Of a stretch of 64,000 bases of DNA, positions 1 through 64,000 are shown one piece after another. The DNA comes from Pseudobacteriovorax sp. GTDB taxonomy: Bacteria; Bdellovibrionota_B; Oligoflexia; Oligoflexales; Oligoflexaceae. Within the stretch, counting starts at the first letter, position 1, and each line of letters begins with the position of its first letter. The DNA is taken from the NCBI GenBank assembly GCA_013215145.1, contig JABSRP010000040.1, positions 1-64,000 on the forward strand. Reading direction: 5' to 3'. Made by a program: the position numbers and the translations under genes. The notes beneath the pieces are model-generated. The model did no database searches, was not told the origin of the DNA, and saw only the letters and a list, made by a program, of their open reading frames with translations.

Positions 1-44
1 GCGAGAAATTATAGATCGATGGTTCTAGTTGCATGTAGCTATAT

Positions 45-743
45 TTGGTTACCGATGTGAATTGTCAACAGCCCCTAGTAAAAAACCTGCCCAGAACCGG
101 TCCCAGCTGTTTGAGCTTCGATGTCCAAATCACTCAAATCACCAGAATCCTGAAAAAATATGAGGAGCGCGGCTGGACCGAGAAAGCTGATCAAAAGTCG
201 GCTGGCTTCACATTCAAACCAGAGCCTCTGCTTAAACTATTGGGCTCTCTAGCAGATCACGACGAGATTCTTCCCGTCAAACAAATTCTGTTTCTTCAGG
301 CGTATCTTGACTCCTATCATAGAGTCATACGTTCCGTTCTAGCGGAACGTGGCTTAGACCTAAACTCCGAAGCTTCGCAAAAAAATCTGATGGTTTTTGA
401 GAAAGGCCATCTTTTTCGTAAGCAGATTCAACTACTCAAACAAGGTGTTGCTGACATAAAGGAGCGGATTCTCGACTCCGAAAAACTTATTGAATTTATC
501 TCAGATCATAAGGACACCCCACAAAAAGCCCTTACCTCTCTTTCCTCAGAATACTCCTATCGCTTATCACACATGAGATCCTTCAAAGAATGGTTGGAGC
601 ATTTACCTCCTGCGTTTCTAGAACACGAGTTTCAAGCAGGCTTTGAGCTTAGGCACGAAAGATTCTACCAATCGAGCTTGGCATTTTTAAATAGCCAGAT
701 TGCATTTTATGAAAACCAGCTATCGCTATACCCCTCTCCCTGA
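45..743 (+). CDS. Hypothetical helical protein
   Basis: I do not recognise this 232-residue protein. It has no signal peptide or membrane segment and is predicted by eye to be largely alpha-helical, with many charged residues and heptad-like stretches between about residues 95 and 185. The reading frame opens after a TAG at 36-38. The first usable codons are TTG at 45 and GTG at 57, and no ATG occurs in frame until about residue 116, so the start is uncertain. It lies about 100 bases upstream of the MFS transporter gene on the same strand. No function is proposed. Confidence 0.6.
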   Translation: MVTDVNCQQPLVKNLPRTGPSCLSFDVQITQITRILKKYEERGWTEKADQKSAGFTFKPEPLLKLLGSLADHDEILPVKQILFLQAYLDSYHRVIRSVLAERGLDLNSEASQKNLMVFEKGHLFRKQIQLLKQGVADIKERILDSEKLIEFISDHKDTPQKALTSLSSEYSYRLSHMRSFKEWLEHLPPAFLEHEFQAGFELRHERFYQSSLAFLNSQIAFYENQLSLYPSP

Positions 744-848
744 GGTCAGTCTTTTAATAGATTTTCATCTTTAATTTTGACCTTATGAGTCTTTTCCCTT
801 ATGTCTAAGTAAAGGGGAAACCCGACCCAAACCTACCAAGGACCATTC

Positions 849-2084
849 ATGCGTTATCTTTTTCTACGTCTTTTTGTGCCCTCTGGCCCAAATCTAGCTG
901 ATAAGAACTACTTCCGAGACCTAGTTTATTCAACGTGTATCGGATTTAGTCAGTCGCTTCTCGGTGCTATCGCCGTCGTTGTCGTGAAGCAAAGCCTCAA
1001 TGGCTCTAACCAACTCGTTGGTCTCATCCAAGCTGGAGCTATGGCCGGTCTTCTTATGTCGCTTTGGTACTCGTACTTTGTTAGGCGTTTCCCAAGCCCT
1101 TACGCCTACGGGTTCCCACACATCCTTGCTTGGATCACTATTCTCCTTGCAGCCTTCACACAGTCAGCCACGATTTTTGCTTGTTTGGTTTTTATCGCTC
1201 TTCTGGCGCTTCACATCAGTAGTCCGATCCAAGGAGTCCTCTACCAAGAAATCTACAAAAGCCGCGATCGCGGAAAAATCGTCGGAAAAATCAGGCTTTG
1301 GCAAGTTATTGCAGCTGCCTCCTCTGCATGGCTGATAGGCTCCGCTCTTGAAATCAGTCAACAGGCCTACTGGTCCTATTACGTGGCTTTAAGTCTAGTA
1401 GCCATCGTTGCCTTAAGTTTCTTTGTCAAAATTGAAATTCCTTCAAGGTCTGCATTTTGCCATAAAAGCGCGGAAGGCTCTGGGTTCCCCAATATTGTTA
1501 AAATTTTTCAGGAAGACTCGGCATTCTTTCGCTTCATGTGCTTTCAGTTTATATTAGGTATCGCCAACCTTTCTGGTCTTACAGCCTTTTACATTTATGT
1601 TAACGATGAATCCTATTTGGGATTAGATCCCAAGCAAGCGGCAATTATCGCTGGATTCATCTCTCCCTTGACCATGTTCTTAAGCATACCAATATGGGGA
1701 CGAGCATTCGACAAACTGAACATTGTGCAATACAGGGTTGTTACCTCCGCAATTATCGCTGGCTCTTTTCTCTTACTACCATTTTATGGAGTCATTGGAG
1801 CCTGGATTTTCGCTGCGGTATGGGGCGTTGGTCGCGCCGGAGGGCAGCTAGCCTGGTCCCTTGGAGCTCTCGACTTTGCTCCCGAAGGTCGCTCGCGCGA
1901 TTACTTAAGCATACATACATTTTTAACAGGGGTACGAGGTGTGATTGCACCATTTATTGGCATTTTTGCCCTCGAAAACTGGCAAGGAGAAACAGAAACT
2001 TTATTCCTTGGAACAGGAGTTTTAATCTTGGTGAGCGCCTGGGGGACTTACAAACTAGTCCCAGTTCCCAAAGCAAGAACGTAA
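849..2084 (+). CDS. MFS-type multipass transporter
   Basis: This 411-residue protein is an integral inner-membrane protein with roughly ten to twelve hydrophobic segments. Its length and arrangement are typical of the major facilitator superfamily: two blocks of helices around a more polar centre near residues 195-215. A basic loop (KSRDRGKIVGKIR, about residues 138-150) matches the cytoplasmic loop positions of MFS carriers. The ATG is preceded by AAGGA with six bases spacing. It converges on the next gene with a 13-base gap. The substrate cannot be read from the sequence. Family assignment is likely, function unknown. Confidence 0.7.
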   Translation: MRYLFLRLFVPSGPNLADKNYFRDLVYSTCIGFSQSLLGAIAVVVVKQSLNGSNQLVGLIQAGAMAGLLMSLWYSYFVRRFPSPYAYGFPHILAWITILLAAFTQSATIFACLVFIALLALHISSPIQGVLYQEIYKSRDRGKIVGKIRLWQVIAAASSAWLIGSALEISQQAYWSYYVALSLVAIVALSFFVKIEIPSRSAFCHKSAEGSGFPNIVKIFQEDSAFFRFMCFQFILGIANLSGLTAFYIYVNDESYLGLDPKQAAIIAGFISPLTMFLSIPIWGRAFDKLNIVQYRVVTSAIIAGSFLLLPFYGVIGAWIFAAVWGVGRAGGQLAWSLGALDFAPEGRSRDYLSIHTFLTGVRGVIAPFIGIFALENWQGETETLFLGTGVLILVSAWGTYKLVPVPKART

Positions 2085-2097
2085 TGTCCCTATTTCG

Positions 2098-3192
2098 TTA
2101 GGATGCCTCGTTTTCAGTACGCGGTAGTTCTTCGTTTGTACCGTTTGCAACATCACAAACAATTTTCAGGAGAAGACGGTAGCTTTTTAGTTTCAAATCT
2201 AAATCACTTGGCTCCGAATTCTTTTTTGACAAAGCATTAGCGAGGTCTTGAATCCGAATAAATTCATTTTTGAGATACTCTCGACTATCTCCAGGATTGG
2301 CAATTCTCTCAAGTCCAATGAGACAAGCTTTCATTTCTTTTTTCAGTTGTAGTTTATCCTCCTCCCTCTTAAGGGGAGCAAGGACTTTCATGAACATACC
2401 TGAGGCAATTAACTCTCTGCTGTAGGGATTCTTATAAGAGTTTGCATTAGACTTAGGCTCTTGAGCTGACTTTTTCTGACCACTTGGTCTTTGAGGAATC
2501 GGAGAGATTAAAATGTAAGCGATCAGTAAGACCAATGCGACTGAAGTTGCTCCAAGAATCAAAAATGGGACAATAGACGACTCTTCTTCCAGGGGATCTG
2601 CGGCATCACTCCTTTGCTTAAGGTCTTTGGCCTGCTCAGGACTTAGCAATGGTTTAGCAGCTAAGCGCATGGTGCTATCCCCCGCTGATACGGGTGCCTC
2701 TATCGATTGATTCAATCGTGCCAAAGAACGGTCGATATCCAAGAGGTAGGCCCCTACTTGAGCCTTATACTCAAATACCGCCAGCCTTAACCGATCTTTT
2801 TCGGAATTGGGCTGAGCTTGCAAATTGGTAAGGTACGCTCGATGATAGTCCAGAGCCTTTCGGTAACTACCTGCCGCCCTTAACTCCAGAAATCGACTCA
2901 CCCTCGCGGAGGTTTCGGTTGTTAGAATACTGTTAAGACTTTGTAAACGCTGGGTTAGTCTGACCCGTTTTTCATAGGCTAAGACATAGGTTCCTTGACC
3001 CGGAATCAAGTTTGCCAGCCTGTTTAAGTCGCGCTGAAAACCAAAAATCTGCTTTTCCGCCCCTCCTAATGCGCCCTGGTAGTTCAGCTGCAAGCCACGG
3101 ATTTTATCGATAGATTTTTTGATTTCCGCCTGGGCACCGAACCCACTTGGAGCAAGTAACAGACTGACGCTTATTAACCATACCCAGTACAT
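2098..3192 (-). CDS. Secreted/membrane-anchored coiled-coil protein
   Basis: The 364-residue product has an N-terminal signal peptide (hydrophobic to about residue 20, FGAQA cleavage-like site). A long helical, probably periplasmic part follows to about residue 200. A single transmembrane segment lies near residues 207-230 (PFLILGATSVALVLLIAYIL), then comes a Lys/Ser-rich linker and a cytoplasmic helical tail of about 120 residues. The start has AAAGG six bases upstream. It follows the 120-residue secreted protein gene on the same strand about 100 bases away, so they may be co-transcribed. I do not recognise the family; the topology would allow signalling or scaffolding across the inner membrane. 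Confidence 0.65.
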   Translation of the reverse strand: MYWVWLISVSLLLAPSGFGAQAEIKKSIDKIRGLQLNYQGALGGAEKQIFGFQRDLNRLANLIPGQGTYVLAYEKRVRLTQRLQSLNSILTTETSARVSRFLELRAAGSYRKALDYHRAYLTNLQAQPNSEKDRLRLAVFEYKAQVGAYLLDIDRSLARLNQSIEAPVSAGDSTMRLAAKPLLSPEQAKDLKQRSDAADPLEEESSIVPFLILGATSVALVLLIAYILISPIPQRPSGQKKSAQEPKSNANSYKNPYSRELIASGMFMKVLAPLKREEDKLQLKKEMKACLIGLERIANPGDSREYLKNEFIRIQDLANALSKKNSEPSDLDLKLKSYRLLLKIVCDVANGTNEELPRTENEAS

Positions 3193-3291
3193 AGAAGACC
3201 TTTTAAGAAGATTATCTTAGACTAGGTATCGACATTGCTAGGCAAAAATTTAACAAAACTCGGAAAAATTTACCTAGGAACACGAACGTCG

Positions 3292-3654
3292 TTAGCGCAA
3301 CAGAACCTGAACGGAGGGGCTCCTGGTATTGGCGTCTCCGTCCACCACCACTACGTCTCGAACCGTCACGTTTTTAAAGCTATTGACCTTTATGATCTGA
3401 CTTTTACTATTGTTGACAGGAATATCCTCGAAGGTGATCTCGCCTTTTTCATCCTCACCTGCCAGAGTAAATTTAATAAATCCAATAGCTTGAGGACTCT
3501 TATTCTTGACTAGGACCTTGATTTGCTTGGCACCGGCAGGGCTAAGTTCGACAACAACATTCCCATCATCCACAGCATAGGCTTCCCTTTGCCATGCAAA
3601 AAGGTCTCCTATTAGTGTTGCCAGCAGAAAACTCAAGACTCGGTTGCTAAACAT
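3292..3654 (-). CDS. Small secreted beta-rich protein
   Basis: This 120-residue protein has a signal peptide (MFSNRVLSFLLATLIGDLFA, then REAYA-V cleavage-like site). The mature part of about 90 residues has alternating hydrophobic residues, suggesting an immunoglobulin-like beta sandwich (for example VVVELSPAGAKQIKVLVKN). The ATG has an AAGGGAG Shine-Dalgarno seven bases upstream. It sits first in a probable two-gene minus-strand unit with the 364-residue membrane protein. The function is unknown; a periplasmic binding or chaperone-like role is only a guess from the fold pattern. Confidence 0.65.
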   Translation of the reverse strand: MFSNRVLSFLLATLIGDLFAWQREAYAVDDGNVVVELSPAGAKQIKVLVKNKSPQAIGFIKFTLAGEDEKGEITFEDIPVNNSKSQIIKVNSFKNVTVRDVVVVDGDANTRSPSVQVLLR

Positions 3655-3877
3655 CAGACATCTCCCTTCAACGACACATCAATCACCTTTTCCAACTTAA
3701 AGGCTCTCAGGTCCGCAATTCAAGTCGAATCGACTTACCGCTTCTTCCAAAGTCACATTGATCCATCATTTTTTTTCCTTCAATTGGGATAACTAGTGAC
3801 ATTCAGTAGAATTTTTGCAAGGTTTTGCTCTGGGATAGACCAAGGAAAAGTGAACTAACTTAGAGACAGGATAAATC

Positions 3878-4291
3878 ATGCCAGAATCCTACATATCCGA
3901 ATTTACTGTGAAGGAAACAAACCTAGATACCATGGGCCACATGAATAATGCCGAGTATTTGAAAATTTTCGAACAAACTCGTTGGGATTGGGCTGAATTA
4001 AATGGAATGGGGTTTCACAAGATTCGCGATATTGGCATTGGTTTCGTAGTGTTAAGTATCGATATAAAATTTGCAAAAGAACTCCATCTCAGAGACAAAC
4101 TCACCATTAAAACCGGCTTTATCGAATACCGTAAAAAACTAGGAATTATCCAACAAACCATGACGATTGGCGACACCCTATACTGCGAGGCTCAATTTCG
4201 GGTGGGACTTATGGACCTAAAAAAACGGCAATTGGTTAGACCTACTCCAGAATTTATTAAAGCCTTTTCCCTTGAGTCATTTTTAAACTAA
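3878..4291 (+). CDS. Hotdog-fold acyl-CoA thioesterase (4HBT/YbgC-like)
   Basis: The 137-residue length and the N-terminal motif TNLDTMGHMNNAEYLKIFEQ (residues 13-32) are characteristic of the 4-hydroxybenzoyl-CoA thioesterase-like hotdog family. The Asp of LDTMGHMNN is the expected catalytic residue. Members hydrolyse acyl-CoA thioesters in the cytoplasm. The ATG has AGGA six bases upstream. It lies 36 bases before the PhoD-like phosphatase gene, so the two could be co-transcribed. The substrate (short, aromatic or long acyl) cannot be decided from the sequence. Confidence 0.85.
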   Translation: MPESYISEFTVKETNLDTMGHMNNAEYLKIFEQTRWDWAELNGMGFHKIRDIGIGFVVLSIDIKFAKELHLRDKLTIKTGFIEYRKKLGIIQQTMTIGDTLYCEAQFRVGLMDLKKRQLVRPTPEFIKAFSLESFLN

Positions 4292-4327
4292 GTACAGGAG
4301 CTTTCTCTGCAAGGACAAGGCAGCCCA

Positions 4328-5722
4328 ATGATAAGGTATCCTATGGACATGATGTTTTCCTTTGAGCCCGTATTGTTTTTACGAAGATGTGAACCTGATA
4401 ACTGGGCCCTTACGGCGGTTATCTGCTCCGATAAACTACCTTCATTTGCACTACCTCAGGAACCAAGTGAGTTTCAGAGTCGCACAATGAAATACGCAGG
4501 CTTCACCTTTCATGTGTTTGACTTCAAGCTTAGACGAAATGGAGTGTCGCGATATATTTGTAACGAAATTGAGTACAGGGTCGCGGTACCAGAACAAGGG
4601 GAATCAATTAATATAAGTCTTACCGCGTGCAACGGCTCTGAATGCGAAAACCTCAAATCCCCCCGTCCAGGACGAGAAAATATTTGGCAGATTATGTGGG
4701 AAAATCACCAGACAAAGCCTTATCATGTCCTTCTCCAAGGTGGGGACCAAATTTATAACGACGCTGTCTGGGATAGTCATCCAATGCTAAAAGCTTGGAG
4801 TGATCGACTTCCTTGGAGTCGATACCGAGCCGAATTCAGCACAGAAATGTTGGCTGCAGCAAGACAGTTTTATGCTGAAAACTATTTACAACTGTGGTCT
4901 CTGCCGATTCAGGCCAAACTTCAGGCTAGTATCCCCTCTCTCATGATGTGGGATGATCACGATATTTTTGACGGTTATGGTAGCTACAGAGGCTATGACT
5001 CCAATTCAGCCGTCGTCAAAGGCCTCTTTGGAGCTGCAAAAGAAGCTTTCCGTATTTTCCAAACCCCTCAGTACCCCTGGGAAGACCATGCAGGTGTTGC
5101 AGTAAAGATCGATAAGCTCGGGATTTTAATCCCCGACCTTAGGACCCAGAGAACAAGGCATCAAGTCCTAGGAGCTGTAGGTTGGGAATTCATCCACAAG
5201 TCTCTGAAGTCATTTCAGGACTGCAGGCAAGTTATCCTAGTTATGACTGTGCCTTTCATCAATACAGATCTGAGTCTGATCGAACGTATCCTAATCGCAC
5301 CTCCTGGGCAACAAATGTATCAAGACGATCTTCGCGATCAGTGGCGGAGTTTTGGTCATCGAAACGAGTGGCAAAAACTTGCTCACACACTTATGGACTT
5401 CGTTGAACAATCATCAGCAGAGCTCACCCTATTATCAGGTGAAATCCATTTAGGAGCAAAAGGATTCATGAGTCGTGGCAATACGACAATCAACCAGCTT
5501 ATAACACCTGGGATCGCACACCCTCCCCCCCCAAAAAAGCTTGTTAGATTCTTGAACTACTTGGCAAAAGAATCAGTACTGGATGGAACTTTCAAAATTG
5601 GAATGAGTCGCAACTCTAATGGCGAAACATACATCCCAGAGAACGGCTACATTTCCATGCAGGCAGCAGAGACTTTTCGATACAAGTATGTACTCAACAG
5701 ACCAGTTTCCAGTCATGATTAA
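4328..5722 (+). CDS. PhoD-like metallophosphatase
   Basis: The 464-residue protein carries the PhoD-like metallophosphatase motifs: LLQGGDQIYNDAVWD (about residues 137-151), MMWDDHDIFDGYGS (about 206-219) and LLSGEIHLGAKG near residue 372. These supply the Asp/Asn/His metal ligands of phosphoesterases such as alkaline phosphatase D. The N-terminal 100 residues look like the beta-rich N-terminal domain of that family, but no convincing signal peptide or Tat motif is visible, so it may be cytoplasmic. AAGG lies seven bases before the ATG. Its last 29 bases overlap the convergent 133-residue gene. Substrate unknown. Confidence 0.8.
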   Translation: MIRYPMDMMFSFEPVLFLRRCEPDNWALTAVICSDKLPSFALPQEPSEFQSRTMKYAGFTFHVFDFKLRRNGVSRYICNEIEYRVAVPEQGESINISLTACNGSECENLKSPRPGRENIWQIMWENHQTKPYHVLLQGGDQIYNDAVWDSHPMLKAWSDRLPWSRYRAEFSTEMLAAARQFYAENYLQLWSLPIQAKLQASIPSLMMWDDHDIFDGYGSYRGYDSNSAVVKGLFGAAKEAFRIFQTPQYPWEDHAGVAVKIDKLGILIPDLRTQRTRHQVLGAVGWEFIHKSLKSFQDCRQVILVMTVPFINTDLSLIERILIAPPGQQMYQDDLRDQWRSFGHRNEWQKLAHTLMDFVEQSSAELTLLSGEIHLGAKGFMSRGNTTINQLITPGIAHPPPPKKLVRFLNYLAKESVLDGTFKIGMSRNSNGETYIPENGYISMQAAETFRYKYVLNRPVSSHD

Positions 5723-6095
5723 ACTTCACACAAAGTGAGTCATGGCTGTACTCTAAAAGCTCTCTTAAGTTTTCTATGATATAGCCTGATGACAAGCTAT
5801 GAGACTCCGCATCAGGATCCTGATTTAACATGCGGAACAAATCATGAATATTGAATTTCAAACCGGCCTTAGGAAAAGAAAGGATGACATCCTGTGGATT
5901 TTCTAGGTTGGCATGAAGAAAAGCCATCTCCGGACACTTTTCATCATCTTTGATCAATTTCACTTCGGCAATTCGCAGCGAGAGAGACTTCGTTCGCATG
6001 CGGAGGACATTGATAAACTGTGTCTGTTGTTTCTGATAATCCGTATCTTTGTAGGCAGGATCGATAAAATCCCTATCGCCAAAGTAAATACTCAT
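5694..6095 (-). CDS. Hypothetical cytoplasmic protein
   Basis: This 133-residue protein has no signal peptide or membrane segment. It contains a beta-alpha pattern and a C-terminal stretch rich in Ser/Leu/Asp. I do not recognise the family. The ATG is supported by GGGG five bases upstream. Its 3' end overlaps the 3' end of the convergent PhoD-like gene by 29 bases, which would give an antisense overlap between the two transcripts. Confidence 0.6.
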   Translation of the reverse strand: MSIYFGDRDFIDPAYKDTDYQKQQTQFINVLRMRTKSLSLRIAEVKLIKDDEKCPEMAFLHANLENPQDVILSFPKAGLKFNIHDLFRMLNQDPDAESHSLSSGYIIENLRELLEYSHDSLCVKFNHDWKLVC

Positions 6096-6203
6096 ATCTG
6101 CCCCTATAACTCTGATATTTCGTATGACCTATAAAGCGTATCGGGAGATAGGATCTAAATGTTCAGGAAACTACGTTTTTCTAGTATTTACTTTGGGATG
6201 CTA

Positions 6204-7007
6204 CTAGACTTTTCGACTCCGAAATAGCCCGATCACGAATGCAAAAGTCGCATCTCTTGGCTTTGGTTTTGCCAACAATAAGGCGAAGGGAATCATCCAA
6301 TGAGGTGAGCGAATTAAAACATCGGCGATTCCGTTGAAACCGTACATTGAAAATCTTGAACAAGCAGTTAGTAATCCCCAGAATCCCATCCATGCTAGCA
6401 GTCCGCGACTCGGCCTCAATAGAATCAAGGATCCTACTACAAGATCCATAGTTCCGATAAGAATTAGCATAAGATTAACCATTGATTCTGTTACCTGAAT
6501 TTGAGGTATATATAAAGCTGTAGCAAATATTAAATCTTTGAAGTTTGGAGCAAGCGCTATCGCTTTAATACCATGAGATATAAAGGTCAAAGCCACTAAG
6601 GCGGCTAGAATTCTCTTGGCGTAAACGTCGAGAAAAACGCCATCAGTAGAGGGTTTCTTTGAAACAAGGAATATCAGAGCCAAAGGCCAAGCATAGCGGA
6701 GAATGGAAGAAAAAAACACCCAATCTGAGCCAAAGCTTCCGCCTCGGATAAATCGAAACAAAGTATCCGACCAAGCGACAGCTAACAACAAGAGAAGGCT
6801 GTGTCGTAATCTAGCAAACCTCGCAAGTACACAACAAGCGCCTAGAATAAGAACTAAACCCACATCTGCAATGAGAATCGTAGTTTCCGGTAGATTAGTG
6901 GCAAAGTAAAGATGCTTACTCACTGGCGAGCTATGAATCAGGATTTGGGCCATCAAGCCAATCGACTGTAAAATGATAAGCGCTTGCCAGAATCTAAGAC
7001 CTACCAT
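6204..7007 (-). CDS. Multipass membrane protein
   Basis: The 267-residue product is strongly hydrophobic with about seven or eight predicted transmembrane segments. A conserved-looking RGGSFGSDWVFF segment follows the third. The ATG has AAGGATG four bases upstream. The general layout resembles small uncharacterised inner-membrane proteins of the DoxX-like kind, but I see no decisive motif. It lies downstream of the subtilase gene on the same strand, separated by a strong terminator, so it is probably transcribed independently. Confidence 0.6.
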   Translation of the reverse strand: MVGLRFWQALIILQSIGLMAQILIHSSPVSKHLYFATNLPETTILIADVGLVLILGACCVLARFARLRHSLLLLLAVAWSDTLFRFIRGGSFGSDWVFFSSILRYAWPLALIFLVSKKPSTDGVFLDVYAKRILAALVALTFISHGIKAIALAPNFKDLIFATALYIPQIQVTESMVNLMLILIGTMDLVVGSLILLRPSRGLLAWMGFWGLLTACSRFSMYGFNGIADVLIRSPHWMIPFALLLAKPKPRDATFAFVIGLFRSRKV

Positions 7008-7067
7008 GCGGCATCCTTAAACATTTTGTGTGAGATAAATATGAAGTCCTCTCTGTAAAGTTAACAT

Positions 7068-7101
7068 AAAAATGGCCGTAGCTAAATAACTAGCTACGAC
7101 C
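7068..7101 (-). terminator. Rho-independent terminator of the subtilase gene
   Basis: Read on the minus strand, an 11-bp stem (arms 7091-7101 and 7074-7084, one G-U pair) closes a six-base loop (7085-7090) and is followed after one base by five T residues (plus-strand A run 7068-7072). It sits about 30 bases downstream of the subtilase stop codon and is oriented to terminate that transcript. Confidence 0.85.
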
Positions 7102-7132
7102 TGTCAAATTTAGCAAAATCACCAAATGAGGA

Positions 7133-8473
7133 TCAGCGCAACTCGATGGGAGTCCACGACCTCAGTACAGAAGGCGCTTCAAGGCTGGGTACATCATCAA
7201 CCATTGTCAGAGCACCAGCAATGGCTTCTTCTAAACTAAGCAAGAGAGACGATTCAGCAGCAAATAAAGCTCTCTCCATATTGACGACGCCACCGGTCAA
7301 TACTTTATCAGCCAAGAACTCTTTTTTGTCCACGGTACCCATAATGATAGTTTTTACAGCAAGTGGGGTTAAACTCGGATTTGCATCCAAAATTTGAGCT
7401 GCCATGTTTGCAACAAAGGGAGCTGCCTGGCTTGTTCCGCTGAGTTCAAGCATATTTTGATCAGGAACAGATGATAAAATAGCGACACCAGGGGCAGCTA
7501 CTTCAACCTTTTTACCCCAGTTTGAAAAACTCGCTAGAGCGAATCTCTCTTGGGTTGCTGCAACTGAAATTGCATTATCAGCCTTAATATTGGCTGGCGC
7601 GACAGGAAACTTATCGTTATTTGTCCCATCGTTTCCAGCTGCGAAGACGAAAAGAGTATTGGGCGCTACTGTCACAAGTTGAGTTTGGGCTTTTACAGTC
7701 TCTTCGATGAAGAATATAGCTAGCTCTTCGATCAACGCCTCGTTTGGTTCTCCTTGAGTAATCAATTGTACGATAGGAGTGATGATCAGTTTTGCCTGAA
7801 CCATACTTGTTCCTAAAGAAGCATTAGCCACTTCCACATTTTGCATGGCCATGTACTGCCCTATCGGACCAAATGCATCCCCTTGAGACTGAGCGATAAA
7901 TCCAAGTCCCTGTTTAATGATAAACTTGACGATCTCGTTGACGTCGCCACCATCATCCATAGCCCTTTCTACTCGTCTCAGCAGTCCTTCCAAGGGATTT
8001 TCTACTGGAATCAACCTAGCAGTCAAAATCTTAGCTCCTGGGTTGTCTTTAGCCGCGATCCCAGCAACATGGGTTCCATGTGCGTAGTTTCCGTACTTTG
8101 TTAGCTGGCCAACGAACTCGATGTCTTGAGTGGCCTCGCGAAGCCACTGCAACTCTTCCTCGGTGATCGTCCCACCAAGGGCTTTGCTCTGTAGGCTGAA
8201 GAATTTCTCCACCTCTGGCGTAAACAAGTCTCCGTGCTTGTAATCAATGACGCGAGCATTGTTACCGAAGAAATTCCAGCCGTTTATGTCATCCTTGTAA
8301 CCATTGTTATCGTCGTCTTTACGATTTTTACGCTCTAGAGGGTTTGTCCATACCTTACCCTCGAGCATGCTGTGCTTGATATCAACTCCCGAGTCAATAA
8401 TCCCAATTGTCGCGCCAAGAGAAAGGCTACTGGTCAAAAACAGCGAGCCAAAAAATAGACATTTGAACTGCAT
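7133..8473 (-). CDS. Secreted subtilisin-family (S8) serine protease
   Basis: The 446-residue protein has a signal peptide ending near residue 20 (SSLSLG-A). The catalytic domain follows at once: Asp27 in IIDSGVD, His132 in AHGTHVAGIA, oxyanion Asn281 in FAAGNDG and Ser348 in LSGTSQAAP. The complete triad predicts an active extracytoplasmic protease. There is no room for the usual I9-type propeptide before Asp27. Two long insertions lie around residues 40-125 and 150-265; the first is Asp/Asn-rich (RKDDDNNGYKDD), suggesting calcium binding. AAGGAG lies eight bases before the ATG. A strong terminator follows the gene. Confidence 0.92.
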   Translation of the reverse strand: MQFKCLFFGSLFLTSSLSLGATIGIIDSGVDIKHSMLEGKVWTNPLERKNRKDDDNNGYKDDINGWNFFGNNARVIDYKHGDLFTPEVEKFFSLQSKALGGTITEEELQWLREATQDIEFVGQLTKYGNYAHGTHVAGIAAKDNPGAKILTARLIPVENPLEGLLRRVERAMDDGGDVNEIVKFIIKQGLGFIAQSQGDAFGPIGQYMAMQNVEVANASLGTSMVQAKLIITPIVQLITQGEPNEALIEELAIFFIEETVKAQTQLVTVAPNTLFVFAAGNDGTNNDKFPVAPANIKADNAISVAATQERFALASFSNWGKKVEVAAPGVAILSSVPDQNMLELSGTSQAAPFVANMAAQILDANPSLTPLAVKTIIMGTVDKKEFLADKVLTGGVVNMERALFAAESSLLLSLEEAIAGALTMVDDVPSLEAPSVLRSWTPIELR

Positions 8474-8994
8474 AGTCGAAACTCCTTGATGTGAAATGGT
8501 GCCCCCATTGTAGGGAGTTCTGCAATTCAGTCAAGAAAGTTAATCTTTTTAAGCTATTACCAAATAAATATCCATAAACTCATAACTCAGCTTTATTTGA
8601 GATACTAAGGAAACTACAAATTTCTCCAAACACAATTACAAAGTAGACCAAAATACCAGCCTGTTGCTTAAAAGGAGCACAAATATTTGCTAAAATTCCC
8701 AAAGATTCACAGACCTTCGATTTTAGAGAAATCCTTGGCTACCAATGGCTAGACGACTGGGCAGCAAGGCATTTTTTCGCTACACTATTTACTGTTACGA
8801 AAAACCAGCAATCGAGGCTCATAAGCGCTCTGCCTTGCCGCGATTTACGGACAGAGGACAATTTGGCAAAAAACGATAACTATTAAGCAAAGATCAATAT
8901 TTTCATTGTTTTTAATTAACCATTACCGTAGGTTAACACTGACGATAGCATGTTTATGCTGGTCATAAGATCATTTTCAGGAAGGATCACCCCC
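8474..8994. other. Gene-free intergenic region between divergent genes
   Basis: About 520 bases separate the divergent subtilase and MltD genes. I see no convincing gene. A 44-codon frame at 8745-8879 lacks a ribosome binding site. An inverted pair of eight bases (8764-8771 and 8831-8838) is separated by 59 bases. The AT-rich stretch at about 8890-8940 probably holds the promoter of the MltD gene, but no clear -35/-10 pair was assigned. Confidence 0.5.
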
Positions 8995-10392
8995 ATGTTA
9001 CAAGTTTTCCGAGCTGCCCTCTTTTTGACGACATCTTCGGTATTCATATCCTGCGTAAGCTACGAGCATCCTGAACCTTATTTTGCAGAACCGATTGCAA
9101 AAGATAGTCTATATGCCGAAGACACTGACGATTCCCAGCCAGAGGTCGTACCCGATGAGATTGATGAGGTCATCAGCGAGAAGGCTACTAGCATCCAAAA
9201 CGAGCCCGTAGCTATCGGTCAAGATCCCGACGAAATTAACGAGTCCCTAAAGGGTGGCATTCCCCTGGAACTTAATGACGAGGTGAAACGGTGGATTCAC
9301 TATTTCACCGTCAAAGACAGAGAAAGGTTTCAACGCTTTCTAGACCGAGGCGAGAAGTTTAAAAATATGATTGTTGGAACCTTAAAAGACCAAGGTGTAC
9401 CAACAGAATTGTATTACCTTGCCATGATCGAAAGTGGATTTGTCGTCCACGCCCGGTCTCACGCCTCCGCTGTGGGACTTTGGCAATTCATCAAAGGTAC
9501 CGGCAAGCGCTACGGCCTGCGAATCGATCGCTATGTTGACGAACGCAAAGACCCTATGAGGGCGACCATTTCCGCCTCCATATACCTGAGCGACTTGAAA
9601 AATGTTTTCGACTCTTGGTACCTAGCCATGGCCGCCTATAATGCCGGCGAAATGCGCATACTCAGAGCGATCATGAAGGGGAAAACTAGGGATTTTTGGG
9701 AGCTTGCTCGCGACAAAAGACTGCCGGCTGAAACTATGAATTACATCCCCAAATTTCTGGCAGCTTTGACAATTGGTAGCAACCCCGAAAAATATGGTTT
9801 TGTGATCAACCCGCAACCAAATAGACCCATATTAGCCGCAGTTGACGTCCCTTCACCGCTTCCTCTTAGCAAAATCGCCAAGAGCATCGGTATCAGTGTC
9901 AAAGAGCTCAAGACTCACAACCCTCACCTTAAGAAAAACATGACCCCTCCTGGCAAAAAAGATTACGCCTTATGGGTTCCCATGCAACACCGGGATAACC
10001 TAATTGCAGCCAGAGACACGCTACGCAAACAGACCTTAAAGATCAAAGCGAGTAGAAGTCAAATAGCTGGTACCCAACGCTATCATCGTGTCCGCAAAGG
10101 CGATACTTTAGCTTCTATCTCCCGACGCTATAATCTAAAAATTGCTGAGCTTAAACGACTTAATGGTCTAAGGAGCAATCGGATCTATCACGGGACGAGG
10201 CTAAAAATTAAGCCGAGTTCCACAAGCCGTTCCAAAGTTGCCACAAAAAACTATCGCGTGCGCAGAGGGGATAATCTTCACTCCATTGCAAAAAAATTTC
10301 GCACAACGGTCTATCGCATCAAAAAACTCAATCGTATGAGTCGGAATACTATTTATGCTGGACAGGTACTAAAAGTTGAATCGAGAGGCTAA
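8995..10392 (+). CDS. mltD: LysM lytic transglycosylase lipoprotein (MltD-like)
   Basis: The product is a murein lytic transglycosylase that would cleave peptidoglycan glycan strands in the periplasm. From the ATG at 8995 (465 residues) it has a lipoprotein signal with lipobox FISC (Cys20) and an acidic linker. The SLT domain has the catalytic Glu146 in AMIESGF, then HASAVGLWQFI and AAYNAGEMRI. Two C-terminal LysM repeats (YHRVRKGDTL and NYRVRRGDNL) bind glycan. I prefer 8995 over the upstream ATG at 8950 because AGGAAGG lies eight bases upstream and the lipoprotein signal then starts properly. The next gene begins one base after the stop, indicating translational coupling to a secreted glycosidase. 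Confidence 0.92.
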   Translation: MLQVFRAALFLTTSSVFISCVSYEHPEPYFAEPIAKDSLYAEDTDDSQPEVVPDEIDEVISEKATSIQNEPVAIGQDPDEINESLKGGIPLELNDEVKRWIHYFTVKDRERFQRFLDRGEKFKNMIVGTLKDQGVPTELYYLAMIESGFVVHARSHASAVGLWQFIKGTGKRYGLRIDRYVDERKDPMRATISASIYLSDLKNVFDSWYLAMAAYNAGEMRILRAIMKGKTRDFWELARDKRLPAETMNYIPKFLAALTIGSNPEKYGFVINPQPNRPILAAVDVPSPLPLSKIAKSIGISVKELKTHNPHLKKNMTPPGKKDYALWVPMQHRDNLIAARDTLRKQTLKIKASRSQIAGTQRYHRVRKGDTLASISRRYNLKIAELKRLNGLRSNRIYHGTRLKIKPSSTSRSKVATKNYRVRRGDNLHSIAKKFRTTVYRIKKLNRMSRNTIYAGQVLKVESRG

Positions 10393-10393
10393 C

Positions 10394-11962
10394 ATGCGAT
10401 GGTTCTGCTTAGTGGTGGGTCTAAGCTTTAGTTCCAACGACTCCCTCGCCTCCCAGCTGTCCTTTGGCACAGCCCATAGAACCAAAGTATCTTCGGGTAT
10501 CTTCGGTCAAAACATTATATATGGTCCAGCCGATGGCTCGGATAGCGCCCTAGCATACCCAGTCAAGCGATTCGGTGGCAACGTGGTTAGTCGCTATAAC
10601 TGGCAGTCAAATGCTACCAATACTGGAAAAGACTGGTATTTTATGAATACAGCGGTCTCTATCAAGGTACCTGGCTTTTCCAGTTCACCTAACTTTGTTG
10701 ACGGCTTAACGCGAAAAATAAGTCGGGATGGTGGGCGCTTATTCCTTAACGTCCCTTTCATCGGATGGGTGGCTAAAGACCCCAGAAAAAAGGGTGCCTA
10801 TTCGGTCAAGAAATACGGCAGTCAACAAAAAACCGAACCCTACGATCCTAAGAACGACATGGGGAATGGTGTCTTAAAAAATGGCAAAATGATCACCAAT
10901 AATAGTCCCAAAGATACTTCCGTCAAAGTCACCGCAAAATGGACGGTACGATGGCTATCAAATTTGACAAGAATCCTTCCCCAAAACAGAATTATCGTGG
11001 GCCTTGGTAACGAACCCACCATTTGGGACGAAACTCACCGCGACTTGCGTTTCGGTGATAAAGGCCTTAGTGCGCCTCCAGTGGGTTATGAAGAACTCTG
11101 GCAAAGAACACGATCCTATGCTCGTGCCATAAAAAGTCGCTTCCCCAAGATAAAAACTGCGGGGCCAGGGTCATGGGGCTGGTGCGGCTACTTTTCTTCT
11201 GGAATCGATCGTAAAAACGCTGGCGGGTGCACTAACGGTACAGACAGGCAAAAGCACGGTGGAACTCCCCTTTTGGCCTGGTACATGCAGCGGATTTGCG
11301 CCGCTTCTAAAGATAAATCCAAGCCTTTGATTGACTATTTAGATATTCACTACTATCCAGAAAATTTTGATTTTGCTGATGAATCTGCTCAGGGTCACCA
11401 CAAGCGTTTTCAAGCAATACGCAGCCTATACGACTCAAAGTATAAAGACCCATCTTGGATTAACGAACCCATTGCTCTTATCCCACGAATGCAAAAATTG
11501 ATTGCTGATAATTGTCCTGGGATGAAACTCTCAATTTCTGAGTACAGGTTTGGAACCAGCAACCGAGGGATTAGCACAGCATTGGCCCAAGTAGCTACCT
11601 TGGGAATTTTTGCCGAGCATGGCGTGGATCTAGCCACACATTTTCATCCCATCGAACCTAACTCTCTACTCGAGGCTGCCTTTAGATTGTTCGTTAACTA
11701 CGATGGCAAGGGGTCTCATGTTTTTGACAGCAACTATTTGCCGGTATCTGTATCTCATCAAAATTTGAGGGCGTTTGGCTTCCAAAAAGGCTCTCGGAAA
11801 CTGATCTATCTGATAAACTACGGCACCCAGCCTGTCACACCTACACTTCCCAAAAACTCAAAACCGACAAGGGCCTTTACCCTCAATCGCTCAGGTTTGA
11901 GCGAAGATAGGCAGGTCACTTCAAAAATCGAAGCTATGTCTGCCAAGCTCCTTGTCCTGTAA
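10394..11962 (+). CDS. Secreted GH44-like glycoside hydrolase
   Basis: From the ATG at 10394 this 522-residue protein has an N-terminal signal peptide ending near SLAS. The mature part carries features of family 44 beta-glycanases (endoglucanase/xyloglucanase-type TIM barrels). These are FGGNVVSRYNWQSNATN near residues 60-76, GLGNEPTIWDETH with a probable acid/base Glu207, LDIHYYPE near 316-323, and LSISEYRFG with a probable nucleophile Glu383. A beta-rich C-terminal domain follows. The start is one base after the MltD stop, with AGAGG inside the end of that gene as ribosome binding site. The substrate is probably a beta-1,4-glucan-like polymer, but its pairing with a murein enzyme leaves this open. 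Confidence 0.82.
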   Translation: MRWFCLVVGLSFSSNDSLASQLSFGTAHRTKVSSGIFGQNIIYGPADGSDSALAYPVKRFGGNVVSRYNWQSNATNTGKDWYFMNTAVSIKVPGFSSSPNFVDGLTRKISRDGGRLFLNVPFIGWVAKDPRKKGAYSVKKYGSQQKTEPYDPKNDMGNGVLKNGKMITNNSPKDTSVKVTAKWTVRWLSNLTRILPQNRIIVGLGNEPTIWDETHRDLRFGDKGLSAPPVGYEELWQRTRSYARAIKSRFPKIKTAGPGSWGWCGYFSSGIDRKNAGGCTNGTDRQKHGGTPLLAWYMQRICAASKDKSKPLIDYLDIHYYPENFDFADESAQGHHKRFQAIRSLYDSKYKDPSWINEPIALIPRMQKLIADNCPGMKLSISEYRFGTSNRGISTALAQVATLGIFAEHGVDLATHFHPIEPNSLLEAAFRLFVNYDGKGSHVFDSNYLPVSVSHQNLRAFGFQKGSRKLIYLINYGTQPVTPTLPKNSKPTRAFTLNRSGLSEDRQVTSKIEAMSAKLLVL

Positions 11963-12337
11963 AGTCGACAAATCTACCACTTGGTTGAGCTGGGCTTTTT
12001 CAGCAGGCTGTGGGTTCTCATATTCGAAAAGCTCCGGGACTTGGCTTCCAACGGTTTCAGTTTTCGTTTGGAAAGACCTGTTCGAAACATCAAAGTGCTG
12101 CCTCTATTTGAAAAGCCTCTCTTCTTCAAGCGACGGGCCGCTTGAAACGTTCCATAGATGCGAACTTTTCGTTTTGGTAGAGCAAGAGACAAATATTTTA
12201 GCGGGATAGTTTTTTTAGCACCGAATAACTGCAACGTAACAATAACCTCAAACACATATCGGTAAGCTCAGTATCCTTTATACTATGACACAGTTTTTGA
12301 CCAGTAACGAGAGGATTATGAGCGAGAGCCTTTTAAT
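11963..12337. other. Gene-free stretch, convergent 3' region
   Basis: This 375-base stretch lies between the convergent GH44-like and coiled-coil genes. Two overlapping open frames exist (plus 11952-12209 and minus 11974-12255). Neither has a ribosome binding site, and their products look like low-complexity or highly basic noncoding translation. No terminator with a T tract was found. Confidence 0.5.
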
Positions 12338-12943
12338 CTAAGAGGACTCACTCTTTTTGGCGTGATTACCCTCGACCTCGACACCATCTAACGATACGGA
12401 AACAGCTGATTCTTGTTGGTTGTGTTGCTTTACCGAATCACGAATCTTTTCGGCATACTCATTGGCTGCCTTCGATCTCAGGCCTTCGGTCTGCCTGGGC
12501 TCTTCAGATTCGCCGCTGGCTGCCATCGCCAAGTCGTGCTTTACTTGACGCGTTTCCTCTAAATCAGTCAATAAGGCGTGTATAGACTCTTTTCTTTGGT
12601 TGATCATGATCTCTAGGTCTTCGATCTCGGCATCCAATTTTCGGATACCTTCTTCAAGGTGCTCTTCTTTAATCTCAGCGTCTTTCAAGATATCGACGAC
12701 CTGAATGTCTGTAGATTCGAGAGTTTCCTTGATAACTGCCGCTAAAACCCGCATATCACCATCAGGTATGCGTTTCATCAAACGAATAGCGTCCTCGATT
12801 CCATAGGACTTTTTCATGGCTGCTTTTTGCGCAGGCTGCTGAGGCGGCGGCACAACCTCCCGTTTCGAGAGTCTGGGCATTTGAGGCACGCCACTGGGCT
12901 TTGGCAAGCGAACCATTGCGTCATCTCTTTTTTTTCCAGACAA
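12338..12943 (-). CDS. Hypothetical coiled-coil protein with TTG start
   Basis: The 201-residue protein is cytoplasmic and mostly helical. An N-terminal basic, Pro-rich segment (about residues 11-40) is followed by a helical domain and an obvious coiled coil (about residues 85-145, EEGIRKLDAEIEDLEIMINQ). The C-terminus is charged. The TTG at 12943 is chosen because a perfect AAGGAGG lies six bases upstream. The ATG nearer to that sequence is out of frame and too close. I do not recognise the family; a cytoskeletal or regulatory role is a guess. Confidence 0.65.
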   Translation of the reverse strand: MSGKKRDDAMVRLPKPSGVPQMPRLSKREVVPPPQQPAQKAAMKKSYGIEDAIRLMKRIPDGDMRVLAAVIKETLESTDIQVVDILKDAEIKEEHLEEGIRKLDAEIEDLEIMINQRKESIHALLTDLEETRQVKHDLAMAASGESEEPRQTEGLRSKAANEYAEKIRDSVKQHNQQESAVSVSLDGVEVEGNHAKKSESS

Positions 12944-13134
12944 GACATACCTCCTTTACTTCGACCATAGGGTCATCGGCATCCTCGGTCATCCATTCAA
13001 CTTTTTTTTATAACTAACTAAATTAATTAATTAATCTATTTCGTATTATGGCCGGCAAAGACCATACCAATTGGACTGTTTCTCGCCTCCCTTGCGCCAA
13101 CAATTGCAGGCATTTCTTGCGTAAAATTGTGACC

Positions 13135-13148
13135 TAGGCTATAGCCTA
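13135..13148. promoter_or_regulatory. 14-bp perfect palindrome upstream of sufE
   Basis: TAGGCTATAGCCTA is a perfect inverted repeat about 30 bases before the sufE start and 18 bases before its ribosome binding site. Its position suits an operator or a small leader hairpin. No known regulator consensus is matched with certainty. Confidence 0.4.
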
Positions 13149-13178
13149 AGAAGGTCCGGTGTTGTAAGGAGACGATTG

Positions 13179-13619
13179 TTGACTATTTCTATGACAGAGA
13201 AAAAAGATGCACTGCTGGCGGCGATGAACGCACTGCCAGGCAAAGATGATAAGCTAAAGTTCATTATCGATAAAGGCAAGGCCATGGAAGCTATGCCCGA
13301 TAAGTTTAAAATCGATCAATTTCTTGTAAAAGGCTGTATATCCAGGGCTTGGCTATTTCCTCAACTAAAAGGGGATAAAGTCACGTTTTTTGCCGATTCG
13401 GAAGCCTTTATTGTCAAGGGAATTATTGCTCTGCTTCTAGAAATATACAACGACAGCAGTCCCGCAGATATTCTTACTGAAGATGGGAGCTTTCTCCTGG
13501 AGGCTGGGGTCACCCAACACCTATCTACTAACAGAAGAAATGGGCTTTCAAACGTACTAAACATGATACAGAGTTATGCAGCTGCATTTCAGAAAACTAA
13601 TCAGGAAACGTTATCATGA
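13179..13619 (+). CDS. sufE: SufE family sulfur acceptor protein
   Basis: SufE accepts persulfide sulfur from the SufS cysteine desulfurase for Fe-S cluster assembly. The family pattern is clear: LVKGCISRAWL holds the active-site Cys (Cys53 from this start). Further matches are FIVKGIIALLL and GVTQHLSTNRRNGLSNVL. The length of about 146 residues is normal. Two consecutive TTG codons (13176, 13179) lie four and seven bases after AAGGAG. The ATG at 13191 lacks a ribosome binding site, so a TTG start at 13179 is preferred. The gene overlaps the DAHP synthase gene by four bases (ATGA). No sufS or sufBCD is in the window. Confidence 0.9.
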   Translation: MTISMTEKKDALLAAMNALPGKDDKLKFIIDKGKAMEAMPDKFKIDQFLVKGCISRAWLFPQLKGDKVTFFADSEAFIVKGIIALLLEIYNDSSPADILTEDGSFLLEAGVTQHLSTNRRNGLSNVLNMIQSYAAAFQKTNQETLS

Positions 13620-14956
13620 ACAAAGCTTGGACGCCAGACTCGTGGCGCAATCTTCCCATAATGCAGCAACCTCAGTATGACGATAGCTCGGTATTGTCTT
13701 CGGTTCTATCGGATATCTCCAAACTGCCTCCTCTAGTTTTTGTAGGTGAGGTGGAAACCCTGAAGAGTAAAATCGCGTCGGCTGCAAGAGGCGACTCATT
13801 TATCCTGCAAGGTGGTGACTGCGCAGAGAAATTTGAAGACTGTTCGGCGTCGGTTATTACAGCTAAACTCAAAATTCTCCTTCAAATGTCTGTGGTCCTC
13901 TGCTACGGGGCGAAAAAACCAATCGTAAGGATCGGAAGGATTGCCGGTCAGTACGCGAAACCTAGATCCAATGACACGGAAGTGGTGGATGGCGTCGAGA
14001 TTCCTGTCTATCGCGGGGATATCATCAATTCTTATGAAGCAAGCCAAGAGAAGCGAAAGCCTGATCCTAAACGGATCAAGCAAGCTTATCTGTTAGCGTC
14101 TGCTACGCTCAACTATATTCGCGCCCTGACTAAAGGCGGCTTCGCCGATTTGCATAACCCCCAAAACTGGGAGTTAGAGTTCGTCTCTAAAGCACCAAAA
14201 AAGGACGAATATCAAAAAATTGTTTCCAATATTCAAGATGCCATCAACTTTATGGAATCCCTGGGAACAAGAGAAGACAGCCTCCATTCGGTTGAATTCT
14301 ACACCTCTCATGAAGGCCTCCTTTTGCCTATGGAGGAAGCACTTACAAAATACGAGCCCGCCTACGATGCTTGGTACAACCAAGGCGCGCATATGCTGTG
14401 GATCGGTGATCGTACCCGAGCGTTAGACGGCGCTCACATAGAGTATTTTCGCGGCATAGCAAACCCGGTGGGTTTAAAGATAGGTCCCAGCGCAAACCCA
14501 AGAGATATCGTAGCCACGGTAAAAGCTTTGAATCCAAATAACGAAGCAGGAAAAGTCACTTTAATTGGCCGTTTTGGTCATGACAAGGTCAAGCAACACC
14601 TTCCTAAATTCGTAGAGGCAATTCAGCAAGAATCTCTAAATGTCTTGTGGAGCAGCGATCCGATGCATGGCAACGCCAGCAAAACGGAATCAGGTATCAA
14701 GACGAGAGACTTCGACAGCATCCAGTCTGAGTTGAAGGACTCCTTTGCAATCCATAAGAGTCTAGGTAGCTTTCTGGGAGGAATTCATTTCGAACTCACA
14801 GGAGAGGATGTAACCGAATGCATCGGTGGCACCGCTGGGATCACTGCTGATCAGCTTGAGTTGAAGTACGAAACGTTTTGCGATCCAAGGCTCAATTACA
14901 GCCAGAGCTTGGAAATGGCCCTACTTGTTTCCGAGATGCTCGCCTCACAAAAATAA
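13616..14956 (+). CDS. Class II 3-deoxy-7-phosphoheptulonate (DAHP) synthase
   Basis: This enzyme condenses phosphoenolpyruvate and erythrose 4-phosphate, the first step of the shikimate pathway. The 446-residue length and the motifs LQGGDCAEKF, VRIGRIAGQYAKPRS, SSDPMHGN and GGIHFELTGEDVTECIGG identify the class II (plant/AroH-like) family, which is unrelated in sequence to E. coli AroG. They supply the metal and substrate ligands, so the enzyme should be active. The start overlaps the sufE stop by four bases, implying translational coupling. Regulation by aromatic amino acids is known in the family but cannot be judged here. Confidence 0.95.
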   Translation: MNKAWTPDSWRNLPIMQQPQYDDSSVLSSVLSDISKLPPLVFVGEVETLKSKIASAARGDSFILQGGDCAEKFEDCSASVITAKLKILLQMSVVLCYGAKKPIVRIGRIAGQYAKPRSNDTEVVDGVEIPVYRGDIINSYEASQEKRKPDPKRIKQAYLLASATLNYIRALTKGGFADLHNPQNWELEFVSKAPKKDEYQKIVSNIQDAINFMESLGTREDSLHSVEFYTSHEGLLLPMEEALTKYEPAYDAWYNQGAHMLWIGDRTRALDGAHIEYFRGIANPVGLKIGPSANPRDIVATVKALNPNNEAGKVTLIGRFGHDKVKQHLPKFVEAIQQESLNVLWSSDPMHGNASKTESGIKTRDFDSIQSELKDSFAIHKSLGSFLGGIHFELTGEDVTECIGGTAGITADQLELKYETFCDPRLNYSQSLEMALLVSEMLASQK

Positions 14957-14961
14957 GGCGA

Positions 14962-14978
14962 AGGGCCTCGAGGGCCCT
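14962..14978 (+). terminator. Possible terminator hairpin after DAHP synthase
   Basis: A six-bp GC-rich stem (14962-14967 with 14973-14978) with a five-base loop starts six bases after the stop codon. The following sequence has only scattered T residues, so termination may be weak or Rho-dependent. Confidence 0.4.
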
Positions 14979-15104
14979 CAAATCTTCCCCAATCCAAATT
15001 ACCAGATGTAACTTTAGATAAATATTACGATATCAACAATTGTTTGAGTTTTTCCTTACTTGTACCGAAAAGTATTGATCTAAAAAAACGTGAGGACAAG
15101 GATA

Positions 15105-16253
15105 ATGATGCGTAGCAGATGCGGTGGCATGTTGGTGGTGCCATTACTATTAGGATTACTCAGCTCTTGTAATGATTCTTCATTTTCTGGAAAAAAAGCA
15201 TTAGGCGATGAAGCAGACCCACCTAAAGTGGCCGAAGCTATCCCCGAAACACCACCGGTTGTGGTGACAACCGTAGATGAGGAAGACAACCTTGCTGTCT
15301 CAGAGTACCCGTTCGGGGAACCTGATCCTGCGGTGGATTATCTTTTTGTCATCGATAATTCGGTGTCTATGGGTCCGATACTGGCCGATGTTAACAAAGG
15401 CTATGCGTCGATTGTCGGGACGAACTCGTTTCCGCCTAATTCTAAAGTAGCTGTCATGACAACCATGATTGGCGACCCCGTCGACTTCGCAAAAACTCAT
15501 TCATCGGTGGCCACATACACTTTTATAGAGAACGAACCTGGCTTCCTGAATTTCGTCGACAAGGCAAGTATTGATGCTTTCGTTGCCCTAGACGCAGATT
15601 TCGCAAACGACTTTCCCGTAGCTGGTTGTGCCAACAAGTGGTTTTCGCCTGAAGACGTAAACGCCGATGGGGTACCTTGCCTACTAGCAGCAACGCAATC
15701 GGTTTTTTCAGCTTTGATTTCAGAGCCGGGCATACATGCCTTTCAGCAACTTCTTCTTAAGCATGCCGGGACTCCGCTGTTTCGAGAAAACGCGCTTCTC
15801 AACGTCATCTTTGTGTCGGATACCCATGATCCTGGTGTGGATAACGCGGACCTCAAAGCCGCAACTCCCGTCTACAACGAGCTTGTGACGATGGCAAATG
15901 TAGATAATAAACTCAGAAACGTGAAATTTCATGCGCTGGCCCCTGAAGTCCAATGTACTGGCGAGGGAACTCACGACTTTTCCTACTTTACGCTAGTCGC
16001 AGCATCTGCAGGACTCAAGCAAGATCCTTGCGCAACAGATGACTACCAAGCATTTCTGAAAGCAATGATCGAAGCTAGCGTTATCGATGCTCCCAACTTT
16101 AACCTAGAGTACTCTGCGACTCAAATCAAAGAGGTGCTAGTTGATGGTGTCGCGACAACTGAGTTTACGGTAAGTGAGGATGGGAAAGCCATTTCCATTC
16201 CTAGCCTTGATCCCAAAACTCCCGTCACCGTTCAAGTGGTTTACTCAATTTAG
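15105..16253 (+). CDS. VWA-domain lipoprotein
   Basis: The product has a lipoprotein signal with lipobox LLSSC about 20 residues from the start and a Pro/Glu-rich linker. A von Willebrand factor A-like domain then opens with DYLFVIDNSVSMG, an intact DxSxS metal-ion-dependent adhesion site. Later segments (LNVIFVSDTHDPGV) fit the central strand of that fold. Cysteines between about residues 180 and 310 probably form disulfides. A short beta-rich C-terminal domain follows. AAGGA lies just before ATG codons at 15105 and 15108; the upstream GTG at 15090 is less likely. Role: surface adhesion or protein interaction, inferred from the family. Confidence 0.78.
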   Translation: MMRSRCGGMLVVPLLLGLLSSCNDSSFSGKKALGDEADPPKVAEAIPETPPVVVTTVDEEDNLAVSEYPFGEPDPAVDYLFVIDNSVSMGPILADVNKGYASIVGTNSFPPNSKVAVMTTMIGDPVDFAKTHSSVATYTFIENEPGFLNFVDKASIDAFVALDADFANDFPVAGCANKWFSPEDVNADGVPCLLAATQSVFSALISEPGIHAFQQLLLKHAGTPLFRENALLNVIFVSDTHDPGVDNADLKAATPVYNELVTMANVDNKLRNVKFHALAPEVQCTGEGTHDFSYFTLVAASAGLKQDPCATDDYQAFLKAMIEASVIDAPNFNLEYSATQIKEVLVDGVATTEFTVSEDGKAISIPSLDPKTPVTVQVVYSI

Positions 16254-16303
16254 TGAGCAGAACCATTTGTAAGACTCTAGAGGCATCCACTCTATGGTTG
16301 CCA

Positions 16304-16729
16304 TTACTCTCCGGGAGCCATAGGCAAATCTGGCAGTTTTCTTTCACCCACATCAAAGTCTTCTTCCTTTTGAGGCTCTTTAGGCTTTGCTACCTGTTTT
16401 TTCCCCGATTTGTCTAGCCCGCGACAATCCAAGTAGCTCCAGTCTCGGACTAAGCCTTCTTTGTCCAATTGCAGCTCAGAAGTGCAGACTTTTTTGATCA
16501 CGGTTTCTGATAAAGGCTCCTGCTCTAACACCAAGATATCTTTAAAACGAACGGTGCGGCCTGATGTTTTGGGCAAATTATAGTCTGGTTCTCCCCACTT
16601 TCCCTTAATAAACTCAAAAGACATGTCCGTCAAACCACTGATTTCGGGACGATACTTTGCTTCAGGAACTGTTTCACAAGCAAGATTTCCGAGCAAAACG
16701 ACCGTCAAGGACAAGATGGGAGTTTTCAC
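16304..16729 (-). CDS. Small lipoprotein of unknown function
   Basis: From GTG at 16729 the protein is 141 residues with a clear lipoprotein signal (KTPILSLTVVLLGNLAC, lipobox GNLAC). The mature part contains FEFIKGKWGEPDYNLPKTSG and a beta-rich stretch, somewhat like the small BamE/SmpA lipoprotein fold (GxPD-type turn). The C-terminus is Lys/Pro/Glu-rich. The GTG is preferred over a TTG four codons upstream because TGGAG lies six bases before it. The BamE resemblance is weak and only a suggestion. Confidence 0.65.
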   Translation of the reverse strand: MKTPILSLTVVLLGNLACETVPEAKYRPEISGLTDMSFEFIKGKWGEPDYNLPKTSGRTVRFKDILVLEQEPLSETVIKKVCTSELQLDKEGLVRDWSYLDCRGLDKSGKKQVAKPKEPQKEEDFDVGERKLPDLPMAPGE

Positions 16730-16835
16730 AGCAGGCTCCAAAGTGGGTTTCTTTACGAAAGTTTTGCTCCCATTTTACTAGACTCTAGTATAAGTTGCAT
16801 CTCGCAGGTTTAATTAACTTAATTAAGAGTACGAG

Positions 16836-17807
16836 ATGATCAGGTATTTCATAGTTCTTTGCCTTAGTTTTTCAAGTAGTCTCCTTGGCTCCATTCCCTC
16901 TATGACTTTCGATGAGATAGATCGTATCGCCTTTGGTTCTTGCAACCACCAGGATAAAGCGCAACCTCTTTGGAATGCCATTGTCAGACAAAATCCTCAG
17001 CTTTGGATATGGACCGGAGATGTCGTATATGCTGATACCTCTGACAGTAGCGAAAGACAGACGATCTACAAAAAGCAAAAGACCCAGAGCGACTATGCGG
17101 CCTTTAGGGCTAGAATCCCGATTATAGGAACTTGGGACGATCATGATTACGCTGACAATAATTCGGATCGGACAGCAAAAAACCGTGAGGAATCTCAAAA
17201 TGATTTCTTGGAGTTTATAGATCAAAGGGCCAATCACCCAAAAGATCGAAAAGGAGTCTACCGATCTTATAGTTTTGGCCCAAAAGGCCGCCACTTAAAG
17301 GTGTTCTTATTGGACACTCGATTTCACAAAGACCCATGGGGAACCGATTCTGGTACGATTTTAGGTGAGGATCAATGGAAGTGGCTCGAAGCTGGGCTAA
17401 AGCAAAGCCGAGCAGAGGTCAACATAATCGTTTCGAGCATTCAAGTACTACCGAAGGAGCATCGGTTTGAGAAATGGCAAAATTTTCCAAAAGAACGAGA
17501 CAGGCTGTTAACCTTGCTGAGTTCGCAGAACGTTAAGACTCCCATCATCATTAGTGGGGACAGACATATCGCAGAAATATCCGGACTGACTATCAACGGC
17601 CGCAACATCACCGAAGTCACTAGTAGTGGCATGACACATAGTTACAGCAGCTTTTCCAGTGAAGCCAACAAGCTTCGATTTGGAGAGGTATACTACCAAC
17701 TAAATTTTGGTGAAATTGACATCAATTGGGGTCGTAGAACGGCGGACATCTCTGTGAGAGATCAAGGCGCCCAGGCCGTCCTAACAAGAAGGATATATTT
17801 AGACTAA
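16836..17807 (+). CDS. Secreted PhoD-like alkaline phosphatase/phosphodiesterase
   Basis: The 323-residue protein has a signal peptide (MIRYFIVLCLSFSSSLLGS) followed by the PhoD-type metallophosphatase core. The motifs are IAFGSCNHQ near residues 31-39, WIWTGDVVYADTSD near 58-71, IIGTWDDHDYADNN near 100-113 and IISGDRHIAEIS near residue 240. All metal-binding motifs are present, so activity is expected in the periplasm. It is shorter than the other PhoD-like protein in this window and lacks its N-terminal domain. Its end overlaps the convergent 62-residue gene by four bases. Confidence 0.88.
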   Translation: MIRYFIVLCLSFSSSLLGSIPSMTFDEIDRIAFGSCNHQDKAQPLWNAIVRQNPQLWIWTGDVVYADTSDSSERQTIYKKQKTQSDYAAFRARIPIIGTWDDHDYADNNSDRTAKNREESQNDFLEFIDQRANHPKDRKGVYRSYSFGPKGRHLKVFLLDTRFHKDPWGTDSGTILGEDQWKWLEAGLKQSRAEVNIIVSSIQVLPKEHRFEKWQNFPKERDRLLTLLSSQNVKTPIIISGDRHIAEISGLTINGRNITEVTSSGMTHSYSSFSSEANKLRFGEVYYQLNFGEIDINWGRRTADISVRDQGAQAVLTRRIYLD

Positions 17808-17992
17808 TGGTCTGTGTTATGTCCATGTAGCTTATCGCCACAGTATATTAGTTCGTGGCGCTCACACTCAGGGTCAGCCGCTGCATTCATTGCGAATACG
17901 CCAATAATCGAAGCGACGATAAAAACCAACATGACGGGAAGTATTACGTTGTCCCATTTGTTGACATACTCAGCTTCATTAAAATCGCTCAT
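17804..17992 (-). CDS. Small single-span membrane protein
   Basis: This 62-residue protein has one clear transmembrane segment (about residues 16-37, VILPVMLVFIVASIIGVFAM). A short acidic N-terminus precedes it, and the C-terminal tail contains two Cys and three His (CERHELIYCGDKLHGHNTDH). AAAGGT lies upstream of the ATG. The size and tail suggest a small respiratory subunit or metal-binding membrane peptide, but I cannot name the family. It is convergent with the PhoD-like gene. Confidence 0.6.
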   Translation of the reverse strand: MSDFNEAEYVNKWDNVILPVMLVFIVASIIGVFAMNAAADPECERHELIYCGDKLHGHNTDH

Positions 17993-18247
17993 CTATGTAC
18001 CTTTCCACCAGAACGTTCAACATCGCGCTGATGGTACCATAGCCGTCCCGCTATAATTAGTAAAAATATAGAGCAGGACGAAAAATTTCGGAAACAGTGA
18101 CTGCCTCCACCGGCTAAAGATTTACAGCTAATATGATTTTTAAGTACCTGATTTTAATTTAAAAATATAATATTTTTACATTTTTGTTAAGAATTTTAAA
18201 GCGATAGCCGATAAAGAAAACGAAGGTCGTCTTTCTTAGGTAAATTT

Positions 18248-19297
18248 ATGAAACATTTTGCTTATTTTATCGCTGTCGTCACTTTATTGTTAGCTTCTTG
18301 CCAAGACGCTAACGTGGCAGAATCAAAGCGGACCCAGATCGGTGCCCAACCAAGTAATCCGGATACCGTAACCGACCAACCCAGTAGCGAAAATCCAGGG
18401 AGTTCATTTTCCGACCTTAATGATCCAAACGACCCCTGCGGGATGACCTCTGCCTTTAATATCGCCCCTCAGTTCTCTGCTTATATTGTTGGCGGGCAGG
18501 CGGCAAGGTCCTCCGACTTAGTCACGAAATCTACCGTAAAAGTCTTGCTAAATGGTGGCCATTGCACTGGGACCTTAATTGGTCCGAACCAGATCCTCAC
18601 GGCTGCTCATTGTTTTCAGCTTGAGCCTAATAGCCCCACAGATTTGTCAGTCAACTTTTTAAGCGACCCGTCGGATGTAGCGATTGGACTGGGAGTTCAA
18701 GGAAGTGTCGCGCAAAATCTAAGGGTTGAATCAATCCTTCCTCATCCCCGATACGAAGGGATACTTGGAAACCCGAGTACAAATCGATATGCGGACATAG
18801 TGTTCTACGATGTTGCGTTGATTACGTTTTCTGGAACACTACCATCATCCTACCGCCCGGTGGTTATTGGAGACTCGTCGACTGAGGTTCGTGCGGGAAC
18901 TTCAGTTTACGTTTCTGGGTATGGAGCCTATAGCGAGAACGATCAGACGCTCAGGCCGCTAACGTCAGTAACTACAACGGTGGACTCAGTGAATCAGTTT
19001 CGCGAAATTCAGCTAAGTATAGACGCCAATGACCCAAAGGGAGCTTGCTACGGAGATAGCGGCGGCCCTACTTACGTTTACTCGGAGTCTCTTAGCTGCC
19101 TCAAGCTAGTAGGATCAACTACAGGTCCAGGAAGGCTATCCAACTACACCTGTGATCAAGGTAGCGGCACCATGATGGACGTTACAAGCTATCGAGGTTG
19201 GATCAAATGCTCTCTCGAGCAGATGGGCGAACCACTTAACTACCTGCGAAACGATGGTAGTGAATCCGACTGTTCACGAAACAGCATCATCCAGTAA
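18248..19297 (+). CDS. Trypsin-fold (S1) serine protease lipoprotein
   Basis: The 349-residue protein has a lipobox (LLASC, Cys18), a Ser/Pro/Asp-rich linker to about residue 60, and a chymotrypsin-fold domain beginning YIVGGQAA. The triad is complete: His121 in LTAAHC, Asp188 in YDVALI and Ser271 in GDSGGP. The residue six before the Ser is Gly rather than Asp, so trypsin-like Arg/Lys specificity is not expected. IVGG suggests zymogen activation by cleavage before Ile. It should sit on the outer surface or in the periplasm. An AT-rich region of about 250 bases upstream probably holds its promoter. Confidence 0.9.
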   Translation: MKHFAYFIAVVTLLLASCQDANVAESKRTQIGAQPSNPDTVTDQPSSENPGSSFSDLNDPNDPCGMTSAFNIAPQFSAYIVGGQAARSSDLVTKSTVKVLLNGGHCTGTLIGPNQILTAAHCFQLEPNSPTDLSVNFLSDPSDVAIGLGVQGSVAQNLRVESILPHPRYEGILGNPSTNRYADIVFYDVALITFSGTLPSSYRPVVIGDSSTEVRAGTSVYVSGYGAYSENDQTLRPLTSVTTTVDSVNQFREIQLSIDANDPKGACYGDSGGPTYVYSESLSCLKLVGSTTGPGRLSNYTCDQGSGTMMDVTSYRGWIKCSLEQMGEPLNYLRNDGSESDCSRNSIIQ

Positions 19298-19505
19298 CCA
19301 GGCTGGTCACTGGTTGAAATGATCAATGTGAACAGAAATCTACCCATAACCTACTAAAATTATTATTGAGAGAGTTCCAGAAGCCATAGTGACTTATCAT
19401 CATGGAAGGGAACGTCGCGCTCTCACCGATCAACTCTTGATATCATCGCCAAAGAAACTTAAGTTCCGAAATGACAATTGAGCTTTTAGGATAATTTTGT
19501 TTTCG

Positions 19506-19578
19506 TCAGATGAAAATCTGAAGTCTAAATAATCCCATCTTTGGCGAGGCTGGTAGTTTCTACTGGCCTTGTTTTTTT
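19506..19578 (+). ncRNA. Candidate small RNA 3' end or attenuator (two hairpins and T tract)
   Basis: Two adjacent hairpins occur in the 340-base gap before the histidine kinase gene. One is a six-bp stem with a GAAA tetraloop (19506-19521). The second is a ten-bp stem with two G-U pairs and a TTT loop (19547-19569), followed by a T7 tract (19572-19578). The second is a good Rho-independent terminator about 60 bases before the kinase start and 250 bases after the protease stop. It could end a long protease 3' UTR, a separate small RNA, or act as an attenuator. Confidence 0.5.
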
Positions 19579-19637
19579 CCCATTTCTATTTTTTACAGCT
19601 ACAATACCTATTATCTTGATTTTTAGGATGAGATCAC

Positions 19638-21407
19638 ATGCGTCTTCTATTGTTGGTTGTTTTTATCTTTTCGCAGATACTTGATATAGGTTGCAAGGCT
19701 TTCAGCTCCATCATAATCGACAGCTACTCGCGGCGTATCGAACTTAGCGCTTCGCAATACCAATCAACCGAACGGGAGCGAGAAGCCAATATAGAACGGC
19801 TAGCCAAAAAAAACAGGATTGCGTTAGAGGTAAAGGACGCATCGTTTCTCATTCATTTGAAGCCAAACCTTCCCACTCCTAGCAATTGGAATCTCATTAT
19901 CAAAACCCCTTTTTTATCGAAGATTGAGGTTCTAGTCTTCGAAGACGAGCGCATTGTTCGTCGAGAGCGTTGGGGCGATAATTTTCGATCACCACGACGT
20001 TGGATCCAGTCTAGCGACTATGTCCTTCCTATAAAATTGAATACTGGAATTGAAACAACACTGTTCGTGACTTTCGATAAAACGATTTTTTCTGGATCGG
20101 AAGTATGGCTACAAGACGAACGCAGTTTCCAAGAAACGGTCATGGCCAATCATAAGGTAGATCTCATTCTGTTTGGGGCCTCATTAGGAAGTCTGGTGGT
20201 CTTTGCCTTAACACTCTTAGGGCGTCCCAGCTCATTATACTTGCTACTTTCAAACCTGTCGGTGCTAGGAGCGTTAAATCTGCTCAACAATTCTTTCGAA
20301 ATCGTATCCGTTCCCGGTTTAGGTACCGCTCGTTGGGTGGGCTATCTATTCTTTTTCGTGACAGCATCAGTATTTTTGTTTCTAGGGGTCACACAAAGCA
20401 AAAAGATCTTTTTTGCTAGGCCGAGCAACTTTCAGAATAGCGGCGACGCTCAGCTGAAGACCTCGAGTGTCGTAAGTATAGCAACACCAGTGATTTTCCT
20501 GATTGTTTGCTGGCTTATCAACATCTCCGTGTCCCTAGGGGTTTTGCCATCTGGTGCTCTTTCTTTATTATTACCACTATTTTTCTTCCAGCTTTTTATT
20601 CAGATCGTTTCGCTAAAACTCTCCATTCCTAAAATAGAAACGTCCGCAAAGGTAAGCAAATCTACTATTCCCGAATATAACTCAGAAAAAAAACCAGACA
20701 TAAATTCGATCGATCAACAAAAGATGTTCGAAGAGGAAAGGCTTTCCTCCCTTGGAGTGCTTACGAATGGACTCGCCCACGAGCTCAATAATCCTTTGGC
20801 CATCATTACTGGGCATCAGCACCGCCTCGTGACCTTGCTCGACCAAAATGATCTCACCAAAGAAAGTGGAACGCACTCATTGGAAAAGATTGGAAAGGCC
20901 GTAAAGAGAATCCTTTCCATAGTTGAGGCACTCAAAGCTTACTCACTTGACGACTCAAAAAGTAAAGAACTAGCTCAGGCAAACTTTAGCGAAACCACTC
21001 AGTTCGCGCTAGATCTTTGCCGTGAGCGACTAAAAAGCATGGGGATTTATCTAACGACACAGCCCATTCCCAATATCTTCATTAATTGCCATCAAGGCCA
21101 GATCATCCAGGTGATCCTAAACATACTGGAGAATGCTATAGACGCTGTATCGGCAAATGATAACAAGCAAATCTCAATAGAGTTTGAACAAACAGCAACA
21201 TTTATAAAAATCGCGATTATAGACAATGGCCCCGGGATTCCTCTGGGAGCACAAAAAAAGATATTTGACCCCTTTTTCACCACCAAAGAAGGCCATAAAG
21301 GGTTAGGTTTAAGCGTTGCTACGGGAATCTTATCCGTCCATAAAGGATCTGTGTATCAAGATACAAAGCACTACCAAACAAAGTTTGTAGTCAAATTACC
21401 CAGGTGA
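19638..21407 (+). CDS. 7TMR-DISM-like membrane sensor histidine kinase
   Basis: The 589-residue protein has a signal-like first segment and a periplasmic beta-rich domain (about residues 25-170) resembling the DISM-type extracellular sensor. A block of at least five hydrophobic helices (about 175-325) follows. The cytoplasmic kinase has its phospho-acceptor His381 in LAHELNNPLA, an N box (NILENAIDAV) and G boxes (DNGPGIPLG, GLGLSVA). It should autophosphorylate and pass phosphate to an unidentified receiver. The gene lies 91 bases before a second membrane kinase on the same strand. The stimulus is unknown; this family often senses carbohydrates or small ligands. Confidence 0.85.
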   Translation: MRLLLLVVFIFSQILDIGCKAFSSIIIDSYSRRIELSASQYQSTEREREANIERLAKKNRIALEVKDASFLIHLKPNLPTPSNWNLIIKTPFLSKIEVLVFEDERIVRRERWGDNFRSPRRWIQSSDYVLPIKLNTGIETTLFVTFDKTIFSGSEVWLQDERSFQETVMANHKVDLILFGASLGSLVVFALTLLGRPSSLYLLLSNLSVLGALNLLNNSFEIVSVPGLGTARWVGYLFFFVTASVFLFLGVTQSKKIFFARPSNFQNSGDAQLKTSSVVSIATPVIFLIVCWLINISVSLGVLPSGALSLLLPLFFFQLFIQIVSLKLSIPKIETSAKVSKSTIPEYNSEKKPDINSIDQQKMFEEERLSSLGVLTNGLAHELNNPLAIITGHQHRLVTLLDQNDLTKESGTHSLEKIGKAVKRILSIVEALKAYSLDDSKSKELAQANFSETTQFALDLCRERLKSMGIYLTTQPIPNIFINCHQGQIIQVILNILENAIDAVSANDNKQISIEFEQTATFIKIAIIDNGPGIPLGAQKKIFDPFFTTKEGHKGLGLSVATGILSVHKGSVYQDTKHYQTKFVVKLPR

Positions 21408-21498
21408 TCCTAGATATTCGAAGATATCCCTATATTTGCTTTTGTTTCCTTTGGTTTCCTACTATACTACGCGAAACCAAAGACAATCGGTAAGAGTT

Positions 21499-22725
21499 AT
21501 GATAGCTGCAATTAAAAATGTGCGATTTTGGCGCTCACGCCTCGTCTCAAAATGGTCCAAATTATCTATACTAAACACTGAGTCTATCTGCCTGATACTT
21601 ATGTGCTTGAGCTTTATCCTGTCACTTGCAGCCGCCATGCTCATGACATCTAATAGCTCCACACTGCCCATACCTGCCCTGATATGCTTGGGACTCAATG
21701 GATGTTTGGCGACCTATACAGCAACACAAAAGGCGAGGCGGAGCCGACGTTACCTTATGGTTTCTTTGATCTCGTATTGGCTTGGACTAGGCAGCCTGTT
21801 TTCCTTCTTGTTCGCCTGCCTGATGACGATCTCTGTGGTCTTCTGGTATTACAAACACCGATGGCTTTCGAAGGCTAATGCCTTGACTCTTCTTTTAATC
21901 AGTGTGGTCTTTGCCATACTTTTTCCGAGCGCAACTGCTTATCCAGAGATAATCATTGCCCTACCACTCATCTTTCCCCTGTCCGCGTTGGCTATGGAAA
22001 TGTCATCCCAACAGGACCCCAATCATGGGTTGAGACTCAGCCATATGATTCGCAATGCAAATCACGACCTCAGCAATCCAGTGACACTAATTCTTGGATT
22101 AAGTCAAATCGCACTCAACGAGAAAAGCTTGAACGATCCGAAAAAAATGCGCACTTTTTGGGAAAAAGCCTATTTTGCTGCGGAAAAGCTCAATCAGATT
22201 TTATTGTCAGTTAGATCATTTGACCAAATCCAAAAGACTGAAACTCCACAGCTATCGAGACTTTTGCTTACGGAACTCGAAGAATTCATTCAAATCACCT
22301 TCGAGAGTTTAGCATCTAGACGCGAGGTAACGGTAGAAATTGACCCTATCGCACCCAGAGACAGCAAAATCTCTACAGAGCCTAGATTGTTGAAACAAGC
22401 CTGCCTTTCCACTATCGTATATAATGCCATACTAGCGTCAGAGCCAGGGAGCGTTGTAAAGGTTGGTATGCACTGTGAAGACGGACAGTTTGTGTTTAAG
22501 ACAGAGAATTACGGCCGCCCTATATCTCAAGCGACGATCGACCACCTGTTTGATTTTGCTTTTGTTGATGACAATTTTGATAAAAAGGATCGTCAACCCG
22601 CTGGTTTCAGGCTATCTATAGCCCATACAGTCGCTAAATTTTTGGGCGGTTCCTTAACAGTCAAAAACGGGCCAAACGCTGTTAGCGTCACATTGAAAAT
22701 CCCACAGACTTTTGAGCTAAGCTAG
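21499..22725 (+). CDS. Membrane histidine kinase, partly degenerate ATPase
   Basis: From the ATG at 21499 (408 residues; AAGAG just upstream) the protein has about five or six transmembrane segments in its first 170 residues. A dimerisation helix follows with His189 in NANHDLSNPVTL. The ATPase-like domain has a weak N box (STIVYNAI) and lacks the usual DxGxG: the corresponding text is TENYGRPIS. A final GFRLSIAHTVAKFLGG resembles the G2 box. It may be a poor kinase or a partner of the preceding kinase, with which it forms a likely operon. Its end overlaps the convergent reductase gene by 38 bases. Confidence 0.75.
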   Translation: MIAAIKNVRFWRSRLVSKWSKLSILNTESICLILMCLSFILSLAAAMLMTSNSSTLPIPALICLGLNGCLATYTATQKARRSRRYLMVSLISYWLGLGSLFSFLFACLMTISVVFWYYKHRWLSKANALTLLLISVVFAILFPSATAYPEIIIALPLIFPLSALAMEMSSQQDPNHGLRLSHMIRNANHDLSNPVTLILGLSQIALNEKSLNDPKKMRTFWEKAYFAAEKLNQILLSVRSFDQIQKTETPQLSRLLLTELEEFIQITFESLASRREVTVEIDPIAPRDSKISTEPRLLKQACLSTIVYNAILASEPGSVVKVGMHCEDGQFVFKTENYGRPISQATIDHLFDFAFVDDNFDKKDRQPAGFRLSIAHTVAKFLGGSLTVKNGPNAVSVTLKIPQTFELS

Positions 22726-23587
22726 AATCACGGGCCTCTAATTTGCTAGCGAACCAGTAGAGGTAGGGATAGGTAGATCTATGTCTCGGATCTTTTAGTA
22801 CAATGCCCGCTAGATAGGACGACTCGGTTTTTCTTCCTTTTACCATGTCCCTATACATGGAGTTTTGGTTTTTTGTGGTTGCAGACACAAGGTTCAAGAG
22901 CTCAGCAAATAGCTCCTCACGAGACTCTTGCCAAGATCCAATTTTTGATTCACCCAATCGATAGGCTTCATCGAACATGGTTTTTATAAGTGATGAGGAC
23001 TCCAAAACACAGCCATTACTTGGTAAACGAAAAACAGCAGTAACCGTATTTATAACCGTATTGAAAAGCCATTTCTTTTGTCTCAGATATAACCCATCAA
23101 CCACAGGCCCAATAGTCACAGCACTTACACTTTCAAATAGTCTATCCATGACTGGTGATATGGCCTTAGTTTTGGACCAGCATATGGTACCCGTAGCCGA
23201 AGTCATCTTTGCAGTCCTATTGCCCTTATCAAAAGCAGCTCCGACGGTACTCATGCCCCAAAGTAGGTTATTCGGATAATTATTTGGCCAAAACCACCCA
23301 TTGCTGAGCACTGCGAAGTTACAACCTTGAATAGTATCCCGATGCTGCTTCAGAGCTGATTTTAAGTCATAGGCTTTTACAGCAATAAAACCAAAATCCC
23401 CTTTTTGAACCTCCTCCGAGACAGGTGGTACGGATACTAGCTTGTCCGAGATGTAAACTTGCGTTTCCGAAGTCCGCAGACCAGCACGCTGCCAAAACCT
23501 GACTCTGGCACCGCTGAGATGAAGGAGACCTCCGAGAACATTTCCCATGGCCCCCGCGCCAATGATATCAATGACTGGTGTCTCCAT
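22688..23587 (-). CDS. Ketopantoate reductase-like NAD(P)-dependent dehydrogenase (PanE/ApbA)
   Basis: The 299-residue protein starts with a Rossmann nucleotide-binding motif (DIIGAGAMGNVLGGLL, GxGxxG). It has the two-domain length of 2-dehydropantoate 2-reductases, with a helical C-terminal domain containing WLFNTVINTVTA (the KxxxNxxxN-like catalytic region: K168 before the Asn residues). It could make pantoate for coenzyme A, but the family also includes unrelated reductases. AAGGA precedes the ATG. It is a single gene converging on the kinase gene with a 38-base overlap. Confidence 0.75.
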   Translation of the reverse strand: METPVIDIIGAGAMGNVLGGLLHLSGARVRFWQRAGLRTSETQVYISDKLVSVPPVSEEVQKGDFGFIAVKAYDLKSALKQHRDTIQGCNFAVLSNGWFWPNNYPNNLLWGMSTVGAAFDKGNRTAKMTSATGTICWSKTKAISPVMDRLFESVSAVTIGPVVDGLYLRQKKWLFNTVINTVTAVFRLPSNGCVLESSSLIKTMFDEAYRLGESKIGSWQESREELFAELLNLVSATTKNQNSMYRDMVKGRKTESSYLAGIVLKDPRHRSTYPYLYWFASKLEARDSSLAQKSVGFSM

Positions 23588-23708
23588 ATTCTTCCTTAGT
23601 TAGCAGATTTTTTGGCTATTATTACGACAAAAAATAATTTGTTTTGTAAACTTATTAACCGCTTACACGATAAGTACCAAAGATATGATTTCACGAGGAG
23701 CTCGTCAA

Positions 23709-24092
23709 ATGAATAGACAACATGTTAGGGTTCAAGCCAATGCAAAAAAAGTGGTACTCGTTGACGACGACCAGGTTTTCGGCAAGCTTATGAACAAAGA
23801 AGCCTCTGGATTGGGCGTCCAATTAGACTACTTTGACTCTCTTGAATCGATTGGCTTTATCTCAAAACTTAAAGACTATGATATTATTATCGTTGATTTT
23901 ATGATGGAACATATCAACGGAATTGAAATTGCTGCCTACATACCTTCTTTTTTTCAGGATAAGCGGCTTGTTCTCATCAGCAATACTCACCTGGAAACAG
24001 AATTAAACCAGCCACTTCCTGACTATATCGATGAATTTGTACACAAAAAAGTTGGTACGAAGGAAATTATCAATCGGGCTTTGAATCATTAG
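23709..24092 (+). CDS. Single-domain response regulator
   Basis: From the ATG at 23709 (GAGGAG eight bases upstream) the protein is about 127 residues and consists only of a receiver domain. It has the acidic pair in VLVDDDQVF, the phospho-acceptor Asp in YDIIIVDFMMEHING and a conserved Lys in FVHKKVGTKE. There is no output domain, so it probably acts by protein contact like CheY or Spo0F. Two orphan-looking histidine kinases lie just upstream and are plausible partners. Its end overlaps the convergent zinc-ribbon gene by 23 bases. Confidence 0.85.
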   Translation: MNRQHVRVQANAKKVVLVDDDQVFGKLMNKEASGLGVQLDYFDSLESIGFISKLKDYDIIIVDFMMEHINGIEIAAYIPSFFQDKRLVLISNTHLETELNQPLPDYIDEFVHKKVGTKEIINRALNH

Positions 24093-24300
24093 ATTCAGAC
24101 TGACCTTTGATTTTCTCATAGGCTCTGCGATAAAACTCTTTAATAGCTTCCTGAGCTACGGAAACAGGAACTTTTTTGGAAAAGTCTGGGATAGGTGGAA
24201 GAGTATGTCCACAAAGGGGACAAGCTAAGGTATTTTCTTCGGTTTTTTCGTGTGTCACGAAACTATTACAACCTGTACAAACCCTTTGTCGATGTGCCAC
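24070..24300 (-). CDS. Small zinc-ribbon protein
   Basis: The 76-residue protein has two CxxC knuckles (VCTGC and CPLCG, 19 residues apart) forming a probable zinc ribbon, followed by a charged helical tail. GTG at 24300 is the start: AGGAGG lies seven bases upstream and a nearer ATG is out of frame. Role unknown; similar small zinc ribbons act in nucleic-acid binding or protein assembly. Confidence 0.65.
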   Translation of the reverse strand: MAHRQRVCTGCNSFVTHEKTEENTLACPLCGHTLPPIPDFSKKVPVSVAQEAIKEFYRRAYEKIKGQSESNDSKPD

Positions 24301-24501
24301 AGCATGCCCTCCTGCAATTTAGGCTCAGGAAACCCAGTGACTTCCCTCATCAGATAAATTTATCGGCAGGATTCTCCAGATTATTTGAACTTTACCAGTA
24401 AAAAAGTTTAAAATTAATGTTGATAAGGATTTTGCCGAGCGACAGAGTTACGTTTCGAACGTCCTATCAATATGATTTAACGTAGGTAACCGACTATTTT
24501 C

Positions 24502-25515
24502 ATGCCAGTCAAAAACTTTCGAGCAGTATGGTTCGTGTGTCTCTTCTTTCTCTGGTTCCAAGACCTAGCACTTGGTCAATCCAGCAGTCAGGCAGCCTTT
24601 GAGCAAGGTTACCAGAGTTACATGCGGAATCAGTTCCCGATTGCGGAAACCCACTTTCGCAAAGCCCTCCAAACCGCACCAACTGGTGAGGATAAGGCTT
24701 TCATTCTTAAGTTTCTCGGCATTTCCCAATACATGCGTGGTGATAAAAAATCAGCAACTCTATCGTTCAGAGAGGCTGTCACGCTTAACCCAAAAACGGC
24801 TATTTTTCAGGGAGAGGTCCTAGACTCTACGGTGATCCCCTTTTTCAATAACGTTAAAAAAAGTACGTTGGCCAGTGTTAAAGCTGTCAAGAAAAAACCA
24901 AAAATCTCTAAAAAGTCTAAATCAAAGGTGGCTTCCGAAAAAAAGAAAAAGAAGAAGAGGCGGAAAAAAAAGCGTAAGACCAATGACGATGACATCCAAA
25001 TATCCTTCGACCCCGTTGAAGAAAAGAAGCCAGTCGCAAAAAAATCGGGATTTCGCCCCCTTCATTTACTGCCATTTGGTATTGGACACTTTGCAGACTC
25101 GAACTATTTTTGGGGATCAGCCTATGGCGTCGTGCAAGCCGTATCTTTACTTACCTATTTCAATAAGAACACTGAAATAGCTGCCGAAGAAAAAGAAAAC
25201 GAGGAAATCCAGGCTCGAGATGACCTCACAGATGATAACAAACGCGAATTCATCCAGCAGAATAATAAATTTCTAACGGCTCTTGATGAAGACGCCCAAT
25301 TATCCATTTCCCTGTTTGGCCTTACCTACCTCATCAGCCTGATCCATGGAATGTCGGTGGACCCCCCTCAAGCATCAGCACTCCACGATAAAGACGCTGG
25401 TAGCATATTGGCTCGTCTTCCGGATGCCAACCGCGAAAACCCATACAGACCACAAATCGACTTCCACCGCCACAAAAACAACCATGTAATATCAGCAACT
25501 TGGGAACTACGCTAA
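24502..25515 (+). CDS. Secreted TPR-like protein with Lys-rich linker
   Basis: The 337-residue product has a signal peptide (cleavage near LALGQ) and TPR-like helices (QSYMRNQFPIAETHFRKAL) to about residue 110. An extreme Lys/Arg-rich low-complexity linker follows (about residues 125-160, with KKKKKKRRKKKRK). The C-terminal part has two hydrophobic stretches (FGIGHFADSNYFWGSAYGVV and SLFGLTYLISLIHG). Similar layouts occur in gliding- or envelope-associated lipid/TPR proteins, but I cannot name it. The basic linker could bind nucleic acid, lipopolysaccharide or peptidoglycan teichoic-like acids; this is inference. Confidence 0.6.
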   Translation: MPVKNFRAVWFVCLFFLWFQDLALGQSSSQAAFEQGYQSYMRNQFPIAETHFRKALQTAPTGEDKAFILKFLGISQYMRGDKKSATLSFREAVTLNPKTAIFQGEVLDSTVIPFFNNVKKSTLASVKAVKKKPKISKKSKSKVASEKKKKKKRRKKKRKTNDDDIQISFDPVEEKKPVAKKSGFRPLHLLPFGIGHFADSNYFWGSAYGVVQAVSLLTYFNKNTEIAAEEKENEEIQARDDLTDDNKREFIQQNNKFLTALDEDAQLSISLFGLTYLISLIHGMSVDPPQASALHDKDAGSILARLPDANRENPYRPQIDFHRHKNNHVISATWELR

Positions 25516-25610
25516 GCAAATCCCGGCAACATGGCAGACAAAATGATTGCAGGAATTCGTGTTTGTGATAAACAGAATCATTGACACGATACCACTGACG
25601 AAGGACCGCT

Positions 25611-26069
25611 ATGAGCGCTGATGATATCACCAGAACCCTTGTAGACTATGTAAGACAACATCAAAACCCCGATCAGGCCTTGATTCCGCAGAACATCCCG
25701 CAAGGAATCCTTGACATCTTACTTACGGATGCCGAAGCGAAAAGCCAAGAATCTGCATCAGGAAACTACCTTTCGACAGCAGTCTTACTGATACTCTCGC
25801 AAAAACAGGGCTCGAGCAAAATCGATGTTACAAAATCCACTCTAGCCACTTCGATCAGCCACTATACTCAGGCTATCTACCTTGAGAGCTTGCAAAGGAA
25901 GGGGATCATTAAAGACCTCCTACCTGAAAGAAACTTGGAGAATATCTTGGATCGGGTCAAGGCCAGTTACGGACTCACTGAGCTTGGCAAACGATTAGTC
26001 AAAGAATCAAGCGACTCCACGCCATCTTATTTGACTAACGATTCTGATACTGTTTTTGAAGTTCACTAA
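25611..26069 (+). CDS. Hypothetical cytoplasmic protein
   Basis: This 152-residue protein has no signal or membrane segment and looks mainly helical. AAGGA lies five bases before the ATG. A segment ending GLTELGKRLVK resembles the last helix of small winged-helix domains, and the middle helices could form one, but the match is weak. It lies between the TPR protein and the convergent glrR gene. Confidence 0.55.
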   Translation: MSADDITRTLVDYVRQHQNPDQALIPQNIPQGILDILLTDAEAKSQESASGNYLSTAVLLILSQKQGSSKIDVTKSTLATSISHYTQAIYLESLQRKGIIKDLLPERNLENILDRVKASYGLTELGKRLVKESSDSTPSYLTNDSDTVFEVH

Positions 26070-26099
26070 ACCAGTAAGGGCTACCGGAGGCTCCCAGGT

Positions 26100-27443
26100 T
26101 CACTGAGAGCCCACTGATGAGATTTTAAACTGCCCAGGCTGTAAATTATGTCTAGCCATCAACTTGTAGAAATCAGTCCGGTTGCGTTTGGCAGCACGAG
26201 CCGCCTGACTAACGTTTCCTTTGGCCTGTTTCAGTACTTGAATCAGATACTGGCGCTCAAACTCTGATTTGGCATCTGCGAGAGACGGTTGTGGTTTGAC
26301 ATCATCGGGAATAAGTTGATCTCTAACAGACCCTTCCGAGATCACAGACGAGGTTGCTAGGACAACCAACTTTTCAATCACAGTATATAGCTGGCGGATA
26401 TTCCCTGGCCAGTTGGCTTGGCAAATGAGTTCCAAGGCTTTTGGAGAGAAGGTTTTGACTCGGGGTCGGTTACGACTGGCGATTTTCTGTAGGAAATGCT
26501 TGGCGAGAATAGAAATATCCTCTCGTCTTTCCGATAGCGCCGGTAAACCAATACTGATGACATTGATCAGATAATATAGATCTTCTCTAAAGGCCCCATC
26601 TTGGACTTCGCGAGCTAAGTCCTGACGTGTGGCAGAGATGACTCTGACATCCAAATTCGCTTGATGTCCACTACTACCGTTAGCTCTGAATCCCCGATCA
26701 TCTAAAACCCGAGACAACTTACCTTGGATAGCAGACGGAAGCATGTCGATTTCCTTAAGAAAGATCGAGCCCCCTTTAGCTAAAGCTAACGCTCCTCGAT
26801 TGTCTCTGGTACCATCACCGAACAGCTCAAGGTTTAAGGCCTCTTCATCTTGGTGAGAGCAACTAACGGATATAAAGGGGCCGTAATTGCGACGAGATCC
26901 GGCATGCAACGCTTTCGCCAATATGTCCTTACCGGTACCAGCATCACCGCGAATTAGAACGTGGCTCTCAGATTGCGCAACCAGCTTGGCTTTCTTTAAG
27001 ACTTCCTGCATGACAGGACTTTGGGTCAAAATCTCTGAGGCCCATGCCTTCGGCGATTGGCCATTTTCTTTTCCGCTCTGCGGCAAAGCCTTCTCGATGA
27101 CCTTGAACAGAGTTTCTTTTTCAATGGGCTTGGGTAAAAAGCTGAAGACACCTTTTTGCGTGGCTTCCACAGCCTCTGGAATCGTACCATGGGCCGAAAT
27201 GATAATAACGGGAAGATAAGGTCGTCGTTGTCTAACCTCTTCAAACAGTGTCATACCATCAATCTCATCCATTCTGAGATCGCTGATAAGCAGATCTGGT
27301 TCGAAGATATCGATCTTTTGCAAACAGCTGGCACCGCTTTCCGCAGTATCGACAATATATCCTACCGAACTGATTCGCATTTTTAACAGTTGTAGTAGAC
27401 CCTCATCATCATCCACTAGCAGTATTTTTGCTTTGTTACTCAT
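26100..27443 (-). CDS. glrR: GlrR-like AAA+ response regulator lacking GAFTGA
   Basis: From the ATG at 27443 (GAGGAG upstream) the 447-residue protein has a receiver domain (Asp55), an AAA+ domain with Walker A GDAGTGKD (165-172), and a Fis-type helix-turn-helix. The C-terminus (GNVSQAARAAKRNRTDFYKLMARH) matches enterobacterial GlrR closely. The order kinase-lipoprotein-regulator also matches glrK-yfhG-glrR. Unlike usual NtrC-family activators, the GAFTGA loop is absent: ELFG is followed by DGTRDNRGALALA. The Walker B Asp is also replaced (IFLKEID, Lys230). It may therefore not remodel sigma-54 polymerase and could act with another sigma factor or as a repressor. Confidence 0.88.
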   Translation of the reverse strand: MSNKAKILLVDDDEGLLQLLKMRISSVGYIVDTAESGASCLQKIDIFEPDLLISDLRMDEIDGMTLFEEVRQRRPYLPVIIISAHGTIPEAVEATQKGVFSFLPKPIEKETLFKVIEKALPQSGKENGQSPKAWASEILTQSPVMQEVLKKAKLVAQSESHVLIRGDAGTGKDILAKALHAGSRRNYGPFISVSCSHQDEEALNLELFGDGTRDNRGALALAKGGSIFLKEIDMLPSAIQGKLSRVLDDRGFRANGSSGHQANLDVRVISATRQDLAREVQDGAFREDLYYLINVISIGLPALSERREDISILAKHFLQKIASRNRPRVKTFSPKALELICQANWPGNIRQLYTVIEKLVVLATSSVISEGSVRDQLIPDDVKPQPSLADAKSEFERQYLIQVLKQAKGNVSQAARAAKRNRTDFYKLMARHNLQPGQFKISSVGSQ

Positions 27444-27456
27444 GTCCACTCCTCTT

Positions 27457-27951
27457 TTAACGGGCAACTCTATCGGTTCGTTCCTGAATCTCTTTTTCAA
27501 TCGTTGACAGCGCTCTCAATTTGTCTTTGAGCTTTACAGTTTCTTTTCGTCGCGAGTCAGCAACTTCAAAAAGCTTGTAGGAACGTCGTACACTTAATAA
27601 AAACCATTGTATGGCTAAGCTGGATTCTTCATCAAGGTCTTCACGTCTAGAAATTTTTTCAAAAAGAGCGATGCTTTCCTTATAACTCTTTTCATTTTGG
27701 GGCCGAAGACCAGTCAGCAAGGCGATTTTAAAGTCTGTTTCCCAAGTCTTATCTACCCGTTTTTGTTTCAGAATTGACAATTCTGAAGCGATCTCATCGT
27801 CAGGCTTAACCATAATATTATTGGCATATCTGATCCAGTAAGATAGGTTACTTTTTGGCTGATAACCTGTCTCTTTTAAGACAACAACTGGCTTTGTTAC
27901 ACAACTTTGAGCCAAGTATAGTGAAGCTAACAAAAAAGCTAAATATTTCAT
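27457..27951 (-). CDS. QseG/YfhG-like lipoprotein between glrK and glrR
   Basis: From the ATG at 27951 the 164-residue protein has a lipoprotein signal with lipobox LAQSC and a helical mature part. Its position between the kinase and the regulator is the same as that of yfhG (qseG) in enterobacteria, whose product is an outer-membrane lipoprotein that interacts with the kinase. The start overlaps the glrK stop by four bases (ATGA) with AGGAG upstream; glrR begins 13 bases after its end. Sequence similarity to QseG is not obvious beyond the lipoprotein and helical character, so the name rests on context. Confidence 0.75.
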   Translation of the reverse strand: MKYLAFLLASLYLAQSCVTKPVVVLKETGYQPKSNLSYWIRYANNIMVKPDDEIASELSILKQKRVDKTWETDFKIALLTGLRPQNEKSYKESIALFEKISRREDLDEESSLAIQWFLLSVRRSYKLFEVADSRRKETVKLKDKLRALSTIEKEIQERTDRVAR

Positions 27952-29399
27952 ATAGGCTCCTGACAAAGGGTGGTTTGCGGCAACTTTATCTGAAGGTGCG
28001 CGCCAATGCGCGATTTAAGAATCGCTAGTTCACCCTGATGAGATTCGACACATTCCCTAGCCACAGAAAGACCAAGACCGGTTCCCTTGAGAGGACCCTG
28101 CTTTTTAGCGGTTCCTTGAAAAAACGGTAAAAACACCTTTTCCTGTTCCTCAGTGGGTATCCCTGGACCAGTGTCTTTCACCGCGATAACGAGAGTCTCC
28201 CCTTCAGCAGCATCTACCAAGTCCCAACTAACCTCAACATACCCACCTTCAGGAGTATAATGAACCGCGTTGGAAATAAGGTTATCCAAAGCGGCTTTAA
28301 TCACAGATCGGTCGACATTAACCGTTAGCTCTGCGCCCCGCAGCTTGATACCAATATTTTTGCGGTCTGCAGTTAATAAATGAGCATTAATGGTATCCTG
28401 CACCAGATCACTAACGGAATGATGAGCTTTTTGTAGGGTGTTCTCCCGGGTCATGAGATTGAAATCCAGAAGGTTGTTTATCAAACTCTGGAAGGAATCA
28501 ACCCCTTTACTCAAGATGCCAAGGACCTCCATTTGGCTTTGATTTAGCTTACCCGGAATCTGATCTTCCAGTAGTTCTGTGGCTTCTTTAATCGTCGACA
28601 ATGGTGTTTTCAGCTCATGAGAAATATGACGCAAGAACCGCATTTTTTCTTCGTTGGTCTCGGCTAACTGCTTTCCCAGCCAAGTTAATCGTTTGGCAAC
28701 AGTCTGCAAGTCTCGAGGCCCTTGGATATCAATGCGATGATTAAACTCCCCTTCGCCTAGTCGTCTGATCGCCTTATCAATCTGCTTAAGAGGTTTGAGA
28801 ATCAAAACCATAAAAATCAAAATTAAAAATATCGTGAGAGGTATCAGAGTTACCGCATATGCGACCAACTCAGTGCTCACTTTTTCTGCACGGTCTTTCG
28901 CATGGTTCACACGACTGTTTAGAAACAATGAAACTTCGTTTCGCAGAGTTTTAGCCAAGAAAAACAGTCTCTCAAATCGCGCCAACTCCCCCTTAAAAGC
29001 TTCTGGTTTTGCCTTTAAATCATTGATGGTGGGATGCATGAGATCAACTTCGCCGATCATGATTTCAGCAAGAGGAGAGACTTTATCGACATTGGTTTCC
29101 GAGAGTTTTAAAAGCGACTCACGAACAGAAACATAAGTATCATTGAAGACTCCAAGAAGTTCTTCTTCCTTGAGAAGCTGATACTGCCTTGCCGCCCTCT
29201 CAAGATCGATAAGCTCACCATGAATGGTTTCGCTTTCTTCCGTCAGCAAGACAATAGACGAGGTATCGCGCTCGTGTCGCTTAGCCATGCTGCCAAGAGA
29301 CTCAAAACTTCGCACCAATCCAATCAAGAGCGGCAGCAACACAACCAAGAAGCCGATCAAAACTAAATGTAAAATTGTAGGTGGTTGGATCCGTTTCAT
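27948..29399 (-). CDS. glrK: GlrK-like sensor histidine kinase
   Basis: The 483-residue kinase has a transmembrane segment at about residues 10-28, a helical periplasmic domain to about 178, and a second transmembrane segment (181-200). A HAMP linker follows, then the phospho-acceptor His261 in RHISHELKTPLS, an N box (DNLISNAVHYTP) and G boxes (DTGPGIPTEEQ, GTGLGLSVA). It heads the operon glrK-lipoprotein-glrR. In enterobacteria the homologous system controls the small RNA GlmY and envelope functions; the target here is unknown. All catalytic motifs are intact. Confidence 0.9.
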   Translation of the reverse strand: MKRIQPPTILHLVLIGFLVVLLPLLIGLVRSFESLGSMAKRHERDTSSIVLLTEESETIHGELIDLERAARQYQLLKEEELLGVFNDTYVSVRESLLKLSETNVDKVSPLAEIMIGEVDLMHPTINDLKAKPEAFKGELARFERLFFLAKTLRNEVSLFLNSRVNHAKDRAEKVSTELVAYAVTLIPLTIFLILIFMVLILKPLKQIDKAIRRLGEGEFNHRIDIQGPRDLQTVAKRLTWLGKQLAETNEEKMRFLRHISHELKTPLSTIKEATELLEDQIPGKLNQSQMEVLGILSKGVDSFQSLINNLLDFNLMTRENTLQKAHHSVSDLVQDTINAHLLTADRKNIGIKLRGAELTVNVDRSVIKAALDNLISNAVHYTPEGGYVEVSWDLVDAAEGETLVIAVKDTGPGIPTEEQEKVFLPFFQGTAKKQGPLKGTGLGLSVARECVESHQGELAILKSRIGAHLQIKLPQTTLCQEPI

Positions 29400-29509
29400 G
29401 CGTCATCCTGATGCAATTAAACCGAGTCACTTTAGCATTTTCCGCGACGAAAACCCACGGAAACTTTGATAATCTGGATCATGGCATATAAATGACAGTA
29501 ACGACTAGA

Positions 29510-29545
29510 GAAAAGGCACTGTGAGACTCGATTAATTGAGCCTCA
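29510..29545 (-). terminator. Probable terminator of the 33-haem cytochrome operon
   Basis: On the minus strand, about 30 bases after the cytochrome stop, an eight-bp stem with one G-U pair (29538-29545 with 29522-29529) and an eight-base loop is followed by a short T-rich stretch (plus-strand A run 29511-29514). It separates the cytochrome operon from glrK. Confidence 0.5.
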
Positions 29546-29574
29546 ATCGCCGAGAAAAGCCAAAATTGTTCAGT

Positions 29575-32337
29575 TTATTTGAACGAAAATGGGTTGTGGC
29601 ACTGCTCGCAGTTGTCAAAACGAGAGCTAGCATGACTTGGCGTCGTCACACTTTGTGCATCGGCCGCATGGCAACCGATACAATCAATTGGTAGGGCTTG
29701 ATAATTGCCCTGATTGTGACAGCTTCGACAGTCCGTAAGGCGGTGAGCTCCGCGAAGTGGAAATTGCGTCAAATCATGGCTAAATGTTGTTGCATGCCAA
29801 AAGTTTTGCGTATGACAGTCCTGACAGGGCTGTAAAAAGCCGTTGTGCGGATCATCTTGGCTATGACACACAGTACAATCGTCGCTAGCGCCTTTTAACA
29901 CACGATCGTTGATGTGACACTCATCACAGCCCAAGAGCAGATGCACTCCTTTAAGGGTGAAGTCGCGATGGAAGTTATCTGCATTCTCCCAACCGGCTTC
30001 GGTGTGGCACTTGGTGCAACGAGCACCGTTTGCTCCTTTATGTGGATCCGTATGACAAGCAGCGCAATTTTTAGTCTTCAGTTCGGGAAAGGCAAATTTT
30101 CCTTTCCTATTTTTCGGCCCCTGCTTAAATCGTTTTTTAGTTGGAACGTGACATTCCTTACAATCGACTTTCTTATGCTTGTATCTAAGCTTAAAACGTG
30201 TCTTATTGTGATCAAAAGGCTTTCTTTGTGTCCAGTTTTTCGTCACATGGCATTCCGCACAAGGCTTAGAATAAAACTTCTTACGGAACATATCCTTGTG
30301 TTCGTTGACGTGACAGTTTTCGCAGAATCCCTTATTTTTGCCCGGAAATTGGAATTTATGAGCAACCTTAGGTGGGTTTGTCGGTAGTTTTTTATTTGTT
30401 TTCACATGGCATTCGAAGCAATTATTTTTGATCTTCGCATGTTTACCCGTTAACTTGAAGTCAGTAAGGTTGTGATTGAAAGGCTTCCGCTTTTTGAAGT
30501 TTACCGTAGTATGGCACTCGCGACAGGATGTCTTGGCAATAAACTCTTTGCTAAATTGATTTCTATGAACGTTCGTATGACAGTTTTCACAATAGCCTGC
30601 TTTCGCATATTTAAAGATGAATTTGTGTGCGACTTTAGGAGGCTTCGTCGGGAGCTTTTTCTTTGTCGGAATATGGCATTTTACGCAGTTGTTTGCGATC
30701 TTTTTATGGGCCCCAGTGATTTTGTAGTCTGTGGTATTGTGATTGAAAGGCTTCCTTTTCACGAAATCGTTGGTGGTGTGACAGACAGCACAGGGCTTTG
30801 CCGCGAACTCTTTTGAGAATTGCTTTTTGTGAACGTTCACATGGCAGTTGTCACAGAAGCCTCGTTTAAAGCCTGGGAACTTATAAACTTCTTTTCCTTT
30901 TACCACATGACAAGACTTGCAATCCTGTTGAGCATGCTTTCCCGTTAACGGGAATCTCGTCTTATTGTGAAAGCTTTTATCCCCCCGTAACATACTACTG
31001 GCAGCCTTGATTTCCCAACCCTTAGGAGTATGGCAATTGGCACATTTTACACCTTTAAACCGCTGGTGAAACTCTTTAGAATGCGGACTACGATGACAGA
31101 CCTCGCAGGTTTTTTGAGGTAAGTTCGCGAAATGATACTTTCTTAACGTATTCGGTGGACCAACTTTCTTTCCTGATTGAGTGACATGACAATCAAAACA
31201 CTGATTTTTTTTGTGTTTGCCGTCAATAGGAAACCTAGTTTGGGTGTTATGATTGAATTTAAGGTCTTGTTTCCATGAGTTTTCCATGTGACACTGAGCA
31301 CAGTTATCTAAAGGACCAAGACGCGGGGATTTTCTGTTACCGAAGCCATGATAATCGGCGTGACAAGACTTACAATCCTGATTCAATCCCACCCAGCGAT
31401 AATCGCCTTTCTTAGAACGATTCACAGAACTTGACTGCTTATGACAGTCGATGCAATTGGTACGAGCGTGGGCACCTCTGAGGGGAAAGGTTGTGACTTT
31501 GTGGTTGAAGTTCTTTATGGGCCATTCTATTTGGTTATGACAGGTAGCGCAATTACCACCTCGGAACTTAGGTGAGAGATTGGTTTTGTGTTGATCCACA
31601 TGGCAGGTTAAGCACTTTTTCGTTTTTAATTCAGGAAAATCGTACTTGGCGGATGCCTTACCTTTAGGAGCGTGGCACTTTTCGCAGGAAATTTTGCTAT
31701 GAGTGCCAATCAGAGCGTAACCAGTTTCCTTCTTGTGATCAAACTCTTTAGCTTGCTTCCAATCTACAACGTTATGACAGGTACTACACTCAACCTTAGC
31801 AAACTTACCTTTGAAAAAGTGAATATCGTCGTCCATATGACAACTTTTGCAGGAGTCCGACGTTCCGAAGAATCGGATCTCATTTTGCCTAATCTTTTTT
31901 TTCGTCCGTTTTTGTGTATGACATTCAGCGCATTCTACTCCCTTGTGTCCGCCTTCAAGCTTAAAACCAGTCCTATTATGGTCAAAGTTTTTTTGATCGA
32001 AGCGTACAGCGTTGTAGTCTCGGCCTTTATGATCCTTGTGACAATCAATACAGTCTTTTCCACCCATTAAGCCGTGAAAGCTCTGTTTAGATAGTACCTG
32101 TTTTTTGATTCCAGTATGACAATCCATACACAATTTGTTAGGGACACCACCTGCCGGTTCGTGACACTTCAAACAGTCCTTATGCTCGAGATGTTCATGA
32201 CCTTTCATAAGAGGACCAGGGGCAAGGAGCTTGTTCAATAGCCCTTCAAATTTCTTTGAATCACTCTGTTGCTGCGTCCAACCCGGCTGACTGAACATCA
32301 TGAGCAGTATCAATCCTATGATTTTACTAAAGCTCTT
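29575..32337 (-). CDS. Secreted 33-haem c-type cytochrome
   Basis: I count 33 CxxCH haem-attachment motifs over about 920 residues, all intact. The TTG at 32337 is the likely start: AAGGA lies nine bases upstream, and it gives a signal peptide (LKSFSKIIGLILLMMFSQPGW). Longer starts would run into the preceding gene. The mature protein is rich in Lys and His. Many spacer His residues (FNHN, FDHN, KPFNHN) recur at regular intervals and can act as distal haem ligands. Modules of about 65-80 residues with CENCH, CxECH and a PPKVAHKF linker repeat in tandem near the middle. It should be a long periplasmic or extracellular electron wire. It overlaps the end of the beta-barrel gene by 11 bases. Confidence 0.93.
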   Translation of the reverse strand, partial: KSFSKIIGLILLMMFSQPGWTQQQSDSKKFEGLLNKLLAPGPLMKGHEHLEHKDCLKCHEPAGGVPNKLCMDCHTGIKKQVLSKQSFHGLMGGKDCIDCHKDHKGRDYNAVRFDQKNFDHNRTGFKLEGGHKGVECAECHTQKRTKKKIRQNEIRFFGTSDSCKSCHMDDDIHFFKGKFAKVECSTCHNVVDWKQAKEFDHKKETGYALIGTHSKISCEKCHAPKGKASAKYDFPELKTKKCLTCHVDQHKTNLSPKFRGGNCATCHNQIEWPIKNFNHKVTTFPLRGAHARTNCIDCHKQSSSVNRSKKGDYRWVGLNQDCKSCHADYHGFGNRKSPRLGPLDNCAQCHMENSWKQDLKFNHNTQTRFPIDGKHKKNQCFDCHVTQSGKKVGPPNTLRKYHFANLPQKTCEVCHRSPHSKEFHQRFKGVKCANCHTPKGWEIKAASSMLRGDKSFHNKTRFPLTGKHAQQDCKSCHVVKGKEVYKFPGFKRGFCDNCHVNVHKKQFSKEFAAKPCAVCHTTNDFVKRKPFNHNTTDYKITGAHKKIANNCVKCHIPTKKKLPTKPPKVAHKFIFKYAKAGYCENCHTNVHRNQFSKEFIAKTSCRECHTTVNFKKRKPFNHNLTDFKLTGKHAKIKNNCFECHVKTNKKLPTNPPKVAHKFQFPGKNKGFCENCHVNEHKDMFRKKFYSKPCAECHVTKNWTQRKPFDHNKTRFKLRYKHKKVDCKECHVPTKKRFKQGPKNRKGKFAFPELKTKNCAACHTDPHKGANGARCTKCHTEAGWENADNFHRDFTLKGVHLLLGCDECHINDRVLKGASDDCTVCHSQDDPHNGFLQPCQDCHTQNFWHATTFSHDLTQFPLRGAHRLTDCRSCHNQGNYQALPIDCIGCHAADAQSVTTPSHASSRFDNCEQCHNPFSFK

Positions 32338-33676
32338 CAAATGTTGGTGTCCTTCTCCGAATGGGTGACGTTGCCTCTGTTCCAAAACGATAGCCAATCA
32401 TAAACATAAACGAAGATATCGATCGATCTTCTGCTGAAGACTGGCTATAACCCAAAGAACCCCTTGTTTTATCAGATAAATAGAATCCTAATTCAGTGCC
32501 TATGGTACTTGGGTTAAATTCCTCTCCCGAGTCGGATTTTTCTTGCTCCTGGGTATAACTCACCAAAAAATCCCAGCTCTTACTATAGTAAGACGCTTGG
32601 GTATAAATGTAGGTATCGTCACTTAAAAAATCGTCTTTGATACCATATCGGAGCGCTAGAGAAAGTCTCTTCTTTAACAAACCGTTATAACTGATCCCTA
32701 CATAATAGTGCTGAGATGATAGACCATCGATAGATCGCTTGGCGTTGCCATAAAATACCCTGGATTGTAATGATTTATTGATTCTGTACTGATAGGTAAG
32801 CCGTGCAGCAGTCAGAGTACTTGGTTCCAATTCGTCTCTTATCTCTCGATTGATCCGGTAGTCTTCCGCGGTGATTCTGTTAGCCGTGATTCTAACACGA
32901 TGCCGTGCACTGTAATATGCGTAAGTTAAAAAACCTCGTCTTAGGTTGGACGATGGAGCTAGGTCGGTATCAATCAGAGTACTTATTCGATGTTTCAATC
33001 CGAGATTAAACACACCTTGATGAAAAAAGAAAACACGGTTGATAAATTCGTTTAATTCAAAACTCGGCGCCTGAGCTACGCTGTTGGTCATATAGGTACT
33101 TGTCCCATCCATTCCTCCTTTTTTTTCATAAACTAGAAACGCGCCACCCTGATTACCGTCAAACCCTCTGACGTCTGGGTTAATACTTGCCGGCGTAACA
33201 ATATCTTCTGCTGCCAATCCAAGAAATCCAACTAATCTGAGGTTTTTTGTAAATCGATAGCCATAACTTCCGCCGTCGTTGGCAATGATTCCCGCTTCTG
33301 AGACAGAAAATCGGCCAATTTCGAAAAAGGAACGATTCCGCTCCCAAGGTCTTTTATAGGCTGCTTCTCTGACCTGTAGAGTATTTTCTGCCTCCAGGGA
33401 CTGTATCTCAGACTGTGACTTTCCAAAGAAATCATAGCGATCCCTAGCATCGACGCTAATATAATCATCCTTACGTGTCAGTCCATCCACATCCATTTTG
33501 AGTCGAGACGAAAGGACTTGGATATCATTGGTTTCACCCTGGATGTCGCCTGGGAAATCTACCTTACTGCTCACACCTCCAATCCGCGCACTTCCGGAGT
33601 ACTCGGCCGCACTTAGAGGAGTGCTAGCTAGCATTAAGAGGGCAGAACATAGATATAGGCAACAAGATTTCATCAT
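32327..33676 (-). CDS. Outer-membrane beta-barrel protein of the cytochrome operon
   Basis: The roughly 449-residue protein has a signal peptide (ALLMLASTPLSAA-EY). The mature part shows alternating aromatic/hydrophobic and polar residues with short turns, typical of outer-membrane barrels. Late strands such as RVFYGNAKRSI, SLALRYGIK and FMFMIGYRFG support this. The length could make a barrel of about 18-22 strands. It contains no CxxCH motif. It lies between a dihaem lipoprotein gene and the 33-haem cytochrome gene, so it is a candidate sheath or pore for the cytochrome, by analogy with MtrB-type porins. No sequence match to MtrB (its N-terminal CxxC) is seen. Confidence 0.8.
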   Translation of the reverse strand: MMKSCCLYLCSALLMLASTPLSAAEYSGSARIGGVSSKVDFPGDIQGETNDIQVLSSRLKMDVDGLTRKDDYISVDARDRYDFFGKSQSEIQSLEAENTLQVREAAYKRPWERNRSFFEIGRFSVSEAGIIANDGGSYGYRFTKNLRLVGFLGLAAEDIVTPASINPDVRGFDGNQGGAFLVYEKKGGMDGTSTYMTNSVAQAPSFELNEFINRVFFFHQGVFNLGLKHRISTLIDTDLAPSSNLRRGFLTYAYYSARHRVRITANRITAEDYRINREIRDELEPSTLTAARLTYQYRINKSLQSRVFYGNAKRSIDGLSSQHYYVGISYNGLLKKRLSLALRYGIKDDFLSDDTYIYTQASYYSKSWDFLVSYTQEQEKSDSGEEFNPSTIGTELGFYLSDKTRGSLGYSQSSAEDRSISSFMFMIGYRFGTEATSPIRRRTPTFEEL

Positions 33677-33700
33677 CAATTCACTTACGAGTCGACATGA

Positions 33701-33922
33701 TTATATGGGGTCCCAAGTTGGAAATTTATGACATTGCACACAATCTCCAGCAGTCGGATGAGGCGCCGGAGGTCTCGTATCCGCATGACAAACGTTACAC
33801 TCCGTGAAAGTGCTATGACTCAAACGCTGAGATGGTGATTGCAATGTCTCAAAAGCCTCCGGTGTACGATTACCGCAGCCGAAGGCAAGAATATTTATCA
33901 TCACGATCACAAACCATTTCAT
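33701..33922 (-). CDS. Small dihaem c-type cytochrome lipoprotein
   Basis: This 73-residue protein has a lipoprotein signal (lipobox LAFGC, Cys16) and two haem motifs, CNVCH and CVQCH, separated by a Pro/His-rich linker. It would be anchored on a membrane facing the periplasm and carry electrons between the inner-membrane donor and the large cytochrome. The ATG overlaps the flavoprotein stop by four bases (ATGA). It is among the smallest dihaem proteins one could expect, and complete. Confidence 0.85.
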   Translation of the reverse strand: MKWFVIVMINILAFGCGNRTPEAFETLQSPSQRLSHSTFTECNVCHADTRPPAPHPTAGDCVQCHKFPTWDPI

Positions 33923-35265
33923 CCGGCTTTCACGGCCTCCCCATGTTTTGTATCAATTTTGACTCCTAGGCTCTCCAAAAATTTGAACGGCAATTCGGCT
34001 CCCGCAAAAATAAACAAGTAATCATTTTGGAGTCTTAGTTTCTGTCCATCCTTATCCACAACTACGTGATCAGGCTGAACCTCGGTCACAGAGGTATTCC
34101 ACGAGATCACAACTTGTTTTTTTTCGGCCATCTCGAAGATGATCTTTTGATTCTCTTCGTTGCAGCGATCAAGTTGATCCCCTCTGACCAGAAGGAATAC
34201 TTTATTGCGGCGGCTTGGTTTTGCCAGATACTGAGCGGCCTCGACTCCTGCATTACCACCACCTACAACGGCTATCCATTGACCCTGGTACTGATCAGGA
34301 TCCAAAAGATTGTAAGTCACCTTTATGGATTCTTCATTTGGGACTCCTAGTTTTCTCGGACTCCCGCGAACACCCATGCACATGATGACTTTTTTTGCTT
34401 TGATGATACCGTCACTGGTTTCCACATGGAAAATACCACTCTGCTTCGAGAGATTGATAAATTTGACGTTCTCTTTAATTCTCAGTTTTTTCTGTTTCCT
34501 TACCCCATTCCAGACAGCAAGAATCTCTTCTTTGGAGACTTTATTCTTTGGAAATTTGATGGGCCCAATTCCAGGTAATTCTAGAGGGTAAGACATGACG
34601 ACCTTTTGTTTGGGGAAGTTATAAATGGTTCCGCCAAACTTTGCTTGCTCGATGCACAAATAATTAGCACCAACCGATGCCGCCGCTAGAGATGCGGCCA
34701 ATCCAGCCGGACCTGCGCCTACAACAAGAATGTCGACATCGGCCTGCCCGTTGACACTGCCCGCGCTTTTTGCGGCATGTTCGACTGCCGTCTTTCCTTG
34801 CTTCACAGCGTTTCGAATCAACCCCATCCCCCCGAGCTCACCCGCAATGTACAGCCCGGTGACATTAGTCTCAAAGTGAGAGTTAATCCGAGGAAGTTGC
34901 ATTCCCCTTTCCTTGGTCCCGAATACGAGTTTGATCGCATCCATAGGGCAAGCCACCTCACACTCCCCATGGCCAACACATTTCGTTGGCTCAATGAGAA
35001 CGGCTTTGTGGTTGATTAGCTTGAGGATTTCACCTTCAGGGCAAGCCGATACACAGGCACCGCAGCCACTACATAGTCGTGGGTCGATCTGAGGATGCAG
35101 CGTCATAGGCTGATCCATCTTTTTTTCTTGGGTATCTTTCCATTTTCTCTTAGCGACTTGCTGTTCTTTTTCCCGCTTTCTTACGCCATGCCAGCTCAGA
35201 TAAACGAAAAACAAGACCCCAAATAGCCAGAGGTATTCCGTAAAATAATAATACAGCTTAACCAT
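33919..35265 (-). CDS. Membrane-anchored ferredoxin-FAD-NAD(P) oxidoreductase
   Basis: The 448-residue protein has one N-terminal transmembrane segment (about 8-24). A dicluster ferredoxin region follows, with C65-C68-C71-C75 and then C96-xx-H99-xx-C102-xxx-C106, the usual Cys at 99 being His. Next comes a thioredoxin-reductase-like part with FAD motif DILVVGAGPAGLA (about 178-190) and NAD(P) motif AVVGGGNAGVEAA. A segment before the FAD motif (NVTGLYIAGELGGMGLIRNA) resembles the C-terminal FAD-binding signature of such enzymes, as if permuted or duplicated. No CxxC redox disulfide is seen in the NAD domain. It should pass electrons between NAD(P)H, FAD and Fe-S at the cytoplasmic face, feeding the neighbouring cytochromes. 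Confidence 0.87.
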   Translation of the reverse strand: MVKLYYYFTEYLWLFGVLFFVYLSWHGVRKREKEQQVAKRKWKDTQEKKMDQPMTLHPQIDPRLCSGCGACVSACPEGEILKLINHKAVLIEPTKCVGHGECEVACPMDAIKLVFGTKERGMQLPRINSHFETNVTGLYIAGELGGMGLIRNAVKQGKTAVEHAAKSAGSVNGQADVDILVVGAGPAGLAASLAAASVGANYLCIEQAKFGGTIYNFPKQKVVMSYPLELPGIGPIKFPKNKVSKEEILAVWNGVRKQKKLRIKENVKFINLSKQSGIFHVETSDGIIKAKKVIMCMGVRGSPRKLGVPNEESIKVTYNLLDPDQYQGQWIAVVGGGNAGVEAAQYLAKPSRRNKVFLLVRGDQLDRCNEENQKIIFEMAEKKQVVISWNTSVTEVQPDHVVVDKDGQKLRLQNDYLFIFAGAELPFKFLESLGVKIDTKHGEAVKAG

Positions 35266-35389
35266 GTCACCCTCTAAGTCTTCTGAATACCGTTTCGTCA
35301 GATTTAAGGAAACATTTAAGCTATTTGAATCACAATAAAAGGAAAAAGCACAGGCGGAGTAGACGGATGGACGTTGTTCCTAAACACCA

Positions 35390-36250
35390 TCAGTGCACCT
35401 TGAAGATTAGCGAAGAAATTATATGAATGATTGCTACTATATACATAAAAACTGCAAAAGGCGTGTGAAATGTTCTCCAATAGCCGAACAAAATTTTATA
35501 GTAGTGCATAAAAATCATTTTTCGCTTAAGAATCGCCCATTCCCTCAATTTTAGCCTAATGGGGCGTCCGCCTCCCCAAGGGGTCTCGGGAAGCCGCAGT
35601 TGAGTGTTGATCTCACCTTTGGTAGCTCTGACAACGAACTCTAATAAACCGATATTTTTTAGTTGGGCTGCGGTAACGCCACCCGTAGCTTGGTAGAAAG
35701 CAACCGCCTTAGCTTGGTTCAGATCACCCTCGCTGAGACCTCGACTCGACATTTTAATGTAATTATCAAAACCCACTTCGTACCCCTCAAGGGCCGATTT
35801 TAACGAACTTTTTTGATGCAGTAGCTGAAGATAGAAATAACGGCCTACGATTCCACTTGCGAAGCTGATCACCATACTCCAGAAACTGATACTCACCAGT
35901 CCACTGACCTGAAAGTCACAGTGAAACAGCACCAAAGTGGGTCCCATCAATCCAAAAAATATGTGCCAGTCCAGCCAACGTTGAAGTTGACCAACCTTCT
36001 GCAAAACATGCCAGCGCTTACGGATAATGTATACGTTGGTCAGGGCCATGACGCCAAATCCCAACCAACCAAAAAAGTAAGAAACGGGACGCCCAGGCCG
36101 TGGATCAAATCGTCCGCAGTCATCGGAGAGGAAGCACTGCAACCCATCCAAGAAACCACGATGCTGATAGTACCCATGAGCTCCTAAATATTCATAAAAA
36201 AGCCAGACTGTTATGATTATCCAAACAACAGTGAGGGATTTCAAGGTCAT
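35390..36250 (-). CDS. Membrane protein with cytochrome-b-like His pairs
   Basis: This 286-residue protein has about six hydrophobic segments. Two helices carry paired His residues: WHIFFGLMGPTLVLFH and HTPFAVFMYIVAIIHII. The spacing of about 13 residues is right for binding b-type haems across a bilayer, as in cytochrome b561 or ferric reductase-like proteins. A periplasmic loop near the N-terminus has two Cys (LQCFLSDDCG). It is the first gene of the cytochrome operon and precedes the ferredoxin-flavoprotein by about 125 bases. It could move electrons across the inner membrane to the dihaem lipoprotein. The family is not identified with certainty. Confidence 0.78.
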   Translation of the reverse strand: MTLKSLTVVWIIITVWLFYEYLGAHGYYQHRGFLDGLQCFLSDDCGRFDPRPGRPVSYFFGWLGFGVMALTNVYIIRKRWHVLQKVGQLQRWLDWHIFFGLMGPTLVLFHCDFQVSGLVSISFWSMVISFASGIVGRYFYLQLLHQKSSLKSALEGYEVGFDNYIKMSSRGLSEGDLNQAKAVAFYQATGGVTAAQLKNIGLLEFVVRATKGEINTQLRLPETPWGGGRPIRLKLREWAILKRKMIFMHYYKILFGYWRTFHTPFAVFMYIVAIIHIISSLIFKVH

Positions 36251-36292
36251 AATAGATCACTCTTAGCGGTGTAATATGATTTCCTATAGTTT

Positions 36293-36302
36293 ACACTAGT
36301 GT
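36293..36302. promoter_or_regulatory. Palindrome in the divergent promoter region of the cytochrome operon
   Basis: ACACTAGTGT is a 10-bp perfect palindrome within TTTACACTAGTGTTAA. It lies in the 82-base gap between the divergent cytochrome-b-like gene and the Cys-rich gene. Its place suits a shared operator; no regulator is assigned. Confidence 0.35.
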
Positions 36303-36332
36303 TAATCCAAAGTGTATTACGAGGTAAAGAGT

Positions 36333-36731
36333 ATGAAAAGGTTGGCATTCCTTGGGCTTCTGCTATGTTTCTGCATGGGCTACGGCAGCAAAAATGAGAT
36401 TTGTAAGACAGATGAAGAAACATTATGCGCAAACACTACCGATACGGTTAAAAACTGCCTACAAAGTTCATTCGACAAAATCAAAGATGAAGCTTGTCGA
36501 AAAAAGCTCCAAGAGACTAGGGAGACTTGGCAGAAAAAGGCGGAGAGCTACTCCAAAGTAAAGCCCATCTGCGAAAAAGATGTTAAAGCCCTTTGTCCTG
36601 AAAGTATAAATTCGCCAAAAGATTTTAAAGTCTGCCTCATGATGAAGTCAGAAAAAATATCGGCCCCATGCAAAGCTGCCATGAATCAGCACATCAAAGA
36701 GCATTTGCCAGGCTTCAAATCCATCCCCTAG
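36333..36731 (+). CDS. Cysteine-rich secreted repeat protein
   Basis: From the ATG at 36333 (GAGG about eight bases upstream) the 132-residue protein has a signal peptide (RLAFLGLLLCFCMGYGS). Two repeats of about 55 residues follow, each with the pattern C-xx-D-xxx-LC ... CL ... C (ICKTDEETLCA and ICEKDVKALCP). This resembles the Cys-rich repeat of the GLG1 family found in secreted bacterial proteins. It is probably disulfide-bonded in the periplasm. It is divergent from the multihaem operon and may share its control region. Function unknown. Confidence 0.75.
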   Translation: MKRLAFLGLLLCFCMGYGSKNEICKTDEETLCANTTDTVKNCLQSSFDKIKDEACRKKLQETRETWQKKAESYSKVKPICEKDVKALCPESINSPKDFKVCLMMKSEKISAPCKAAMNQHIKEHLPGFKSIP

Positions 36732-36854
36732 CGACCCAGACTGCAACGCATCATTTTGTACAATTATTTCAGCCAGTAATAGATCTTCAACCCTTGGGGA
36801 TCTAAAGATTTCCTCGTGTTCGTCGAACAAGACCATAACGGAGATGAGGGAATT

Positions 36855-37973
36855 ATGGATTTTGATAACGAGATTAAGGTCGAGTTTTTACTAGAAGCAC
36901 GAGAGCTTCTCGAGCACGCCGAGGAATCCTTCCTTGAGTTTGAGAGAGACCCTGGTGAGCTTGTGGTCATCGATAACATTTTTCGTCTCTTCCACACTCT
37001 AAAGGGTTCGGGCTTGATGGCCGGCTTCGAGCAGTTTGGTAAATTTACCCACAGCGTAGAAAACCTCCTGACAGCGTTGAAAAACGGTTCCATCGAAGCC
37101 AACGATGAAATCTGCGAGGTGCTCATCAGCTCTAACGATATCCTCAACGACTGGGTCCGCGACCTCGAGGATAATCACGACTATATCAAACCTGAGGAAG
37201 ACATCTCTGGCATTCTGGATGCGATTGACTCCATGGCTCTTGATACACCCGAACCCGCTCCAGCAGCGCCTACGGGAGAGCTTTTTGGCTTTTTTGACGA
37301 GGAAGAGCCATCGACAACCCAGACTGATACTACACCTGCGCCGGCATCCGAACCGGCAACCCCGACAATTGCTTCGGAGGAACAGCCATCGAATGTTGTT
37401 GCATTTCAGCCTAAATCCAATGTAGCGCGCGTACTCATCGTTGACGACGAACCCGACATCAGAGAGATCATCGAGATGTTTTTGGAAGATCTGAACTTAG
37501 ATGTTTCCACCGCTTCAGATGGCACTCAGGCCTTAGAAATGATTGGAACCCTTCGTCCTGATATTATCCTTTCTGACTTGCGCATGCCGAATATGGATGG
37601 CATCAACTTTATCTCCAAAATTCGTGAGCAAGATAAAGACACCCAAGTCATTTTCATCTCCGGGGCCGCTGATCGCGATGATATTATTTCATTTATTAGA
37701 CTTGGCGCCTACGGCTTTATAGAAAAGCCTATTTCTCGCGAATTGCTAATTAACTTATTGAGTAATGCCTTATATGCCAAGCGCATGTCGGAAAATGTCA
37801 ACGTGATATCTGAGTTGAACTTTAAAATGCATATGCTCTGCTATCAGCTGCTCCGCACTAGGGACGAGGCAAAACAAACAAAACTTCATGGTCAAATCAA
37901 GCAGATGCTCGATGAAATTGCCGAAATCAATAATCAAATGAATGAGATGAAAGGCGCTTCACTGGCTAAGTAA
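36855..37973 (+). CDS. Hpt-receiver phosphorelay protein
   Basis: The 372-residue protein begins at the ATG at 36855 (GAGG six bases upstream). The N-terminal Hpt domain has its phospho-acceptor His47 in LFHTLKGSG. A Pro/Thr/Ala-rich linker (about 130-185) leads to a receiver domain with Asp241 in ILSDLRMPNMDG and Lys in FIEKPIS. A coiled-coil tail follows (residues about 310-372). There is no kinase ATPase domain, so it would relay phosphate from a separate kinase. CheA-like kinases encoded 7-15 kb away are candidate partners. An Hpt placed before a receiver in one protein without an ATPase is uncommon. Confidence 0.85.
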   Translation: MDFDNEIKVEFLLEARELLEHAEESFLEFERDPGELVVIDNIFRLFHTLKGSGLMAGFEQFGKFTHSVENLLTALKNGSIEANDEICEVLISSNDILNDWVRDLEDNHDYIKPEEDISGILDAIDSMALDTPEPAPAAPTGELFGFFDEEEPSTTQTDTTPAPASEPATPTIASEEQPSNVVAFQPKSNVARVLIVDDEPDIREIIEMFLEDLNLDVSTASDGTQALEMIGTLRPDIILSDLRMPNMDGINFISKIREQDKDTQVIFISGAADRDDIISFIRLGAYGFIEKPISRELLINLLSNALYAKRMSENVNVISELNFKMHMLCYQLLRTRDEAKQTKLHGQIKQMLDEIAEINNQMNEMKGASLAK

Positions 37974-37975
37974 CC

Positions 37976-39112
37976 CTAATCATCGTCCAAAACTAGGGCT
38001 ATCATCCAAATAAAATCTACTCCAGCGTACTGCATATAGCAAAAAGAGTGGTGGGCTTCTGGTTGATATTCAACGGAATCTCTTTGCCAAAGATAGTCAG
38101 CTTTACGATCGCAGTTTTGCGGAAGCCTCGTGGCTGGAAATTGCTTCATACTAAGCAGGTTTGTTAACAGGCCCGCCTTATCGGAATCACTCAAGGGACC
38201 TCTTACTCTCAACGCCAGCCATTGAAAAAACAGATTTTTTTCGTCGAGACGAACCAGTGCATCAGCGGCCAGTCTCAAACGTTTTTGCTGAGAAGCCAAC
38301 GTACTTTGCCAGCCAAGTACTTCATCGAGTCCCTGGCTAGCAGATCGAGGAATAATTCCCTCTTTCATCATTTCTAATTCCATCCAAATTCTAAGCCCCA
38401 AAAGATGAGATGGGAAACCTTTTTTCAGATTCAGTCGATCGAATTCCACTGTAGAAAATGCATATCTTACAGAGTTTGGCATCTGACTTTCATCGATTTG
38501 AGCATACAAGGCCATATTCCGAATTAGCTCTCCTACTCCTGGGCTAAGCTTGCTAACATGAAAGGCTCCGGATCCAATATAGCCATCATTTTCTTCGATA
38601 TATTCCAGTAAATCCTCCAATCTTTGGCGAGCTTCTGGAGGTTGTTGAGTCAAACCAGCGAGCAGACCCACAATCATATCCCGCGATGTAGGTCTCCTCC
38701 TACACTTAGGATGCCGAAACCAGCGCCCATTCGATTGACTAGACATCAGAGCAGTCCAGGCTTCATGAGCGGCCTCTTTAAACCCAAGTTTGTTGAGCGC
38801 AACAAATCGTAAGGAAGAGAAAAGTAGACTATCACACTCACCATCCACGGGAGACCCCCCATCTTCAACCAAATGCAAATTCACAACCATCCCGTGATAT
38901 AGATGCTGTGACTTCAGCGCATTTTCATAAAGTATGACTCTACGTAAGGCGGCCTCCCGCAGAAGGGGTAATCGAGATGACGAGGTATCCTGAGCAAAGT
39001 CGAGCAGGCGCAACGGCTTTGACGCAAGCTCTAAGTGCGATTGTACTATTTTTCCTAGGAAAAACCCAAGAATTGACATAAACAAGCAAAAAATGATTAT
39101 CGATGCTTTCAA
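37976..39112 (-). CDS. Membrane-anchored helical-repeat protein, unknown
   Basis: The 378-residue protein has one N-terminal transmembrane segment (IIIFCLFMSILGFFLGKIV, about 4-22) and a large periplasmic part rich in helices. Its length and Leu/Arg pattern suggest TPR/HEAT-like repeats. Four Cys residues in the second half may form disulfides. The TTG at 39112 is supported by AAGGGGG five bases upstream. It converges on the Hpt-receiver gene with two bases between stop codons. No family is recognised. Confidence 0.6.
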   Translation of the reverse strand: MKASIIIFCLFMSILGFFLGKIVQSHLELASKPLRLLDFAQDTSSSRLPLLREAALRRVILYENALKSQHLYHGMVVNLHLVEDGGSPVDGECDSLLFSSLRFVALNKLGFKEAAHEAWTALMSSQSNGRWFRHPKCRRRPTSRDMIVGLLAGLTQQPPEARQRLEDLLEYIEENDGYIGSGAFHVSKLSPGVGELIRNMALYAQIDESQMPNSVRYAFSTVEFDRLNLKKGFPSHLLGLRIWMELEMMKEGIIPRSASQGLDEVLGWQSTLASQQKRLRLAADALVRLDEKNLFFQWLALRVRGPLSDSDKAGLLTNLLSMKQFPATRLPQNCDRKADYLWQRDSVEYQPEAHHSFCYMQYAGVDFIWMIALVLDDD

Positions 39113-39318
39113 TAGCGCCCCCTTAGGAGACTATCGGTAATTTTACTCATTTACCTTAGCAATTTCAGGTATTTAAGCGTGCGTTTAATAAAGCTTGATT
39201 CCCGCATGAGCTTGACGGCACCCAACACCAGATATCGGCAAAAAATAAAATTACTACCCGTAAGCCTTGGCTTCATATAAGGTGTGAGCCCAGAAGCAAT
39301 GTGGTAGGAGATAAATAA

Positions 39319-41031
39319 TTGGAACAAAGTCATTATCGCGAGGTGACAGTTGCTGCGGTGCTGTTAGGCATCGTTCAAGGAATCATCTTGAACCTAGCTT
39401 TTGTATATGCCGCGTTAAAGCTGGGTTTTTCCATTGGCGGATCAACTGTTGCCGCAATTATGGGTTACGCCTTGCTAAAGGGCGTCCTCAAAAAAGGAAC
39501 CAGTATTGAAAACAATATAAATCAAACGATTGCGTCGGGTATCAATACGGCAGGTACAGGTGTTGTTTTTACATTTCCGGCTGTCTTTATGCTATCGTCG
39601 CATATGAATCTCGATATTGATATTATTCCCTATATGATTGCCGCTGCCGCAGGCTCAGTCTTGGGTGTCGTCTTTATCATCCCCCTCCGAAAACAGATGA
39701 TTGATATCGACCGGCTAAGGTTCCCTTCTGGGGTTGCTGTGACAACTATCATACGTTCTGGCAGTTCAGGATTCTCTAAGGCCAAACTACTAGGAATTGG
39801 TTTTATCATCAGCGCAGCCTGGAAACTTCTGCTTGCATCTCACCTATTAGATATCCCTGGTGTCTTGGAACACGAAGAATTCAATTTCGGCTTCTCAATA
39901 ATCCCAGACTATCTATATCCCGTGCTCTATCTATCATTAATGAATATTGCAGCAGGTCTCTTAGCCGGAAAAGGCGGTATCCCTTTCTTCATGGGTGGGG
40001 CTGCAGCTTGGTGGATTGTTTCACCGTCCATAGTTGCTCTCGACTGGGTTAACGCCGAGCAAGCACAGCCTGTAATTTATTCATCAATGCTTAGACCCCT
40101 GGGTATCGGTGCATTGATTGGTGGAGCGATCATCGGCGTAATTATGACGTTCCCCGCGATAAAAGCAGCCATCACGTCCGTTATCCAAGCGGGCAAAAAT
40201 AAAGTCAGTAGCGACGAACTTTCCGGTAAGGTTATGGGAATCGGGATCGGATTGGCTTTATTACTCCTTGGTCTCGCCGCCTATTCCTCTCAATCGGTCT
40301 CCATAGGCCAGACCATATTGATATCTTTCGTAGGAGTGATCTGGCTGGCACTGGCAGCATTGATTGTGGCTCAAGCAACAGGCATGACGGACATTTCCCC
40401 TATGTCTGGGATGGCACTCATTACCGTTACAATCGTGATGTTTATTCTGGATAAAAACGTGAGTGTCTCAATGATAATTGCTGTCGCTGTCTGTGTTGCA
40501 ATTGGTCAAGCTGCTGACATGATGCAAGATCTCAAAACTGGGTTTATGCTGGGAGGCTCACCGGCAAAGCAGCAAATGGTGCAGTTTGGTGTCACTTGGC
40601 TAGGAGGGATTGTCTCAGTTGTTGCTATTTACATTCTATGGAAAGCAGGACCTGGGGGAACCGGAGGGTTTGGTGAAGGGACCAGCCTTCCAGCCCCTCA
40701 AGCTGGGGTTTTGTTAGGGATTGTAGAGGGTCTGAGTACTGGCAATATACCCATAGACAAGTATGTGTTAGGTGGGATTATCGGAGCAATTCTTGGATTT
40801 GCACCGGTCTCAGGTATAGGTGTCATGGTTGGTCTCGGAATGTATCTGCCTTTTTCAATCACTCTTGCTTATGGTTTGGGTTGCCTCTTACAGATTCTCT
40901 TCGAAAAAATCAAAGGAAAGCATTTTTGCGCTCATAAACTAGTTCCCTTCGCTGCTGGACTTATCATAGGTGAAGCCATCATGGGGATAGGCTTCGCGTT
41001 CTATCAAATATTATCCAGCGGAGGGTTTTAA
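39319..41031 (+). CDS. OPT family oligopeptide/metal-complex transporter
   Basis: The 570-residue protein has about 14-16 hydrophobic segments and the features of the OPT superfamily. These are LKLGFSIGGSTVAAIMGYALLKG near residues 32-54 and DRLRFPSGVAVTTIIRSG near 130-147. Such proteins import oligopeptides or metal-siderophore complexes with protons. The TTG at 39319 is the start: AGGAG lies eight bases upstream and no ATG gives a full first helix. One base separates it from the following small membrane protein gene, so they are co-expressed. Confidence 0.85.
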   Translation: MEQSHYREVTVAAVLLGIVQGIILNLAFVYAALKLGFSIGGSTVAAIMGYALLKGVLKKGTSIENNINQTIASGINTAGTGVVFTFPAVFMLSSHMNLDIDIIPYMIAAAAGSVLGVVFIIPLRKQMIDIDRLRFPSGVAVTTIIRSGSSGFSKAKLLGIGFIISAAWKLLLASHLLDIPGVLEHEEFNFGFSIIPDYLYPVLYLSLMNIAAGLLAGKGGIPFFMGGAAAWWIVSPSIVALDWVNAEQAQPVIYSSMLRPLGIGALIGGAIIGVIMTFPAIKAAITSVIQAGKNKVSSDELSGKVMGIGIGLALLLLGLAAYSSQSVSIGQTILISFVGVIWLALAALIVAQATGMTDISPMSGMALITVTIVMFILDKNVSVSMIIAVAVCVAIGQAADMMQDLKTGFMLGGSPAKQQMVQFGVTWLGGIVSVVAIYILWKAGPGGTGGFGEGTSLPAPQAGVLLGIVEGLSTGNIPIDKYVLGGIIGAILGFAPVSGIGVMVGLGMYLPFSITLAYGLGCLLQILFEKIKGKHFCAHKLVPFAAGLIIGEAIMGIGFAFYQILSSGGF

Positions 41032-41032
41032 A

Positions 41033-41569
41033 ATGATAAGGCTCCTAAGCATTATTGGTTTTCTCACATGCTTAGCTGTAGGGATGATCCTTGCTTCGAA
41101 AATACCAGTGGAAGGCACAACGTATCCTGATAGCACAGTACCATTTGCTGTAGTAGTAGCGACATCTATTGTGTTTCTAATTCTATGGAGAAAAAGCGAA
41201 CAATCGTCGGATTATTCCGCGGAACAAGGAAGCTTGAACTCTAATCAAGTCAAACATATTTTAAAGACGAGTATTAACACCCTCGAAACCATTCATCAAA
41301 AGGGAATCGATAACGCAACACTCACGAGATTAGAAACTATATCTTTAGATATAGCAAAGATTATCGACTCCCGAATTAGTATCCAAAAAGACTTGGGATT
41401 AGAAAGCGTTTCGATGCTTTTCTGTGACTTAGCGTATTCTGAGCGATCTATCAATCGTGGGGTTTCTATGTTGCTCGACGGTTACGAAAATAAGAATGAA
41501 ATAAGTGAACTAATAAGAAAGGCAGCGCTGCAATTAAAATACACCTGCGAGGGAATGAACTCTAATTAA
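41033..41569 (+). CDS. Small membrane protein co-transcribed with the OPT transporter
   Basis: This 178-residue protein has two N-terminal transmembrane segments (about 3-23 and 36-53). A cytoplasmic, mostly helical domain of about 120 residues follows. It starts one base after the OPT transporter stop and so is probably an accessory subunit or regulator of it. Its end overlaps the convergent STAS-like gene by four bases. No family is recognised. Confidence 0.65.
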   Translation: MIRLLSIIGFLTCLAVGMILASKIPVEGTTYPDSTVPFAVVVATSIVFLILWRKSEQSSDYSAEQGSLNSNQVKHILKTSINTLETIHQKGIDNATLTRLETISLDIAKIIDSRISIQKDLGLESVSMLFCDLAYSERSINRGVSMLLDGYENKNEISELIRKAALQLKYTCEGMNSN

Positions 41570-42948
41570 AATAAAAGAACATCTCCCGGTGGATGTTTTT
41601 CCGTTTCAGTCTCAGCTGCTTTCGGAATAAAAAACTCACAAGAGTATTTTTCCTGATCTGTGACTAGAGTTTTGTTGACTAGTTCGAAAACCTTGGTTCG
41701 GATGGAAACCCAATCATCAACTTGATCTCCAGAGAAGTGTTCCTTAATGGCCTCTGCCTCCGAAAAACGGTGTTCGAGAATTTGCCTTAGTAAATCGAAA
41801 CCTTGAAGTAAAATAACTGCATCTGAGATTGCAGAATCGATAGAATCCACATGCTCCATGAAACACTCTTTGGTATCCACCCAACTATCCTCAGATAGGG
41901 GGTCCATTATCTCTAGAATTTCTCGAAACTCTTCAAGTTTTTCCGGTGTTACTGATTCCTCGGCAATAGAATCCACAATCTTTTTCAAGTTCCCTACAAT
42001 CGATAGTGTGGAAATTTGCATCCCAGTATCAGCACCAATTTCCTCTACATTCGGTAAAATCGGTTGAAGCGATAAGGTGTTGTTACAGAATGCTCCGACC
42101 ATATCGTATAACAATTTACCCTCTTGAAAGTCTTTTTTGCCAGCAAGCAGCTGCATATGTAGGAGTAGATTTCTGCTTTCTTCAGTGGAAGTTTCCATGG
42201 CGGTTGAAAGAGTCTTGCAGCCGTCCCCAAGGAATTTGACGATGCCATCAATGATTGAAGCCGTGCATTCTTTGTAGTCAGGCACTAGTGCTCGAATAGC
42301 GTCCTCAGACTGTCTTACACCAAGCTCGATTTCAGTAAGTATTGATTTCAAGGTGGCGTTCAACGAGTCTACAAGATCTAACGCTAAAAGACCTGTGGTA
42401 TTCGTGAAGTTACAGTAGTCATACCAGAAATCGAACTGTTCGTAATTTTCCTGATACCATTGTCCCTGAGCAGCCAAGGCACTGGACTCGTGCTGACGAA
42501 ATTTATCTGGGCAAATGAAATGCTCTCGTCCAACAATTTCCTCTGTAGGGTTTACTTTAAGGAAGGCGTCGGAACTTGCGTTAGAAAGGAGACGCAGATC
42601 CTGTGTAGACAAGAAGACATTCTTAATTTCAAGACTCTCGACTTCAACGATGCTTAGCTCAACTTGATCCAAACTATACTTACCCTCAGGGTCGGGCATC
42701 AAGCGAAGGTAGTTGAAGATGTGGTTAGGAATATTCGTAAGTTTGACTGGTTCTTTGAGATCGCGGAGATATTGATCGAATTTGATGATTCCATTCCAGC
42801 TCGCACTCAGCAGTTGTCCGCAGTCGAGATCGGTTGTTCCTTCCAACATTTCGTCGATAACACGAAAGTTTGTCGTGTCAGTGATCACGCCATGTAGTTG
42901 AACAACGTGCCCAGCCTTGTGGACTCTGAATCTGTTGGAAATGGACAC
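41566..42948 (-). CDS. STAS-like N-terminal domain protein of a phosphorelay cluster
   Basis: The 460-residue cytoplasmic protein begins with about 110 residues (VVQLHGVITDTTNFRVIDEM through LTNIPNHIFNYLRLM) that look like a STAS/anti-sigma-antagonist fold. No Ser/Thr phospho-site is certain. The rest is helical and acidic, about 350 residues, with no recognised domain. The GTG at 42948 has GGGG six bases upstream. It is divergent from the CheX-like/CheA-like operon and may be one of its regulators or targets. The STAS call is from pattern and is tentative. Confidence 0.6.
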   Translation of the reverse strand: MSISNRFRVHKAGHVVQLHGVITDTTNFRVIDEMLEGTTDLDCGQLLSASWNGIIKFDQYLRDLKEPVKLTNIPNHIFNYLRLMPDPEGKYSLDQVELSIVEVESLEIKNVFLSTQDLRLLSNASSDAFLKVNPTEEIVGREHFICPDKFRQHESSALAAQGQWYQENYEQFDFWYDYCNFTNTTGLLALDLVDSLNATLKSILTEIELGVRQSEDAIRALVPDYKECTASIIDGIVKFLGDGCKTLSTAMETSTEESRNLLLHMQLLAGKKDFQEGKLLYDMVGAFCNNTLSLQPILPNVEEIGADTGMQISTLSIVGNLKKIVDSIAEESVTPEKLEEFREILEIMDPLSEDSWVDTKECFMEHVDSIDSAISDAVILLQGFDLLRQILEHRFSEAEAIKEHFSGDQVDDWVSIRTKVFELVNKTLVTDQEKYSCEFFIPKAAETETEKHPPGDVLLF

Positions 42949-43241
42949 AACTCACCCCGCTCTCTAAGCATTCGCCATATATCGATGCCTATCGGTAAGG
43001 AGCGTGACCTCCTAACCAAATTTAGAAAAAAAATTATAAACGCCTGGAATAATAAAATTTTTTAGAGAAGCAGGATTTCTAAAATTTCGCTTTCCATCGA
43101 AAATAAACTAGTGTTCAACAGATTTTCTGGCTGATCGTGTGATTAATTGGACAAATTGTAATTCCGAACTAAAGTTTTTTGTCGGCAACCGATACCGAAC
43201 TATCTAATGTCGGCTACTATTTTTTAGTTGGGATGTTGCAC

Positions 43242-43835
43242 ATGACTGAAGCGCAAGACATCAGCGAACTCGAGCAGAATGAGTCCGCAGCAAAAGAGCT
43301 GAAGAAGCTCATAAGAGCTAAAGTTGAGTCCACAATTGTAAAGTCCGCAAGGCTAGAGGATTCCAAAATTATCGAGGTAGAGAATTTGGACGACTACGTG
43401 TACGGGCACTGGATGGCATTCATCCTCATCTCAGGATCTTCGGTACGAACTATGCTCAAAGTCCACTTCAACGGAAGTACGGCAAGGGCTATGCTTGGTA
43501 CCAAAGTTAGACGAGTAAAAGATCCGAAAGCTCTAGAAAGAATGGCCATGGATTTCATGAAGGAGCAGTGCAACTTAATGGCGGGAGCTTTGAAAACCGC
43601 TTTTAACAGCGCTCAAATAATCACAGGACTCTCCATACCACTCGTGACACGGGGATTCGATGAGGCGGTGTTTTCTGACAAAGTTGATCACAGCAAAATC
43701 AATGATGTTTGGAAGCTTTCTTGGCCGGATGGTGAGATCGTGTGTTCCTCAGTCACCGAGGTCCTGCAGTGGGGAGACTTCTCCTCTTATGTTTACGAGG
43801 AAGAAGAAGAAGAAGAAGATGGAGTATTCTTATGA
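43242..43835 (+). CDS. CheX-like phosphatase
   Basis: From the ATG at 43242 (GGGA about eight bases upstream) the 197-residue protein has a CheC/CheX-like core. The helix FMKEQCNLMAGALKTA contains the ExxN arrangement that forms the active site of CheX/CheC, which dephosphorylate CheY-P. Strands before and after fit the fold. The C-terminus is a run of seven Glu residues encoded by a GAA repeat. The TTG at 43179 would add 21 residues without a ribosome binding site. It overlaps the CheA-like kinase gene by four bases, with a CheY gene two genes down: a likely kinase-regulator-phosphatase unit. Confidence 0.78.
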   Translation: MTEAQDISELEQNESAAKELKKLIRAKVESTIVKSARLEDSKIIEVENLDDYVYGHWMAFILISGSSVRTMLKVHFNGSTARAMLGTKVRRVKDPKALERMAMDFMKEQCNLMAGALKTAFNSAQIITGLSIPLVTRGFDEAVFSDKVDHSKINDVWKLSWPDGEIVCSSVTEVLQWGDFSSYVYEEEEEEEDGVFL

Positions 43836-45805
43836 GCGAAGTCTTGAAGTTAAACATCAACCAAGAAAACTCTCAAGCCAAGGTTGAGATAATTGCTGCA
43901 GAGGGTTTGCGAGCAAGTCACGAGATCATAACAGTCCTGGAAAAGTGCAAGTCTTCTTCGGAGCATATTATCGACCAGTTGCCGGATTTACTGGTAATCA
44001 TGTCGGTTGATGGTCGAATCCTAAAGGGTAACGACGCAGCCGCCAGCCTCATGGAATGTGATCCTGAGATGATCTTAAACTTAAATATATTTTCGGTGTT
44101 TCAGGCCGAAACTAGAAATATAATGAAATCGAGGATTTCATCACTGCTGAAAAATCGAGACATAGAACAGTTGCAATTTGAACTGCCGATCATCAACAAG
44201 AATGGCACTCAGATTGAACACCTCTGGACGGTTAGTCTCTTTTCCCAGATTTCTGAGAGACGAGGCCCGCTGATAAAGATTCTTGGAAAAGATATTTCCA
44301 AGATCAAAGAATTCGAGAAGAAACTATCCCAAATATTTTCGGCTATACCTCTTGGAATTTTTACTGTGGACTCCGACGGCAAAATTGAATGGCCTTACTC
44401 ACTATTTACCGAATATCTGTTAGGACAGGACAAACTCGCGGGAAGCGGCCTAGAGGAGGTGCTATTCGAGCCTATATGGGACTCACTCGACAGCATTGAA
44501 AAAACCGGAGCTGGGCAAGTCGTGGATTGTATCGGTGGCGATACGCTTTGGTTCGATATGGCAAAATTACACTTCCCCAATGAAGTGAAGTACGTGCGCG
44601 AAACTCCCGACGGTATCAAGCCTTGCTGGCTGGGAATTACCTATCATCCCATCGTTCACGAAAATACCATCGAAAAACTCATGATCGTCCTTGAAGACAG
44701 GACTGAGGTAGTAGAGGCGCGACGCGCTCTCGAAGTTCAACGAGAAATTGAGAATAACAAAATCAAAAAAATATTGGAAATTCAAAATTGTTCCGGCCCG
44801 TTACTTGAAGTGACGTTCAACGATTTTGACCTGTTGTTTCCTCGGATGAAAACAGAAATTGACGAAGAAAACTACGAGAAGGTCACAAGAACCCTACATG
44901 CTATCAAGGGAATCGCGCGTACGGCTGGTTTCACAGATATCGAACATCACGTTCACTCTACGGAAGATACCTTATTAACTCAGCTTTCTGCCAACAAAGT
45001 CAATAAAGAGTGGCTGGAAGATGGTTTTAACGAACTCAAAGATGAATGGAATGAGCTAAGGTCACTATGTTTCGCTCTATCCGGTCGTCAGCACGGTTTA
45101 CAAATCAAGCAGGCGGATTACATGGAAGTTCTTCATGAACTAAAGGAACTGAGATCTACCCTGGAACCCGATGCCAGGGTTCACGCTGACAAGATTCTAG
45201 AAAAGCTAGGAGGGGGCCAGTTCGCCCAACAAATCTTATTATCGACCCTGGAGCAGCGATTAGCCAAACAACTTAAGGTCACCATGGAATCGCTTGGTAA
45301 AAATATAAATCTTGTTTTTGACTGGAAAGACGTTGAGGTTATACAAAGCGAAATCCTTACTTTTTCTGAGGTATTTGTTCATTTACTTAACAATGCCATC
45401 GACCACGGCATCGAGTCGCCAACCGACCGCCAAAAGCTAGGCAAACCCGAGACTGGAACCATCACTATCAAGGCGGAAAGGGCTGAAGGATTTATTCATT
45501 TTGAAGTCATAGATGATGGAAAAGGGATTGAAAAACAGAAGATTATCGACACAGCTATTAAAAAAGAAATATTAAATGAGCGACAGATTAGCAAATTGAA
45601 GAATGACGATGATATACTAGAGTTAATGTTATTACCAGGATTCTCAACTAAGGAAAAAGTTGATACTATTAGTGGTAGGGGAATCGGACTGGATTCTGTC
45701 AACGATGCAGTCAAGTCCCTTGGTTGTAACAAGCTACAAATACGTTCAGAGATCGGAAAAGGAACGAAATTCCTGTTCGACGTTCCTTTAACAACAGTAG
45801 ACTAA
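43832..45805 (+). CDS. PAS-Hpt-CheA-like histidine kinase without CheW domain
   Basis: From the ATG at 43832 (GGAG seven bases upstream) the 657-residue cytoplasmic kinase has two PAS-like regions (about 45-160 and 165-290). The Hpt domain follows with His356 in RTLHAIKGIARTAGF. A linker leads to a CheA-type ATPase domain (LLNNAIDHGIESP, DDGKGIEKQK, ISGRGIGLDSV). The protein ends just after the ATPase domain, with no CheW-like P5 domain and no receptor-coupling part. It would sense through its PAS domains and phosphorylate the CheY encoded 12 bases downstream. The upstream CheX-like phosphatase completes the module. Confidence 0.88.
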   Translation: MSEVLKLNINQENSQAKVEIIAAEGLRASHEIITVLEKCKSSSEHIIDQLPDLLVIMSVDGRILKGNDAAASLMECDPEMILNLNIFSVFQAETRNIMKSRISSLLKNRDIEQLQFELPIINKNGTQIEHLWTVSLFSQISERRGPLIKILGKDISKIKEFEKKLSQIFSAIPLGIFTVDSDGKIEWPYSLFTEYLLGQDKLAGSGLEEVLFEPIWDSLDSIEKTGAGQVVDCIGGDTLWFDMAKLHFPNEVKYVRETPDGIKPCWLGITYHPIVHENTIEKLMIVLEDRTEVVEARRALEVQREIENNKIKKILEIQNCSGPLLEVTFNDFDLLFPRMKTEIDEENYEKVTRTLHAIKGIARTAGFTDIEHHVHSTEDTLLTQLSANKVNKEWLEDGFNELKDEWNELRSLCFALSGRQHGLQIKQADYMEVLHELKELRSTLEPDARVHADKILEKLGGGQFAQQILLSTLEQRLAKQLKVTMESLGKNINLVFDWKDVEVIQSEILTFSEVFVHLLNNAIDHGIESPTDRQKLGKPETGTITIKAERAEGFIHFEVIDDGKGIEKQKIIDTAIKKEILNERQISKLKNDDDILELMLLPGFSTKEKVDTISGRGIGLDSVNDAVKSLGCNKLQIRSEIGKGTKFLFDVPLTTVD

Positions 45806-45817
45806 TGGAGTTAGGTT

Positions 45818-46198
45818 ATGGCAAAGATCTTGATCGCAGATGATTCAGAGACTCTGAGAACAGAACTTAGAGAAGTTCTCGAAGGAGCTGGACATGATGT
45901 TGTCGAGGCGGTAGATGGCACAGACGGTGTCAAGAAAGCTGAGGAAGCAGAGGGTGTCCAACTGATAATCAGCGATTACAACATGCCAGGATTAGATGGA
46001 ATTACCATGATCCGAAAAATCAAGGAACTCGATCGGTATGCTAAGGTCCCTGTGGGTATGCTAACTACTGAGTCTTCCAAAGAACTCAAAGCGACAGGGA
46101 AAGAGGCTGGTGTGATAGTTTGGTTTGTGAAACCTTTCGAACCTAACCGCCTGCTAAGTACGATTGACAAAGTTCTCGAAAAATTTGCCGCAGCATAA
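45818..46198 (+). CDS. CheY-like single-domain response regulator
   Basis: The 126-residue protein is a lone receiver domain with ADDSETLR (acidic pair), phospho-acceptor Asp53 in IISDYNMPGLDG, Thr in MLTTESS and Lys in WFVKPFEP, all conserved. GGAG lies seven bases before the ATG. It is 12 bases after the CheA-like kinase gene and is followed by a strong terminator, so it is the last gene of the unit. Its output target is unknown; the downstream PilZ and receiver-TPR proteins are possible partners. Confidence 0.92.
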   Translation: MAKILIADDSETLRTELREVLEGAGHDVVEAVDGTDGVKKAEEAEGVQLIISDYNMPGLDGITMIRKIKELDRYAKVPVGMLTTESSKELKATGKEAGVIVWFVKPFEPNRLLSTIDKVLEKFAAA

Positions 46199-46226
46199 AA
46201 GAGATCTTTAGAATGAGAACAGGAAG

Positions 46227-46260
46227 GTTGGTACTGTACGATTCAGTGTACCAACTTTTT
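46227..46260 (+). terminator. Rho-independent terminator after the CheY gene
   Basis: An eight-bp perfect stem (GTTGGTAC 46227-46234 with GTACCAAC 46248-46255) closes a 13-base loop and is followed directly by TTTTT. It lies about 30 bases after the CheY stop. Confidence 0.88.
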
Positions 46261-46330
46261 CTCATTTGGGTAAAAGTCATCTTAAATACGTAACTACTCC
46301 GTGACACTATTTATCCTTTAACATAACGAT

Positions 46331-46720
46331 ATGAGGATTCGTCCGTTGGATATCTTAAAGAAATGCTTTTCATTACTTTATGATAAACGATCCGAACATC
46401 GTTACTCACTTTTAGGTTATTTTTCTGGTCAGTTCACGAGAGAATCCTCAGAAGAAGAAACCTTTGCCGTTCATCCTATCGACGTATCTAAGTTTGGGCT
46501 GGGACTACTGATCAACCCCGTGCCTGCAGAAAACGAAATCATCATTTATCAAAACGATCCCATAACCGAACCCATTCGATTTAGAATAAAGCACGTTCAT
46601 CTAACCAAGGGTAGCACTAAACTCGATACGAATCTTGCCCGCTGTGGTCTTCAGACGGAAGATGATAAGGAAATCATAAGCATCTTTTCTCAGTCTCTGT
46701 CGTTAATGATTCAGGAGTAG
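46331..46720 (+). CDS. PilZ-domain (cyclic di-GMP binding) protein
   Basis: The 129-residue protein carries both halves of the PilZ signature: RxxxR (Arg20 and Arg24 in RSEHR) and DxSxxG (Asp51, Ser53, Gly56 in IDVSKFGLG). A beta-barrel pattern lies between and after them. It should bind cyclic di-GMP. No strong ribosome binding site precedes the ATG at 46331. It is three bases before the receiver-TPR gene, which starts with TTG, so the two are co-expressed and may act together, coupling the second messenger to the phosphorelay here. Confidence 0.82.
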   Translation: MRIRPLDILKKCFSLLYDKRSEHRYSLLGYFSGQFTRESSEEETFAVHPIDVSKFGLGLLINPVPAENEIIIYQNDPITEPIRFRIKHVHLTKGSTKLDTNLARCGLQTEDDKEIISIFSQSLSLMIQE

Positions 46721-46723
46721 ACT

Positions 46724-48766
46724 TTGAAAGGAGTTCTTGACAGAATCGCAGACCCCAGTTGTTTCGTTCGGATTATCGATCCCATTAAAGACCGAGCGAA
46801 ACAAATTCAAGATATCTTAGCATCAAAAGGGTACAGCCGGGTTACATTGAACGACGATATAGCTTCTTTTGAAGACGACGTATCAAAAAAAGAAGTCAAC
46901 TGGCTTATCTGCCATCACCATGAAGACAATCATGAAGAATTCAGCCACATGCTGAAACGGATTCATCATCAACGTTGTAAAACTCGTGTCTTGGCATTAT
47001 GCCACAAATCAAACCCAAGTATGTATCGTCTATACGAATTAGGAATTATTGGACACATCCTTCGAAATACCAAAATCCAAGAGCAATTCGATCATTTTCT
47101 AAAAAAATGTAAACAGTACGCTACAACCAATCTCCTCGAAATAGGGTTATCAGCGTTTTATCTGAGAAAAATCTTTGAAGAGTTAGAAGACTGGCAAAAG
47201 CTCATTGACCTAGAAAGGCGTCTATCGAAGATCTATTCAAAGCAGATTAGCACTCACATCGTACTGGCGGAGGCCTATTGTAAAGCAGGAGATACAGATA
47301 ACGCCCGTCTCATTACCGCACAACTGAAGCAAATAAACTCTCCCAAATACGCAGCTTCAATAGAAAAACTAACAAAAAAGTTTCCGCAACTCAATACCCC
47401 AGGAACAAATTTTCCCGATATTTTTAATATTGATAAAGTGTTGGTTATAGAAGCTGATGATTCAGAATTTGTCCGCATTGAATCTAGCTTAAACGCTATA
47501 AGTATTCCTGAAGTCGTTAGATATACAGACTTCGAAACAGCTTGGACAGCCCTAAGCCGAGGTTTAAAACCCAATATTGTGATTTTTGAATGGAGCAACA
47601 AGACTAAAGGATTAACCTGCGATCAATTTATACAAAGATATCGAATTAACATTAGTCGCACTACCCCTCTCATTGCACTTGATTCGAACATTCCAGACCG
47701 CGACAATCAAATTATTCATGACATGCGTACTAACGCAATCATTCGCAAACCGGTTCGGGAAGAAAACTTCGTAATGGCTGTCACCTACGCGGTGGAGCAA
47801 TATTATCAACCTACCGAAGCACAGAGTATTGAAAGACGAATAGAGCAGCTTTTGATAGAGGGTGATTCTGCCTATGTGCAATTCCTAAAACATAAATTTA
47901 TCAATGATCCCAATGTAGATAAAAAAAGAAAATTTTACATAGAGGGTTTTTATCAATACTGCCTAAAAGAATACAAAAAGGCAAAAAAATTCCTCACTAA
48001 GGGTTTAACGCTACCAAATAAGAACGCCAATTATATTCAAAATATAGACAAAAAAAATATCCTGGCACATTGTTTTGATCGATTGGGAGATAAAGTAGCT
48101 GCAATCAAGTTGCTATCACTTACCATTCGAATTTCTCCTAAAAATATAGAATTGCATTGCTTTCAGTCATCGCTTCTCTATGAAGTAGGAGAGAAAAAGT
48201 CTGCAATAAAGTCTCTGGAAAACGCACTGGCTTTAGATAGCAAGAACCCTATGGTTATTGGATTAAAGGCAAAAATTTCCATCCTTGAGAAAGGCGAAGA
48301 AAGTCTACAAAATTTGCTATCTCAGTCACCAAATTCCCTACGTATTATCGAACGATTGAATATTCATGCCAACCGTTATCAAATAAAAGGTGAATTTGAC
48401 ATCAGCCTAAAAATCTATGAATGGCTAATCCAATTCATTCCCGATAAACTCGAGGACACTCTCGGGATCATTTACTACAATCAGGCATTAGCCCTAATCC
48501 GATGTAATCGCTTTAATCGCGCCATGGGAGCTTTATACTCAGCAAGTGAATATGAAGCGACTCCTACTGCAAAGAAAGCTAAATTACTTCGCATCAAGAT
48601 CGAAAAGATTCACGAGTCTAATCAGCCTATAGATCATATATTCGAGGAGATGCTCCCTCCCACAACAGAAACAAACATTTCTGTAACGAATGACTATGTG
48701 CAATTTGGTCTTTACTCTGTCTATGCTTGGGAACCGAATCCAGTAAAAATTGATCTGGTAGACTAA
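46724..48766 (+). CDS. Receiver-TPR protein with Glu at the phosphoacceptor position
   Basis: The 680-residue cytoplasmic protein starts at a TTG with AGGAG upstream. The first 130 residues are a degenerate receiver-like domain. A second receiver-like domain follows (about 237-365). Its acidic pair is present (IEADDSEF) and Lys342 (IIRKPVRE) is conserved, but the expected acceptor Asp is Glu289 in NIVIFEWSN. TPR-like helical repeats occupy about 370-640. Glu at this place can mimic a phosphorylated state. It is coupled to the PilZ gene. Similar double-receiver TPR proteins occur in other bacteria; the function is unknown. Confidence 0.75.
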   Translation: MKGVLDRIADPSCFVRIIDPIKDRAKQIQDILASKGYSRVTLNDDIASFEDDVSKKEVNWLICHHHEDNHEEFSHMLKRIHHQRCKTRVLALCHKSNPSMYRLYELGIIGHILRNTKIQEQFDHFLKKCKQYATTNLLEIGLSAFYLRKIFEELEDWQKLIDLERRLSKIYSKQISTHIVLAEAYCKAGDTDNARLITAQLKQINSPKYAASIEKLTKKFPQLNTPGTNFPDIFNIDKVLVIEADDSEFVRIESSLNAISIPEVVRYTDFETAWTALSRGLKPNIVIFEWSNKTKGLTCDQFIQRYRINISRTTPLIALDSNIPDRDNQIIHDMRTNAIIRKPVREENFVMAVTYAVEQYYQPTEAQSIERRIEQLLIEGDSAYVQFLKHKFINDPNVDKKRKFYIEGFYQYCLKEYKKAKKFLTKGLTLPNKNANYIQNIDKKNILAHCFDRLGDKVAAIKLLSLTIRISPKNIELHCFQSSLLYEVGEKKSAIKSLENALALDSKNPMVIGLKAKISILEKGEESLQNLLSQSPNSLRIIERLNIHANRYQIKGEFDISLKIYEWLIQFIPDKLEDTLGIIYYNQALALIRCNRFNRAMGALYSASEYEATPTAKKAKLLRIKIEKIHESNQPIDHIFEEMLPPTTETNISVTNDYVQFGLYSVYAWEPNPVKIDLVD

Positions 48767-49951
48767 TTAAGCTGAGTATTTTATAGAATCATTGTCTACA
48801 TAGCCTGCGGAGAAAATTTTTCTTCCATCGAATTGATTGGCTTTGAGTATCTCTTCGAATTCATCTTTCTTAGCATAATCTCTATCCCAGCGCTGAACCA
48901 AGGGGTCCATAATTTTAAAAAACTGACTAGGAAACAAGGCAATTATGATCATTTGTAGGTATCCATACGGTAGCGTTGGAGCATCATTCATCGGCTTCAA
49001 CTTCCAAAACGGTATGTGACCTTGCGCATGATGATGAGAATGCCTCGGAAGATTATACAAGTGATAACTCGAAGATCTATGATTAGAATTCCAAGAATGC
49101 CTAGGTTCTACAGATTTCTTTTCGCTACGTATAAGGCCGTAATGCTCTATGTAGTTGATCAATTCCAACAAGGCCTTTCCAAAAAACGAGCATAATAGAA
49201 AAAACACCAGGCCAAACCATCCACCAACTACTGCAAAAAAGCCGTAGACAGCTAGCGTCAACGTCCAATCTCGAAGGATTTGATTTTTCCAACTAAGTGA
49301 AGACCACCCTTGTTTCTTCAATCGCAATGACTCGAACTTCCAAGCCGAGACGAGACTCATGGTAGTAGATCTTAGAAGAAATCGATAGAACGATTCCCCT
49401 CTTCGCGAGGTTGCCGGATCCTTGCGAGTGGCTACGTTACGATGATGACCGTAGACATGCTCAATAGCGAAAGTCGTATCAGATGTAAATACCAACAGAT
49501 ACCGACCAACCCGAGTCCAAAAAGGGCTCCATACACGATGCACAAGTTCGTGAGCCACGTTGGTTCCGCCAACACCATAAAAGAAGGCGAAGTTTACGAT
49601 AAGAAGAGGAATGTAGGCGTAGCTTAGGCCATTAGAAAAGTTTTTTACCTCACCATCCGTAAGAGACGATAGTGCAACACCGACTCCAAACAAGTCTCCT
49701 GGACTCACATACCAAGCTAGCAAGAAAGTATTCAAAATCAACTGAGGTAGGCAAAGAAAGAGTAATACATTATAAAATTTGGAAAATGATTCCCGAGGGT
49801 TGTTCATTTCGGGACTACTGATCAAATCAGGGATCAAGATAGCCAAACCAAGATAAGCAAGCGGAGCAAAAAGAAATGCGCCTCCAAAAACCAGAGACAA
49901 TGTTCCAACCAGCAAAAACAAATTACAACTTGCAAATTTTATAATCCACAT
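48767..49951 (-). CDS. AlkB-type di-iron alkane hydroxylase family protein
   Basis: The 394-residue membrane protein has about six hydrophobic segments and the His boxes of the AlkB family: HELVH (134-138), EHVYGHH (164-170), NYIEHYGL (266-273) and RHSHHHAQG near 303-311. These ligate two irons that activate oxygen for hydroxylation of alkanes or other acyl chains. The third box reads HSHHHA where alkane hydroxylases usually have HSDHHA. GGGAGG lies eight bases before the ATG. No rubredoxin gene is near. It abuts the convergent receiver-TPR gene without a gap. Confidence 0.88.
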   Translation of the reverse strand: MWIIKFASCNLFLLVGTLSLVFGGAFLFAPLAYLGLAILIPDLISSPEMNNPRESFSKFYNVLLFLCLPQLILNTFLLAWYVSPGDLFGVGVALSSLTDGEVKNFSNGLSYAYIPLLIVNFAFFYGVGGTNVAHELVHRVWSPFWTRVGRYLLVFTSDTTFAIEHVYGHHRNVATRKDPATSRRGESFYRFLLRSTTMSLVSAWKFESLRLKKQGWSSLSWKNQILRDWTLTLAVYGFFAVVGGWFGLVFFLLCSFFGKALLELINYIEHYGLIRSEKKSVEPRHSWNSNHRSSSYHLYNLPRHSHHHAQGHIPFWKLKPMNDAPTLPYGYLQMIIIALFPSQFFKIMDPLVQRWDRDYAKKDEFEEILKANQFDGRKIFSAGYVDNDSIKYSA

Positions 49952-50073
49952 GGACTAAACCTCCCATAGGACTATCGGCATAAGTTGCCATCAACTTCAG
50001 TCTTAAAGTAAGAATTACCCGTTTAAGGCAAAGCTGCAGAAAAGTTTTGTAGTTTTTTTAGTCTATTACAATC

Positions 50074-52302
50074 TTACGCGGAGAGTTCCACGTCCTCTTT
50101 ATTTTCGTCTTCATTTTCTTCGAAGTCCTCACCGTCGGCAGCGGCTACGTACTGTGCTGGCCATTTGATTAGGAACGTCATCCCTGTCTTATCAGCCTTT
50201 TGTAAGATCAGGTTGCCACCGACGGACTCCATAGAATGAAGAACAGCGTCCATGCCGATGCCTCGCCCCGAAATATCTGTCACCTCATCGCGACTAGAGA
50301 ATCCAGGAGAACAGAGAACAGCGAGAGCATCTGCTTCCTTCCAAGTTTTCCAATGGCGCGTCTCGATATCTCTTTCCTGAGCTTTATTCCAAAGCACTTC
50401 GAAGTTCAAACCTCTACCATCATCCGCAAGGACAACGGCAATCTTGTCTTGATCGCGATGAATAGCGACAATGATGTTGCCTATGCGCTGCTTGCCTGAG
50501 GCTTCTCGCTCGTCAGGCTTTTCTATCCCATGATCCAATGAATTTCTCATCAGATGCAAGAGTAATTGCTTCAAAAGTCTAAAATCATAGTCACCCAGAG
50601 CTTCTGGCCGATTGAAGATCAACTGAACTTCTTTACCCAGCTGAACCGCCATGCTTTTCATGGAATTATTAATCTCTTCGGCGTAAGACTCCCAAACATC
50701 GGTCCATGTTACCTCGGTTTTTTCTTGGCTAGCTATGTATGGACTAACGATATCACGCATGGCCGCCAAAGCATCTTTTAGCGCCATAAGCTGCGACTTG
50801 AAAATCATGGTAGCATCTTCATTTAGTTCGCTACCAGATCGCGCGGCGGTGACGTAATTTTCACAGGAATGAGCCACGCGAGCCAACGCCTGTAAATCAA
50901 GTGTCCTAGCCGCACCTTTAAGGTTATGAAGGTGACGAAAGACATGATCAGCATCGTAGGGCTCGTCAATAATTGTAAGAATTTGGGCTAGGACCTGGAT
51001 ATTATCCACAGTAAAATCAAGAAGGGTATGAGCCTTCCACTTCCCCTGAACAAGTTCGTGAATCCGGACGATACTATCTAGCGCTTTATTTGCGGCAAAG
51101 CCTTCAATGTCTTCGAGTGCCTGGCGATCGGTTTCATCGCTAAATGTGACAACGATTTTTTTTACGGATTCATCCTGGACATAAGGAGCAAAGTTAAACT
51201 CATACAGAAAATTATGATCGTGAAGTCTCATGGGAAAAATCCGCGGACTGTTTTTCATAACCTCAGCAAACTGATCTGTGATAAAAAGATTGAAAGCCAT
51301 TAAAAAGGCATCGCGTAATTGGGCGACTTCGTTAGATGAGGATACAGATTTTGCTTCGAGAATTTTGAAAAAATCCTGACCTTGAAGATTCTCCTCGTCG
51401 AGAAGTACCGAAGCCTGTTTTGAGAACAGACGACCGATCTTGAGGTTATCGTCGATAACAATCAAGCCTTCGTGAAGTGAGCGCAGAATCGGATGCTCGC
51501 CAGCCCCCCCATCTGGTGGTAAGTCACTAGCAGTCTGACTAGTTTTCGAGAGGGCGTCTATACTCTCTCTATCCTTAACCTGACGATCCATTTCAGCAAT
51601 CTTACTTTGGTAACTCCCCAACTCTCTCGCGTTAGATTTGAGAATATTATCAAAGAAAACTAGTAGCTTTCTGTGTGTGCCAATTGCACTAAAAACCCCC
51701 GAATTGCCTGGATTTTTAGCGGCTTTGCCTTCTGACATCTCCACCAGACGAGCCCCCATCTCATGAAACCCTCGTTCCATGGACATCATCACGAAACGAT
51801 AAAAGACAGCGAAGGCAACGATTCCGCAAGCAAACAATAGACTAATTTGCCAAAGCCAAGAAAACCTGACCTCTTGCCAACCAGAGCTCACATCAAACAA
51901 ATGGATCCTTTGGGATCTCCCCTTGATTCCGACGACCCATACCTTACCATCGGAGTGAAAAGCTTCAATCGTCGCCCCACTTCGTTGTCGACTAGCTCGA
52001 AACCACGACTTTAACTCGGACTTTGTTTCTTCTCCCAGAGATTTTTGTTTTTTGAGAGCCTTGTAGGAAAATCGCTTCCGATCGACACCGGGAATGCTAG
52101 CACCGGATTGGAGGCTTTCGCCGACCTTGAACTTAGTTTCTGCGTGGAAACTTGATTGGGCTAAGTTATAGGTGATAAAGGCGGCAAATGCCAGAATCCC
52201 AGCTAATGCAAATGCGAAGCAAGTAAAAATTTTACGCCAAATATGCAAAACGACCCCATTTCTCGTCTGGGGAGGTGTTCGGATTTTGCCATACAAAATC
52301 AA
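50074..52302 (-). CDS. Membrane CheA-like histidine kinase with Hpt domain
   Basis: The 742-residue protein has transmembrane segments at about 25-47 and 149-169, enclosing a periplasmic sensor of about 100 residues. A coiled region and a PAS-like domain (about 270-395) follow. The Hpt domain has His459 in HLHNLKGAARTL. The CheA-type ATPase domain follows (MRNSLDHGIEKP, ADDGRGL, SGRGIGMDAV). It ends with an acidic tail and has no CheW-like P5 domain. The start is uncertain: TTG at 52302 and TTG at 52248 are possible and neither has a good ribosome binding site. It is a second receptor-free CheA-like kinase. Confidence 0.85.
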   Translation of the reverse strand: MILYGKIRTPPQTRNGVVLHIWRKIFTCFAFALAGILAFAAFITYNLAQSSFHAETKFKVGESLQSGASIPGVDRKRFSYKALKKQKSLGEETKSELKSWFRASRQRSGATIEAFHSDGKVWVVGIKGRSQRIHLFDVSSGWQEVRFSWLWQISLLFACGIVAFAVFYRFVMMSMERGFHEMGARLVEMSEGKAAKNPGNSGVFSAIGTHRKLLVFFDNILKSNARELGSYQSKIAEMDRQVKDRESIDALSKTSQTASDLPPDGGAGEHPILRSLHEGLIVIDDNLKIGRLFSKQASVLLDEENLQGQDFFKILEAKSVSSSNEVAQLRDAFLMAFNLFITDQFAEVMKNSPRIFPMRLHDHNFLYEFNFAPYVQDESVKKIVVTFSDETDRQALEDIEGFAANKALDSIVRIHELVQGKWKAHTLLDFTVDNIQVLAQILTIIDEPYDADHVFRHLHNLKGAARTLDLQALARVAHSCENYVTAARSGSELNEDATMIFKSQLMALKDALAAMRDIVSPYIASQEKTEVTWTDVWESYAEEINNSMKSMAVQLGKEVQLIFNRPEALGDYDFRLLKQLLLHLMRNSLDHGIEKPDEREASGKQRIGNIIVAIHRDQDKIAVVLADDGRGLNFEVLWNKAQERDIETRHWKTWKEADALAVLCSPGFSSRDEVTDISGRGIGMDAVLHSMESVGGNLILQKADKTGMTFLIKWPAQYVAAADGEDFEENEDENKEDVELSA

Positions 52303-52354
52303 GCAATATTCTGGAACAGGCTAATAATACCTACTTTTATTGATCAGGGATGTG

Positions 52355-52867
52355 TCAACGCCAGGCCTTATCCAAAAACCCTGCCCGACCTGAGCCTAGT
52401 TTGTAGCGTTTGTAAGCTTCAGGGTTCTTGGCATAGTATTGACAGTGAACGGTTTCAGCAACATAGAACTCCTGAGCCGGCTCAATGGAGACCGCAACAC
52501 GCCCCGCGAAGTTATCTATTTCGTTGATGCGATCTCTGGACGCTTCAGCCAGTTGTCTTTGAGATTCGTCGTGATAGAAAATAACTGGCCGGTACTGAGT
52601 TCCTTTATCTGCGAACTGCCCTTCGGAGTCCGTAGGATCGATATTCTTCCAGTAGTAATCCAGTAAGAGCGGATAGTCTTCCAATTTCGCGAAAGAGACC
52701 TGCACCACTTCAACATGACCAGTCATGCCTGTGCACACGTCCTCGTACTTGGGATGGGCGGTATGCCCCCCCATGTAACCTGGTAATACGGATTCGACTT
52801 GATCCAAATTGGCAAAGGGCTCTTCCATACACCAAAAGCACCCACCACCGAAAGTTGCCAAATTCAT
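52355..52867 (-). CDS. msrA: Peptide methionine sulfoxide reductase MsrA
   Basis: MsrA reduces methionine-S-sulfoxide in proteins. The 170-residue protein begins with ATFGGGCFWCMEEPF, containing the catalytic Cys of GCFWC. It continues with YMGGHTAHPKYEDVCTGMTGHVEVVQV and YWKNIDPTD, all family signatures. No signal peptide is seen, so it is cytoplasmic. AAGGAGAGG precedes the ATG. It lies 15 bases after the glyoxalase gene on the same strand and is probably co-transcribed with it. The usual length and all motifs are present. Confidence 0.97.
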   Translation of the reverse strand: MNLATFGGGCFWCMEEPFANLDQVESVLPGYMGGHTAHPKYEDVCTGMTGHVEVVQVSFAKLEDYPLLLDYYWKNIDPTDSEGQFADKGTQYRPVIFYHDESQRQLAEASRDRINEIDNFAGRVAVSIEPAQEFYVAETVHCQYYAKNPEAYKRYKLGSGRAGFLDKAWR

Positions 52868-52882
52868 GATACCTCTCCTTAG

Positions 52883-53302
52883 CTACCAGCTACCCTGACT
52901 CTCCATAGATGCCCAGGGCTCCTTAGGAGCAAGGGCTTCCCCTTTTTGAAGTAACTCAATCGAAATATCGTCTGGAGACGTCACAAAAGCCATTTTCCCG
53001 TCCCGAGGCGGTCTCAATATCGTAGTCCCATGATCCTGGAGCCGTTGACAAGCATCATAAATATTATCAACGGCGAAGGCCAGGTGTCCAAAGTTACGAG
53101 CGTTACCGTAGGTCTCTGGAACGTCCCAGTTGTAGGTTAACTCAACTTCTGGCGCGCCTTCTTCTGTTGCCAAATAGATCAGGGTAAAGCGCCCTTTTTC
53201 CGAGTCGTAACGCCTTGTCTCTATCAGCCCAAGCTGCTTGCAATAAAAGTCCAACGATTCTTCAACATTTTTCACTCGTACCATAGCGTGCAGGTATTTC
53301 AT
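52883..53302 (-). CDS. gloA: Lactoylglutathione lyase (glyoxalase I)
   Basis: Glyoxalase I converts the methylglyoxal-glutathione hemithioacetal to lactoylglutathione. From the ATG at 53302 the 139-residue protein matches the family from its first residues (KYLHAMVRVKNVEESLDFYCKQL). It continues with ELTYNW, NFGHLAFAVDNI and ISIELLQKGE, which give the metal ligands (His, Glu, His, Glu). A GTG at 53338 would add 12 residues, but the ATG has GGGGGAG upstream and family lengths support it. It lies between the HNH and msrA genes on the same strand: a detoxification/repair pair. Confidence 0.93.
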   Translation of the reverse strand: MKYLHAMVRVKNVEESLDFYCKQLGLIETRRYDSEKGRFTLIYLATEEGAPEVELTYNWDVPETYGNARNFGHLAFAVDNIYDACQRLQDHGTTILRPPRDGKMAFVTSPDDISIELLQKGEALAPKEPWASMESQGSW

Positions 53303-53342
53303 AGCTCCCCCATATTCGTTGACGCTATACCATCGCACAAAG

Positions 53343-53870
53343 TCATTCGGAAATCACTAAATCTTCTTCGGGATGCTGCCAAATTTCGTCCCAGTCAATT
53401 TCGCCAAATTGAGATACCAGATATTTCAGAGGGTTTGGTTTTTTTGGCGCTCGTATAAGAGTCATCCCGGCTTCCTCGGGAGTTCGGTTGCCTTTCCGAC
53501 GATTGCAGCATTCACAGGCACAAACTGTATTGGTCCAGGAATTCAAGCCTCCTCGAGATTGAGGCAATATATGATCGATCGTTGCAGTACTAGAGTTCAG
53601 CTGTTTTTCACAGTATTGACAAATAAAGTCGTCCCGACGAAACACATTGATTCGGGAGTAGGGAACGCTCTGCCCCATTCCTTTCAGGACATTCACGTAA
53701 CGCTTGAGTCGGATCACCTTCGGACGTGCAAAAGAGCGCGAGACTGCCTTGATCCGTCCCTGATAGACCGCAACAAGAACCGCTTTTTCGTTCAAAAGCA
53801 TGACAATCGCCCGTTGCCACTCCACTACCTTCACCGGTTCAAATCCGGAATTGAGAACAAGTGTCCGCAT
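53343..53870 (-). CDS. HNH endonuclease family protein
   Basis: The 175-residue protein has a conserved N-terminal part (TLVLNSGFEPVKVVEWQRAIVML) and a C-terminal HNH domain. The domain holds CQYCEKQL and CACECCNRR zinc-binding Cys pairs, and the catalytic His region IDHILPQSRGG. It belongs to a widespread chromosomal HNH family of unknown cellular role, not obviously a restriction enzyme or homing endonuclease. AAGGAG lies five bases before the ATG. It starts the probable minus-strand unit HNH-gloA-msrA. Confidence 0.9.
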   Translation of the reverse strand: MRTLVLNSGFEPVKVVEWQRAIVMLLNEKAVLVAVYQGRIKAVSRSFARPKVIRLKRYVNVLKGMGQSVPYSRINVFRRDDFICQYCEKQLNSSTATIDHILPQSRGGLNSWTNTVCACECCNRRKGNRTPEEAGMTLIRAPKKPNPLKYLVSQFGEIDWDEIWQHPEEDLVISE

Positions 53871-54032
53871 AGAGTCTCCTTTTTTTAATTTTAATTATAT
53901 TCATAGTATAATAATGAATAAAACCGAAAACTAATCAAACTCGATATTGTTGCCCGGTTACTGATATACTCACTAACTGTAAAAATATAATAAATTTAGT
54001 GAATTACATTTGATTAGAAAGAGGACAATGAG

Positions 54033-54227
54033 ATGAAATACGATATTCACCTCGAAAAGCCGATTCCTGACTACGCAAAGGCAGGCCTTACTATCCTAAA
54101 AGAAAACCGTTTGGAAAACGGGGAGTACTTTTATCAAATCAACTTCAACACAGATGAAGAGCATGATGAGTTTTGTGAGCTCGTCTATAGCATTCTTGAT
54201 ATTAACGGCTCAGAAGAGTCAGCTTGA
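54033..54227 (+). CDS. Small acidic hypothetical protein
   Basis: This 64-residue acidic protein has no signal or membrane segment. It has an alternating beta/alpha look (YFYQINFNTDEEHDEF). GAGG lies eight bases before the ATG, and the AT-rich divergent region upstream can hold a promoter. The family is unknown, but the start signal and separate position make it a likely gene. Confidence 0.65.
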   Translation: MKYDIHLEKPIPDYAKAGLTILKENRLENGEYFYQINFNTDEEHDEFCELVYSILDINGSEESA

Positions 54228-54254
54228 AAACGATAACTTCGGGGATTCAGTGAA

Positions 54255-56327
54255 TTGTTCATAGCATCATCACGATTTTCATCTATTAAAATGTTTGTAA
54301 TTGTCGGCGTGCTTTTCGGGTGCAAACAACCTAAAAAGGAGCCCCCGATGACTGTCACAAAAAGCAAAGTAGCTCCCTCCTTCCAAGGGGTACAGGAGGC
54401 TAAGAATTACCGAATTGCCGATATACTTGCTCTCGGAATTGCCGAGTCCTCTCAATCGAGAAACCTGATTGGCATTGAACAATCAGGCCAAGCCTATCAT
54501 ATCAAACTACCAAACTGCTTTCAGTGTCGGGCAACAGATTTTAAGATGACAAGCAATGGGGTTTACCTGAAGGGTGAGTTTTCTTTAGAACAAGGGACCG
54601 ACCTCTCAGCCCAGTTTAGCTTGGCATATTGGGACTATGAGTCACTGCACCCTTTGTTCTCTAAGCCCATATCTAGGTGGCATTTGGTAGGGGAAGATAT
54701 CGCCTTCGAATCATCTCATCAAAATAAGCTGTTTCTCATGAATCATCAGGGAGCCACACTCATGGAAATTGGCACCGACTCTTGGGAAGACTTCGTGGTC
54801 ATGCTCAGCAAAAAAGTTCTTGTAGCGGCGAGGGAAGTTTGGCCGACAATCCATGACGACAACATATTCAAAATTGAAAATGGTGAGAATCTGGTATCTG
54901 GAGAGCGCTTTGTATTAGAAACTGGCTACATCCCTCATCAAAATCCTCCATCGCTAAGATGTCAAGTCAAACAACACTATTGGCGGCAGTTCACGGCTTC
55001 GGACAAACGGATATATCGCAGTATTGTTCCTGCACCATTAAATTCTGGCTCCAGGATATTGCAAAAAGACCATCATATTTTCCTTTTAAATTCCGACTCA
55101 AGCGAAGTGTTTGCTATCTCAAAATACGCGGAAATTCCTCATTTTCGAGACTTTCATAACCATAAACTCGAAAAAGTCGATAGCCTCAACCAAATAGTCT
55201 TTGATGGCTTCAATCTATTAAAGTATTCTGCGAAAACATCCCAAGACTTAACGCCCTATTTGAAAGTAAAATATGAATTCAATGATCTGGACTATGTTAT
55301 TCGGGTGTATGGAAGACATGCAGGTTTTAATAAAAAGATTATTGGTCAAACAAAAGATGGCTACCTCACAGAGATCTCTCGAAACGGGACAATAAATTAC
55401 AAAAGCAAAAAGAAAGTTGATCATCAGAGCCCATCGACTCTCAGGTTTTTCCTACTCAAAGCTAAGACAGTCGCATACTCACAATCCGACCAAGGTTTGT
55501 ATTCGGTGGTCGAATCAGATAAGTCTTTTGATCTAAGGCTTATCCATACTCTCGACAGCCTCCCAGCCAAAAAGGAGTTCCTAGTCCTAAATGACAAACT
55601 TATCATTAAGGCTGGCATGGAGTTATTTTACCTTGATGACCAAAAGATTGTTCCCATCACAAGGGACCTTTGTCACGTCATTGCCATGGATTCTTTCGAA
55701 AAACAAAGCATCAACACTGTCGAAGTCTGCGATAATAAAGCCTTCTTGCGAAACTACATCGCCGGGAAGGAATTCAAATTAAACTCATCATTACGATACC
55801 CAAGACTCGACTCCTTCACCTCTCGTTACAAAAAAACCGAAATATGGATGCATTCGAATAAAGACCGATTTCGTTTAACTCGTCATAATCCAAATAAATG
55901 CACTAATTCGTCACTAGTTTTTCACAAGAACCCAGAATTGGTTATACTGCCTACGGGACGTCAAGATACGGAAACAAAGTCAGCAAGGTTTGAAGAAGGA
56001 CAGATAAAAGGCGTTTTCAGTATCAAGCCAGATAGTTTCCTTATCACAGTAGCCAGTGGACTAACTCAGAATAATTACCTATTTATCAGTGGCCGAAAAC
56101 ACAGCCAAATAACTGGCCTAGATGGCAAAAGAGTTGATAGTATCAAGCGGATAAATAATGATGAAGTGCTCATTGCTGCAAGCGAAAGAGGAAAAAGTCA
56201 GATTTACTTCTTGAACACTAAGAGCCTAGTACTTACTAAAATCGAGGGAAGGAGAGACCAAATCATATTGTCGTTAGGTTCAATAAACTCCCAAGACGAT
56301 GGCAACGGGTTAGACCTTTCCAACTAG
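54255..56327 (+). CDS. Large lipoprotein of unknown function
   Basis: The 690-residue protein has a lipoprotein signal (KMFVIVGVLFGC, Cys23) and a short basic spacer. About 640 residues of beta-rich sequence follow, with repeated hydrophobic-charged strands and many Gly/Asp/Asn turns, such as might form a beta-propeller. No catalytic motif is seen. The TTG at 54255 and the ATG at 54291 are both possible starts, and neither has a clear ribosome binding site. I do not recognise a family. Confidence 0.65.
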   Translation: MFIASSRFSSIKMFVIVGVLFGCKQPKKEPPMTVTKSKVAPSFQGVQEAKNYRIADILALGIAESSQSRNLIGIEQSGQAYHIKLPNCFQCRATDFKMTSNGVYLKGEFSLEQGTDLSAQFSLAYWDYESLHPLFSKPISRWHLVGEDIAFESSHQNKLFLMNHQGATLMEIGTDSWEDFVVMLSKKVLVAAREVWPTIHDDNIFKIENGENLVSGERFVLETGYIPHQNPPSLRCQVKQHYWRQFTASDKRIYRSIVPAPLNSGSRILQKDHHIFLLNSDSSEVFAISKYAEIPHFRDFHNHKLEKVDSLNQIVFDGFNLLKYSAKTSQDLTPYLKVKYEFNDLDYVIRVYGRHAGFNKKIIGQTKDGYLTEISRNGTINYKSKKKVDHQSPSTLRFFLLKAKTVAYSQSDQGLYSVVESDKSFDLRLIHTLDSLPAKKEFLVLNDKLIIKAGMELFYLDDQKIVPITRDLCHVIAMDSFEKQSINTVEVCDNKAFLRNYIAGKEFKLNSSLRYPRLDSFTSRYKKTEIWMHSNKDRFRLTRHNPNKCTNSSLVFHKNPELVILPTGRQDTETKSARFEEGQIKGVFSIKPDSFLITVASGLTQNNYLFISGRKHSQITGLDGKRVDSIKRINNDEVLIAASERGKSQIYFLNTKSLVLTKIEGRRDQIILSLGSINSQDDGNGLDLSN

Positions 56328-56342
56328 ATGACTAACGGTCTG

Positions 56343-57888
56343 CTACGCTGCTTTGATAAAATAGTGTAAGGATGATCGTCCAATTTTTTTTGCTTCGTGT
56401 TTGTCAATGGCAAAAAAAGCAGCCACTTCTGTTTTTTGTGAGGGAGTTACGTTGAATACTACGAGATCCGCACCCTCCACGATCATAAAAAGACCTCTCC
56501 CGGCTCCACCTTTTTCACCACCAATCAGTCCTGCATTTTCAGAATAGCAACTTTGAAGGTAACGAAAAACTGTCGGTTTTTTTTATCGAACCGAATGGAT
56601 CGGTGGCAGCGATGCCAACATAGGAACCATCGCAACCATAATGAAACGTACCCTGTTCGTGGGGTCGGAGTGTAACTTGAACGCGCCTATCGAGATTATT
56701 GTACAGAGGTTCCCCACTACTAGAGATAGGAGCATCATAAATCGCATTCAGTAATAATTCTTCAGCAACCATTGCTATGCGACTAATAAGGCTTTTAGTT
56801 AAGCCTAACTCCGAGAAAAACGTCTTCATTTTCTTAATTACAATTAGCCTTTGATCACTACTACAAATTGGCTCTTGATTGATTTGTGATCCTAATTCTA
56901 AGTACTTTTCAATACCAAAAATGTCGGAGGTTGTCGTCTTACGTACGGTACTCAAAATACCTTTTATGGAAAATTTATGATCAGCATGACTAAGGGAAAC
57001 GATATTATTAATGTATGGGTAAGGACCGAGCAAAGGGATATAAGTCTCTGGAGAATCAAAAGTGAGCATAATAATTTTTGTTTGAGGATCTCTTTCTCGG
57101 GCCAATGCGGCTAGCTTAATGGTGTCCTTATCTACAATCACCAAATCGAACTTTTTTTCATAAACTAAGACCTTTGCTTTTTCATAATCGGCTGTGAAAT
57201 CGATTTCAGCACCCGTGCTAGACAACGCTACCTTAGCCATGCGCTGCGACTTCGAATTAGGGACACAGAATAAGATACTTAGGTGATCGAAGTTTATACT
57301 TGCATCTTTCACAAGTGAGTTACCCTCTGCAAAGCCACTCTTAATTTCCGAAAATACAGATTCTCTAAAGCCTTCGATGGCATGATCAATTTTGGACATA
57401 ATTTCCTTGGGGTTCAAATGAACACTGTCCGGCCTGGCTCTTCCATGGGACTTTCCTTCTTGGGAATCTAAAGAAAAACCAAGCAGACTATCGAAAGTAG
57501 TCAGTACCTGAGTAACCATCTGCTTAAGGCTGACTATCCCGCGAATCTGTTTTTTTTCATCTACCACTGGCAGATGACTAATACTATGCTTAACGCAGAG
57601 GCTAAGAGCTTTTTCCAACGATTGATCTGGCTTGACTGTGACAGGTCTCGGGCTCATAAGATCTAAAGCCAGAAGCTTGCTTTTTACATTTCTATCGCCA
57701 AATAAATACGGTTCTATGACATCGTGCTCGGAAATGATGCCAAGAAGTTTTCCTGATTTCACCACAAGCAACACTCGCAAGGGAGATTCACGTAGCTTTT
57801 GCGCGACAAGATTCGCAGAGTCCCGGCTACCAACAAAAATCCTGTCTAAGTCGGTAGGTTCTCTGTCTATTAAGTCGATAACATTCAT
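56343..57888 (-). pseudogene. CBS-receiver-like-HATPase protein split by a frameshift at an A8 run
   Basis: The first 449 codons encode a CBS-domain pair (about 1-130), a degenerate receiver-like middle domain (about 195-310) and the start of an anti-sigma-type ATPase domain. The last carries an N box MVAEELLLNAIYDAP and the DPFGSI box. The frame then stops early at 56539. In the next frame, after a run of eight A residues (plus-strand T run 56577-56584), translation continues for about 77 codons to a TAG at 56343. That segment contains GGEKGGAGRGLFMIVEGAD, the missing G2 box. One A fewer would join them into a protein of about 511 residues. It is a frameshift, slippage site or sequencing error. 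Confidence 0.8.
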
Positions 57889-58158
57889 GACAGGCTTCCT
57901 AAATCGTTTCTCTCTAAGTCCTATCGCTCTAGAATCGAAAAAGTTTTGTCCCTAGCTCAGGAAATTTTTCCTAGTGAGTTCGCTCAATCCAGGAGCTTTA
58001 GCCACTGGTGTTCTATCGCCTAAACTGGCCAACCAACCAACCTAAAACACTCTGTTAAATATCTATAATTACTTGATTAACTGGAACTACTTTAAGAAAA
58101 CCTCAATTCTTACCGAAAAGCATTATATCCGACAAACATGCCATTTTAGGGGATCAGC

Positions 58159-58554
58159 ATGAAAAAAGTATTGATGGTCTATGATGACCGCCAACCCTCT
58201 CAAGACCACAGCAGGAGTTTGTACTATAACGGGATCATTCCTATGGTCACAAACAGTGCTAGCGATGCCGGCAATCTGTGTTCTTTTGGAAAATTTGACC
58301 TAGTGGTCATAGATCTCCTGGACGAAGAAGAGCGTATCAAAGAAGCCATCCAAGCTGTGATCGCACATGACGTCAAAATAATGGTGATCACCAGTAATGC
58401 AAACAGTTCGTTCGAGCAGCGACTCCTAGCGTATGGTGCCGATTCGGTCATAGTAAGACCAGATAAATCCGGTAATTTTGTTAGCCAGATTACAGAAAAC
58501 TCACAGGATCTCGCGTACTACCATAGCTCATATCCTGGATCTTGGGGAGCTTAA
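58159..58554 (+). CDS. Degenerate receiver-like protein
   Basis: The 131-residue protein has the length and strand-helix pattern of a receiver domain. YDDRQ stands for the acidic pair, VVIDLLDEEE for the acceptor region and VITSNANSS for the Thr/Ser strand. The conserved Lys-Pro is replaced by VRPDKSG, so phosphorylation is doubtful. The C-terminus ends in Tyr/His/Ser. AGGGGA lies five bases before the ATG. It is divergent from the frameshifted CBS-ATPase gene, with about 270 bases between them. Confidence 0.7.
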   Translation: MKKVLMVYDDRQPSQDHSRSLYYNGIIPMVTNSASDAGNLCSFGKFDLVVIDLLDEEERIKEAIQAVIAHDVKIMVITSNANSSFEQRLLAYGADSVIVRPDKSGNFVSQITENSQDLAYYHSSYPGSWGA

Positions 58555-58646
58555 CAAATCGGAAACACTTTTGACTTCACTAATAACAAAACATAGGCTA
58601 TTTTTAGCGTAGGAACAGACACATTTACAGTGAAGACGAGTTTAGT

Positions 58647-59066
58647 GTGGGAAACTTACACCATATCAGCCATGTTTTTCGGCTTTTGATGGGTATAGTT
58701 GTCGTTACAGCAATCATTAGTGAAACAAATACAGTTGCTTTATCGGTGGGTATCTTATCATTAACCATTGGTGCATTATTATTTCGTTGGCAGCTAACTG
58801 CCATTGGAGATTTTAGCAGACGGATTCAGTCCGATAGTATGTCGGGTCGGAATGCTGGAATTTTCCTTCTTATTCTAATCTCTGCTTTTGTCATTCAAGT
58901 GATCGCTTTTTCTGGAATTACAATTCTGTTAGCAGAGTCTTTTTCACTCTATGAGGCAGCCCTCCACGGGTTTGTCATCAATCTTGCTTGCCATACTGTT
59001 GTTCGTTATGGGTGCTATCCATTATTCGAAAAAATTCCGAAAATACTACCCTTAAACAACGATTAG
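58647..59066 (+). CDS. Small multipass membrane protein
   Basis: The 139-residue product has four hydrophobic segments (about 13-30, 34-48, 69-93 and 105-125). A short basic loop between the second and third contains an RRIQSD stretch. The start is uncertain: GTG at 58647 and ATG at 58689 are possible, neither with a good ribosome binding site. The family is unknown. It sits alone between two receiver/kinase genes on the same strand. Confidence 0.55.
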   Translation: MGNLHHISHVFRLLMGIVVVTAIISETNTVALSVGILSLTIGALLFRWQLTAIGDFSRRIQSDSMSGRNAGIFLLILISAFVIQVIAFSGITILLAESFSLYEAALHGFVINLACHTVVRYGCYPLFEKIPKILPLNND

Positions 59067-59228
59067 TGAACTGCCAATCTTCCGGATTTTTGGAGCCAAT
59101 TATCTACTATTCAAAAGCCTTCGGAGCATCTTAATCACGGCCCCGTCTTGTTTTTATTCACCAGGCGTCCTTTGCCTAGGATATTTTTGCTAAAATGAAG
59201 TGTCTACTAAAAGCATAGCGAAATCACG

Positions 59229-60311
59229 ATGGAAAACTCAATCCTGCTCGTCACCGATAATGAAAAGCAATCTGCTTCCTTCAAGGCTATATTTGAGTCC
59301 ATAGAGAACATTAAATTTAGCAGCACAAACTACAAAAGTCTAAAGCAGCAAAAACTAGAAGTATTTCCTCAAAGAGTCTTCGTATTTGATTTTAATTGCG
59401 GTGAATCTATCACTATAGAGGCACTAAAAAACCTGACGTTAAACAGAGGCTTCGATAGTATCATTTCCATTGTCTTAACCCCTGCTGATGTTGACGAAAC
59501 GGTGCTAGAGGGCCTAGAAAAATATGGCGCCAATGACTTTATCCAGTCGCCCACGTCTCCAGCTATTATCAAAACACGAATCCATACCGCATTTAGGAAT
59601 ATTTACCGAGAGGATCTTTTACTTAAAAAAGAAAAATCTCTTAGGGACGCATCTGATAGGATGACTCATGATATTAGCACACCGCTGACGATCATTGCAG
59701 GGCATTCTCGCAAAATGCTTTCTAAAAGAGTGTTTATCGAGGAAAGTATCCATCAGATCATTGATGCTACAGGCACAATATCAGACCTCTTAGCAAGCTC
59801 AAAAAAAACTCTAGTAGGAGATGCATCCGAGACCTTTTCAGGGGAATGGGTGGACCTAGATCAACTTATCGAAGAAACCATTCAACTCCACCAGGAACGA
59901 TTAGACCGTAAAAAAATTCGGCTAAATCTGAGTCTAAAAGCAAAGGGAAAGATCTACTGCGACCCATTACTGTTCAAGTTTTCCGTTCTATCCAACGTTC
60001 TTTCTAACGCGATTAAATTCTCCCATCAAAATGCCAAAATAGATATTGCCACCGATACTGAGGACGATAAAGTCTTGGTGACTGTCTGCGACTATGGTGT
60101 TGGGATGTCAGATTCGAAGATACTTAAAATTAATGGTGACAAATCGGTTGAAAGCACCATCGGTACCACTGGAGAGGAGGGTCATGGATTTGGCTTATCT
60201 ATCGCACAAAGGTATCTTTCCTCTTTTGGCGGTTCATTAAAAGTCCAAAAAAATCAGCCGGATGGGATTCGTCTCAGTCTTCATTTTTTATTCCGCGTTG
60301 CGACGGATTGA
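59229..60311 (+). CDS. Receiver-like-histidine kinase hybrid, cytoplasmic
   Basis: The 360-residue protein starts with a receiver-like domain (about 1-120) in which the acidic residues are reduced (VTDNEKQ, VFDFNCGES). Next comes a dimerisation helix with His150 in RMTHDISTPLTII. The ATPase domain follows (LSNVLSNAIKFS, DYGVGMSD, GHGFGLSIA). It lacks membrane segments and should sense a cytoplasmic partner through the N-terminal domain. No ribosome binding site is evident before the ATG at 59229. It lies in a group of signalling genes with the CBS-ATPase and Ser/Thr kinase. Confidence 0.82.
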   Translation: MENSILLVTDNEKQSASFKAIFESIENIKFSSTNYKSLKQQKLEVFPQRVFVFDFNCGESITIEALKNLTLNRGFDSIISIVLTPADVDETVLEGLEKYGANDFIQSPTSPAIIKTRIHTAFRNIYREDLLLKKEKSLRDASDRMTHDISTPLTIIAGHSRKMLSKRVFIEESIHQIIDATGTISDLLASSKKTLVGDASETFSGEWVDLDQLIEETIQLHQERLDRKKIRLNLSLKAKGKIYCDPLLFKFSVLSNVLSNAIKFSHQNAKIDIATDTEDDKVLVTVCDYGVGMSDSKILKINGDKSVESTIGTTGEEGHGFGLSIAQRYLSSFGGSLKVQKNQPDGIRLSLHFLFRVATD

Positions 60312-60540
60312 TTTAACCGTTCCATACTCCTGCCTAGGCCGATTTGATCTTCAAAAGTAGGCGCCAATATTGCATAATCCCCAGCAAGTGGCGCTCAACA
60401 CTCGACAGGTTAAGTAAACGCCCCACTAAGAAAGAAAATAAAGACAATCCAAACACTTAACCAATCATTTTGGTTTCAGGCTGAGTTTTATTGATAAACA
60501 AGTGTTGAAGTTATTGCGATTGACTATAGAGTAGGCACCT

Positions 60541-62505
60541 TTGGGTAGCCCCGACTTTGAGAAGGTTATGACACAGATGGAAATCGAGTCACTTCCGGCT
60601 GAGAAGCAGGTCTTAGTGAATCAATTGTTAGAGAAGTCACTGGACTCCAATTTAAGGAGCCTTGAGGATCTCGTTAACTTTTTTCCTAATGAATCAAAGG
60701 ATTTGTTGATCCTGGTATCTAAATTATTATTTGAAACCATGAAAAGCCGCGAGTCAGATACCACAGTGGGTTACCAACCCAAACCGTTAGCCAGCGATCC
60801 CACCCTAGAAAAACCCTACAAACCAACCTTTTACAGCAGCGGCGATACTGTTGGCGATTTTAAAATCGAACGGGAAATTGGTGAAGGCTCATACGCTAGG
60901 GTTTACCTTGCCAACCAGATTAGCCTAAACAGGAAGGTAGCACTCAAAATATCGCCATACCACGGGCAAGAGGCTACAAATCTAGCTCAGTTGGAGCATG
61001 AAGGAATTGTTCAGGTATACTCTCAGTTTGTGAGCCACGAAAAGTCACAGAATATCATCTGCATGCAATACGTACCGGGTTTGACACTTCATAGTATCAT
61101 AAAACAACTTTATCAAATTGATGAAGATAAACTATGCGGCAAAACCTTTCTTGATATTCTTGATGAAAAACAGTGGGACAATGTAGTTGTCGACCCCACT
61201 CGATTAAAAGAACGAGAATTCCTAAAAGCTGCCACTTATGAGCAAGCCTGCCTTTGGTTTTGTAAAAAGCTTGCCGATGCCTTGTCGTTCTCTCATGAAC
61301 GAGAAATCCTTCACCTTGACATAAAACCTGGTAACATTTTGGTAGGCCCCTTAGGTCGCCCACACCTTGTGGATTTTAATATCTCCCTTGCAGCGGGATC
61401 CAACTTCGACAGCGAGGAAATCTACCTGGGGGGTACTTTAAAATATACAAGTCCAGAACAGAAACTTGCATTACAGACGTCTGACAGGCATTTATTTCAA
61501 GACATTGATGCCCGTAGTGACATTTATTCTTTAGGCTTTCTATTGTCCGAGCTACTGGAGCTATCCCCAAACAAAATCGATCTTCTGGAGGCTATGGTTC
61601 TGAAAGCCAAAGACGTCGATCGAAACAGAAGATTTTCTAGCATGGCCGAATTTAGCAGCAGTCTCGAATACGCAATTGACTATCTACAGTCCATTGAGTC
61701 TTTGCCTGCAAAACATAGTTTAATAGGTTGGGTTGATAAAAAACCAGCTCTCGCTATCAGCCTGGCTTGTCTAATTCCGCAAATTCTTGGCAGTGTCTTT
61801 AATATTTCTTACAACAGCATCACGATTATCGGCGGGCTAACCCAAGTTCAAAATGAAGCTTTTCAGCTAACCGCCCTAATTTATAATATCGTTTTGTATC
61901 CATTGGCAATCTCTCTTTTCCTATGGAAAGTTAAGAGCTTCGTTAAAAACTACCAGACCCAAGAACACCTTGACAATCTGGCAAAAGCTAAAAAACTAGT
62001 GGATCAAGGACTAACATTGCCCAAATGGTTGCTACTGGCAACATCTATTGGCTGGATTCCAGGATGCTTTGCCTTTGCTTTCGGTATCGATGTTTTAGCA
62101 GGACCTGTGGCTTCTAGTGTATATTTACATTTTGCTATTTCCTGTTTAACCTCGTGGTTTGTTGTCTTTGCTTATTCCTTCTTGTTTTTTGACTTTATAT
62201 TTGTCGAACGATTTTTCCCTCAAATAGTCTCTTACCAAAGGCCTTTAGAGAGCGATGCTAAGGAACGTACCTTCAAGCGAGTCAATCGCCACCTGAGTAT
62301 TATTTTTAGTCTCGCCAGTATCATTCCACTGGTAGGTGCATCCATAGCCATCATCACCATGGGAGACACGGGATCCACTGGCTATCTTTCCTTCAAAATC
62401 CTAACTCTGCTATTGATATTTTTTGGCGCACTAGGTGTTATGTTCACAAGGCTGATTTCGAAGAAAATCCGAGCGGTTCTCGGTGCTTTTCGTCATCACT
62501 CCTAA
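60541..62505 (+). CDS. Ser/Thr protein kinase with C-terminal membrane domain
   Basis: The 654-residue protein has a short helical N-terminus (1-100) and a Hanks-type kinase domain (about 106-385). The kinase shows a Gly loop GEGSYA, Lys136 in KVALKIS, HLDIKPGNILV (Asp260, Asn265) and Asp278 in VDFN. A C-terminal part with about six hydrophobic segments follows (about 400-640). The usual HRD and DFG read HLD and DFN. The helix between Lys136 and LEHEGIV is about ten residues short, and about 35 extra residues lie before the HLD loop. Activity is likely because Lys, Asp and Asn are kept. TTG at 60541 or ATG at 60568 may be the start. Confidence 0.85.
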   Translation: MGSPDFEKVMTQMEIESLPAEKQVLVNQLLEKSLDSNLRSLEDLVNFFPNESKDLLILVSKLLFETMKSRESDTTVGYQPKPLASDPTLEKPYKPTFYSSGDTVGDFKIEREIGEGSYARVYLANQISLNRKVALKISPYHGQEATNLAQLEHEGIVQVYSQFVSHEKSQNIICMQYVPGLTLHSIIKQLYQIDEDKLCGKTFLDILDEKQWDNVVVDPTRLKEREFLKAATYEQACLWFCKKLADALSFSHEREILHLDIKPGNILVGPLGRPHLVDFNISLAAGSNFDSEEIYLGGTLKYTSPEQKLALQTSDRHLFQDIDARSDIYSLGFLLSELLELSPNKIDLLEAMVLKAKDVDRNRRFSSMAEFSSSLEYAIDYLQSIESLPAKHSLIGWVDKKPALAISLACLIPQILGSVFNISYNSITIIGGLTQVQNEAFQLTALIYNIVLYPLAISLFLWKVKSFVKNYQTQEHLDNLAKAKKLVDQGLTLPKWLLLATSIGWIPGCFAFAFGIDVLAGPVASSVYLHFAISCLTSWFVVFAYSFLFFDFIFVERFFPQIVSYQRPLESDAKERTFKRVNRHLSIIFSLASIIPLVGASIAIITMGDTGSTGYLSFKILTLLLIFFGALGVMFTRLISKKIRAVLGAFRHHS

Positions 62506-62600
62506 GCTCAATCTCCAAGGGAGATCTCGAATCCATTTCATGAATGACAGAGCTCAAAAAGATCTGTTACCCTCCTAACGTGATACATGGAGGTTATATT

Positions 62601-63440
62601 ATGCGTTTTTTACTATTGGTCATGATTTGGATCAGCTTTTCTTCCGCTTATAGCAAACAACCAGAAGCATCTTGGATAACATCCAGGGTTACAGAGGCCG
62701 AAGCACGGCTCGATAAGACAAAAGCTGGCAAAATATTGTCACAGTCTATGAAAGCTCATGGAGGACTCGATCGCTGGTACTCCAGCGGTCTTCTTTCCAT
62801 TCGCTATAACTACAAAGGGGACAGCGGTAAACCGCACTTTGATACCGCCCAGATCGTCGACACCTGGTCAGCCAGAGCTAGTCACAAAGTTACGGGAAGC
62901 CCCGAACTTCGATTTGGTTGGGATGGCACTAACGCCTGGAAAGTGGACCCAAAAAAGTCACTAAAAATTAACCCGAGGTTTTGGTCGCTCACGCCCTATT
63001 ATTTTGTGGGAATCACTTTTGTTTTTGCCGATAAAGGGATTAACCTTACCCTAGAGGGGTCTGATCGTTATAAAGGCACCGACTACTATATGGTAAAAGC
63101 TACCTTTGACGATGGCGTTGGGGACGCTCCCGACGATTACTATATCATCTATATCCATAAAAAAGACAGCACCGTCGACGCCATCCGCTACGTGGTCTCT
63201 TACAAGGGCTTCTTTCCGGAAGGGGGACATACACCCGAGTCATTCATGGAGTATAATGGCTCCCAGACGGTTTCCGGAGTGATTCTTCCTACTAGCTACC
63301 GATCCTATGCCTGGGACCCAAAATCGTCTAAGGTTGGCGATGCCAAAGCCTCTGTGACGCTTAGCGATGTTACATTCATCCCATGGAACGAGTCTTTGAT
63401 CGTAAAACCACCGATGGCAACGGTGGTTACGGAGTTTTAA
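62601..63440 (+). CDS. Secreted beta-rich protein, LolA-like pattern
   Basis: From the ATG at 62601 (GGAGG seven bases upstream) the 279-residue protein has a signal peptide (LLLVMIWISFSSAYS-K). The mature part opens with a helix (AGKILSQSMKAHGGLDRWYSS). It then becomes strongly beta-rich with many aromatic residues, resembling lipoprotein-sorting or lipid-binding periplasmic folds. The AHGG start pattern is common in such proteins, but the assignment is tentative. It is probably periplasmic; the ligand is unknown. Confidence 0.65.
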   Translation: MRFLLLVMIWISFSSAYSKQPEASWITSRVTEAEARLDKTKAGKILSQSMKAHGGLDRWYSSGLLSIRYNYKGDSGKPHFDTAQIVDTWSARASHKVTGSPELRFGWDGTNAWKVDPKKSLKINPRFWSLTPYYFVGITFVFADKGINLTLEGSDRYKGTDYYMVKATFDDGVGDAPDDYYIIYIHKKDSTVDAIRYVVSYKGFFPEGGHTPESFMEYNGSQTVSGVILPTSYRSYAWDPKSSKVGDAKASVTLSDVTFIPWNESLIVKPPMATVVTEF

Positions 63441-63468
63441 TCGCTATGACTTGAGTAGTTGGCGTTTT

Positions 63469-64000
63469 CTACTGTCGCACGCAGATAAATTCTTTGTCGT
63501 AGTCACCAGCTGGATCTTGTGTCTCAGGGTGATACATGAGCGGGTGACGGAGAAACCCTTGAGGACATGAGCATTGTAGTTCTTTCTCAAGGCCCGACTC
63601 GGGATTTGGCGCCTCACAAAATTGATTTGGGTTAACTATAGTGTTGTCGCGAAGAGTCGGCGGCAACTGATTCCAGGGAACCCCATCTGTCATTTGATGA
63701 TTGCTAAATCCAATCTGAAAACTGCCTCCAAAGAAGCTGTCTCGGGAATAAATACATTTATTTGCAGTAGAATCTATGGCTCCTCCTAGGGATCGGCAGA
63801 TCTCTTCCACCATGGCACTACAGACTTTCTGGTCATCAACTTGGTATGAGCGCTCCCATTCGTTTTTGCAGCCATCTAATGGAGTAGGATCGCTATTGCT
63901 CACCAGTTCGGCATTTTCTTGACCAACGCAGTACGTTGGGCGATCATAACCTGCCATAAACTCAACCATTGAGGATGAGGTATACCCTGTGAAGTTTGCT
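63469..64000 (-). CDS. Cys-rich secreted protein, 5' end cut by the window edge
   Basis: The visible 177 codons on the minus strand run open to the window edge. The in-frame ATG at 63969 is internal to a longer open frame, so the true start lies outside. The seen part has nine Cys residues (for example VCSAMVEEICRSLGG, CEAPNP, CSCPQGF) and is probably a disulfide-rich exported protein. Its C-terminus has an EGF-like or Cys-knot-like look. No family is recognised. Confidence 0.6.
   Translation of the reverse strand, partial: ANFTGYTSSSMVEFMAGYDRPTYCVGQENAELVSNSDPTPLDGCKNEWERSYQVDDQKVCSAMVEEICRSLGGAIDSTANKCIYSRDSFFGGSFQIGFSNHQMTDGVPWNQLPPTLRDNTIVNPNQFCEAPNPESGLEKELQCSCPQGFLRHPLMYHPETQDPAGDYDKEFICVRQ

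Follow-up and report, generated by a model that had tools for sequence, protein, structure and literature searches.

The closest described systems are the porin-cytochrome conduits of the PCC3 type, putative complexes in which a beta-barrel is paired with cytochromes carrying 21-27 haems or more (PMC5566968, PMC10734462). As published, PCC3 cytochromes have a median of 26 residues per haem, the periplasmic ones show haem numbers in multiples of three (21, 24, 27; PMC10734462), and the inner-membrane protein (IMP) of PCC3/4 carries a signature of two WX3HX13H motifs and SGxxG (He et al. 2017, PMC5566968). The PCC3 protein is described with five transmembrane helices. He et al. model it as quinone-active, and the clusters, found in iron oxidisers, are depicted as leading electrons from a donor outside the cell to quinone. 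Their function is described in the PCC3 papers as untested, and the two PCC3 clusters of S. lithotrophicus ES-1 are reported to go down on Fe(II) (PMC8788666). In the literature consulted, models of the Geobacter, Shewanella and PCC3 conduits connect them to the quinone pool for electron exchange.

The window analyzed here is a stretch of 64,000 nucleotides from Pseudobacteriovorax sp. (contig JABSRP010000040.1), in which positions 29575 to 36250 of the minus strand carry a row of five genes. Their products are an IMP, a protein combining ferredoxin and flavoprotein parts (Fd-FP), a lipoprotein with two haem motifs, a beta-barrel and a cytochrome with 33 CxxCH motifs. According to motifs and published descriptions, the locus resembles PCC3 in the barrel, the very large cytochrome (27.9 aa per haem), haem numbers in multiples of three and an IMP of about 300 aa with the same motifs. 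However, it has a dedicated NAD(P)H-type Fd-FP in the cluster; the window shows the 2-haem lipoprotein alone instead of a large extracellular multihaem cytochrome; and the hosts are Bdellovibrionota and others, whereas PCC3 belongs to Alpha-, Beta- and Gammaproteobacteria. MtrCAB, MtoAB and PioAB share the idea of a barrel with a periplasmic multihaem cytochrome but have 10 haems instead of 33, and no MtrB_PioB match was found here; no CymA-like gene is present in the cluster. The Geobacter OmbB-OmaB-OmcB partners have 8 and 12 haems, different from the 33 and 2 of this operon. Geobacter GSU1996, a triheme c7 concatemer of 12 haems, is similar in using tandem tri-haem modules as a wire; it is not known to have a barrel or Fd-FP partner.

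The operon and its products

The five adjoining minus-strand genes are all present and of the types given in the preliminary description, as are the four-base overlap between the Fd-FP and lipoprotein genes and the 24-base gap from lipoprotein to barrel. The gap between the IMP and Fd-FP genes measures 124 bases instead of 125, and the overlap of the barrel and cytochrome genes, given as 11 bases, comes to 14 when the cytochrome is read from its TTG at 32340, since with 11 bases it would begin on a non-start codon.

The IMP (35390..36250, minus strand, 286 aa) is a PCC3-type b-type cytochrome of the inner membrane. The two histidine pairs announced for it are H96/H110 and H262/H276, each within a WX3HX13H motif (W92/H96/H110 and W258/H262/H276), and SGxxG is found at S132-G133-x2-G136. 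The four histidines are invariant in 48/48 aligned relatives, both WX3HX13H motifs are kept in 46/48 and SGxxG in 48/48; the two HX13H pairs, a pattern for two b haems, are predicted haem ligands. The structural model shows six helices of at least 20 residues, whose best 19-residue hydrophobicity means are 1.71, 1.48, 1.02 (the weakly hydrophobic helix 3), 1.76, 2.47 and, for the sixth, −0.21, and the protein probably has five transmembrane helices. No match was obtained with Pfam at E 0.1, Ferric_reduct (PF01794) included, or with NCBIfam at E 0.01. Foldseek against solved structures gave 0 of 137 significant matches at E ≤ 0.001, those listed being chance helical ones, and the sequence search of solved structures gave a single chance match (E 0.51); therefore, an oxidase-like reading rests on the histidine pattern. 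In the viral contigs searched, three pattern matches were found, none of them a relative. The likeness to the membrane domain of ferric reductases and NADPH oxidases (NOX) is the pattern of two HX13H pairs alone; unlike NOX, the IMP has no Pfam match, the dehydrogenase is a separate, non-homologous protein, and the acceptor would be a c-type haem instead of oxygen or Fe(III).

The Fd-FP (33919..35265, minus strand, 448 aa) starts with a hydrophobic stretch, followed by two Fe-S sites (CxxCxxCxxxCP and CxxHxxCxxxCP) and by FAD and NAD(P) domains that resemble TrxR/YpdA. Sequences of solved structures matching at E 1e-10 were thioredoxin and bacillithiol reductases and AhpF, and nothing else. 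Assignment as the bacillithiol disulfide reductase YpdA/Bdr was rejected, as TIGR04018 scored 152.7 bits with a family cut-off of 339.9 and two additional Fe-S sites are present. The NAD(P)-site pattern is found in 60 of 73 Fd-FPs, hence not in all.

The small putative lipoprotein (33701..33922, minus strand, 73 aa, two CxxCH) has a lipobox, LAFGC, identified by eye. It has two haems here and four in most of the relatives read, and is absent from two (L020 and L022) of the ten fetched loci in which this region was read.

The outer-membrane beta-barrel gene (32327..33676, minus strand) has an ATG start, with a TTG at 33679 as a possible alternative. The protein was modelled with 22 strands (pLDDT 83.2), in line with the beta-barrel porin of PCC3, and its strand order shows no separate plug domain. 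A barrel without a pore for a haem chain would make the conduit proposed in the preliminary description unlikely; judged by strand order alone, the model does not refute it. Structural matches, among the 50 listed, were porins and ushers with a query TM-score up to 0.51, while Pfam at E 0.1 gave no match and the sequence search of solved structures gave none at E 1. Membership of the MtrB/PioB family was ruled out, as MtrB_PioB (PF11854) matched neither the protein nor anything in the whole genome; NCBIfam at E 0.01 likewise gave no match.

The cytochrome gene (29575..32340, minus strand, TTG start) encodes 921 aa with exactly 33 CxxCH motifs, as had been counted; in 2000 shuffles of the sequence the motif occurred 0.36 times on average and never more than 4 times. 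A tri-haem periodicity, reached in none of 1000 shuffles for each of nine cytochromes, runs along its whole length as eleven tandem modules. The N-terminal head domain contains PGPLxxGHxxLEH and the first haems. By haem count it agrees with the many-haem periplasmic cytochrome of PCC3, and is presumably periplasmic. It was rejected as a decahaem MtrA/DmsE, given its 33 haems and a TIGR03508 score of 68.7 (cut-off 192.2), and no sequence of a solved structure matched at E 0.001. A second cytochrome of this class was not found elsewhere in the genome: the four PF14522 matches all lie within the 33-haem gene, and PF09699 gave none.

Conservation and a barrel-less sister module

Relatives numbered 238, and the best 80 were examined at locus level. 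Among these, 33 loci have at least 9 kb on both sides and belong to Bdellovibrionota-like hosts, Bacteroidota, one Ignavibacteriaceae and one Calditrichaeota. An IMP, Fd-FP, barrel and cytochrome of at least 10 haems were found together in 32 of these 33 (15/16 in Bdellovibrionota-like and 17/17 in other hosts), although the Bacteroidota barrel profile was built from 13 of the same loci and is in that part circular; profiles A1-A3, and A4 in the class-wide barrel search, also contain family members that were scored again. The Fd-FP is present in 33/33. The remaining locus, L050, has IMP and Fd-FP, and neither a barrel nor a head-bearing cytochrome was found in it; its 1701-aa frame was discarded as a stand-in, since by eye it is a repeat protein resembling lipoproteins and no barrel profile matched it. 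The genes are conserved together, so that the other refuting case named in the preliminary description, a lack of joint conservation in relatives, does not apply; the lipoprotein is missing in 2/10.

Across 58 genomes of the class (own genome included), IMP, Fd-FP and barrel were each found in 12: the three together in 11, a part in two (G030 and G031) and none in 45, where the IMP was searched with one query at E 1e-3, a less sensitive method than the profiles applied to Fd-FP and barrel. G031 shows Fd-FP, barrel and a 33-haem cytochrome without an adjoining IMP, and both second-copy operons read also lack it. In the type strain Emticicia oligotrophica DSM 17448 the whole set is plasmid-borne.

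The head domain is found on one cytochrome per locus in 67/80 loci and on two in 0/80; headless cytochromes of at least 10 haems were found in many relatives. A sister module, carried on plasmids of Methylophaga, Alteromonas, Bradyrhizobium, Variovorax, Spirosoma, Pontibacter and Methylocystis, contains an FNR-type 2Fe-2S reductase, a related IMP and a 7-haem cytochrome. Its IMPs are homologous to that of the operon (alignment E = 5.5e-24) and the head domain is present on the 7-haem proteins of 7/7 loci read. In contrast, its NAD(P)H reductase (FAD_binding_6, NAD_binding_1 and Fer2 in the two proteins scanned; others by annotation) is unrelated to the YpdA/TrxR-like Fd-FP, the cytochrome is short, and no barrel of these families was found in the seven stretches read. 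Complete head-bearing cytochromes of barrel-type loci have 11-36 haems versus seven in the sister module, with 7, 20, 23, 24, 27, 30, 33 and 36 in the series, among others.

Proposed electron path and alternative explanations

From the gene set, the haem-motif counts and tri-haem repeat, the invariant histidines, the common head domain and the co-inheritance, all directly established, we favor, with somewhat better than even confidence, a PCC3-like conduit that has a cytoplasmic donor of its own. This main donor would be NAD(P)H and not quinol; it would reduce the FAD of a membrane-anchored Fd-FP, whose two Fe-S sites would pass electrons one at a time to both b haems of the IMP; the latter would act like the membrane part of a ferric reductase or NADPH oxidase with its dehydrogenase as a separate protein. 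In the periplasm, the electrons would be received by the head domain at the N terminus of the 33-haem cytochrome, whose eleven modules, with haems presumably attached, would lead them over the periplasmic space and on through the barrel of 22 strands. At its outer end the cytochrome, perhaps helped by the small lipoprotein, may deliver to an extracellular acceptor such as a mineral, humic matter, an electrode or a soluble oxidant. The earlier proposal of a trans-envelope conduit with cytoplasmic NAD(P)H/FAD/Fe-S entry, conduit function and outward direction being inferred, gains support from joint conservation and the barrel model. Its idea that gene order follows the electron path is abandoned, given the loss of the lipoprotein from L020 and L022 and the head domain on the large cytochrome. 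Since this domain is shared with cytochromes of barrel-less modules, the large cytochrome, and not the lipoprotein, probably docks on the IMP. The wider reading, in which several phyla use one and the same head-docked wire, lengthened or shortened by whole tri-haem modules, is tentative and less likely than not.

An outward conduit that draws its electrons chiefly from quinol by way of the IMP, with the Fd-FP in a regulatory or side role or reducing quinone, would agree with the quinone-active PCC3 model (He et al. 2017) and with PCC3 clusters being described, in the literature consulted, with four components, a flavoprotein not among them. We consider it unlikely, as the Fd-FP accompanies every one of the 33 fully read loci and its position in the sister modules is taken by an NAD(P)H reductase of unrelated origin. 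Electron uptake from an outside donor (Fe(II) or a cathode), with the Fd-FP making NAD(P)H or the IMP reducing quinone, appears distinctly unlikely: haem wires can conduct in either direction and PCC3 is drawn inward in iron oxidisers, but electrons from a high-potential donor to NAD(P)+ against the membrane potential run uphill. Furthermore, many carriers are Bacteroidota and Bdellovibrionota that are not known as iron oxidisers, and Fe(II) did not induce PCC3 in the ES-1 data reported (PMC8788666).

It is also conceivable, at a low probability, that no extracellular transfer takes place and the haem wire stores electrons or helps to reduce a soluble oxidant that is periplasmic or diffuses in (peroxide, oxygen or a metal oxyanion), with the barrel as an entry pore. 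The sister module points this way, because with no barrel of these families in the seven stretches read its donor, IMP and cytochrome part can work inside the envelope, and no acceptor gene is known; however, the barrel is retained in 32/33 fully read loci, and complete head-bearing cytochromes of barrel-type loci, with 11-36 haems, exceed the 7-haem form.

The preliminary description could not match a 33-haem partner with a dedicated ferredoxin-FAD donor to a known conduit. A literature search, limited to open-licence papers and hence weak, found no PCC3-like cluster paired with a ferredoxin-flavoprotein; PCC3 already combines a barrel with very large cytochromes. The new features are the dedicated Fd-FP of NAD(P)H type, the range of hosts and the eleven-module cytochrome with a 2-haem lipoprotein alone beside it. 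Among close relatives the gene set is co-located in several bacterial phyla, in which wiring of this kind has received little study, and the head domain with tri-haem modules offers a simple marker for these cytochromes. A conserved PCC3-type cytochrome b coupled to a flavoprotein of NAD(P)H type would allow a route independent of quinone to be tested directly, would give PCC3 a likely donor and direction, and would add Bdellovibrionota, many Bacteroidota and related MAGs to the candidates for extracellular electron transfer.

Operon layout and distribution of its genes

The five minus-strand genes described at 29575-36250 are present in a row and encode an inner-membrane b-type protein (IMP, 35390-36250), a ferredoxin-flavoprotein (Fd-FP, 33919-35265), a small 2-haem putative lipoprotein (33701-33922), a barrel (32327-33676) and a cytochrome with a TTG start (29575-32340). 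The first gap, given as 125 bases in the preliminary description, measures 124, and the overlap between the barrel and cytochrome genes becomes 14 bases with the TTG start instead of 11. The window corresponds to contig 89 in an assembly of 7.39 Mb.

Directly downstream of the operon (26100-29399) are a histidine kinase, a small lipoprotein and an NtrC-like response regulator, an order which we take to be Glr/Qse-like. Three genes of this kind also follow the operon in L013 (L-numbers denote fetched loci of IMP relatives or plasmids), and other genes are found there in L016-L023. Divergent from the operon, 36312-36731 encodes a small cysteine-rich protein, probably secreted, without a match in a Pfam search; similar small genes, judged by eye, are found at the matching position in L013 and L014.

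One set of 58 genomes from the class was searched for the IMP, the Fd-FP and the barrel, with cut-offs of 1e-3, 1e-60 and 1e-5, respectively. Each was found in 12 genomes and all three in 11, with none of them in 45. One genome (G030) has the IMP alone, on a contig of 4.3 kb, and another (G031) contains the Fd-FP, a 4-haem lipoprotein, the barrel and a 33-haem cytochrome without an adjacent IMP. In the loci read, the genes run from IMP through Fd-FP, lipoprotein and barrel to cytochrome; among them, L020 and L022 lack the lipoprotein. Six genomes of the sister family have a second Fd-FP and barrel. In two of these sister-family genomes, second-copy operons (L112, 3859-9788; L113, 5453-11673) encode a 36-haem cytochrome with the head domain described below, a barrel and an Fd-FP; no IMP was found in either operon, and such copies may use the IMP of the first copy.

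A scan of 84,980 species genomes gave 238 IMP relatives, the best 80 of which were analysed and divided, by deposited names and similarity, into 30 Bdellovibrionota-like loci and 50 others. The former contain an Fd-FP in 27, a barrel of the family in 24, a cytochrome of at least 10 haems in 24 and all of these in 21; the corresponding numbers for the other loci are 46, 37, 45 and 36. As for conservation of the genes together in relatives, on which the conduit proposal had been made to depend, loci with at least 9 kb on both sides bear it out, with all of these parts in 15 of 16 Bdellovibrionota-like cases and in 17 of 17 others (by deposited name, 15 Bacteroidota, one Ignavibacteriaceae, L057, and one Calditrichaeota, L059). 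Two Acidobacteriota loci with shorter flanks (L053 and L084) also show all parts. The order in most Bacteroidota loci is IMP, Fd-FP, 20/23-haem cytochrome, second cytochrome and barrel. The sole incomplete fully read locus, L050, has the IMP and Fd-FP without barrel or head-bearing cytochrome; at 10001-16588 a lipoprotein-like repeat frame of 1701 aa comes after its IMP in place of these two.

Features of the encoded proteins

The IMP shows no match in Pfam (E 0.1) or NCBIfam (E 0.01). Its structure model (pLDDT 92.2) has six helices of at least 20 residues, five of them hydrophobic and the third weakly so. H96, H110, H262 and H276 do not vary among the 48 relatives aligned, all of which also show SGxxG; two WX3HX13H motifs are found in 46, L033 and L046 being without the first W.

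The Fd-FP combines a YpdA/TrxR-like domain with two ferredoxin-like sites. The FAD motif GxGxxG is conserved in all 73 relatives and the NAD(P)-site pattern in 60 of them, and 60 of the 69 relatives with at least 420 aa have a hydrophobic N-terminal stretch (Kyte-Doolittle cut). The second ligand of the second Fe-S site is His instead of Cys (CxxHxxCxxxCP) in 72/73; that of the first site is Cys in 27/27 Bdellovibrionota-like loci and Ser, Thr or Gly in 42/46 other loci.

The barrel model (pLDDT 83.2, pTM 0.75) has 22 strands, and its order of elements shows no separate plug domain; among known structures it is most similar to porins and to ushers of the FimD type. For a closed barrel of 22 strands the standard formula gives a backbone radius of ~20 A, so that a haem wire of one chain would be a tight fit at best. 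The Bdellovibrionota-like and other barrel families align at E = 4.6e-14, a value that shared barrel character may inflate.

The number claimed for the cytochrome stands: its 921 aa contain 33 CxxCH motifs, one haem motif per 27.9 aa, whereas 2000 shuffled versions had 0.36 on average and never more than 4. When haem-motif surroundings were compared n places on, similarity was maximal at n = 3, 6, 9 and 12, and the lag-3 value was attained by none of 1000 haem-order shuffles in each of nine cytochromes. The 33 motifs thus form eleven tri-haem modules.

A profile of the head domain, the N-terminus from PGPLxxGHxxLEH to the fourth haem, was made from eight family members; 67 of the 80 loci have exactly one cytochrome that it matches, and no locus has two. 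Of the 13 loci without a match, 12 are flanked on one side by less than 9 kb, and the remaining one is the fully read L050. Head-bearing cytochromes have 24, 27, 30 or 33 haems in 20 of 23 Bdellovibrionota-like loci (11 in L033, 21 in L049 and 6 in L047, cut by the contig end) and 20 or 23 in 42 of 44 other loci (19 in L094, 22 in L089). Complete frames in these loci that lack the head and have 4 or more haem motifs contain between 4 and 67; in L100, a Saprospiraceae MAG, the 67-haem cytochrome (1674 aa) adjoins a 23-haem head-bearing one.

Plasmid versions and the sister module

Plasmid pEMTOL02 of Emticicia oligotrophica DSM 17448 (L104, 9785-18478) carries a complete five-gene Bacteroidota version, with consecutive genes for IMP, Fd-FP, 23-haem and 40-haem cytochromes and barrel, adjoining ccsA. 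Since it is complete on a plasmid, the set may be mobile.

The plasmid search also gave 53 records with an IMP of the barrel-less type, seven of which were read (Methylophaga, Alteromonas, Bradyrhizobium, Variovorax, Spirosoma, Pontibacter and Methylocystis). In all seven the gene before the IMP is annotated as a 2Fe-2S or FAD/NAD(P) oxidoreductase, and the two reductases scanned have FAD_binding_6, NAD_binding_1 and Fer2 domains. A 7-haem frame lies after or near the IMP, and neither barrel profile matches anything in these loci at E 1. In a profile comparison the sister IMPs match the operon IMP at E = 5.5e-24, the four His of each lining up, and the 7-haem protein bears the head in 7/7 loci; L106 shows a weak second head match on a 3-haem frame. 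We infer that the head domain is the docking end at the IMP. That two unrelated NAD(P)H reductases are found beside one IMP family is the main argument for NAD(P)H as the donor. In an Alteromonas macleodii plasmid (L108, 5067-11786) the module adjoins hydrogenase genes, a possible low-potential electron route.

Relation to PCC3

PCC3, a published putative porin-cytochrome complex, is drawn as quinone-linked in the portion available of He et al. 2017 (PMC5566968), where ferredoxin, FAD and flavoprotein are unmentioned and the single mention of NADPH concerns iron oxidation in general. Later papers, in their available portions, keep its parts and call its function untested wherever they comment on it (PMC10734462, PMC12016527, PMC12442390, PMC13386937, PMC8788666). 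The same portions of the last four do not mention ferredoxin, NADPH or flavoprotein, and those of PMC10734462 mention ferredoxin for Rnf and for ferredoxins bearing CxxCH. Other PCC types and quinol oxidases are reported in the accessible parts of PMC7399161, PMC4245776 and PMC6295460. Among open-licence PMC papers, searches that combined Oligoflexus, Emticicia or Bdellovibrionales with terms for multihaem proteins gave no paper.

The operon IMP has the diagnostic motifs of the PCC3 IMP, but the large extracellular cytochrome listed among the PCC3 parts is absent from the window. Judged by IMP motifs and parts, the cluster would work like a PCC3 conduit. It is not filed as PCC3, since that cytochrome is absent from the window and the comparison with proteobacterial PCC3 covered motifs and gene content. 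With the direction of electron flow, the preferred donor, the loading with haem and the acceptor all being inferences, the most fitting name is a PCC3-like conduit that has its own NAD(P)H donor.
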